Positions 1-36,317 of a DNA stretch of 36,317 bases are shown in pieces. The position numbers and the translations under genes were made by a program. The notes beneath the pieces were generated by a model, which worked only from the letters and a program-made list of their open reading frames with translations, was not told the DNA's origin and made no database searches. Origin of the DNA: Saprospiraceae bacterium (GTDB lineage Bacteria; Bacteroidota; Bacteroidia; Chitinophagales; Saprospiraceae); the NCBI GenBank assembly GCA_020629475.1, contig JAHDDF010000004.1, forward strand, positions 1 through 36,317, in the 5' to 3' direction. Position 1 is the first letter of the stretch. The number at the start of each line of letters is the position of its first letter.

Positions 1-1604
1 AAATAGAAATCAATATTTTGGAGGAGTGGTTTGGCTTCCGGATCACGCTCATAGGTCGTGTTCTTGAGTTTCTCCGGAGCCGGGGCAGGAGTCATAAAGG
101 AAACCACGAACATCACGATGGCACAAACCACGAACATGATGATGGCGTAGTGCAAAAAGTTTATGCCTACTAAAGAATGCATGAAGCTACCGTCAGCAAA
201 AGGGCTAGATTTGTGGACTGCCTCCATGATTAATCGGAAGGAACCCATAAATAACCCCGTAAGTAATGCCGCCATTGCGCCTTGACCATTCAAACGTTTA
301 AAGAAAAGCCCGAAGAGGAAGACCACGGCAATTGGAGGGGAAATGTATCCTTGGATGGATTGTAGGTATTTGTAAACACCGTCACCTTCCATAAGGGTTT
401 TCATGAAAGGAATCCAGGCTAAACCGGAAATCACCAAAACCAAGGTGGCGATACGACCTACGTTTACCAAAGTTTTTTCCTCTGCATCCGGATACCACTT
501 CTTGTAAAAATCCAGAGTAAATAAAGTCGATGCCGAGTTAAACACGGAGGACAAGGAACTCATGAGTGCCGCTAGCATCCCCGCTACCACCAAGCCCCGT
601 AATCCCATAGGTAAGAAGTTCATTGCCAGTGCGGGTAAGGCAAGATCATTATCCTGTAAACCTGTTTCAGGATCAATTAATAAAGTAGGATCCTCTTTCA
701 GGAAAATGGCGTAAGCAATAATTCCCGGAACCACGAACAAGAAGATGGGAAGTAACTTTAAGAAACCACCAAAAATGGTACCTTTCCTTGCCTCGGAAAT
801 GTTCTTGGCGGATAAGGTTCTTTGTACGATAAATTGATCCGTACACCAATACCATATCCCTAAAATCGGGGCACCGAAAAGGACACCCGTCCAAGGAAAA
901 TCAGGGTCATCCATAGGACGCCATAGGCTGAGCCAATCCATCGATTCCGAGCCGTGAGTCAGATACAACTGATGATTTACACCGCTCCATCCTCCAATGG
1001 CTTTTAAGCCAAAATATGTAACCGCTAAAGAACCGGCTACCAATACGAACATTTGAATCATATCCGTATAAATAACGGCACGTAATCCACCCCAAATGGT
1101 ATATAATCCGGTAGCTAATACTACTAGAGTGGCGCCTATCCAAAACGGCACGCCCAACATTAATTTAAATACAAGGGCACCCGCAAATATGGTAATGGAA
1201 ATCTTGGTGGCTACGTAGGCAAAAATCGAAACGATGGACAGGTAATTCCTAGCTCCTGTAGAATATCTTTTCTCCAGGAACTCAGGCATGGTAAACACCC
1301 CTGATTTAATATAAAACGGAACAAAAACCCATCCTAATAATATCAATATTAAAGTAGCCAACAATTCAAACTGACCGGCGGCGAAATCACCGTTGGCACC
1401 GGAGCCCGCAAGCCCGACCAAATGCTCTGAACCGATATTGGAAGCAAATAAGGAAGCTCCGATTACGAACCAACCGATATTCCTGCCCGCTAGGAAATAA
1501 TCCTCGGAGCTATTTTCTTTTTTTTCTTTTTGGGTCACGAAAAAAGCAACCGCAAAAATCCCTAGAAAATATCCCGAGATAACGACCCAATCTAATACTT
1601 CCAT
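1..1604 (-). CDS. Sodium/solute symporter (SSS/SGLT-type), 3' end cut by window edge
   Basis: Predicted inner-membrane Na+-coupled sugar symporter of the SSS family (SLC5/vSGLT fold). The reading frame opens with ATG at 1604 (MEVLDWVVISGYF) and stays open for 534 codons to the left edge without a stop, so the C-terminus is missing. It is highly hydrophobic, with many transmembrane segments. It contains the SGLT-like stretch GSEHLVGLAGSGAN near residues 58-71 and a TM segment followed by YTDMIQMFVL, both typical of glucose/galactose-type members. It lies downstream of the GH16 gene on the same strand, beyond a strong terminator, so it may be transcribed separately or by read-through. In context it probably imports the glucose released from the glycan that the neighbouring locus degrades. 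The substrate is inferred from neighbourhood and could also be another sugar or myo-inositol. Confidence 0.88.
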   Translation of the reverse strand, partial: MEVLDWVVISGYFLGIFAVAFFVTQKEKKENSSEDYFLAGRNIGWFVIGASLFASNIGSEHLVGLAGSGANGDFAAGQFELLATLILILLGWVFVPFYIKSGVFTMPEFLEKRYSTGARNYLSIVSIFAYVATKISITIFAGALVFKLMLGVPFWIGATLVVLATGLYTIWGGLRAVIYTDMIQMFVLVAGSLAVTYFGLKAIGGWSGVNHQLYLTHGSESMDWLSLWRPMDDPDFPWTGVLFGAPILGIWYWCTDQFIVQRTLSAKNISEARKGTIFGGFLKLLPIFLFVVPGIIAYAIFLKEDPTLLIDPETGLQDNDLALPALAMNFLPMGLRGLVVAGMLAALMSSLSSVFNSASTLFTLDFYKKWYPDAEEKTLVNVGRIATLVLVISGLAWIPFMKTLMEGDGVYKYLQSIQGYISPPIAVVFLFGLFFKRLNGQGAMAALLTGLFMGSFRLIMEAVHKSSPFADGSFMHSLVGINFLHYAIIMFVVCAIVMFVVSFMTPAPAPEKLKNTTYERDPEAKPLLQNIDFY

Positions 1605-1775
1605 GTCCTTGGTTTTTCGTTTGTATCCTTTAGAAGTTGTTTGAATTTATACTTTTTATAAAAAACTAAATCAAAACAGCTTCTTAGAAAATGAATATAA
1701 TACTTCTTTCCTTCACGGCTAATTATTGGAATAAAGCCCCTCTTCAATATTGATTAAAAATTTGCCGGACTAGCC

Positions 1776-1823
1776 CAAAACAAAAATACCTGATTGCCAA
1801 AAAAACTCGGGCAACCAGGTATT
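1776..1823 (-). terminator. Rho-independent terminator after the GH16 gene
   Basis: An inverted repeat has arms 1785-1798 (AATACCTGATTGCC) and 1810-1823 (GGCAACCAGGTATT), 14 bp with one mismatch. Read on the minus strand, the stem is followed by a U-rich tract (TTTTTGTTTT). It sits 35 nt past the GH16 stop codon and separates the susCD operon from the symporter gene. Confidence 0.8.
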
Positions 1824-1857
1824 ATGAAAAAAGTAAGCCTATTAGGCTAATTCGTTT

Positions 1858-3069
1858 TTATTGAAATACCCTCACGTAATCCACTACCATAAATTGGGGG
1901 AATAGGGTATTCTCATCCGGGGAACCGGGCCAATCACCTCCTACCGCTACATTGAAAATAAAGAAGAAGGGCTGATTGAAAGGCCAAGGTTGACCATTAT
2001 TTAATTCCTCGGGTGTTACCTCGAAGTATAGATTATCATCTACCAGGATTTGAATGTTATCCTCCTCCCAAATTAAGGAGAATACATGGAATATCTCATC
2101 GAAATTCTCCCCTGAAGGTGTGATTCTTGATGAACCGGAAGAAGTGTGTTGGCTTGGATTTACACCGTAGTGTACCGTTCCGTGTACGATGTTGTTATTA
2201 TGACCAATCATTTCCATGATATCGATCTCACCGCATGAAGGCCAACCGTTGGTCCAGAAATCGGAACCTAACATCCACAATGCGGGCCACATACCGCGTC
2301 CTTTAGGCATAGCGGCACGGATATCAATCCTTCCGTATTGGAACTCTTGCTTACCTGCCGTAATGATCCTTGAGGAAGTATATTCAGAACCTTGGTAGGT
2401 TTCGTTTTTTGCTTCAATGACCAAGTAGTCATTCAATGCCATATAAGTATTTTCAGGGCGATAATGCTGTAATTCATTATTACCCCATCCATTACTTCCT
2501 GTTCCGGTTTCATGGGTCCAGTCGTCTAAATTCAAGGTTTCCCCTTGGAATTCATCCGCCCAAACCAAGGTACGCCCCGCGTAATTCAAAGGAGTGGTAT
2601 AACCTTCCGTAGGGATGGTAAGGCTATTGGTAAAGCCATCATCGTCATCCAGAATGGTAATGGTGGCACGGTTGTCCTCCATGGTAGCATTAATCGGATT
2701 CAATAAGATGAACTCAAAGGTTTCCTCGGGTTCCGTAATCAAATCACCCAATACGGTAATTTCAATAATTTTCTCGGTTTCACCCGGGCTGAATATAAGT
2801 TCGCCCAAAGCACCTTTATAATCCGCTCCTGAAGCGGCGGAACCTTCCACGGTATTATAACCAACAACGACATTGGTAATATTCTCTCCCGTGAGGGTTA
2901 CTTTCATCTCTACCACTTGTTCAATATTTCCCTCTTGGATTTGAACATCCTCTAAGGAAAGAACAGGTAAAACGGGATCCGGCAAGACATCCTCTTTACT
3001 ACAGGAAGCCGCCAAGAAAACCATTGCTATGATGATATAGAAGAATCTTTTATTCACTGTATGTTTCAT
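1858..3069 (-). CDS. Calx-beta/GH16 lipoprotein, probable endo-beta-1,3-glucanase (laminarinase)
   Basis: Predicted surface lipoprotein that cleaves internal beta-1,3 (or mixed 1,3/1,4) glucosidic bonds. The start chosen is ATG at 3069 (MKHTVNKRFF), giving 403 residues; a longer in-frame start would overlap the upstream gene and bury the signal peptide. Residues 1-22 are a signal sequence ending LAAS before Cys23. The acidic SKED after the Cys resembles Bacteroidota lipoprotein export signals. Residues ~45-141 form a Calx-beta domain (the TEPEETFEF stretch and a DDDD end). Residues ~165-403 are a GH16 domain with the catalytic ExDxxE motif (GEIDIMEMIG: Glu281 nucleophile, Asp283, Glu286 acid/base) and the usual WPALWMLG strand. 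The preceding PKD gene stops one base before this start, so translation is probably coupled. Laminarinase is the likeliest activity, but agarase/carrageenase-type GH16 cannot be fully excluded by eye. Confidence 0.9.
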   Translation of the reverse strand: MKHTVNKRFFYIIIAMVFLAASCSKEDVLPDPVLPVLSLEDVQIQEGNIEQVVEMKVTLTGENITNVVVGYNTVEGSAASGADYKGALGELIFSPGETEKIIEITVLGDLITEPEETFEFILLNPINATMEDNRATITILDDDDGFTNSLTIPTEGYTTPLNYAGRTLVWADEFQGETLNLDDWTHETGTGSNGWGNNELQHYRPENTYMALNDYLVIEAKNETYQGSEYTSSRIITAGKQEFQYGRIDIRAAMPKGRGMWPALWMLGSDFWTNGWPSCGEIDIMEMIGHNNNIVHGTVHYGVNPSQHTSSGSSRITPSGENFDEIFHVFSLIWEEDNIQILVDDNLYFEVTPEELNNGQPWPFNQPFFFIFNVAVGGDWPGSPDENTLFPQFMVVDYVRVFQ

Positions 3070-3070
3070 T

Positions 3071-3895
3071 TTAATTTGCGATGAAAGTAAGGGTAAACCA
3101 ACCCGGTGAGGCTGAACCATCACAAGGTTTGATTGGAGTAAGTAATACCATTTCCGTTTCCGTGATGGAGTAGATTTCGTATTCATTACCTGAATCCTCT
3201 ACGCCCATCCAAAAATCACCTGATACTACAATTTTCCAATCGGAATAATCCGTACCGCTGGGTACTACCACAAAACTAAGGTTAGCCGGAATGGGATAAT
3301 CCTCGACCACCACATAGCCCGCGCAAGCGGAAAAACTGGTATTATTATTCAAATAATCCAAGGAGGATTCCTCGAAATCGAAACAATAGAGATCATCCAT
3401 TTGCGCCCCGTCCAAACCGGAAGAAACGAAGAAATCATCCAACAGGGGCCCTGATCCTACGGTAATAGAACCTGCCTCCGGGGATAAGGTCCAACATTTA
3501 CTGGTACAGGCATTTGTTAGGAGAGCCAAGGTCTCATTACATTCAATAACCGCATCTTCCTCAACCACTACGGTTTGGGTAGAACTAGCCGTTCCGCCTC
3601 CACCGATAGCCGCGGCATGAAGGGTAATATCATATGAACCTGCCCTTTGGTAGAATACCGTATCCACATTCAAGGATGAATTGGCGGGAGAACCACCTTC
3701 AAAATCCCATAAGTGGTTAAAGAATCCGTCACCGTTAAAGGAGACGACAAACCTATTGGGGTTATCCACCGTTTGGGTAACCGTAAACTCAGGTTCATCC
3801 GGTAAGGGCGGCAAATCCCTTCCCTCATCCACTATCGGTTCACAAGAATATAAGAGGACTACCAGCAGGAAAAATAGAATTCTTACGTGTTTCAT
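3071..3895 (-). CDS. PKD-domain lipoprotein, probable surface glycan-binding protein
   Basis: A 274-residue lipoprotein: signal peptide with Cys18 (LLYSC) followed by an acidic stretch (EPIVDE) consistent with surface export. Residues ~35-115 form a PKD-like Ig-fold domain (FNHLWDFEGGSPANSS and a GSYDITLHAAA strand). Residues ~118-274 form a second domain starting at a Cys-containing CWTLSPEAG segment and ending in aromatic-rich beta strands (EYEIYSITETEMVLLTP). It has no recognisable catalytic motif. It lies between susD and the GH16 gene, the position occupied by PKD or SusE/F-like glycan-binding proteins in laminarin loci of marine Bacteroidota. A role in holding beta-glucan at the surface for the GH16 enzyme is inferred. 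It is 53 nt downstream of susD and one base upstream of the GH16 start. Confidence 0.78.
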   Translation of the reverse strand: MKHVRILFFLLVVLLYSCEPIVDEGRDLPPLPDEPEFTVTQTVDNPNRFVVSFNGDGFFNHLWDFEGGSPANSSLNVDTVFYQRAGSYDITLHAAAIGGGGTASSTQTVVVEEDAVIECNETLALLTNACTSKCWTLSPEAGSITVGSGPLLDDFFVSSGLDGAQMDDLYCFDFEESSLDYLNNNTSFSACAGYVVVEDYPIPANLSFVVVPSGTDYSDWKIVVSGDFWMGVEDSGNEYEIYSITETEMVLLTPIKPCDGSASPGWFTLTFIAN

Positions 3896-3948
3896 TTATC
3901 CATATTTTGAATCCGGTATTTGATTTATAGATACCGGAAAGGAATTTT

Positions 3949-5457
3949 TTAATAACCCGGATTTTGGGTAATAGCACCATTCGTTGCTTGGATTTGGGAT
4001 TGGGGGATCGGGAAAAGATTATGTCTTCCTTCCACGTATCCCAAGGAACCCAAAGCCGTACTTGCTCGGCCGGTTCTTACCAAATCAAAGAAGCGGTGAC
4101 CTTCTAGAGCAAGTTCCACTCTTCTTTCATGGTAAATGGCATCCAATAAAGCCTGACCCGAAGCAGTCACGTCCGGAAGAACACCCGTTTCACCGGCTCT
4201 TGCTCTTTCCCTTACCATATTAAGGGATGATCTAGCAGCAGCTTCATTTCCGGAATGGTAGGAAGCCTCCGCATGAAGCAGAAGTATATCCGCGAACCTG
4301 ATTACCCTATCGTTAGAACCACCGTTATTCACGGGATCACCGAAGGAGGCTTCCTCGCTTAAGCTATTGAAGTATTTCTTAGCGTAATAATCGTGTGGGA
4401 AACCTGTAGCGTCCTTGGTAAAGATACCGCGGTCACCCATAGGTTCACCTTCCCTGAAAAGGGTGGATTTCAACCTTGGATCCTCATTATTCGGGTCCTC
4501 CATAAAGAAGGCATCCACTAGGTTTTGGGTAGGGATATTGAAACCGAAACCGGCAAATTGCCCTCTAGCCCTTTGGAAAACATTGGTAAGGGAACCTTCA
4601 TTGGGATTATCCCAAGTTCCACCGGATTCCGTCATGAATTGAATCTCGAAAATAGAACCGGGACCGTTTTCTCCCGCCGGCGTAAAGATTTGCGTAAAAT
4701 CAGGGTCAAGGAAATATTCCCCGGAATTCACGATTGCCTCAGCGGTGGATTTCGCATCCTGCCATTTTTCTTGGTATACGTATGCTTTTACCAAAAGGGC
4801 TTGTGCGGCACCTTTTGTAATACGCCCTAAATCACTGGCTGCATATTCGCTTTTCATGGGAAGATCTTGCGCCGCTTGAACCAAGTCGGATTCAATCAAT
4901 GCCCAAACTTCTTCCGCGGATGATCTCGGTAGATCATACTCCTCGGGAGATAATACACGATCCGCTAAGGGAACACCACCGAAAATGGTTACCAAATTGT
5001 AGAAGAAATACGAGCGGATGAATCTAGCTTCCCCTAGAATGCGGGATTTCAAAGCCTCATCCATTTCAATGGGCGGTACATTTTCCAATACCACATTGGC
5101 ACGATAAATCCCTTCGTAAGAAGCTTTCCACTCGGAGTCCAAGAGCTCACCGTTCAAGGGCGTTTGGAAAGTTTCAAGCAGTAATAATTCGAAAACATCG
5201 TTATCACCCGATCCTCCTTTATCGGAATCATCGGACATGATATCACCCCAAAACCAACGGAAATGCCCTGCGGGATTCCTTTCGAATTGAAGAGCGGCAT
5301 AAGCCGCATTCACGGCAACGATTGCATCATCCGCCGTCTTGTAAAAGTTTTCCTCCGTTTCCCCTACGATTGGCTCACGATTCAAGAAGCCATCGCAACC
5401 TGAAATCATCAAGAATAAGGGAAGTGCCACTAGGGCTATTAATTTTTTATTGTTCAT
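3949..5457 (-). CDS. SusD-like (RagB/SusD) nutrient-binding outer-membrane lipoprotein
   Basis: A 502-residue lipoprotein that forms the lid of a SusCD glycan importer on the outer surface. Residues 1-20 are a signal peptide with lipobox LMISG-C21, followed by DGFLNREP, a typical SusD N-terminus. The body carries family features: ANVVLENVPPIE, RFIRSYFFYNLVTIFGGVPL, a TPR-like helical core, and the C-terminal part with NDRVIRFADILLLHAEA, ERRVELALEGHRFFDLVRTG and a PIPQSQI segment. The length is normal for the family. It starts 11 nt after the susC stop codon, so the two are certainly one transcript. Substrate specificity cannot be read from SusD itself; beta-1,3-glucan is inferred from the GH16 gene downstream. 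Confidence 0.95.
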   Translation of the reverse strand: MNNKKLIALVALPLFLMISGCDGFLNREPIVGETEENFYKTADDAIVAVNAAYAALQFERNPAGHFRWFWGDIMSDDSDKGGSGDNDVFELLLLETFQTPLNGELLDSEWKASYEGIYRANVVLENVPPIEMDEALKSRILGEARFIRSYFFYNLVTIFGGVPLADRVLSPEEYDLPRSSAEEVWALIESDLVQAAQDLPMKSEYAASDLGRITKGAAQALLVKAYVYQEKWQDAKSTAEAIVNSGEYFLDPDFTQIFTPAGENGPGSIFEIQFMTESGGTWDNPNEGSLTNVFQRARGQFAGFGFNIPTQNLVDAFFMEDPNNEDPRLKSTLFREGEPMGDRGIFTKDATGFPHDYYAKKYFNSLSEEASFGDPVNNGGSNDRVIRFADILLLHAEASYHSGNEAAARSSLNMVRERARAGETGVLPDVTASGQALLDAIYHERRVELALEGHRFFDLVRTGRASTALGSLGYVEGRHNLFPIPQSQIQATNGAITQNPGY

Positions 5458-5468
5458 TTTACCTTTTA

Positions 5469-8400
5469 TTAAAACGTAACTTGAATACCTCCCAAGAAGG
5501 TTCTTGCTTGCGGATAGAAACCTCTATCGATACCTAATTCCAAACTGTTATCACGGACGATTGTTCCGATTTCAGGGTCCAATCCGGAATATTTGGTGAA
5601 GGTGAATAGATTTTGGGAGGCGATGTACACCCTCAGTTTCTTGATACGCACGGTCTCCAAAATCTTCTTGGGTACATTGTAACCCAACTGAACGTTTTTA
5701 ACCCTCATATAAGAACCATCCTCGATAAACCGATCCGAAATTCTTGAGTTTTGGTTCGGATCCTTGATATTTACCCTTGGTTCAATATCGGAGGTTCCTT
5801 CCCCCGTCCAACGATCCAAAACGGAAACAGGACGGTTTACGTAGTTAAAGTCATAACGCACGATTCCGTTGTAAACGTCATTTCCTGAAACGCCTTGAAG
5901 GAATATGCCTAAATCAAAGCCCTTGTACTCCAAATCAATGGTAGCACCGTAGGAGAACCTAGGTGTAGGATTACCGATGTAGGTTCTATCCAATTCATCG
6001 ATAACGCCATCGTTATTCAAATCCGCGAAACGAATATCGCCGGGAGCCGTTCCTTCATTTTGGAAAGCGTGCGCTTCAACTTCCGCTTGATTTTGGAAAA
6101 TACCGTCCGTTACGTAACCGAAGAATGAAGCGACGGGTTGCCCTACGTCCGTTTGGGAAGCGAAGGCATTCGCGGATTGGATAAACCCGGACAATACGGG
6201 GTCCCCTCCTAATCCGAGGTTGGTCACTTCATTTTTCACTACGGAGAAATTACCGCCTACACTATATTTAAGTGCGGTTGCTCTTTCACGATAGGTTGCC
6301 GAGAATTCCCAACCATTGTTTCTGATGGTCGCGATATTTTGTACCGGAGCCGCTGTTCCCGCGGTATGCGGGATAGGTGCGGCATACAACATATCACGTG
6401 TATTTTTGATGTAGTAATCCGTAGTAACATTCAGTTTACCGTCCCACAGTTCCACGTCCAATCCGATGTCGGTTTGCGTAATGGTTTCCCACTTGATATC
6501 CGGGTTAGCGGCGGTAGTTGCCACGGCTCCGTTCGTAATATCCTCGGCGGGTCCGAAAGCGTAATTTTGTCCTTGGAAAACGATGGTGGAGAATGCGTAA
6601 TCACCGATATTATTATTACCGTTACTTCCCCAGCTCGCCCTCAATTTAAGGAAACTAATGGGTGCGATATCGAAGAAATCCTCTTGTGAAATTACCCATC
6701 CTGCCGAGAAAGAAGGAAACACCCCAAATCGGTTATTGGCACCGAATCTAGAGGAACCATCTACCCTAAGCGTAGTTGAGAAGAGGTATTTATTATCGTA
6801 TTCGTAATTGGCACGCGTAAAGAAGGAAATCAAAGAGGATTCCGTTGCCCATTCCGATGCCGTTTGTGAGTCTATGGTTCCCGTAGCATTGGAGATATAA
6901 GCATCCTCGGGGTTATTGCTTGGTAATCCCGTATTGGCGCCACCACTTACGTGCTGCCTATTTTCTAGAATCGTATTACCGGCTAATGCCTCGAACTTGT
7001 GTTTTTCCTTGAATGTTTTCTCGTAGGTCAAAACATTCTCTAATTGCCAATTGATCCATGAATAACGATTTAAGACAACCGTATTCTCATCACTAATTTC
7101 TATGGAAGGAGCGTCATTGAGTGAGGTATCCACACTCAAATTAAAAATGGGGAAGAACAAGTCCTGGTTAGCGAAGGTAGCATCCACACTGTAGGAAGTC
7201 CTGAAGGAAAGCCCCTCCATGAATTTAATATTGGTGAAGACATTCGCTAAGACCCTGTTACTTGTCCACTCATCATTGGTTTGCTCGATTTGATGCACCG
7301 GGTTGGCTACATCAGTATCCGCGTAAAGGGAATAGGCATAAGTTCCGTCGAATTTCCTTACCGGAGTAATTGGATCCATGTTCAAGGCACGCATTAGAGG
7401 GGAAGTATATTGGCTATTTTCCGCCAAAGCATTCCTTGTAAAATGCGTAAAACCAATATTGGTACCAATATCCAACCAATCATTCACTTGGTTAGCACCA
7501 TTTAACCTTGCCGTATATCTTTCGAATCTGGCTTTGGGTCCACCCACGATTCCATCTTGCTTGAAGTAATTTCCGGAGACCGCGTACGTGGATTTCTCGG
7601 AGCCACCTGAGATACTCAGGTTGTGGCTCGTAATCGGTGCATCCTCGAATATGGCATCCTGCCAGTCGGTTCCTTCACCGAAAGCAAGTGGATTCATGAA
7701 TTCCGCAGGAGGTGTTTCCCCTGCCGCCAAGTATGCTTCATTTTGGATAATGGCATATTCGCGAGCATTCAAAAGGTGCATTTTTTTCGAGGGGCTTTGT
7801 ACCCCGAAATAACCTTCATAGGCAATAATACCGCCTTGGTTCTTTTTTCCTTTTTTGGTGGTAATTAATACTACCCCGTTTGCCCCCCTTGAACCATAGA
7901 TTGCCGCGGAAGCCGCATCCTTTAGGATATTAATAGACTCAATATCATTGGGGCTCAAGAAATCAAGACCCGACACGGGCACCCCGTCTACTATATATAG
8001 CGGATCACCACCGTTAATGGTACCCGTTCCACGAATACGGACGGTAAGTTCACTACCCGGGGAACCGGAGTTTTGGCTCACGGTTACACCCGATGTCCGC
8101 CCTTGGATGGCTTGCTCCGTCCGAAGGATAGGCGTCTCGGAAATGTCCTCCGCTTTGATTACGGATACGGAGCCACTGATTTTACTCCTTTCCGTAGTTC
8201 CGTAACCTACTACCACTACTTCCTCTAGAAGCGAACTTTCAGGAAACATATTAATGGTTCCTAAGTCACCCGGACCGGATACCTCAACCTCTAGGGTTTT
8301 AAGTCCCACATAACTGAATAGAAGTACGGCATCCCCATCAGGAACACCAACGGAGAAGCTTCCGTCAAAATCCGTCACGGTTCCGAGATTGTCCGGATTA

Positions 8401-8546
8401 TCCTTTACCTCAATGGTCGCCCCTATTACAGGCTCCCCATCCTCGGAGGATAAAACTATCCCGGTCACGGTGTATGTTTGGGAGAATAAGCCCACAGGTA
8501 AGAGAAAGACCAAGGTCAAACCTGTAATTAATGTAGATATCCTCAT
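5469..8546 (-). CDS. SusC-like TonB-linked outer-membrane receptor
   Basis: A 1025-residue TonB-dependent outer-membrane channel that imports oligosaccharides with its SusD partner. A signal peptide covers residues 1-22. Residues ~24-90 form the carboxypeptidase-regulatory-like domain (VTGIVLSSEDGEPVIGATI). A SusC-type EEVVVVGYGT motif at 108-117 precedes the plug (~118-235, with GSRGANGVVLITTKKGKK). The rest is a beta-barrel ending in aromatic FLGGIQVTF. It is the first gene of the operon susC-susD-PKD-GH16. A TAnnTTTG element lies 63-70 bp upstream of the start codon, and the direct repeat at 8661-8697 lies further upstream. The lack of a good -33 box suggests activator-dependent transcription. 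Confidence 0.95.
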   Translation of the reverse strand: MRISTLITGLTLVFLLPVGLFSQTYTVTGIVLSSEDGEPVIGATIEVKDNPDNLGTVTDFDGSFSVGVPDGDAVLLFSYVGLKTLEVEVSGPGDLGTINMFPESSLLEEVVVVGYGTTERSKISGSVSVIKAEDISETPILRTEQAIQGRTSGVTVSQNSGSPGSELTVRIRGTGTINGGDPLYIVDGVPVSGLDFLSPNDIESINILKDAASAAIYGSRGANGVVLITTKKGKKNQGGIIAYEGYFGVQSPSKKMHLLNAREYAIIQNEAYLAAGETPPAEFMNPLAFGEGTDWQDAIFEDAPITSHNLSISGGSEKSTYAVSGNYFKQDGIVGGPKARFERYTARLNGANQVNDWLDIGTNIGFTHFTRNALAENSQYTSPLMRALNMDPITPVRKFDGTYAYSLYADTDVANPVHQIEQTNDEWTSNRVLANVFTNIKFMEGLSFRTSYSVDATFANQDLFFPIFNLSVDTSLNDAPSIEISDENTVVLNRYSWINWQLENVLTYEKTFKEKHKFEALAGNTILENRQHVSGGANTGLPSNNPEDAYISNATGTIDSQTASEWATESSLISFFTRANYEYDNKYLFSTTLRVDGSSRFGANNRFGVFPSFSAGWVISQEDFFDIAPISFLKLRASWGSNGNNNIGDYAFSTIVFQGQNYAFGPAEDITNGAVATTAANPDIKWETITQTDIGLDVELWDGKLNVTTDYYIKNTRDMLYAAPIPHTAGTAAPVQNIATIRNNGWEFSATYRERATALKYSVGGNFSVVKNEVTNLGLGGDPVLSGFIQSANAFASQTDVGQPVASFFGYVTDGIFQNQAEVEAHAFQNEGTAPGDIRFADLNNDGVIDELDRTYIGNPTPRFSYGATIDLEYKGFDLGIFLQGVSGNDVYNGIVRYDFNYVNRPVSVLDRWTGEGTSDIEPRVNIKDPNQNSRISDRFIEDGSYMRVKNVQLGYNVPKKILETVRIKKLRVYIASQNLFTFTKYSGLDPEIGTIVRDNSLELGIDRGFYPQARTFLGGIQVTF

Positions 8547-8608
8547 ACAATAAATCTGGTTAAAATTTGAAAATCAACAATTTTTCATTGCTTAGACGCC
8601 ATGTATTC

Positions 8609-8616
8609 CAAATGTA
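8609..8616 (-). promoter_or_regulatory. Candidate -7 box of the susC promoter
   Basis: On the minus strand this reads TACATTTG, an exact match to the Bacteroidota -7 consensus TAnnTTTG. No TTTG/TTG lies 17-23 nt upstream, so the promoter probably needs an activator. The direct repeat 8661-8697 is at about -57 to -93 from the predicted start site. The same octamer serves the metalloprotease promoter at 30809-30816. Confidence 0.5.
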
Positions 8617-8660
8617 ATGCGTTTACTCAAGGAAAAGCCCCTAACACTTCACTTTTGAGT

Positions 8661-8697
8661 CATTGTTGTGGTAATTTAATTCCATTGTTGTGGTAAT
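8661..8697. promoter_or_regulatory. Perfect 15-bp direct repeat, candidate operator for the divergent glycan locus
   Basis: CATTGTTGTGGTAAT occurs at 8661-8675 and again at 8683-8697, identical in all 15 positions. The 22-bp period is about two helical turns, so both copies face the same side of the DNA. The pair lies between the two divergent -7 elements (44 bp from the susC one, 38 bp from the other). This is the layout expected for a dimeric activator serving both genes, and the SusR-like regulator at 11149-14001 is the obvious candidate. The binding partner is inferred. Confidence 0.6.
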
Positions 8698-8735
8698 GAT
8701 GTGGCAAAAGATCAAATAAAGGGCAGTAAAAAGCT

Positions 8736-8743
8736 TAAATTTG
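8736..8743 (+). promoter_or_regulatory. Candidate -7 box for the five-module binding-protein gene
   Basis: TAAATTTG matches TAnnTTTG exactly. No -33 TTG is visible at the usual spacing. It would give a leader of about 165 nt before the ATG at 8918, containing the inverted repeats at 8797-8826 and 8848-8888. Confidence 0.45.
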
Positions 8744-8796
8744 ATAAGGAACTAACAATATCCTAATTTAACCTTTCATACTAACAACAAGAATTC

Positions 8797-8826
8797 TTTA
8801 TGCCATAAATTTTGAGATGGCATAAA
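8797..8826. promoter_or_regulatory. 10-bp perfect inverted repeat in the divergent intergenic region
   Basis: TTTATGCCAT (8797-8806) and ATGGCATAAA (8817-8826) are perfectly complementary around a 10-nt A/T-rich spacer. It could be a repressor or activator operator, or an RNA hairpin in the leader of the gene at 8918. No poly-U follows, so it is not a terminator. Confidence 0.5.
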
Positions 8827-8847
8827 ACAACAAAATAAAATTCCCGA

Positions 8848-8888
8848 AAAAACCGGCGTTCCGACAAAACACGGATATTCCGGTTTTT
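8848..8888 (+). promoter_or_regulatory. Leader hairpin just upstream of the five-module gene
   Basis: AAAAACCGG (8848-8856) pairs with CCGGTTTTT (8880-8888), a 9-bp stem with a 23-nt loop ending about 30 nt before the ATG at 8918. The T-run in the right arm makes it terminator-like, so it might attenuate or shield the leader. Together with the sites listed above, this accounts for what can be seen in the 371-bp gap 8547-8917, which has no further gene. Confidence 0.4.
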
Positions 8889-8917
8889 CCGGTCTTCATT
8901 ACAAATTAATTCTCACT

Positions 8918-10966
8918 ATGAAAAAGAGTTTTACCTTATTTATCTCAGCATTGTTCCTTTGCATGGGAATGTTGAGTGCCCAAGATTACAATGTCACCTT
9001 TAGAGTAGACATGGCTGCCTATGATGATGCGGCAAGTACCGCAAACGGCGTTTTCATCAACAGTTCCTTCAATGGCTGGTGCGGTGGCTGTAATCAAATG
9101 GATGATTCTGATGGTGATGGTGTATATGAAATCACCATTCCCCTTCCCGCAGGCATTTATGAGTACAAATTCACCGTAGATGGCTGGACGGACCAGGAGA
9201 ACCTTACCGATGGTGATCCATGTACCTCCACCATTGATGGTTTCACGAACAGAACCATTGAGGTAGTGGATGCCGATATTTCACTGGATGCGGCATGTTG
9301 GGACATTTGTGACGCATGTCCTTCCGCACAAGACGGCAACATTACTTTTCGTGTAGACATGAACGAATACGGCGGTTCTACAGCGAATGGTGTATTTGTA
9401 AACGGTACCTTCAACGGATGGTGCGGTAGTTGTAACCCTATGGATGATTCCGATATGGATGGTGTTTGGGAGGTTACCCTACCGTTGATGGCAGGTGACT
9501 ACGAGTACAAATTTACCGTTGATGGCTGGACTGATCAAGAAAGCCTAACGGATGGTGATCCTTGTGTAATGACAACAGATGGCTACACTAACAGAACTCT
9601 TTCCGTAAACGGTGACGGGGATCAAGGTGTCGTTTGTTGGAACAGTTGTTTTGCTTGTGGACAAGAACCGGTTAATAGCATGGTAACTTTTAGTGTTGAC
9701 ATGAACGAGTACGGTGGTTCCACCGCTAATGGTGTATTCTTGAACGGCTCCTTCAACGGATGGTGCGGTAATTGTACCCCTATGGACGATTCCGATATGG
9801 ATGGCGTTTGGGAAGTTACCGCTGAACTTCAAAACGGAACTTACGAGTACAAGTTTACCGTGGATGGTTGGAGTGATCAGGAGTTCTTTGCTGAAGGAGA
9901 TCCTTGTACAACTACCATTGATGGATTCACCAATAGAACCATCGATGTAGCGGGTGACGCTAGTTTACCTACGGTTTGCTGGGCGAGCTGTGATGCTTGT
10001 GGCGTAGGTCCGGGCTTGGCTGCGGTTACTTTCCAAGTAGACATGAATGAGTACGGCGGTTCTACCGCGAACGGTGTATTCTTGAACGGCTCCTTCAATG
10101 GATGGTGCGGTAGTTGTGCACCAATGGATGATTCCGATATGGACGGCATCTGGACCGTAACCGTGGATCTTCCTCAAGATACTTTTGAGTATAAGTTCAC
10201 CGTGGATGGTTGGAACGATCAAGAATTCCTTACGGAAGGAGATGTTTGTACCACCACTATTGATGGTTACACCAACAGGAGCGTTATCGTTACGGGAGAT
10301 GCTACCTTGGATGCTGTTTGTTGGGCGTCTTGCTTTGCTTGCGGAGCGGAGCCGGTGGATAATAATATTACTTTCCGTGTAGACATGCAGGATTACACAG
10401 GTTCTACCGCGAATGGCGTATTCATAAACGGTACATTCAATGACTGGTGTGGCGGCTGTGCGCCAATGGATGATTCCGATGGTGACGGTATCTGGGAGAT
10501 TACCATTCCATTACCGAATGGAACGTACGAATTCAAGTACACCGTAGACGGTTGGAATGACCAAGAGGAATTAACGGAAGGTGATGAGTGTACAACCACT
10601 ATTGATGGCTTTACCAACCGTACCATTACCGTTGTAAGTATGGATGAAACGTTAACGGCTTACTGCTGGAACACTTGCTTTGAGTGTTTCGGTGTGGGAA
10701 TCGAGGATTCCGAGATATTCCAAAGCTTGGATATTTCACCGAATCCGGCTTCCGAAATGTTGAACGTTAATTTGGCTTGGACACAGAACGTGGATACTGA
10801 AATCCGCTTGATTGATGTAATCGGTCAAACGGTTATCCGTGAAAATGCCAATTTTGATAATATGACTTTCAACTGGGATGTTTCCGGTTTGAGCGCGGGT
10901 ATTTACTTGCTACAAGTTCAAACGGCTGAAGGTAACTTGACCAGAAAAGTCGTTATTGGAAGATAA
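8918..10966 (+). CDS. Secreted protein of five tandem CBM-like modules with T9SS sorting domain
   Basis: A 682-residue exported protein. Residues 1-21 are a signal peptide. Five ~110-residue modules lie at about 24-134, 140-247, 255-361, 368-475 and 483-590. Each has the pattern VTFxVDMxxY, STANGVFxNGxFNGW, CGxC, PMDDSDxDGxW, YEYKFTVDGWxDQE, GDxC, GFTNR and CWxxCxxC. This resembles a glycogen/starch-binding-type Ig-like E-set fold (CBM20/CBM48-like) with an added set of about five conserved Cys per module. Similar modules are, from memory, attached to GH16 enzymes in other Bacteroidota. Residues ~600-682 form a type A T9SS C-terminal domain (ISPNPASEMLNV to RKVVIGR). No catalytic domain is seen, so a multivalent glycan-binding role is inferred; beta-glucan is likely from context. 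It is divergent from susC and shares its control region. Confidence 0.85.
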   Translation: MKKSFTLFISALFLCMGMLSAQDYNVTFRVDMAAYDDAASTANGVFINSSFNGWCGGCNQMDDSDGDGVYEITIPLPAGIYEYKFTVDGWTDQENLTDGDPCTSTIDGFTNRTIEVVDADISLDAACWDICDACPSAQDGNITFRVDMNEYGGSTANGVFVNGTFNGWCGSCNPMDDSDMDGVWEVTLPLMAGDYEYKFTVDGWTDQESLTDGDPCVMTTDGYTNRTLSVNGDGDQGVVCWNSCFACGQEPVNSMVTFSVDMNEYGGSTANGVFLNGSFNGWCGNCTPMDDSDMDGVWEVTAELQNGTYEYKFTVDGWSDQEFFAEGDPCTTTIDGFTNRTIDVAGDASLPTVCWASCDACGVGPGLAAVTFQVDMNEYGGSTANGVFLNGSFNGWCGSCAPMDDSDMDGIWTVTVDLPQDTFEYKFTVDGWNDQEFLTEGDVCTTTIDGYTNRSVIVTGDATLDAVCWASCFACGAEPVDNNITFRVDMQDYTGSTANGVFINGTFNDWCGGCAPMDDSDGDGIWEITIPLPNGTYEFKYTVDGWNDQEELTEGDECTTTIDGFTNRTITVVSMDETLTAYCWNTCFECFGVGIEDSEIFQSLDISPNPASEMLNVNLAWTQNVDTEIRLIDVIGQTVIRENANFDNMTFNWDVSGLSAGIYLLQVQTAEGNLTRKVVIGR

Positions 10967-10992
10967 GCTTCTTCAGGCTTTTTGAGTGATTC

Positions 10993-11028
10993 AACGCAGG
11001 GTTCCGAATTCGGGACTCTGCGTTTTTT
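10993..11028 (+). terminator. Strong rho-independent terminator after the five-module gene
   Basis: The left arm ACGCAGGGTTCCG and right arm CGGGACTCTGCGT form a 13-bp stem (two G-U pairs) with a 4-nt AATT loop, followed directly by TTTTTT. It lies 27 nt past the stop codon at 10966. Confidence 0.92.
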
Positions 11029-11084
11029 AGTGAAGGAGTGAAGGAGTGAAGGAGTGAAGGAGTGAAGGAGTGAAGGAGTGAAGG
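11029..11084. repeat. Octanucleotide tandem repeat, 7 perfect copies
   Basis: AGTGAAGG is repeated exactly seven times (56 bp) immediately after the terminator T-tract, in the gap between the convergent five-module and regulator genes. It is non-coding. Perfect copies of an 8-mer suggest recent slippage and likely copy-number variation between strains. Confidence 0.95.
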
Positions 11085-11115
11085 AAATTTAAGGGTTTCT
11101 CCGGTGTGTTTCAAA

Positions 11116-11134
11116 ATTATTCATTCCTCATTCT
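11116..11134 (-). repeat. Short dispersed repeat, copy 1 (downstream of regulator stop)
   Basis: On the minus strand this 19-bp segment reads AGAATGAGGAATGAATAAT and is identical to 32431-32449 on the plus strand. A degenerate extra unit (GGGAATGAATAATT) lies between it and the regulator stop codon TAG at 11149-11151. Such A/T-rich GAATGA-type spacers recur between genes in many Bacteroidota; no function is known to me. Confidence 0.6.
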
Positions 11135-11148
11135 TAATTATTCATTCC

Positions 11149-14001
11149 CTATACGTCCATGATGAAATCAACAAGGTTGACGGAGGAATCCAAGTCTAAT
11201 TTTTTCCTGAGTCTATAGCGTGAAACCTCGACACTACGTGTGGTAATATTAAGAAGGGTAGCAATTTCCTTAGAGGAAAGATTCATTCTTAGGTAAGCGC
11301 ACAAACGGTAATCCTTTGGGGTAAGTTGGGGGAATTTCTCACGAAGTCGTTTTATAAAATCAGTGTGTACCTGATCAAAATATTGCTCGAAAGAGTCCCA
11401 ATCATCATCTAGGCGAAAATCCTTTTCAATGGTGCGGATAATTTTCCGGATACCGTCACGAATGGCTTTCTCGCTTTCCAAATTGGTAATTTTGCTCAGT
11501 TCCTCCTTGATCTTAAGGAGGATTTCTCCTTTTTGCACCAATGCCATAGTGGAGGAAGCCAACTCGGAATTCTTGAATTTCACTTCCGATTCCAATTTTT
11601 CCGTTCTTAAGCGTACTAATTCCTCCTCGGATTCCTTAACCCTTCTCTCGTATTCCTTTTCCCGGGATTCCAATTGCTCCTTCTGTCTTTCTTGGAGATT
11701 CCGGGTTTCCTTCTCATGCCTATCCCTAGGTATCCACCAGATAAGGTAGATTAAGAACAAGGCAAAAAGGAAATACATGAGTTTCGCTAAATTGGTAGCG
11801 TACCATGGTGCCTTAATTCTAAAAGCATAAGAAACCGCTTCACCCGCTTCCTCCCCTTTTCTTTTTGCTTTGACCCAAAACAAGTAATTCCCGGCAGGTA
11901 GCTGCGTAATACTACGTTCCGGTGAGTCCGTCCAATCTAACCAATCCCGATCAAAACCATCCAATTTGGTGGAATACATAATACCGTCTCCCCTACTGAA
12001 ATCATCCGAAGCCAAGCGGAATTTCAAATTATTATCCCTAAAGCTAATTTCAGGAAGCCGGCTTTGTTCCATTGAGGGCGTACCGTTTTTCATAAAATAC
12101 CCGCCAAAAAGAAGGGAATCCAAATTCACCCCTACCATGATCTCCGTAATTCGAGCCTTGGGAAGGATGGGAGCCGTTTTCTCCTCCGGGAAATAGGCTA
12201 TAAAACCACTTTCCGAACCAAAAAGCACTCGCTCCTTGGAATAAGGATAAATGTATTCGAAGTTTTCTATGAGCCGCCCTTTGAGCGGAGGCAGGGGAAT
12301 CTTCTCCCATTCGCCTTTGGTAAGCAAGGATGTGGCATCCACGTAACCAACCTCTTTATTCTCAACGTACCATAATCTACCAAAACCATCGTCTACCAAT
12401 CGGGTAAGTTGACAATCCTCGCCAAATACCGCATTCAGGTTTTCGTGAGGTAGCATTCGGTCGGTTTCCTTATCGTAGAAATAAATCCCACGTTCAGTGG
12501 TGAAGACAATTTGCTCATCTATTTTACTGAGGTTGATCCCGATGTCAGAGGGAAACCCGTCCTTAGAATCATATCGTTTAAAATCCTTGAACTTCCCATC
12601 GGTACCCGAAACCTTAAAAACGCCCTTATAAACATGGCTGATCCAAACATCATCCCCTTCCATCTCAAAAATGCGGCAAGATTCATTCAAGCGGAATTCC
12701 TCCTCCTCTCCTGACACCGGATGATATACCAATCCAAAATACGTTCCTTCCAGATATCCGTTTTTCCAATCCTTAAGCAACCAAGAACCCGGTCCTGAGG
12801 CACGAACAGGAACAACTCCTGATGATTTTACCTCAAAAAGCCCAAAATGCTTATGCAAAAACAAACGCCCGTCCCATTCCGAAAGATTCCAGCATAAGCC
12901 TTCTCCTCCGGGGACTCTAGAAAAACCGTTCGAGTCATGCTTGTACAGGCCTTGGCTGGTAGCAAAATAGGGAACACCATTAAAAACCTTAACCGCATAG
13001 CCATAGGGTACCTGTCGTAAATCAGGACTAATGTACCTGAAAGGTTCTCCCATCCGAAGGTAGTGGAAACCGTTTTCGGTCCCTACCCATAAATTACCCA
13101 AAGCATCAAACAAAAGGGCCTGGACCGCATTGCTTCTTAAACCGTTTTCTTGGGAATAATATTGGATTTCATTCCCTTCCTTATCCAAGAATAATATACC
13201 GCCCGAGATCGTTCCAACCACCAAACCGCCATTCAAATCAGGAACGGCGGTTTTAATCCCTAATCCCTTAAGTTTGGCATCGGCCGTGGTTTGCCAATTG
13301 CTGATACTGTCTCCTTCTAACTTATAAAAACCTCTGCTCCACGTCCCCAATAGCAGTTTATCGCCGAGTTCAAGGACACAGGTTACCTCCTTATCAGCGA
13401 ATATTTCCCCGCCTTTTACCTTGGAATAAGTATCGCCTTCTAGGGTTCGGATACCTTTTGATTGATCATCCACCCAAATTTTTCCTGCCGTATTCCCAAG
13501 GAATTCAAGGGTTGACGAATTTTGTAGGACCTTCATGTTTTCCGTTCCCACATCCCAAACAAAAACCCGTTGCAATGACTTAAAATATGCTTTTCCGTTT
13601 TCAACGGCGATATGCCTAATATCCGAGAATTCCAGATGCTCGTCCGGTAATAGGTTTTTAAGGGAGCGGTATTTCAACGCCCCTTTATCATCCGGTAAAA
13701 AATACCCGAACTCGCCTTGTCCCCCTGCCAGAATAATATTGTTATCATCCACGGCAATTGAAAGAACCGGAGTTTTGTTGCTTAATGGCACCAAGGAAAA
13801 CCGGGTGCCGTCAAAACTTAATAAACCTTTGGAATTTGCGATGTGAAGCATCCCTGTTTTGTCCATTACAAAACCCCGGTTTGCTTGACCTCCATCGTAA
13901 TCCTCCTTTAAATAGGTATCAATAAAGGGTGTGCCTTGAGCCAGCAAGCCCAAGGGATAAAGTAAAATAAACGCAAATATGAAATGGTAGATTAGGCGCA
14001 T
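11149..14001 (-). CDS. SusR-like membrane-spanning sensor/transcription regulator (propeller-Y_Y_Y-TM-LuxR HTH)
   Basis: A 950-residue one-component sensor that spans the inner membrane. It has a signal peptide or first TM at 1-22 and a long periplasmic part (~23-660) made of Reg_prop-type beta-propeller repeats, for example GNLWVGTENGFHYL and RLWYVENKEVGYV. A Y_Y_Y domain lies at ~668-733 (YSTKLDGFDRDWLDW, LPAGNYLFWVKA). One TM helix at ~738-758 (LAKLMYFLFALFLIYLIWW) is followed by a charged coiled coil (~759-840) and a C-terminal LuxR/GerE-type HTH at ~893-950 (LTPKDYRLCAYL, SKEIATLLNITTRSVEVSRYRLRKKL). It has no histidine kinase or receiver domain, so signalling is direct, as in SusR-type regulators. 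It is convergent with the five-module gene and probably controls the divergent promoters at 8609-8743 in response to glycan fragments (inferred). Confidence 0.9.
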   Translation of the reverse strand: MRLIYHFIFAFILLYPLGLLAQGTPFIDTYLKEDYDGGQANRGFVMDKTGMLHIANSKGLLSFDGTRFSLVPLSNKTPVLSIAVDDNNIILAGGQGEFGYFLPDDKGALKYRSLKNLLPDEHLEFSDIRHIAVENGKAYFKSLQRVFVWDVGTENMKVLQNSSTLEFLGNTAGKIWVDDQSKGIRTLEGDTYSKVKGGEIFADKEVTCVLELGDKLLLGTWSRGFYKLEGDSISNWQTTADAKLKGLGIKTAVPDLNGGLVVGTISGGILFLDKEGNEIQYYSQENGLRSNAVQALLFDALGNLWVGTENGFHYLRMGEPFRYISPDLRQVPYGYAVKVFNGVPYFATSQGLYKHDSNGFSRVPGGEGLCWNLSEWDGRLFLHKHFGLFEVKSSGVVPVRASGPGSWLLKDWKNGYLEGTYFGLVYHPVSGEEEEFRLNESCRIFEMEGDDVWISHVYKGVFKVSGTDGKFKDFKRYDSKDGFPSDIGINLSKIDEQIVFTTERGIYFYDKETDRMLPHENLNAVFGEDCQLTRLVDDGFGRLWYVENKEVGYVDATSLLTKGEWEKIPLPPLKGRLIENFEYIYPYSKERVLFGSESGFIAYFPEEKTAPILPKARITEIMVGVNLDSLLFGGYFMKNGTPSMEQSRLPEISFRDNNLKFRLASDDFSRGDGIMYSTKLDGFDRDWLDWTDSPERSITQLPAGNYLFWVKAKRKGEEAGEAVSYAFRIKAPWYATNLAKLMYFLFALFLIYLIWWIPRDRHEKETRNLQERQKEQLESREKEYERRVKESEEELVRLRTEKLESEVKFKNSELASSTMALVQKGEILLKIKEELSKITNLESEKAIRDGIRKIIRTIEKDFRLDDDWDSFEQYFDQVHTDFIKRLREKFPQLTPKDYRLCAYLRMNLSSKEIATLLNITTRSVEVSRYRLRKKLDLDSSVNLVDFIMDV

Positions 14002-14099
14002 CTTCCCCTAAGATAATGGCAAAAACGTCAATGCAAAGAGATTGATCAATTATGAATTTGATCGTTTATGGAAATTAGGAATAAATCCTTTTCTAATCC

Positions 14100-15098
14100 C
14101 TAGAAATAAAATGCCCTAAACCTGACGTCCCCTTGGGTATTAAACTCTAAGGCAGGCGCGGGAATTTTGATAATATTTATCGCGGAGAATAAGGTTTTCA
14201 AAAAACGGTTCCGGGTTTTAATGCGGGTTAAATCCACGTCAAAGGATAAGAAGAATTGCCGGTATCGGGGGTAATCATCCGCATTTAAAATATACTTGGC
14301 CCCGGTTTCCTCATCCGTCCATTCATTGGAGAAACCACCGTAAATATTTTCGGCTCCGTAACCTACCGCTACATTCAACCACTTAGGGAATTTGGTATCC
14401 TCGTTTCTAATAAATGAATGAATGTTTACGGATGCCCAAATGGTAAGTGCATTATAATCCTTCAATAACACCTCCCCTATTCCCGTTCCGTAAAGTTCAT
14501 TTTGCCTTTGGATAATCGAGTAGGTATGCAATCCATCCGTTGAGTTTATCATCATATCGGAAGGAGGACGGCGCCAAGAGGAAAGTTTCAGTAAGATACG
14601 CTGCTCCTGCCAGGCCAATTCTTGTCCCCAAAACAAAAGGACACCACCCGTATTAAAACCAATGTCTCCCCAAGACCAACCCCATTCTTCCGAGAAGCCA
14701 TCAAGCGTTTCCAAGGTTCCTTGAAAAACGGTCCCTAGCACCACTCCGGCGATATCCGCTTTCTTGTCGGGTACGCCTGCCCATTGATATAATCCTGAGG
14801 TAAATTTCGCCTCGAAATATGCGGTATAGAGGTGCCCGAATTTATCCATATCCTCCCATTCCCCCATATCATTGAAAAAATGGAAACGGGAACGGGGAAA
14901 TTGCGCGTACCACACCCTATCCAAAGCTACCACTACTCCTGTATAACCACCGATAAGTCCACCGTTCAGTGTCCAAAATCTGGCTTTATTCAAGGAATCG
15001 GCAGGTTCAAACAGACGCTGGATGCCGGGCTTGGCATCCTGTGCTGCAAGAGCGAAGGTCAGAAAAAGAAAAAAAGGAAGAAGTATGCGGGTTTTCAT
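14100..15098 (-). CDS. DUF2279 (YfiM-like) exported protein of unknown function
   Basis: A 332-residue protein with a signal peptide (residues 1-20, ending ALAAQ). The body matches what I know as DUF2279 proteins of Bacteroidota: a hydrophobic GGLIGGYTG segment, FHFFNDMGEWEDMDKFGHLYTAYF, then GTLETLDGFSEEWGWSWGDIGFNTGG. The conserved acidic/aromatic and His residues suggest a membrane-associated enzyme or structural protein, but the function is unknown. The C-terminus ends in beta-rich aromatic segments, possibly inserted in the outer membrane. It lies 49 nt downstream of the amidotransferase gene on the same strand, so it may belong to that transcript. Confidence 0.75.
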   Translation of the reverse strand: MKTRILLPFFLFLTFALAAQDAKPGIQRLFEPADSLNKARFWTLNGGLIGGYTGVVVALDRVWYAQFPRSRFHFFNDMGEWEDMDKFGHLYTAYFEAKFTSGLYQWAGVPDKKADIAGVVLGTVFQGTLETLDGFSEEWGWSWGDIGFNTGGVLLFWGQELAWQEQRILLKLSSWRRPPSDMMINSTDGLHTYSIIQRQNELYGTGIGEVLLKDYNALTIWASVNIHSFIRNEDTKFPKWLNVAVGYGAENIYGGFSNEWTDEETGAKYILNADDYPRYRQFFLSFDVDLTRIKTRNRFLKTLFSAINIIKIPAPALEFNTQGDVRFRAFYF

Positions 15099-15147
15099 AG
15101 GAAACGTGATTCAAATCCAAGAACGCCGCAAAGGTATGAATCGTTGG

Positions 15148-15735
15148 CTAGGTATGCGGAATAGTTACCCTAATGCTTTCCAACCAATTATTTAATAAGG
15201 GAAGCCCGTATTCCGTCAATATGGATTCAGGGTGAAACTGAACACCTGAAATGGGGAGAAACGAATGACGTAAGCCCATGATTTCTCCTTCATAGGTAAA
15301 CGCCGTGGCTTGTAAGGGTATTCCTTCTAGGTCTTTGAGGATAAGGCTATGGTAACGCATGACTTGGAATTCCCTTGGTAAATCCTTGAATATTCCTTGT
15401 CCGTCATGTTGGATTACGGAAGTTTTTCCGTGGACAGGGAGCCTTGCCTTTACCAATTCCGCCCCAAAAAACTCTCCGATGGCTTGGTGCCCTAAGCAAA
15501 TACCGAGTACCGGTTTTTTATCGTAAAAATAGGCAAGGACTTGGTTCATGATGCCGGCATCCGCAGGACGGGAAGGGCCCGGGGAAATTACCAAACCATC
15601 AAAATCAAATGCCTTGAATTCCGCTAGGGTCCATTCGTCATTACGTACAACGATTACCTCTACCCCACAACGGAGCAGGTAGTCATACAAGTTGTACGTA
15701 AATGAATCGTAATTATCAATTAGAAGAATCCTCAT
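15148..15735 (-). CDS. pabA: Anthranilate/aminodeoxychorismate synthase glutamine amidotransferase subunit
   Basis: A 195-residue class I glutamine amidotransferase that supplies ammonia to a chorismate-using partner (TrpE or PabB) for tryptophan or folate synthesis. The N-terminus MRILLIDNYDSFTYNLYDYL and SPGPSRP (51-57) are hallmarks of TrpG/PabA. The catalytic triad is Cys80 (GICLGHQAIG), His168 and Glu170 (FHPESILTEYG). The length is normal. Sequence alone does not separate TrpG from PabA. The absence of trp genes nearby favours a PabA or shared role, so the symbol is tentative. Its start overlaps the end of cvpA by 20 nt, indicating translational coupling. Confidence 0.9.
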   Translation of the reverse strand: MRILLIDNYDSFTYNLYDYLLRCGVEVIVVRNDEWTLAEFKAFDFDGLVISPGPSRPADAGIMNQVLAYFYDKKPVLGICLGHQAIGEFFGAELVKARLPVHGKTSVIQHDGQGIFKDLPREFQVMRYHSLILKDLEGIPLQATAFTYEGEIMGLRHSFLPISGVQFHPESILTEYGLPLLNNWLESIRVTIPHT

Positions 15736-16333
15736 CGTCCCCTACTTCCCGGATTTCAAATTCACGTCCGCCGAAATCGTTGATCTTGGAGGTTTCCTCA
15801 ATCCGATTATCCTCCCCTAGGGAATCCATGGTATTCACCACATCGTCCCATAAGTCTTTCATGGCGGGGCTTACTTTTTCCCAAACCACCTTGGTTTTCT
15901 TGGGAACCTCTTGGATAAAGGGATACGTTTTGGAATCCTCTACCTGATCTGACATCAAGCGGGACTCTACGGCGAACCATATCACTTGGCTGTAAACAAC
16001 GGTAAGCAGAACCGCCATAACTACACCTCCTACGATTTGGTTCACGAAGTTAATCTTGGCGGTCTTGAACAAATTCTCGATTTGCCTGCCGATAAGACGC
16101 AGGAAAATCATCGTTACCAAGAAGGTAGTAGCGACACCAACGATAAGCATCAAAGACCTATCGTAAGGAAATAGGCTCATGAGTACATCGGTTACCTCCT
16201 TGTAAAAGTGGGCGGTAACCAAGGCACCGAAAAGGAAGGAAAGTATGGTAAAGACGGTTTTGATAATACCATTGGTATAACCGACATACATTCCGTATCC
16301 TACAATAATGGCGAATATGACATCAATAATCAT
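15716..16333 (-). CDS. cvpA: CvpA family inner-membrane protein
   Basis: A 205-residue membrane protein of the CvpA (colicin V production) family, whose exact role is unclear; it has been linked to envelope stress and secretion. Four TM segments are seen at about 3-19, 24-44, 60-80 and 97-120, with the family-like start IDVIFAIIVGYGMYVGYTNGIIKTVF. The remaining ~80 residues are a charged tail containing an acidic end (EIREVGDDEDSSN). It is the first gene of a cvpA-pabA pair, overlapping pabA by 20 nt. A TAnnTTTG element (16380-16387) lies 47-54 bp upstream of the ATG. Confidence 0.85.
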   Translation of the reverse strand: MIIDVIFAIIVGYGMYVGYTNGIIKTVFTILSFLFGALVTAHFYKEVTDVLMSLFPYDRSLMLIVGVATTFLVTMIFLRLIGRQIENLFKTAKINFVNQIVGGVVMAVLLTVVYSQVIWFAVESRLMSDQVEDSKTYPFIQEVPKKTKVVWEKVSPAMKDLWDDVVNTMDSLGEDNRIEETSKINDFGGREFEIREVGDDEDSSN

Positions 16334-16379
16334 GCTTTCCGCTTCATGCTTTTGTTGCTATCCCAAGCATTTCCTCTCT

Positions 16380-16387
16380 CAAAGATA
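16380..16387 (-). promoter_or_regulatory. Candidate -7 box of the cvpA-pabA promoter
   Basis: On the minus strand this reads TATCTTTG, an exact TAnnTTTG match about 50 bp upstream of the cvpA ATG. No clear -33 TTG is visible. A 7-bp inverted repeat (GAACCAT 16429-16435 / ATGGTTC 16441-16447) lies about 55-75 bp upstream of the expected start site. Confidence 0.45.
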
Positions 16388-16493
16388 AGGAATCAATAGC
16401 GATTCAGTAGTTTCCTTCTTTTGACGCAGAACCATGCCTTATGGTTCATTCCCAAAAGTCAAGGAAAGCATAAAGATTATCCTTTATTTACGA

Positions 16494-16519
16494 CAAAAAT
16501 GCTCAAAATTAAGATGAGC
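16494..16519 (-). terminator. Weak rho-independent terminator after the DUF4442 gene
   Basis: GCTCA (16501-16505) and TGAGC (16515-16519) form a short stem, and on the minus strand ATTTTTG follows (16500-16494). It lies just past the DUF4442 stop at 16536. Confidence 0.5.
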
Positions 16520-16535
16520 CAAGAAAAGCAATCCC

Positions 16536-17015
16536 CTACTTCTTAATCTTATTCTTCGGAATCCAAGCCCAACAAGCATCGCACTCAATCGGGGATTCAC
16601 CGGATTCATCCGTTATGATCACGGGGACAATAATTTCCCCTTTGGGTGTGGTTTTAATAAATTCCCTTTGCTCCTCCGTTAAGGTAGCCACGGCTTTCAT
16701 TGCCCCGGTAGAGCGGCGAACGAAACGGGTATTCAGGTATTTTACCAAGGGAATGCTATCGTCGGTGATATTCATGCCCACCACCATTCCGGTAGCCGTT
16801 TCGGCTAAAAGAATCATGGCTGCCGCATGGATTTGCCCAATGTGGTTTTGTACCTTCTTCCGGTTTTTCACGGACACCTCCACTTTTTGGGGCGTCATTA
16901 CATCATAGCTTATTCTTGAAGTTCCCGTATATTTTACAACGGAACCAATGGCGCGGGAAAGCATCCACGTAGGATACTTGGATAATTTAGCGACCGTTCT
17001 CTCCAGTTTGTTCAT
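16536..17015 (-). CDS. DUF4442 hotdog-fold protein (thioesterase-like)
   Basis: A 159-residue cytosolic protein resembling the DUF4442 branch of the hotdog thioesterase superfamily. Recognisable parts are RISYDVMTPQKVEVSVKNRKKVQNHIGQIHAAAM, where the long central helix begins with the NHIG-IHA pattern, and ETATGMVVGMNI. The C-terminal strands contain two Cys (IECDACWAW). No substrate can be assigned; acyl-CoA or fatty-acid handling is typical of the fold. It starts 2 nt after the stop of the alpha/beta hydrolase gene, so the two are cotranscribed and may act on related ester or thioester substrates (inferred). Confidence 0.75.
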   Translation of the reverse strand: MNKLERTVAKLSKYPTWMLSRAIGSVVKYTGTSRISYDVMTPQKVEVSVKNRKKVQNHIGQIHAAAMILLAETATGMVVGMNITDDSIPLVKYLNTRFVRRSTGAMKAVATLTEEQREFIKTTPKGEIIVPVIITDESGESPIECDACWAWIPKNKIKK

Positions 17016-17017
17016 GT

Positions 17018-17812
17018 TTATGGTTTTTCAACTTCTTCGTATTCCTTGATTTTCAGGTATTCGGCGATTAAGCCACTAACTTCAGCGGCACGATTATACA
17101 CCATAAAATGCCCGCCTCCTTTTACTACGTGATCCGGTTTCCGAATCCTGCGGAAAGGAAATGTTTTGTCATTATTCCCGTGAATGTGGATGGGTGTAAT
17201 CTTACGATTCTTTATGCCCGGCCAATGCACGATAGCGTCCACTGCCCACTGAAAGTAGGAAATCGTCATTTCATCCACCATATCAAGAAAGACTTGCTTT
17301 TGCTCCTCGTTCTTGAAATCGTGGATTTTCCCCCACAAACCAAAGGTGTTGTGAATCAGTTTGTGATTTACCCATCTATACAAGGGAAAACTCCTGAAAA
17401 TGGTAAGATTGGCGGACATCTCCTTGGGATGTTTAATGGTAGATACCAAAAACACCTTATAGGTTTCCGTTCTTTGGGCAAATTCTTGAACCATTACCCC
17501 ACCGAATGAATGCCCGATAAACACCTTATTCGGTGCGTTCGTATCCACGAACGCGAACATCCTGTCCACGTAATCATAATAATCCTCGTTCTCGTAAGGC
17601 TCAAGCCATTCAATATAGTTGATGCTCTCCGCATTGGGTAACACCAAGTTCCTGAATGTTTCCTTATTAAAGCCTAATCCCGCAACGAGGTAATAATTGT
17701 ACCGCTTCATTCCGTAATTGTGAATGACAAAATCGGGTGAATCCTCGGATTCATGAATGGTTTTTCTAATAGATAGTTTATGAAAAGAGGCATAAAACCA
17801 GTTTCTTTCCAT
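17018..17812 (-). CDS. Alpha/beta hydrolase
   Basis: A 264-residue cytosolic alpha/beta-hydrolase-fold protein. The nucleophile elbow is GHSFGG (Ser102), the likely acid is Asp215 in HGNNDKTF, and the catalytic His is His235 in GGGHFMV, all correctly ordered. An oxyanion-hole-like LVAGLGF follows the first core strand (residues 42-48). The first ~34 residues are not typical, and an internal ATG at residue 35 (MKRYNYYLVAG) is a possible start. The upstream ATG at 17812 is retained because a TAnnTTTG element lies 68-75 bp before it. Substrate unknown. It is the first gene of a pair with the DUF4442 gene. Confidence 0.82.
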   Translation of the reverse strand: MERNWFYASFHKLSIRKTIHESEDSPDFVIHNYGMKRYNYYLVAGLGFNKETFRNLVLPNAESINYIEWLEPYENEDYYDYVDRMFAFVDTNAPNKVFIGHSFGGVMVQEFAQRTETYKVFLVSTIKHPKEMSANLTIFRSFPLYRWVNHKLIHNTFGLWGKIHDFKNEEQKQVFLDMVDEMTISYFQWAVDAIVHWPGIKNRKITPIHIHGNNDKTFPFRRIRKPDHVVKGGGHFMVYNRAAEVSGLIAEYLKIKEYEEVEKP

Positions 17813-17879
17813 AAAACAGCTTCCTTAAAAAAACCGGTTAGGTAAGGTTTGGAAAATGCGGTTTAAGGTGTAGCTACTT

Positions 17880-17887
17880 CAAATTTA
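17880..17887 (-). promoter_or_regulatory. Candidate -7 box for the hydrolase-DUF4442 pair
   Basis: On the minus strand this reads TAAATTTG, an exact TAnnTTTG match, about 70 bp upstream of the ATG at 17812. No TTG is seen at the usual -33 spacing. Confidence 0.45.
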
Positions 17888-17978
17888 AAAAAAAGTGAGG
17901 GATTTTGCTTGTTTCCATGTTCTTTTGACAGACTCAAATAAAAAAAATTGCTATTTGTCTTAGGTGCGTGGAAATAAA

Positions 17979-18521
17979 CTATTCCGCCAATTGATAAATA
18001 TCCGGCAAGGTCCTTCCTAGCTCATCATAATCCAATCCGTAGCCAACAACAAAGGCATTGGGAATACGGTATCCAACAGCAGCAATCGGAAAATTAAATT
18101 TGACGGCATCCGGCTTTAGCAAGAACGTAATCACGGAAATGGATGCAGGCTCGCGCTCCTCCAAATCTTTCATGAATTGATGAACGGTATTTCCGGTATC
18201 AATGATATCCTCGACAATAATGATGTGCCTTCCTTTGATATCTCCCTCGAGGTCAATACTTTTCCTAAAGACCCCGGTGGATTCCATTCCTTCGTATGAA
18301 CGGATTTTTACGAACATCATCTCGCAATCAAAATCACAAGCCCTTACGATATCCGCCGTAAACATGAAGGAACCATTGAGAATGGGAATAAAAACGGGAT
18401 CCTTGTCCTTGAATTCCTTGGTAATCTCCCGTCCCATCTCCATAATCCTTGTTCGGATTTCCGCTTTGGGTATGAAAATCTTGAAGGTTTTATCGTGAAT
18501 TTCTACTTGATTCGGATTCAT
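17979..18521 (-). CDS. hpt: Hypoxanthine phosphoribosyltransferase
   Basis: A 180-residue purine salvage enzyme that converts hypoxanthine/guanine plus PRPP to IMP/GMP. The start chosen is ATG at 18521 (MNPNQVEIHDKTF), because upstream in-frame codons fall inside the flippase gene. The PRPP-binding loop VEDIIDTGNT is at residues 103-112. The family stretch PILNGSFMFTADIVRACD is at 47-64 and KIRSYEGMESTG at 72-83. The C-terminal VGYGLDYDELGRTLPDIYQL is diagnostic. It begins 2 nt after the flippase stop, so it is read from the flippase transcript, an unusual partner for a salvage gene. Confidence 0.95.
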   Translation of the reverse strand: MNPNQVEIHDKTFKIFIPKAEIRTRIMEMGREITKEFKDKDPVFIPILNGSFMFTADIVRACDFDCEMMFVKIRSYEGMESTGVFRKSIDLEGDIKGRHIIIVEDIIDTGNTVHQFMKDLEEREPASISVITFLLKPDAVKFNFPIAAVGYRIPNAFVVGYGLDYDELGRTLPDIYQLAE

Positions 18522-18523
18522 GT

Positions 18524-20014
18524 TCAGGATTTTCTCAAGGTGGCAATTAAACCGTTTCTCTCCAATAGGTAAATGGCAAAAAGATACGATACAAAGATAA
18601 TCGCCTTTAAGAACCATATCAGGGAAGAGCCTTCGGGAAGTATTTTTTCTAGACCTAAACCTAGGGCATAACCCGCTAAAGCCAATCCCACATACACCAA
18701 CATCCTAGGGATTGGATAATGAATGGGGTAATATTTCCTTCCCAGGGCGTATGCCAAAATCATCATTACGAAATAACAAGCCAAGGTTGCCCAAGCGGAC
18801 GCCATAAACCCGATTTGGGGAATCAGTAGGAAGTTAAGTGTCAGGGTGATTCCTGCTCCTACCAAGGCGATATACATTCCGATAATGGTCTTATCCTTTA
18901 GCTTGTACCAAATCGCAAAATTATAATAGAGCCCTAGACAGAGATTGGCAAGGAGAATAACCGGGATGATTTCATCTCCTCCTTGTCTATAATTCTCGCC
19001 TAGAATCATTACGACTATATCCACGAAAAGAACGATTCCCAAAAAAGCGGTACTTCCTACAATAGCAAAGGACTGTCCGACCTTACCGTATAATTCTTTT
19101 GTATCAGAACGATCCGCATTTCTAAAGAAAAAAGGTTCTGCCGCATAATTGAAGCCTTGGGTAACAATTGTCATTAATGCCGCCAGCTTGTAATTCGCTG
19201 AGTAAATGCCTACCACCGCATCATTCTCCGCCTTGGTTCCTCCGAGTAAAAAACCCAACATGGGTTTATCAATTACCTCATTAATGACGGCAGCAATCCC
19301 AACGGGTATCAGAGGGAGGATATACCAGAATAGTCTTTTGAATAAGGCGGGGTCAAAACGTTCCTTGATTTGTAGGAATTGGGGTGACAACATCAATAAC
19401 ATCACGGCACTTGCCGCGATATTGGAAATGAATACGTAATCTACCAAACTTGTAGGATCGTAAATATTACTTATCCGGTCATATCCGTTTTCCAAAAGAA
19501 TGGGGCAAAGGAGAATGAAAAACAAATTCAAGCCCACGTTCACCCCTATATTCGTCAGCTGTACCGTTAGGAAAGCATAAGGCCGACTATCCAAACGCAA
19601 CTTTGCCATCGGCACCCTTGTTAGTGTATCCAAACCAACGATAACCGCCAAATAAATGACGTAACGGGTATAATCCGGATACTCAATGGCATTGGCAATG
19701 GGTTGGGCAAAGAGGATGATAAGCGCCACGATAATAGGTGTCGTGGTCAAGAGGGAAATCATGGCTGTGGAAAATGCCTTTCCCTTGTTCCCTTTTTCCG
19801 AACCGAAACGGAAAAATCCCGTTTCCATCCTAAAGGTCATCACCACAAGCACCAATCCGATATAGCTGTACATAATGGAGATTACACCATAATCCCCGGT
19901 ACTTTTTAAAATGTTGGCATAGAAAGGGACCAGCAGGAAATTAATCATCCTGGCAGCAACATTGCTAATGCCGTAGATAACCGTTTCTCCCGCAAGTTTT
20001 CGTAGTAATGACAA
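18524..20014 (-). CDS. Polysaccharide flippase (Wzx/MATE-like, oligosaccharide flippase family)
   Basis: A ~496-residue inner-membrane protein with about 12-14 TM helices. It is probably a flippase for lipid-linked glycans (capsule, O-antigen or exopolysaccharide). No ATG precedes TM1. The likeliest start is TTG at 20014, giving xSLLRKLAGETVIYGISNVAARMINF, the usual N-terminus of this group. Another TTG at 20041 lies inside the T-tract of the gld terminator and is less plausible. The sequence includes GLYYNFAIWYKLKDKT, typical of the family. No glycosyltransferases are adjacent, so the glycan is unknown. It is followed 2 nt later by hpt. Confidence 0.85.
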   Translation of the reverse strand: MSLLRKLAGETVIYGISNVAARMINFLLVPFYANILKSTGDYGVISIMYSYIGLVLVVMTFRMETGFFRFGSEKGNKGKAFSTAMISLLTTTPIIVALIILFAQPIANAIEYPDYTRYVIYLAVIVGLDTLTRVPMAKLRLDSRPYAFLTVQLTNIGVNVGLNLFFILLCPILLENGYDRISNIYDPTSLVDYVFISNIAASAVMLLMLSPQFLQIKERFDPALFKRLFWYILPLIPVGIAAVINEVIDKPMLGFLLGGTKAENDAVVGIYSANYKLAALMTIVTQGFNYAAEPFFFRNADRSDTKELYGKVGQSFAIVGSTAFLGIVLFVDIVVMILGENYRQGGDEIIPVILLANLCLGLYYNFAIWYKLKDKTIIGMYIALVGAGITLTLNFLLIPQIGFMASAWATLACYFVMMILAYALGRKYYPIHYPIPRMLVYVGLALAGYALGLGLEKILPEGSSLIWFLKAIIFVSYLFAIYLLERNGLIATLRKS

Positions 20015-20040
20015 TGGTAAACAGACGTTTTTGAGGTACA

Positions 20041-20080
20041 AAAATAAAACCCGGATTCGATAATCGAACCCGGGTTTTAT
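20041..20080 (-). terminator. Strong terminator closing the gldKLMN operon
   Basis: Arms 20044-20061 and 20063-20080 are complementary over 18 positions with one mismatch (ATAAAACCCGGATTCGAT and its partner). The minus-strand 3' side continues as TTTTATTTTT. It lies 18 nt past the gldN stop and directly before the flippase start region. The plus strand also carries TTTTAT after the stem, so it may work in both directions. Confidence 0.9.
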
Positions 20081-20098
20081 ACCTAATTGAAGTAGGAA

Positions 20099-20995
20099 TT
20101 AGAATTCCCAAAGATCATGTTCAAAGTTGAAAATCTCCAACCTGATTTTTTCCGACTCCAATAATAGATCAACACCTTGCAGGTAATCCTGAAGACGACG
20201 GTCATACACATTGGATTCTTTGTAAATATAGCTGGAGAAAAACCTCATCTCAAAAATGTCATGCCAGTTCATCGGAGCATTATCATTGCCCGAGTTAAAG
20301 GCTTGCTCACGAGCCAATGCCTCACGTGCATCCGGATAGTAGATCCAGAACATCGGCAGCTCGTAAAGGAAGTTACCTTGATCGTCGTACTCCTCTTTCA
20401 AGGGAGCGATGCCCAAGATACGAACCTGAAGGGTGGACGTTTCCTCATCGAAGAACCATACTTCCTTGATACGGAAACGCTTAATGTCTTCCGGGTTCAA
20501 GTCGTTGTATGCTACCTCGATGGTCTCCTCGTAAGTTTCCGGGTCAAAGGATACGAAGGTATCCACCTCGGATACGAGAGCCGCGGCTTCGTCCTTGGAG
20601 AGGGTTTCGGAGAAGTCATCATTATCGTTGATACCGTAGGCGGTCAACGTTTCATCCATGACTCCATCCATCAGGATATTGAAGAAATAGCGCTTCGGGT
20701 AAACGAAAGGCTTATTCATTTTCTCACGCACGTCAATTACGCGCCAAATACGTTTTTCCCAAAAGATATCCGCCTCACGAAGTGGCTGATAGGGAAGTAC
20801 TCTTCTTTCCTTGATCAATCTCTTCTCAACGATATCGTTCAAGGGAACGTACTTATCGTCATCCTGGGTTTCACCGGATTCGGTTACATCAGTGCTTGGT
20901 GGCGTAAGATCTTGCGCCACGGTAACATTGGTACCGACGAAGAAAAACAGTAATAGAGAGAAAACGGAAATTTTCAGTTCGAATCTCATCTTCAA
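20099..20995 (-). CDS. gldN: Type IX secretion/gliding protein GldN (PorN)
   Basis: A 298-residue periplasmic protein that, with the lipoprotein GldK, forms the ring-like periplasmic/outer-membrane part of the T9SS. Its signal peptide ends around residue 28 (VTVAQ). Family features include YVPLNDIVEKRLIKERRVLPYQPLREADIFWEKRIWRVIDVREKMN, FFNILMDG and the C-terminal MFWIYYPDAREAL and MNWHDIFEMRFFSSYIYKESNVYDRRLQDY. The length is normal. It is the last gene of the operon, followed by a strong terminator, with an inverted repeat in the 107-nt gap after gldM. Confidence 0.95.
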   Translation of the reverse strand: MKMRFELKISVFSLLLFFFVGTNVTVAQDLTPPSTDVTESGETQDDDKYVPLNDIVEKRLIKERRVLPYQPLREADIFWEKRIWRVIDVREKMNKPFVYPKRYFFNILMDGVMDETLTAYGINDNDDFSETLSKDEAAALVSEVDTFVSFDPETYEETIEVAYNDLNPEDIKRFRIKEVWFFDEETSTLQVRILGIAPLKEEYDDQGNFLYELPMFWIYYPDAREALAREQAFNSGNDNAPMNWHDIFEMRFFSSYIYKESNVYDRRLQDYLQGVDLLLESEKIRLEIFNFEHDLWEF

Positions 20996-21037
20996 TAGGT
21001 GTTTAAATATAAAAGCTTCAGCAAGTGTTATCTAAGT

Positions 21038-21083
21038 TCGGAAATTTCCCCGACAATCTGATTTTGAACGGGAAAATTTCCGA
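21038..21083 (-). promoter_or_regulatory. Inverted repeat in the gldM-gldN gap
   Basis: TCGGAAATTTCCC (21038-21050) pairs with GGGAAAATTTCCGA (21070-21083), leaving one bulged base and a 19-nt loop. No poly-U follows on the minus strand, so it is more likely an mRNA stability or processing hairpin than a terminator. Confidence 0.45.
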
Positions 21084-21102
21084 CTATATTGTCCGGTTTG
21101 GA

Positions 21103-22764
21103 TTATTTGATGGTCCAAACCATTGAGTTCAACTTACGACCGGCTGAATCACCAGGACAACGCGCTTTGATGTTGTCGAAGTAATAGATATCACCGGGCT
21201 TAGCGGCTTTCACCAAGTTAGCCACACGACCACCGTAGGTAGCACCTTGGTTGGTAGCACGTACAGGGTCTTGACGCTTAGGTACACGAGTAAGTTCGAA
21301 ACCTGCGATGTTACACTTCGCCTCGAAGTCGAAGTTCAACAATGCGGCGAAGATACCTTTACGCGCACCGAAGGAACCGTTACCCATAGAACCGGAATCC
21401 TCACGCTTGTTCGGATTGAAGGATGCAACCGGGTCAGGAATACGCTTCACACGGAATGGGAAAGATTGGGTAAATCCTTCAGCGGATACCGTAATCTTAG
21501 CCTCACCGGGAGAAGATACACGTACATTGTACTTACCGCTACCACCGGTCATGTTACAACCACCACCGGAACAACTTGCACGTACCTTATTGGAGTTCGC
21601 ACCCGCAACGGATACCTCAACCGGGTTATCTACACCGATGTAGAAAACGTTCATCTTACTAGGAGAAACGGTTGCGGAACGTACACCTACCTCGTACTCG
21701 TACGATGCCTTAGCGGAGAATTTCTCACCGGAAAGCGGGTTGGTTACGTTTGCCGTCATGTTCAAGGTACGCTTACCAAGGGAGTTCGCCGTTTCGGAGA
21801 ATTGTCCTTGACCTTCAGCGTTCAAGCTGATTCTTTGCCCGTTAACGGAAACGGAGGAAGTTTTTGCGAATTCATTGGAGAATGCACCGATAGCAACAGT
21901 TGCCTCGAATTTCTCTCCTTTGATTACGTAACCCTTCTTCGCGTTCATTACAGGGAAGAACTTGTTCAACTTCAATTCACGACCACCTACCAAACCGGCA
22001 AGGTCGTTTACCATCAATGCTTCAGCGGCGCGTGCATCGGACTTGAATTTCTCAAGTTTAGGCATACAAGCCGCAAAAGGCATTTGGTAGAAGTTGTACT
22101 CAGCCCAAGAGTTTTTATCGGAACCTACCCAAGTGGAATCCACTTTCAAGGTAAGGTTGGCCTTAAAGTTAGCGATCTTTTGCTCTACCTCGGAATCCTT
22201 AAGTTTTGCCTCTTTTTGGCAAGCCTTCATGGTTTTAGAGTAGATAGCGATCATTTGGTTACGAGTGGAGTCAATCAATTGCTCCAAGTCGTCACCTTTC
22301 CCCTTTTTCACCATCCACCAAGTGGTCCAGTCCTTATCCTTGGAAGCTAGAGGCTTACCACCTTTATCAGGTGCAGCGTAATACTCCAAGTTATCAGGAG
22401 AAACATCAGGGATGAATCCGGAGATTTGATCGTCCGTAAGTTCCTGTCCTTTAGTGGAAACTACGAAAAGACCTTTTTTATAGTAATCTACTCGATCGTT
22501 GAACTCGGAAACGAAGTTCTGGATTTCGGAGATACCACTGTTCAAAGGCTCGCGAAGGCCTTTCTTTTTCTCAAGGATAGGTTGGATACCTTCCTTGGTC
22601 GCTTTTACCGCTTCTGCGGTAAGTTTATTAGACGTCTCCATGGATTTTTCCAAATCGTAGAAGGCGTTCATGATTTCCGCGGAAATATTCAGTGCGAGCA
22701 GCGCCATGAGTACCAAGTACATCAGGTTGATCATGAGCTGCCGCGGTTCCTTAGGAATTGACAT
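21103..22764 (-). CDS. gldM: Type IX secretion/gliding motor protein GldM (PorM)
   Basis: A 553-residue inner-membrane motor stator/rotor component. The N-terminal MSIPKEPRQLMINLMYLVLMALLALN gives one TM helix at ~11-30, preceded by Arg8. Arg8 corresponds to the conserved Arg (Arg9 in Flavobacterium) that interacts with the TM2 Glu of GldL. The rest is a long periplasmic shaft of D1-D4 type: helical to ~240, then beta domains (FEATVAIGAFSNEF, FYIGVDNPVEVSVAGANS, SFPFRVKRIPDPVASF). The C-terminal domain ends ARCPGDSAGRKLNSMVWTIK. GldM transmits proton-motive-force-driven movement from GldL to the GldKN ring. The start at 22764 is flanked by a 9-bp inverted repeat (22751-22800). Confidence 0.96.
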   Translation of the reverse strand: MSIPKEPRQLMINLMYLVLMALLALNISAEIMNAFYDLEKSMETSNKLTAEAVKATKEGIQPILEKKKGLREPLNSGISEIQNFVSEFNDRVDYYKKGLFVVSTKGQELTDDQISGFIPDVSPDNLEYYAAPDKGGKPLASKDKDWTTWWMVKKGKGDDLEQLIDSTRNQMIAIYSKTMKACQKEAKLKDSEVEQKIANFKANLTLKVDSTWVGSDKNSWAEYNFYQMPFAACMPKLEKFKSDARAAEALMVNDLAGLVGGRELKLNKFFPVMNAKKGYVIKGEKFEATVAIGAFSNEFAKTSSVSVNGQRISLNAEGQGQFSETANSLGKRTLNMTANVTNPLSGEKFSAKASYEYEVGVRSATVSPSKMNVFYIGVDNPVEVSVAGANSNKVRASCSGGGCNMTGGSGKYNVRVSSPGEAKITVSAEGFTQSFPFRVKRIPDPVASFNPNKREDSGSMGNGSFGARKGIFAALLNFDFEAKCNIAGFELTRVPKRQDPVRATNQGATYGGRVANLVKAAKPGDIYYFDNIKARCPGDSAGRKLNSMVWTIK

Positions 22765-22800
22765 AATGGTTCATTTTGTCGTTAATAAAAAAATTCCTAA
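22751..22800 (-). promoter_or_regulatory. Inverted repeat enclosing the gldM start codon
   Basis: TTAGGAATT (22751-22759) and AATTCCTAA (22792-22800) are perfect complements. In the mRNA the 5' arm lies in the gldL-gldM gap and the 3' arm covers codons 3-5 of gldM, so the start codon sits in the loop. A weaker bulged hairpin next to a T7 run (22786-22824) overlaps the same gap. Possible translational or attenuation control; inferred. Confidence 0.4.
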
Positions 22801-22821
22801 TCACGCAATAGCGATGATCAA

Positions 22822-23424
22822 TTAGCTGCGAATGTTGGACATTGCGTTCAAGATGCCTCCGTATACGGAGTTCAAGGAGCCCAAGTTTCCGTTAAGTGCG
22901 GAAAGCTGCTCTTTGTAGCGCTGCGTATCCTCGATGGAATCGTTAATATTAGCCATCGCCTCGTTAAGGTTAGAATAGAAGTCGCCCATTTTCTTGATTT
23001 GCTCGGAAGTACCGGAGAAATCCACTTCTTGAAGTGATTTCAAGGCACCAAGGCTACCGGACATGGACTGAAGCTCAGTCAACATTCCGCTCAATTTTTG
23101 GTCTACTTTGTCACCGTCAAGAGGGGAAACGTCAGCAGAAAGGCTATTACCTCCTTGACCTAGGTCAATTGCGGTAATTTGGGAATTGTAGCTATCCAAT
23201 CCAGGATACAATTTTTCCCAGTAGTACTCCTTGTCGGGAGGAAGAAGACCCAACATAAGGAACATGCCCGCCTCCAAAAGAAGACCAACATAAATTAGGG
23301 ATACACCGGGGATGAACTGCACGTGCTCGATTTTCTCGAGTGCACCAAGAAGTACGATTGCCGCACCAACACCGATAATAAGGTTTTTCAGATACTTAAA
23401 TCCTTTTGAATGAATGAAACTCAT
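22822..23424 (-). CDS. gldL: Type IX secretion/gliding motor protein GldL (PorL)
   Basis: A 200-residue inner-membrane protein. Two TM helices are seen at ~12-30 and ~38-60. TM2 contains Glu51 (VGLLLEAGMFLML), the counterpart of the conserved membrane Glu (Glu49 in Flavobacterium) implicated in proton use and Arg contact with GldM. A cytoplasmic helical tail (~100-200, LSGMLTELQSMSGSLGALKSLQEVDFSG) completes the protein. GldL and GldM form the rotary motor that energises T9SS secretion and gliding. It is separated from gldK by 138 nt that contain a perfect 14-bp inverted repeat. Confidence 0.95.
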   Translation of the reverse strand: MSFIHSKGFKYLKNLIIGVGAAIVLLGALEKIEHVQFIPGVSLIYVGLLLEAGMFLMLGLLPPDKEYYWEKLYPGLDSYNSQITAIDLGQGGNSLSADVSPLDGDKVDQKLSGMLTELQSMSGSLGALKSLQEVDFSGTSEQIKKMGDFYSNLNEAMANINDSIEDTQRYKEQLSALNGNLGSLNSVYGGILNAMSNIRS

Positions 23425-23488
23425 TACTCCAGATTTTACAAAGGTTAGTTAATAAATAGGTTTCGAAAAAAATAGCGGGTTATTACAC

Positions 23489-23546
23489 AAAAGTGTAACC
23501 ATGTCGCCACATGTATAATGCGTCGCGACGAAATGGTTACACTTTT
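23489..23546. repeat. Perfect 14-bp inverted repeat between gldK and gldL
   Basis: AAAAGTGTAACCAT (23489-23502) is the exact complement of ATGGTTACACTTTT (23533-23546). Inside, GTCGC (23503-23507) pairs with GCGAC (23525-23529), extending the stem after a 3-nt bulge. The right-hand side also contains the self-complementary CGTCGCGACG (23521-23530). On the minus strand only TTTTG follows, so it is a poor terminator. It may act as an attenuator, processing site or operator inside the T9SS operon. Confidence 0.7.
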
Positions 23547-23562
23547 CTATAAAGGATTTTTA

Positions 23563-24813
23563 TTAGAAGTCATTCATGGAACGCCCTAGGAAGGTAAGAG
23601 CGCAACGGAAACCGATATAACACTTGGTAGTGTCTTGGTATTCCCAGTGACGGGTACCTGTTTGAAGGAAGAAAGAGATATCCTTCCAGGAACCACCACG
23701 GATTACTTTACGCTTCTGAGCCATAGGATCATCTTCCTTTGCATCGTAGCGCATGTCCGGGTTCAAATCATGGATAAAGGAGTAAGCGTTTTCATCAAAA
23801 GCGGAAGCAGTCCACTCGGAAACGTTACCAGCCATGTTGTACAAACCGAAATCATTAGGGAAGTAAGCATCGGCTTTTACGGTATAAAGACCACCATCCT
23901 CAGGATAGTTACCACGACCGGGCTTAAAGTTCGCTAACAAACATCCCTTGGCGTTACGGGTATAGTAACCACCCCAAGGGTAAGGAGCCGTATCATGACC
24001 ACCGCGGGAAGCATATTCCCACTCGTATTCGGTAGGCAAACGGAAATCTTCCGTGTTCACCTCACCTTTCTCCTTGGCTACGATTGAGTTCCAAAGCAAT
24101 GTTCTCCAGTAACAAAATGCATTGGCGGTTACCCAATCAATACCTACAACGGGATAATCGTCGAAGGCAGGGTGCCAGAAGTAGTTACGAGTCATGGGCT
24201 CGTTATAGGAATACGCGAAGTCCCTGATCCAAGCGAGGGTATCAGGATAAATCATCACGTTTTCCACCGTTTTGATGTAGTCGGCACGGTCGGAGTAGTC
24301 GGAATTGTGCGCCGCTCTTACCCAATCATACCATTTGTAATCAATAGTAAGGTTACGAACGTCAATCTCACGTTTACCACCGAAGGCTTCGTCACCTTGG
24401 TAATATAGATCTTGTACCGTTTCGTCCTCGGTATTGATTTCTACTTCCCAATCAATGTACTGCTCGCCGGTCTCTTCATCTTCGATGTAGTGATCTTGCC
24501 ATGAGTGAAGGATGGAATCCTTTACCCAATAAACAAATTGACGATATTCATTGTTGGTAATTTCAGTATCATCCATGTAGAACCCTTGGATGGATATTGA
24601 TTTTGCTCTCTGTTGGTATGTACTATTTACATCCTGATCAGAGGGACCGATGTGGAGTGTTCCGGAGGGTACGTAAACCATACCGTAAGGATTGATACCC
24701 TTCCAATCAGGGCGATCCAATACTCCAATAAGTTGTCCTGACTCCGTTGAACCGCATGATGCGATTGTGAGTAGAACTAAAAATGCCAAGACAATTTTCG
24801 AGATTCTTTTCAT
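23563..24813 (-). CDS. gldK: Type IX secretion/gliding lipoprotein GldK (PorK)
   Basis: A 416-residue outer-membrane lipoprotein. Its signal peptide ends LTIAS before Cys20. The body (~40-410) is a formylglycine-generating-enzyme/SUMF1-like fold used structurally: MVYVPSGTLHIGPSDQD, FYMDDTEITNNEYRQFVYWV, RLPTEYEWEYASRGG, NMAGNVSEWTASAF, KVIRGGSWKD and CYIGFRC. With GldN it builds the large ring under the outer membrane. It follows porP after a 215-nt gap in which I see no convincing minus-strand terminator. A near-match to the -7 consensus (TATATTTA on the minus strand) lies about 60 bp upstream of the ATG. Confidence 0.95.
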   Translation of the reverse strand: MKRISKIVLAFLVLLTIASCGSTESGQLIGVLDRPDWKGINPYGMVYVPSGTLHIGPSDQDVNSTYQQRAKSISIQGFYMDDTEITNNEYRQFVYWVKDSILHSWQDHYIEDEETGEQYIDWEVEINTEDETVQDLYYQGDEAFGGKREIDVRNLTIDYKWYDWVRAAHNSDYSDRADYIKTVENVMIYPDTLAWIRDFAYSYNEPMTRNYFWHPAFDDYPVVGIDWVTANAFCYWRTLLWNSIVAKEKGEVNTEDFRLPTEYEWEYASRGGHDTAPYPWGGYYTRNAKGCLLANFKPGRGNYPEDGGLYTVKADAYFPNDFGLYNMAGNVSEWTASAFDENAYSFIHDLNPDMRYDAKEDDPMAQKRKVIRGGSWKDISFFLQTGTRHWEYQDTTKCYIGFRCALTFLGRSMNDF

Positions 24814-25028
24814 GTCAAAACCCGAGTTTTCCTAATCCAGATTAATGTGTTTGACCGTTAAGCAGCGTAAATATAGAGTATTTTTTAAAGGATAAAGAAA
24901 ATATCATTTCCTTTTTTTCCCGGTTGGAATCGGGATACTCTTTGCTCACCGTAAGTCAACGAATAATTATTTACTTATTGTATTCCTTAAGGAATTTTTT
25001 ATGCTCAAGAGCATAAATATAGTTGAAA

Positions 25029-26009
25029 TTAGGGTAATCGGGGGGTGTGAATGATTTTTGGCAACCTAGCTTTCGATAAACTTTTTCCTAAATCATACTT
25101 TAAAATTACTTCATGAGAGCCCGAATTTACCTCTCTTAGACCGGAAAGCGGTAAATCGAATGCGTACAATAGCCGAAAACGACTTCCGAGCGTCATTCCT
25201 CCTTGGATACCAAGGGCATCATTGGTGTTGGAATTAAAGCCCCTGTACATGGCTCCAAAGTGGAATTTCTCTTGATAATCCACCACAACGGAGGATTGCA
25301 ATTGTGTTTCCACTAAATCAGACGCTGCAAAAACGCCGGGAGTCACCCCAAAATTTTCCCCGAGACCAATTTTATATGAAATCATTCCCGTAAAATGCCT
25401 TTTAAACCTAAAATCGAAGACTTCACCGAAAGGATAATCGATTTTTGACTCCGTAAGGTGAAGCCCGGAAAAGCCGGCATTTAATTCTCCTACCTTTAGG
25501 AAAACCCCGGCATTGACCGTATGACCGATGCCGTTTTGTCGAATTTCAGGGATAAAATCATCATTGTGATCAAAGGTTTGCCCTTCATAAATCCCTTCCG
25601 GTGCCAATAATTCCGCCCCGTTCAAGGATTTTTGGATGATTCCTCCGGATACACCCACCGATAACTTCGCCTCATCCCCCAAACGAATGGCTTGTGCATA
25701 AGATAAGGTAGCTATGGTATTCCGTTCCGCACCGATAATATCGTTTTCAAGCACCAAACCTACGGCTCCGGAAATATAATCCACCGGTACGGAGGCAATT
25801 AATGCCTGTTGAAACGGGCTTCCATCCAAACCTACCCACTGTTTCCTGAATATTCCGGCGAATTCCAAGGAATTTGTGACGCCCGGATATGCCGGATTAT
25901 ACACCTGCGGAATTTCTTGCACCATGGTGTATTGGGTTGCTTGCTGCGCACCCAACCGGAAACTTAACGTAAAAAGAAGGATAAGGAACAGTGTATGTCT
26001 CATTCTCAT
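25029..26009 (-). CDS. porP: PorP/SprF family type IX secretion outer-membrane protein
   Basis: A 326-residue outer-membrane beta-barrel of the PorP/SprF family. Residues 1-22 are a signal peptide (ending RLGAQ). The typical start of the mature protein QATQYTMVQEIPQVYNPAYPG is followed by FRKQWVGLDGSPFQQ and many short strands of the barrel. PorP-type proteins anchor or assist the secretion of particular cargo, and the one preceding gldK is part of the core gene set in Porphyromonas (porPKLMN). The gene order here is the same. It starts one base after the stop of the DUF255 gene, so the two are translationally coupled. A second Met (residue 3) is an alternative start. Confidence 0.9.
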   Translation of the reverse strand: MRMRHTLFLILLFTLSFRLGAQQATQYTMVQEIPQVYNPAYPGVTNSLEFAGIFRKQWVGLDGSPFQQALIASVPVDYISGAVGLVLENDIIGAERNTIATLSYAQAIRLGDEAKLSVGVSGGIIQKSLNGAELLAPEGIYEGQTFDHNDDFIPEIRQNGIGHTVNAGVFLKVGELNAGFSGLHLTESKIDYPFGEVFDFRFKRHFTGMISYKIGLGENFGVTPGVFAASDLVETQLQSSVVVDYQEKFHFGAMYRGFNSNTNDALGIQGGMTLGSRFRLLYAFDLPLSGLREVNSGSHEVILKYDLGKSLSKARLPKIIHTPRLP

Positions 26010-26010
26010 A

Positions 26011-28077
26011 TCATAAATTTAAGGATGCGTACAAGTCGCGGAATTCCTCCAAGGAATTAACGGGCGGATAGCAACTAAAGTTGCTGCAAAGGTAAATCGC
26101 GGTGCCTTCGTTCGGCATTCTATCCGACAAAAGCGGGAATCCTTCCTTTTCCTCCAACGCTCCCATAACGATTTTATTGGGAAGGAATAAGCGGTTAAAC
26201 GCCTCGGTAAAGGTTTTTGCCTCCTCCCCTACCGCTACCAATTCCACCGGTGGGTATATCTCGTTGGTTAAAGCATTCGCCCAACCGGAAAAGGATCTGG
26301 GATAACGCTCCACGGAAGCGGATATCCCAAGTAGCATTTCCCTTGCCTTGCCCTTGTACTCACTTGAATCAAATATCAAGGACAAACGCTGCAAGTTGGA
26401 TACCATCCTAGAATTTCCCGAAGGAAGTGCATTATCGAAAAAATCCTTCTTCTCCGCTATTAAATCCTTTTGCCCTTTGGGGGCAAAAAGGAAATAACCC
26501 GTTTGAGGATCGGAAAAGTTTTGGATTACGAAATCCGTAAGCCTTCTTGCCTCCAAGAGATAACACTCCCCTAGTGTAACCTCGTACAATTCAATGAGCG
26601 CTTCAATAAGATAAGCATAATCGGAAAGGAATGCATCGATTTTTGCGGTGCCGTCCTTGTAGGAATGGTAAAAACCATCCCCGTTTTTCATCTTACCATA
26701 TATAAAGGTGATTGCTTTTTCCGCCCTTTGCGCCAATTCCTCACTTTCTAAGGACTTTGCTGCCTTGCAATACGCCGTTAACATCAGGGCGTTCCAATCA
26801 AGGAGAACCTTATCATCCAATCCGGGTCTTACCCTTTTTTCCCTTTCTAACCGAAGCCGGATTGACCATCTTTTCATCAAGGGTTTCAATTCGGATTCCT
26901 CCATACCGATTTTACGCGAAAAATCCGCTAGCGACTGTTTCCTTCGAAGAATATTCACGCCTTCCCAATTTCCTTGAGGGCTTACATCATAAAATCCCTT
27001 GAAAAATGGTGCATCATCGCCCAAAAGGGCATTCACTTCTTCCTCGTCCCAAACGTAGAACTTTCCTTCCACTCCTTCACTATCCGCATCCAATGCGGAA
27101 TAAAAGCCCCCTTCCGGGTGATTCATTTCGCGATCCACCCACTCCAAAGTCTCCAGGATGGTCTCCTTGTACATTTCCCTTCCGGAAAAAGAATAGGCAT
27201 CCGCTAACAGAGCCACAAGAAGTGCATTATCGTACAGCATTTTCTCAAAATGGGGTGCCAGCCATTCCGGATCCGTGGAATATCTGGCGAAACCGCCACC
27301 GATTTGATCATATATGCCACCCATGATCATGGCTTCCAAAGAGCGGTGAAGATGATCCTCCGCTTCTTGGTTACCATTTATTTTTGCATCATTCAAAAGA
27401 AATCGAAGGCTCATTGTTCCGGGAAACTTAGGAGCCGGCGAAAATCCTCCGTATTCCGTATCGAAGGTTTTCTTCATCCCCTCGAAAATGGTAATGCTTG
27501 AATTCGGGGTGAACGCTAAGTCGGGATTATCACCGTTTACATTTTTTCCTAGGAAGCGGTCATCGCCTTCGTTGATATGTTGTATCAAGCGATTGGCTTG
27601 TTCCTCTACTTCATCCTTTTTATTGGAATAGGCATTTGCCACACCTATTAATACCTGTTTCCAAGAAGGACGATTGTACCTATTTTCCGGAGGAAAGTAG
27701 GTGCCACCATAAAAAGGCTTCAGGTCGGGCGTCAAAAAACAATTCAAGGGCCATCCACCTGAACCGGTGAGTACTTGAATGGCATCCATATATATGGCAT
27801 CCACATCAGGACGTTCCTCCCTATCCACCTTTATATTTACAAATAACTCATTCATGAGTTTGGCGGTGGCTTCATCCTCGAAACTTTCCCGTTCCATCAC
27901 GTGGCACCAATGGCAAGTGGAATATCCGATACTTACAAGAATGGGCTTATCCTCTTTTCTTGCTTTCCGGAAAGCTTCTTCTCCCCAAGGAAACCAATCC
28001 ACGGGATTGTGCTTGTGTTGTTGTAGGTAAGGACTACTTTCCCGGGTAAGTCGGTTGGTAAATTCGTGATCCATCAT
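26011..28077 (-). CDS. DUF255/YyaL-type thioredoxin-domain protein (SPATA20-like)
   Basis: A 688-residue cytosolic protein of the widespread YyaL/spermatogenesis-associated protein 20 family. N-terminal residues ~1-165 form a thioredoxin-like domain: [21 protein letters not shown], a CxxC motif at Cys55-Cys58 ([10 protein letters not shown]), [14 protein letters not shown] and [23 protein letters not shown]. The remainder resembles an (alpha/alpha)6 barrel of the kind found in N-acyl-glucosamine epimerase-like enzymes ([36 protein letters not shown]). The molecular role is not established. The length is complete. The ORF begins with two Met codons (28077 or 28074). Its coupling to porP is notable but may be fortuitous. 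Confidence 0.88.
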
Positions 28078-28109
28078 GTAAAGTAAATCCTTTTCCTTCG
28101 GAATCGTTC

Positions 28110-28148
28110 AAAAAAAATGAAGGCACCCCGTTTCCGGAGTGCCTTCAT
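28110..28148 (-). terminator. Strong terminator after the metalloprotease gene
   Basis: ATGAAGGCACCCCG (28117-28130) and CGGAGTGCCTTCAT (28135-28148) form a 14-bp stem with one mismatch and a 4-nt loop. On the minus strand eight Ts follow (28117-28110). It lies about 27 nt past the metalloprotease stop and separates it from the DUF255-porP genes. Confidence 0.92.
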
Positions 28149-28175
28149 GATAGGAGCCATTCTAATTATTCCAAA

Positions 28176-30776
28176 TTAGAACTTAAGCACCTTATGTGTA
28201 CTAACGGATTTCCCGTCGGTAATTCTCAAGAAGTAAGTACCTGCCGCCAAACCGGAAACATCGAAGGTTTGCCGGGAAGTACCGTTGAAGGAGATTGCTT
28301 GTCCTTGGACTACTTTCCTTCCAACCGCGTCATATAGGTCTACCGTCAAATCAACATTTTGGGTAGACGCCAAGTCAACGTATAGGTTATCATTCACCGG
28401 ATTCGGGCGGATATTGATACCGGATAAACCTTCCACGTTTTCAATGGAAACAGGGAAACCGGTGACTTCTACTGTCCAGGTTTGAACATCATCACAAATG
28501 CCATCACCTACGGTAAGCGTAACCGTGTAGGTACCCGGCTGGGTATATGTATGGGATGGATTCTGTCCGTTGGACAAACTTCCGTCACCGAAATTCCAGC
28601 TACGCGTGGTAACACCGGTTGTATTATCCGTAGCGGTAAGCGTAGGATTGGTTTGAACATCGAACGTATTTCCGGAGATGGAACCATTGGCTTCGATTGC
28701 CGCGGGTACGTTGATGATATTATTTTGTGTTTGAGAATCAGAACCCAAGTTATTGGATACGGATAAAGTAGCACCGTAATTTCCTGCTCCACTAAATGAA
28801 ACCACAGGGTTTTGCATGCTGGAGCTAGCCGGTGAACCACCGGGGAAGGACCAGTTCCAAGAGGTCGGTGAGAAGGTGGAGTTATCCGAAAATTGGATTT
28901 GGATGGTCTCACATCCTTGGCTGATTACTTGATAACCGAAGTTCGCTACAGGTGCTTGTGGCACACTGGATACGGAACAAACCCTAGGGTAAATCGCCAT
29001 TGCTACATCAATTTCCCAAGTCGTATTGGTATTGGTGTAATCATTGAACGGATACCAATCTCCATTACCCCATTGTTCCCAAGCGGTTGTAGGATTGGTT
29101 TGTCCATCGGAATTGGTTCTAACCGCGATATCACCGCTTGAAGGAACCTCAAAACCTACGAAGATTGGGTTATTGATTTGGAACAATCCAAAATCAACGG
29201 TGGTAAGGTTACCCGCTGAAACATCCGCCGCGATTGCGGAGCGTGAAACAGCAACGGAAACCAATTCATCACCCGGTGTTCCCGTTGAACCATCCCAGAT
29301 AACGAAGTTTACGTTTCCGCCTCCACTAGCAAGACCGAAATCAAAGTCAACTTCTTGCAGATAAATGTCGGAACCATAGTCATCAAAGTATTCGGCCTTG
29401 GCAATATCTCCGTAACTATTGTTTCCTGAAATGTAACCACCATTTGGATCCGCCACCAAAGTAGGTGCGCCACCGTTCAAGTGATCCAAGGTATTGCAAA
29501 CGAAATTATTACAATCCACGATTTCAACGGAATAGTTCGCGGAGGAGGAACCGGCAGGACCACTCACGTTCAATGTTACAGTATATGTACCTGCATTCGC
29601 GTAAGTTACTGTTGGTGGGTTCTGTGCGGTAGAAGAAGAAGGAACTCCTCCGGGAAATGACCAAGAGTAAGTATCCGCGGAACCACTCGTAGCATTGTTC
29701 AATTGGATGGCATCCCCGGGACAACCTGCATTACCACCTGATATACCGGCTTGTGGCGCAACTGCTCCACATACTTGGGTTGAGGCTGCAATCTTGTTCT
29801 GAAGATATTGATAGGAATTTATAAATCCTGTAATTCTATCTGCTTGCCCTTGGGAGAACATGAACATACAGTTATCATTTACGTAATCCATGTAGTTCAT
29901 CACCATATCGGAAGAACCACAGCTCGTAGCCGAGCCTGGACAACCATAATTTTCGGATGCTTGGTTAGGTGTATCAGCAACTTGATCAGAACCGGTACAT
30001 GAACCATTATCATCACCCCAAATGTGGAAAAGACCCAAACAGTGCCCAAGCTCATGGGTTGCTGTTCTACCAAATCTAAAATCCCAATTAACAGGGTTTG
30101 GAGTGGTTAAAGACCCTACAGTATTCGTGTTCAAAACCAAACCATCCGTATTAGGGCTAGATGCAAATTGAGTGGGGAATTGGGCATAACCTAAAAGTCC
30201 TGCACCGATATCACCTACCCATACATTAAAATATGTATTGGTATCCCAAGCATTGACTCCGCCTTGGGAAGCGAATTTGATGGCATCAAATTGTTGGAAG
30301 GAAGTTTGGCTTGTTTGAACACGGTTAATACCCGTAGTTGGATTACCGTTTGGATCTACTGTTGCCAAACAGAATTCTATATCAACGTTACCGATTAAAT
30401 TTTGGAAAATTCCGGGTACGGAACCAATATCCGCGTTGGTAGCGGAAAAATCATCATTCAATTGCTCCAATTGAGCTAGGATGTATTGATCCGCAATATT
30501 ATCGGAGTTATTATTCCAAACGATGTGGAATACAATCGGAATGGTATAGGTAGCTCTTGACTGCCCTATATTTGGATTAGCCGCTAAAAAGTCTTGAACT
30601 TTCTGCTCAATGATATTCTGCTCATGTAGACTTTCCGGGTACATCTGCATTAACCTTTGGTGGTTTGCCATGGTCCCACAAGTCCTGTGTGAAGCAAAAT
30701 TTTGCCCCTTTTGTGCTTCCATGCCGGTTAGGGCTAGTAAACAGGTAAAAAGAGTCAAGAATGTAAATTTCTTCAT
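28176..30776 (-). CDS. Secreted M43-type zinc metalloprotease with PKD domains and T9SS sorting domain
   Basis: An 866-residue secreted protease. The start is ATG at 30776 (MKKFTFLTLF), because the promoter at 30809-30837 lies inside any longer frame. The signal peptide ends about residue 22 (GMEAQ). The metalloprotease domain (~75-335) has HExxHxxGLFH with His241, Glu242, His245 and His251, a Met-turn at ~296 (MVMNYMDYV) and WDTNTYFNVWVGDIG, typical of the pappalysin/cytophagalysin (M43) family. PKD domains lie at ~340-420, ~611-691 and ~711-781, with a beta-rich region (~430-600) between the first two. The C-terminal ~75 residues are a T9SS type A sorting domain (INIRPNPVND to THKVLKF). It is probably a cargo of the secretion system encoded next door. 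Confidence 0.92.
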   Translation of the reverse strand: MKKFTFLTLFTCLLALTGMEAQKGQNFASHRTCGTMANHQRLMQMYPESLHEQNIIEQKVQDFLAANPNIGQSRATYTIPIVFHIVWNNNSDNIADQYILAQLEQLNDDFSATNADIGSVPGIFQNLIGNVDIEFCLATVDPNGNPTTGINRVQTSQTSFQQFDAIKFASQGGVNAWDTNTYFNVWVGDIGAGLLGYAQFPTQFASSPNTDGLVLNTNTVGSLTTPNPVNWDFRFGRTATHELGHCLGLFHIWGDDNGSCTGSDQVADTPNQASENYGCPGSATSCGSSDMVMNYMDYVNDNCMFMFSQGQADRITGFINSYQYLQNKIAASTQVCGAVAPQAGISGGNAGCPGDAIQLNNATSGSADTYSWSFPGGVPSSSTAQNPPTVTYANAGTYTVTLNVSGPAGSSSANYSVEIVDCNNFVCNTLDHLNGGAPTLVADPNGGYISGNNSYGDIAKAEYFDDYGSDIYLQEVDFDFGLASGGGNVNFVIWDGSTGTPGDELVSVAVSRSAIAADVSAGNLTTVDFGLFQINNPIFVGFEVPSSGDIAVRTNSDGQTNPTTAWEQWGNGDWYPFNDYTNTNTTWEIDVAMAIYPRVCSVSSVPQAPVANFGYQVISQGCETIQIQFSDNSTFSPTSWNWSFPGGSPASSSMQNPVVSFSGAGNYGATLSVSNNLGSDSQTQNNIINVPAAIEANGSISGNTFDVQTNPTLTATDNTTGVTTRSWNFGDGSLSNGQNPSHTYTQPGTYTVTLTVGDGICDDVQTWTVEVTGFPVSIENVEGLSGINIRPNPVNDNLYVDLASTQNVDLTVDLYDAVGRKVVQGQAISFNGTSRQTFDVSGLAAGTYFLRITDGKSVSTHKVLKF

Positions 30777-30808
30777 GGTGTTGCGAATAGACGTTAAAAA
30801 AATGTAGT

Positions 30809-30837
30809 CAAATGTAATAAATCCCTTTGGTAAGCAA
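30809..30837 (-). promoter_or_regulatory. Candidate promoter of the metalloprotease gene
   Basis: On the minus strand: TTG (30837-30835), 18 nt, TACATTTG (30816-30809), a good fit to the Bacteroidota -33/-7 pattern. It predicts a start site near 30803 and therefore the ATG at 30776. A 12-bp palindrome AACGTATACGTT (30867-30878) lies about 65-75 bp upstream of that start site. Confidence 0.65.
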
Positions 30838-30908
30838 TCAGCAACCAAAAGACAGATTGCGTCAATAACGTATACGTTTGGTATGATTGTCTTGTCAAAT
30901 AGGTCATT

Positions 30909-31970
30909 TTAAGGTAAGTACACGACCTTTGACACCCTTGGTGCCTTATTTCCTTCTGTAATTTGAATAAAATAGGTTCCCGGAGTTAAACCTGCTTGTC
31001 GAAAATCCCAATCCAAAGAGGAATTAAAACGATGGGTACTTATTTCCTTACCGGAAACATCCAAAATTTGAACGGTTCCTTCCCCTTGGATTTCAAGCCT
31101 GATATTCCCGGTTGTAGGATTCGGGAAAACCTTAATTTCATTCTCCTGGATTTCCTCAACAGGAACGGACTGGCAATAGGCATCCACATCACCACCGAAG
31201 GCACGGGTTACTAGGGAACAGTCGAGGACAAATGGGTTCGGCTTATTGTCTTGTACTTGTGCCACTTTCCAAGTACGGTCCCATTCTTTTTGATCAACGG
31301 GGTCTAATTCATGCCATTGCTTAAGTATGTCCAATTGATCAAAGAAGAAATCCGGATCAGCGGCATCGCATTCTACATTATACATGGTATAGAAATACAT
31401 CATCGCCCTGGCTACATCCCCTTTTACCTCTTCACGCGGCTCGAAGTTCCCGGTAACGAATTCCGAATAGGCATCCTTATTAGCGGAGGGTTCACTTGTG
31501 GTTGTTTGGGTAAGGTAATACCACTTATCCGCAGCGGAATCCAGGATTTCATTATAAGGGTTATTGCTACGGTCGGTATTTACGTCCGCGCGTGCAGGAA
31601 CCAAATGGTGCATATCCGAGGTAGGTGTATTTCCGCCGACGTATTTACTTTGCGGGTAAATATGCTCGGCATTTAAGCCCGTGGCAGCACCGCCTAAACC
31701 CGCAGCCGAGGAAGGATCTTGACCTGCAGGAATATCCACTTTTCTTCCCGTGTAAATACACTCTACTTGATCATTCTGGTCCTTTTCAACGGTTCCGAAT
31801 AATACGTCGCGCTGATCATCGTAGGCAACCAAGATGGTAGGACGGTATTGATCCTTGAGTTCCGTACGAAGGGAATTACCCGTCATCCCGGGTAAAACAT
31901 CATTGTGGAATTGGGCATTCGCAAAAAAACCGGTACACAAAAGAGTAAATAAAAGAAATAGGCGGTTCAT
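30909..31970 (-). CDS. Secreted endonuclease I family nuclease with T9SS sorting domain
   Basis: A 353-residue extracellular nuclease (EndA/NucM/Vvn-like, His-Me finger). The start chosen is ATG at 31970 (MNRLFLLFTLL), which gives a proper signal peptide ending ANAQ; the longer frame adds a non-signal-like leader. The core includes GLNAEHIYPQSKY (catalytic His ~103), SDMHHLVPARADVNTDRSNNPY, RGDVARAMMYFYTMY-like GDVARAMMYFYTMYN and a QWHELDPVDQKEWDR segment, all family-typical. Residues ~275-353 form a T9SS type A sorting domain (VFPNPTTGNIRLEI to PRVSKVVYLP). It probably degrades extracellular DNA or RNA for nutrient use. It is a second apparent T9SS cargo next to the metalloprotease, on the same strand but with its own gap. 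Confidence 0.93.
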   Translation of the reverse strand: MNRLFLLFTLLCTGFFANAQFHNDVLPGMTGNSLRTELKDQYRPTILVAYDDQRDVLFGTVEKDQNDQVECIYTGRKVDIPAGQDPSSAAGLGGAATGLNAEHIYPQSKYVGGNTPTSDMHHLVPARADVNTDRSNNPYNEILDSAADKWYYLTQTTTSEPSANKDAYSEFVTGNFEPREEVKGDVARAMMYFYTMYNVECDAADPDFFFDQLDILKQWHELDPVDQKEWDRTWKVAQVQDNKPNPFVLDCSLVTRAFGGDVDAYCQSVPVEEIQENEIKVFPNPTTGNIRLEIQGEGTVQILDVSGKEISTHRFNSSLDWDFRQAGLTPGTYFIQITEGNKAPRVSKVVYLP

Positions 31971-32096
31971 GTCCTTATTTTTGTCCTGACTAATACAATT
32001 ACAATAACCGGCACGCAAATTACCGATTAAGTATGGCATTTTGTCTTTCTAATTTCGAGAGCAACCGGGTTTGTCGGCTAAAACCGTAAGATTAAC

Positions 32097-32432
32097 ATGA
32101 GCAAACAATATTTTGAAAGAGAGGACCTCAAGAACTTTGGTGGAATTACCGAGTGGCAAGAGGAGATGGGAAGTAAGTTCTTCGATTGGTACGGGGAAGT
32201 ATTCAAGGAAGGAGCCCTGACCGCTAGGGAAAAGGCTTTAATCGCCTTGGCCGTATCCCACGCGGTACATTGCCCGTATTGTATAGAGGCATATACGGAT
32301 TCCTGCCTCAAAAAAGGAGCCGATGAGGAGCAAATGATGGAAGCGGTACACGTAGCGGCAGCCATTAAGGGCGGTTCTACCCTTGTTTACGCCACCCAAA
32401 TGAAAAGACAGGTGGAGGACAAATTAATGTAG
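32097..32432 (+). CDS. Arsenosugar biosynthesis-associated CMD/AhpD-like protein
   Basis: A 111-residue protein of the carboxymuconolactone decarboxylase/AhpD-like fold. The core is GALTAREKALIALAVSHAVHCPYCIEAYTDSCL, with the redox-type CPYC pair (Cys59, Cys62) and Cys70, followed by MMEAVHVAAAIKGGSTLVYATQM. The N-terminus YFEREDLKNFGGITEW matches, from memory, the arsenosugar biosynthesis-associated peroxidase-like subfamily. It is 178 nt upstream of arsS on the same strand, the usual companion, which supports this subfamily over general AhpD. Its precise reaction is unknown. The start ATG at 32097 is clear. Its stop codon TAG overlaps the 19-bp dispersed repeat. Confidence 0.85.
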   Translation: MSKQYFEREDLKNFGGITEWQEEMGSKFFDWYGEVFKEGALTAREKALIALAVSHAVHCPYCIEAYTDSCLKKGADEEQMMEAVHVAAAIKGGSTLVYATQMKRQVEDKLM

Positions 32433-32449
32433 AATGAGGAATGAATAAT
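32431..32449 (+). repeat. Short dispersed repeat, copy 2 (at the CMD-gene stop)
   Basis: AGAATGAGGAATGAATAAT is identical to the minus-strand copy at 11116-11134. Here it begins inside the TAG stop codon. It is followed by A/T-rich spacer (AAAAATTAGAG) in the 178-bp gap before arsS, which also holds the TTTTTAATTCTTAATT-type filler common between Bacteroidota genes. Confidence 0.6.
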
Positions 32450-32610
32450 GAAAAATTAGAGCAATTTAAAACATTGGCTTTTATGTCGAGGGACATCGAA
32501 CAATCAAAAAAGAATAGTTCCTCAGCCTAATTACCATATTTTGCATGTGCTCTTGGTCAAATTAACCTTTCATTGGTCATTTTTAATTTTTAATTCTTAA
32601 TTGAATTCTT

Positions 32611-33684
32611 TTGGCAATAAAACAGAAAGGAAAATCCCTGCGTTCGAGGGGTGTGGATTTGAGTGATACCTTTTTCCAATTAGAGGTATTAAACGGGAAG
32701 GAATTGACGGACGCTAAGTTTACGCCCTTTTCAAAAAAGGTGGCGGATACGACTTCCTTTTCGCCATTGCGACCCGGGGATTTGGAGATTTTCCAAATCA
32801 ATATCGGGAAGTTATGTAATCAAACCTGCGCGCATTGCCACGTGGATGCGGGACCGGACAGGAAGGACGAGCAAATGAGTCGGGAAACCTTGGAACGTTG
32901 CTTGGAAATTATTGCTGCCGTTCCTGAAATCAAGACCGTTGATATTACCGGTGGCGCACCTGAAATGAACGAGCATTTTAGATGGTTCGTGGAGGAATGC
33001 GTAAAGTTGGGTAAAAAGGTGATGGATCGTTGTAATTTGACCATCATCGTAGCGAACCCGAAGTACAATGATTTGCCTGCGTTTTTTGCCAAAAATAAGG
33101 TGGAGGTGGTTTCCTCACTTCCCTATTATAGCAAGAAAAGAACGGATAGCCAAAGAGGCGATGGCGTGTACGAGGATTCCATCAAAGCCTTGAAAATGCT
33201 GAATGACGTGGGTTATGGCGTTGAGGGTTCGGGTCTACATCTGAATTTGGTTTATAATCCCGCCGGCGCATTTCTTCCCGGTGATCAAGCATCTCTTGAG
33301 TCCGAGTTCAAACGACAGCTACTACGTCGGCATGATATCGTTTTTAACCAACTTTTTGCCATTACCAATCTTCCCATTAGTCGTTTCTTGGATTACCTGA
33401 TCCAATCCGGAAATTATGAGGATTATATGCAAACACTAATTGAAGCATATAATCCCGCTACGGTAGAGGGCTTAATGTGCCGAAATACCATTTCCGTTTC
33501 TTGGGACGGCTACCTGTACGATTGCGATTTTAACCAAATGCTGGATTTAAAGGTAAACGGAGGAAGTACGCATGTCAAAGATTTTGACATCGACAATCTA
33601 AAGAATAGAAATATCGTTCTCAACCAACATTGTTATGGATGTACCGCGGGAGCCGGTTCCAGTTGTGGTGGAGAGATAGCGTAA
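32611..33684 (+). CDS. arsS: Arsenosugar biosynthesis radical SAM protein ArsS
   Basis: A 357-residue radical SAM enzyme that forms the C-As bond in arsenosugar precursors (known for the ArsS family, acting on methylated arsenic with SAM). The 4Fe-4S motif CNQTCAHC (Cys69, Cys73, Cys76) follows EIFQINIGKL, then HVDAGPDRK. TVDITGGAPEMN is the SAM-binding GGAPE-like stretch. The C-terminal part has MCRNTISVSWDGYLYDCDFNQ and ends CYGCTAGAGSSCGG, where Cys352 sits at the position that is selenocysteine in some relatives. The start appears to be TTG at 32611: an in-frame TGA lies at 32602-32604 and the next ATG would remove the Fe-S motif. It lies downstream of its usual CMD-like partner. No arsM or other ars gene is in the window. 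Confidence 0.9.
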   Translation: MAIKQKGKSLRSRGVDLSDTFFQLEVLNGKELTDAKFTPFSKKVADTTSFSPLRPGDLEIFQINIGKLCNQTCAHCHVDAGPDRKDEQMSRETLERCLEIIAAVPEIKTVDITGGAPEMNEHFRWFVEECVKLGKKVMDRCNLTIIVANPKYNDLPAFFAKNKVEVVSSLPYYSKKRTDSQRGDGVYEDSIKALKMLNDVGYGVEGSGLHLNLVYNPAGAFLPGDQASLESEFKRQLLRRHDIVFNQLFAITNLPISRFLDYLIQSGNYEDYMQTLIEAYNPATVEGLMCRNTISVSWDGYLYDCDFNQMLDLKVNGGSTHVKDFDIDNLKNRNIVLNQHCYGCTAGAGSSCGGEIA

Positions 33685-33759
33685 GATCCTTGCGATTTTC
33701 TTTATGTTTTCACCCATACTCAATTGGTTTCCCCTTAGAAATTTGTTAATACGAAGCCT

Positions 33760-33767
33760 TATATTTG
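33760..33767 (+). promoter_or_regulatory. Candidate -7 box for the TPR lipoprotein gene
   Basis: TATATTTG matches TAnnTTTG exactly. TTTG at 33742-33745 is a possible but close-spaced -33 box (14 nt). The predicted start site near 33773 lies after the ATG at 33765 and before that at 33813, supporting the latter. Confidence 0.5.
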
Positions 33768-33812
33768 AATTTCCTCCGTTCACCCCAGGGGAAATCCAAA
33801 CTTGAGAGTGAG

Positions 33813-34832
33813 ATGAAAACGAATAAAACACGTATATGGGCCGGGATTTTTCTCGCCGTCCTGTTCCTTTATTCCTGTTTCCCTGATCCGGAACCTATTA
33901 GCGATGATCCTTTATTGGTTCAAAATCCCGCTATTTTAGAGGTAAGTAAATTAATCAATGATGATCCCGGAAACCCGATGAATTATTTTTCCAGGGCTAC
34001 TCTTCTTCATGATGAAGGCATGTATGACGAAGCGGAATCGGATATGAAAAAGGCCATGTCCTTTGATTCCTCCAACATTGATTTCCGGCACATGCTTTCC
34101 GATATTTACTTTGATGCCGAGAAAGACGCCGATGCCATTTCCCTGTTAGAGGAAACCATTTCCTTGTATCCGGAAAATATCCCTTCCCTTCAGAAACTAT
34201 CCGAGTTCCAATACCTTTTGAACATGAACGGTGCCTCCTTGGAAACCGTGGATAAAATCATGGATATTTCACCCAAGAATAAGGACGGTTATTATCTACG
34301 GGGATTAAATCTGGCGGATATGGGTAAAACCGAGGAGGCAAAAACCGCTTTCAAAAGTGCGGTGGAGCAAGAACCCGCATTTTATGACGCCCTCCTTGAG
34401 TGGGGAACCATCCTTGCCAATGAAGGGAACGCGGAAGCGGAAAAAGTATTAAATAACGCGCTTGCCTTAAGTCCTAAAAACCCGGACGTATTATTTGAAT
34501 TAGGAAACTACCACATGTCCAAGGAGGAAGACGAACAAGCCTTGGACTATTTTAGGCAAACCGTCCTTCAAGACAACCAGTACGCTGACGCGCACATCAA
34601 TTCCGGGTTAATTTTCTTGGATAGGGATTCCGTGGAGGGCGCTTGGAAATTCTTCAATATTGCGGTAGCATCCGACCCGACTTACCCAACGGCATATTAT
34701 TACAGGGGGCTTTGTTCCGCCATGCTAGGGCGGACGAAAGATGCCGAAAACGATTTTTCCCAAGCATTGGAATTGGCTCCGGGTTTCGAGGAAGCGCAAA
34801 TAGCTTTGGATAAACTGAGGGAAAATGAATAA
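33813..34832 (+). CDS. Tetratricopeptide-repeat lipoprotein
   Basis: A 339-residue lipoprotein. The start is ATG at 33813 (MKTNKTRIWAG), so that the signal peptide reaches the lipobox FLYS-C22. An acidic and proline-rich FPDPEPISDDP follows. The rest is about eight TPR units of 34 residues, for example NPMNYFSRATLLHDEGMYDEA, KDGYYLRGLNLADMGKTEEA, NPDVLFELGNYHMSKEEDEQA and PTAYYYRGLCSAMLGRTKDA. TPR proteins are scaffolds for protein contacts; the partner is unknown. It is convergent with der with 13 nt between stop codons and no visible terminator. Confidence 0.88.
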   Translation: MKTNKTRIWAGIFLAVLFLYSCFPDPEPISDDPLLVQNPAILEVSKLINDDPGNPMNYFSRATLLHDEGMYDEAESDMKKAMSFDSSNIDFRHMLSDIYFDAEKDADAISLLEETISLYPENIPSLQKLSEFQYLLNMNGASLETVDKIMDISPKNKDGYYLRGLNLADMGKTEEAKTAFKSAVEQEPAFYDALLEWGTILANEGNAEAEKVLNNALALSPKNPDVLFELGNYHMSKEEDEQALDYFRQTVLQDNQYADAHINSGLIFLDRDSVEGAWKFFNIAVASDPTYPTAYYYRGLCSAMLGRTKDAENDFSQALELAPGFEEAQIALDKLRENE

Positions 34833-34845
34833 CGCCTATTAGAGC

Positions 34846-36150
34846 TTACTTATCCCTAAAGAAAATACCTATCGGGCACCCCGTAAAATCAAAATGCTTA
34901 CGGATTTGGTTTTCGAGGAAATTCCTGTAAGCGGGTTTAATGTGCTCCGGATGGTTACAGAAAAAAGCAAAAGCAGGATAGTAGGTCTTAATTTGGGTAA
35001 TGTACTTAATCTTGATATACCTTCCCCTAGCAGCCGGTGGAGGATAGTGTTCAATAAGCGGCAAAAGCGTATCGTTTAACACCGAGGTTTTTATATTGCT
35101 CCTCCTGCTTTCGTATACCTTAAGGCCCGCGTCTATCGCCTTTAAGATTCGTTGTCTTTCCAAAACGGAAATAAACAAGACAGGGACGTCATTAAACGGT
35201 GCTAATTTTTTCTTGATTTTTTTCTCGAAATCCCTAGCGGAGTTGGTTTCCTTGTCCTTGACCAAGTCCCACTTATTCACCAGAACCACAACGCCTTTAT
35301 TACGCTTTACCGCCAAGCGGAAAATGGACATATCCTGGGCCTCAACGCCCAGCGTGGCATCAATCATCAAGTAACAAACATCGGATTCCTCCAAGGCACG
35401 GATAGCACGCATAACGGAGTAGAATTCAAGATTCTCGTGAACCTTATTCTTTTTACGGATACCTGCCGTATCAATCAAAAGAAATTCCCTATCGTATTTG
35501 TTGTAATGGGAGTGTATGGAGTCCCTTGTGGTTCCCGCAATATTGGTGACCACGTTTCTTTCTTCCCCAAGAAGCGCATTTACGAAAGAAGACTTCCCCA
35601 CATTTGGCTGACCGATTACCGCGAACTTGGGAATGTTCAATTCCTCCGGTTCTTCATCCGATATTTTGTCGGTAACGGCATCCAAAAGTTCACCGCTGCC
35701 ACTTCCCGTTATGGAGGAAAGAAAATGCGTTTCCTCAAAACCTAGGCTCCAAAACTCGTTCGCCTCCAACAGGCGGGCGTGGTTATCCACCTTATTTACC
35801 GCAAGTAAAACGGGCTTATCCGTTCTCCTTAGCATTCTTGCCATTTGCTCGTCCAAGTCCGTGATCCCGGTGGTTACGTCCACCATAAAAACCAAGACCT
35901 CCGCTTCTTCAATCGCGATTTCTACTTGATTACGGATGGCGGCTTCAAAAATATCATCGGAATTCCGGACAAAGCCCCCGGTATCTACGACCGTAAACTT
36001 TTTACCGTTCCAATCACATGCACCGTACATCCTATCACGGGTGACTCCGGAAAAATCATCCACGATAGCTTGACGCTTTCCAATCAAACGATTATAAAGC
36101 GTTGATTTCCCGACATTGGGTCTTCCTACGATGGCTACGATGCTGCTCAT
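34846..36150 (-). CDS. der: GTPase Der (EngA), ribosome assembly
   Basis: A 434-residue tandem GTPase needed for 50S ribosomal subunit maturation. It has two G domains and a C-terminal KH-like domain. The first P-loop GRPNVGKST is at residues 9-17, with DTGG (56-59) and NKVD (119-122). The second P-loop GQPNVGKSS is at 180-188, with DTAGIRKK and NKWD. The C-terminal PPAARGRYIKIKYITQIKTYYPAFAFFCNHPEHIKPAYRNFLENQIRKHF is diagnostic for the KH-like domain. The length is normal. The ATG at 36150 gives the standard N-terminus. A TATCTTTG element on the minus strand lies ~40-46 bp upstream. Confidence 0.98.
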   Translation of the reverse strand: MSSIVAIVGRPNVGKSTLYNRLIGKRQAIVDDFSGVTRDRMYGACDWNGKKFTVVDTGGFVRNSDDIFEAAIRNQVEIAIEEAEVLVFMVDVTTGITDLDEQMARMLRRTDKPVLLAVNKVDNHARLLEANEFWSLGFEETHFLSSITGSGSGELLDAVTDKISDEEPEELNIPKFAVIGQPNVGKSSFVNALLGEERNVVTNIAGTTRDSIHSHYNKYDREFLLIDTAGIRKKNKVHENLEFYSVMRAIRALEESDVCYLMIDATLGVEAQDMSIFRLAVKRNKGVVVLVNKWDLVKDKETNSARDFEKKIKKKLAPFNDVPVLFISVLERQRILKAIDAGLKVYESRRSNIKTSVLNDTLLPLIEHYPPPAARGRYIKIKYITQIKTYYPAFAFFCNHPEHIKPAYRNFLENQIRKHFDFTGCPIGIFFRDK

Positions 36151-36188
36151 GGCTTATTATAATATAATTACCTCTTGAAAAAGGGCTG

Positions 36189-36196
36189 CAAAGATA
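36189..36196 (-). promoter_or_regulatory. Candidate -7 box of the der promoter
   Basis: On the minus strand this reads TATCTTTG, an exact TAnnTTTG match and the same octamer as in front of cvpA. No -33 TTG is clear. The remaining bases to the right edge are A/T-rich with nothing else recognised. Confidence 0.45.
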
Positions 36197-36317
36197 TGCT
36201 AAATATTGGTTTTTTACATTTCCCGAAAATCCACACCTCCATTCCTCCGAAAATAGAAAAAATAAATTTTACGTACGAGACTAAAAATTGCCGGCAAAAG
36301 TCTTGCGGTTCTATAAA

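Follow-up and report, generated by a model that had tools for sequence, protein, structure and literature searches.

A predicted T9SS-exported array of five cysteine-rich CBM20/CBM48-fold modules linked to GH16 loci in Saprospiraceae and other Bacteroidota

Laminarin, an algal and fungal glucan, is a major store of algal carbon. Surface glycan-binding proteins (SGBPs; SusE/SusF-like) of PULs are normally lipoproteins encoded in the susCD operon. The laminarin PULs of Formosa combine enzymes of families GH16 and GH3 with a SusC/SusD pair and a PKD protein (PMC6246565). Multivalent beta-glucan binding is described for the CBM92 modules of secreted bacterial enzymes (PMC11039641), and starch binding is reported to be absent from the CBM48 domains of feruloyl esterases (wtsFae1A/B and DmCE1B) (PMC8040265). 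Here, we describe a Saprospiraceae protein with five tandem modules, an arrangement that is real, well conserved, and undescribed in the open-access literature searched, where we found neither this protein nor CBM48-like modules of laminarin loci reported.

The window, that is, the whole stretch of 36,317 nucleotides that was analyzed, corresponds to positions 1 to 36,317 of contig JAHDDF010000004.1 of a Saprospiraceae bacterium (GCA_020629475.1). Table 1 lists the features of the gene and its surroundings. The initial annotation had proposed a protein of five Cys-rich modules followed by a T9SS tail, and the open reading frame, the repeats, the Cys set, and the tail were all found there. The modules are 114 to 118 amino acids long and share 59 to 69% identity; compared with module 2, the other four are 63 to 69% identical, far above chance. 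Among the 31 Cys residues of the protein, one lies in the signal peptide and six in each module, always in the order CGxC, GDxC, and CWxxCxxC. The motifs said to be shared, FNGW and YEYKFTVDGW, hold for most modules, with departures in the last two: FNGW reads FNDW in module 5, and the strand, exact in modules 1 to 3, reads FEYKFTVDGW in module 4 and YEFKYTVDGW in module 5. Pfam and NCBIfam scans found no catalytic domain in the 682 amino acids. The protein has the characters of a T9SS type A cargo, with both sorting-domain models above their cut-offs and a signal peptide recognized by eye, and the same window encodes T9SS machinery (GldL, GldM, GldN, PorP/SprF, and a GldK-like FGE-sulfatase protein; 20099 to 26009). 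These T9SS/gliding core genes lie ca. 9 kb from the cargo gene, and farther along are two other secreted proteins with T9SS tails, an M43-like metallopeptidase with PKD repeats (28176 to 30848) and an endonuclease I (30909 to 32039).

Table 1. Positions in the window of the five-module gene, its parts, and the neighboring genes and sites
Feature	Position	Strand	Evidence or remark
Probable sodium:solute symporter, runs off contig	3..1604	-	Read from the translation; resembles ORFs of homologous loci
Lipoprotein with GH16 and Calx-beta domains, intact EIDIME active-site motif	1858..3069	-	PF00722, 81.5 bits
PKD-like lipoprotein, probable surface glycan-binding protein	3071..3895	-	PKD matches under cut-off; lipoprotein signal; kept in homologous loci
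SusD-like lipoprotein	3949..5457	-	PF07980, 139.8 bits
SusC-like TonB-dependent receptor	5469..8546	-	TIGR04056, 916.9 bits
Candidate -7 box of the SusC operon, TACATTTG	8609..8616	-	Motif only
Conserved operator-like element, three repeats, TGTTGTGGT-N13-TGTTGTGGT-N2-TGATGTGG	8664..8704	+	Start-to-start repeat spacings of 22 and 11 bp
Candidate Bacteroidota -7 box of the module gene, TAAATTTG	8736..8743	+	Motif match to TAnnTTTG
Five-module protein gene, predicted to be T9SS exported	8918..10966	+	682 aa, ATG start; ORF list, Pfam/NCBIfam
Signal peptide, aa about 1-21	8918..8980	+	Sequence reading (MKKSFTLFISALFLCMGMLSA/Q), by eye
Module 1, aa 24-139	8987..9334	+	AMPK1_CBM 35.4 bits, CBM_48 30.0 bits
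Module 2, aa 140-253	9335..9676	+	Modeled, pLDDT 95.5; Pfam matches
Module 3, aa 254-367	9677..10018	+	Pfam matches
Module 4, aa 368-481	10019..10360	+	Pfam matches
Module 5, aa 482-599	10361..10714	+	Pfam matches
T9SS type A sorting domain, aa 606-680	10733..10957	+	PF18962 53.8 bits (cut-off 27), TIGR04183 50.6 bits (cut-off 23)
Candidate regulator, Reg_prop / Y_Y_Y / LuxR-type HTH	11149..14001	-	Pfam/NCBIfam; convergent with the module gene

Taken singly, each of the five modules scored above the Pfam cut-offs of AMPK1_CBM (PF16561, 26.8) and CBM_48 (PF02922, 22.4), and none reached that of CBM_20 (23.3; best module, 17.6 bits; whole-protein sum, 32.6 bits). A structure model of module 2, built from 120 related modules (mean pLDDT of 95.5), had as its top Foldseek match the AMPK-beta glycogen-binding domain 1z0m (E value of 4.1e-6; TM of 0.80 on the target). 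The top VIA-align match was the CBM20 of human STBD1 with maltotetraose (8x8k; Z of 11.1, rmsd of 2.1, 87 residues), followed closely by CGTase, glucoamylase, and AMPK domains, and the fold matches included maltooligosaccharide- and cyclodextrin-binding domains. Therefore, judging by the model and these matches, the modules belong to the starch-binding fold class of CBM20/CBM48. The Cys pattern had been thought to set the modules apart from these families. At the family level this was wrong: the search with single modules assigned them to the already known AMPK1_CBM/CBM_48 families, the predicted structure had the CBM20/CBM48 fold rather than one apart from it, and a new superfamily or unfamiliar fold is ruled out by the same Pfam scores and structural matches. 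What survives is a distinct Cys-marked variant within them, with a CGxC that is missing from GH13-linked relatives (see below). The broader description of a noncatalytic, multivalent, T9SS-exported, carbohydrate-binding-like protein agrees with the domain scans, the five modules, the type A tail, and the fold.

In a profile search against PDB sequences, W29, K59, and W65 of the module aligned with AMPK-beta1 and N86 aligned with an Asn of yeast Sip2; we take these Trp, Lys, Trp, and Asn positions to be ligand contacts in AMPK and CBM20. Conservation was measured in 133 modules under 70% identity, whose profile provides the residue numbers. The canonical site was largely kept (W29, 94%; K59, 88%; W65, 87%; N86, 93%), as were two lineage-specific residues, E69 (95%) and R87 (96%), and four Cys residues, Cys77 (98%), Cys102 (93%), Cys106 (100%), and Cys109 (98%), which from the sequence pattern probably form two disulfides. 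Cys30 and Cys33, the CGxC pair, were both present in 87 modules, both absent in 37, single in 4, and gapped in 5, and these joint counts indicate that they are gained or lost as a unit, the behavior of a disulfide pair.

The module gene is divergent from the minus-strand genes for SusC, SusD, the PKD lipoprotein, and GH16. For the GH16 gene, the most likely start is 3069, which gives a lipoprotein signal (MKHTV...LAASC), instead of 3186, and the product has a weak NCBIfam match to the endo-1,3-1,4-beta-glycanase EglC. Across homologous loci, a Reg_prop/Y_Y_Y/LuxR gene also adjoins the module gene in L010, L013, L041, L074, and L090, and the SSF family is found among the neighbors of other module loci. 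We collected 78 loci by module similarity alone and examined their neighbors afterwards. Neighbors like those of the window recurred in Saprospiraceae (L009, L041, and L045) and in Flavobacteriales/Crocinitomicaceae (L011, L057, L065, L071, L082, and others), with GH3 as a frequent companion. In L057 and L082, the module and SusC genes have the same orientation and overlap at the beginning of SusC. Thirty-seven of the loci spanned 16 kb or more; GH16 was present in 26 of these, GH3 in 26, one or both in 30, SusD in 21, and GH13 in none. Module loci without SusC/SusD still had GH3, sugar transporters, and NrtR/AraR-type regulators nearby. Thus, the conserved linkage to SusC/SusD and GH16 expected of a laminarin-type PUL protein was found.

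The linkage was also measured in 30 genomes, in which module matches of 100 bits or more defined 44 loci. A GH16 domain lay within 10 kb of 26 of these loci, versus 0.72 expected from the number of GH16 domains and genome size, and a GH13 domain within 10 kb of none, versus 1.15 expected, in a set of genomes picked from the 78 loci with neighbors already known, many of them closely related, and with several module loci stopping at contig ends. The count over 37 loci is independent of this choice of genomes. Along similar lines, 7 of the 30 module-bearing genomes had no detectable GH13 and a single one no GH16; likewise, within the genus of the window, G005, G007, and G008 (assemblies 88 to 89% complete) had modules and GH16, and GH13 was absent. 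The survey of neighbors of homologues that the initial annotation had envisaged hence gave a GH16 linkage recurring across families.

The module family extends beyond such loci. Many module proteins (CotH, LTD, and PA-domain hosts and giant ORFs) are located away from GH16 loci, and in three of them (L016:1383-4802, L103:298-2403, and L106:661-3354) modules are joined with domains of the CotH kinase-like, lamin-tail, and PA kinds in proteins that have no glycan enzyme. Very large module-containing ORFs were found in G029:C45 (5,116 aa) and L083:8935-17508 (2,857 aa). In a same-genus genome, a single GH16/GH3 locus has three module genes (L045:5496-13120; 551, 719, and 577 aa), the third with divergent modules without CGxC. 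A tblastn search found no plasmid-borne relatives. A defense-related role was rejected, as there was no PADLOC match.

Lower-scoring modules fused or adjacent to GH13 enzymes form a second set of relatives (L107 to L113). One of their ORFs (L107:1435-8499; G061:C18) spans 2,355 aa or more and encodes nine modules preceded, in the same frame, by a GH13 domain, which makes its product a giant amylase-like protein with a module array. The context specificity of the module family is therefore less than absolute, since the broad family also serves GH13 proteins. GH13-linked modules mostly retain both Trp residues, the Lys, the Asn, and the Arg, and differ in two other characters. CGxC was found in none of 26 GH13-linked modules versus 40 of 53 modules in GH16 loci, and the aromatic residue of the TxxG(F/Y)TNR loop in 3 of 26 versus 49 of 53. 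Some GH16-locus modules lack CGxC (L046, L047, L093, L094, and L097), and as a sole marker of GH16 linkage it was discarded on account of several such proteins in Saprospiraceae and Crocinitomicaceae; the aromatic residue tracks the linkage better. A tree computed for 95 modules over 86 columns, with the CGxC and aromatic-loop columns left out, clustered the GH16/GH13 labels beyond shuffles, the GH13 group requiring 8 changes versus 21.6 in shuffled labels (0 of 500 as low), in a poorly resolved topology (2 starred branches) in which the labels form no two clean clades.

Five genomes, that of the window among them, encode modules fused to GH16. Single modules are fused in G000:C544 (L002, the genome of the window), G008/G088, and G045, with another in L082, and a pair is fused in G083. 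They mostly lack Arg87 and partly lack Lys59, and the module-bearing GH16 in the genome of the window has an ExDxE-type motif, EIDIE, versus EIDIME in the GH16 of the window. In the GH16 loci of Crocinitomicaceae, L011:8182-8676 and its homologues encode a conserved N-terminal domain of ca. 165 aa (GTWKLA...WWS...RACLFDD) before two modules, with no NCBIfam or Pfam match. Modeled as a possible second glucan-binding domain, it had a low pLDDT (67.6) and a best fold match, to fatty-acid-binding proteins, that was not significant (E value of 0.047); with a low-confidence model and no significant fold or NCBIfam match, it offers no clue to the ligand.

By aligning the divergent intergenic regions of the window, L009, and L041, we detected a single conserved block, the operator-like element of Table 1, in otherwise unconserved intergenic DNA. 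At 0 to 1 mismatch, the 60 genomes surveyed contained six copies, all within the genus of the window (one each in G000, G002, G003, and G005 and two in G007), five of them directly upstream of a module gene. The sixth (L124, G002:C131) precedes the gene for a secreted protein with Ser/Thr-rich repeats, a possible further regulon member. No match was found in 100 shuffles of the window, and a reversed-pattern control found no copies in the 60 genomes. The Bacteroidota -7 box has the consensus TAnnTTTG, and a box of this form begins 32 bp past the element (a 31-base gap) in the window, L009, and L041 alike. The position of the element between the divergent genes supports co-regulation of the module gene with the GH16 locus. 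The proposed link between the two is thus supported by its recurrence across families and by the conserved element in the shared intergenic region, with the small correction that the GH16 locus is divergently transcribed and lies outside the operon of the module gene. The LuxR-type regulator at 11149 to 14001 may be what binds the element.

Given their fold and site, starch is the main rival to a beta-glucan as the ligand of the modules. Alpha-glucan binders have this fold and these four site residues, and a prediction by name would be starch or glycogen. The modules would then be ordinary starch/glycogen-binding CBM48/CBM20 modules capturing alpha-glucan at the surface, in a GH16 neighborhood that is incidental. 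The Pfam assignment of every module, the matches to maltooligosaccharide- and cyclodextrin-binding domains, and the conserved W-K-W-N site all favor this, as do the existence of GH13-linked relatives and the presence of a GH13 cluster elsewhere in the genome of the window (G000:C479). We consider it unlikely, however, in view of the 44 strong module loci (none near GH13, 26 near GH16), the genomes with modules yet without GH13, and the sequence differences between GH13-linked and GH16-linked modules.

The GH16 family spans several beta-glucan and galactan activities, which weighs against reading the ligand as beta-1,3-glucan only. Capture could extend to another beta-glucan of GH16/GH3 enzymes (mixed-linkage beta-1,3/1,4-glucan, lichenan, or beta-1,6-branched glucan) and would not be specific for the beta-1,3 linkage. 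The weak EglC match of the GH16 of the window and the EIDIE motif of the module-bearing GH16, versus EIDIME, point in this direction, and GH3 does not discriminate between linkages. On the other hand, GH16, GH3, the SusC/SusD pair, and the PKD protein are the parts of the Formosa laminarin PULs (PMC6246565), and no cellulase or lichenase partner was found among the scanned part of the neighborhood genes, so that we regard this possibility as quite unlikely. Least plausible, to the point of being very improbable, are modules without a glycan ligand here that build a cysteine-rich structural or adhesive surface fiber. In favor of such a fiber, the CBM48 domains of two Dysgonomonas mossii CE1 esterases bound no tested glycan (PMC8040265), a CBM48-like domain also occurs in a T9SS plug protein, and some module hosts have no enzyme neighbors, but neither a surface site near-invariant in 133 diverse modules nor the strong GH16 linkage would be expected of a mere spacer.

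We therefore favor, as probable with some reserve, the view that the protein serves a utilization locus of the laminarin type (beta-1,3-glucan) as its multivalent glycan-binding protein at the surface, with the ligand suggested by the genome context. The signal peptide would then take the protein across the inner membrane and the T9SS across the outer one, and the type A tail would be expected to leave the array anchored at the cell surface. Each module would present the canonical site (Trp29, Lys59, Trp65, and Asn86) on a disulfide-stabilized CBM20/CBM48 fold, and the CGxC loop, the aromatic residue of the TxxG(F/Y)TNR loop, Arg87, and Glu69 may convert this site from one for helical alpha-1,4-glucan into one for the beta-1,3-glucan helix. 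With five such sites in a row, avidity would rise and the polymer would stay near the GH16, PKD, and SusD lipoproteins, with the oligosaccharide products imported through SusC. Genes on either side would be induced by the LuxR-type regulator through the three-repeat element that separates the divergent promoters.

Several described systems resemble parts of this arrangement. CBM48/AMPK-beta domains (PF02922 and PF16561) are the closest, given that every module passes both cut-offs, that the Trp, Lys, and Trp of the glycogen site align, and that the nearest solved structures by Foldseek are of this kind. Unlike them, the modules described here add the C-terminal CWxxCxxC, a Cys before a late strand, the CGxC loop, E69, and R87, and form a stand-alone tandem array with a T9SS tail near GH16 rather than GH13. 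CBM20, the best VIA-align match of the module 2 model (human STBD1, 8x8k), differs in that the modules are under the Pfam cut-off and that the matched CBM20 proteins are intracellular or amylase linked. The CBM48 domains of wtsFae1A/B and DmCE1B are likewise CBM48-fold modules in nonstarch systems, and wtsFae1B is among the Foldseek matches, but theirs is a single module packed on a CE1 enzyme of a xylan system, with no T9SS array. CBM92 (PMC11039641) is a separate, enzyme-appended family, while the array here has no catalytic domain. Like the SGBPs of PULs, the five-module protein is of a noncatalytic binding type tied to a SusC/SusD locus; in contrast to them, it is predicted to be T9SS exported and is divergently transcribed, and a PKD lipoprotein already occupies the SGBP place at the locus.

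A wider proposal, on which our judgment is evenly divided, is that a widespread branch of the CBM20/48 fold has changed its ligand and now binds beta-1,3-glucan, with the Trp-Lys-Trp-Asn site retained and the CGxC and aromatic TxxG(F/Y)TNR loops added, that it is deployed across Bacteroidota in T9SS-displayed arrays and GH16 fusions, and that it merits its own CBM (sub)family. Matches to CBM48 models are commonly taken to mean alpha-glucan binding, and should the branch prove to bind beta-1,3-glucan, annotations of this sort will mislabel laminarin systems. The GH16-linked and GH13-linked groups, built on the same four-residue platform, would be a ready set with which to study how a single fold discriminates between alpha-1,4 and beta-1,3 helices. 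If the proposed role is true, a T9SS-exported, nonlipoprotein type of capture protein would be added to laminarin loci.
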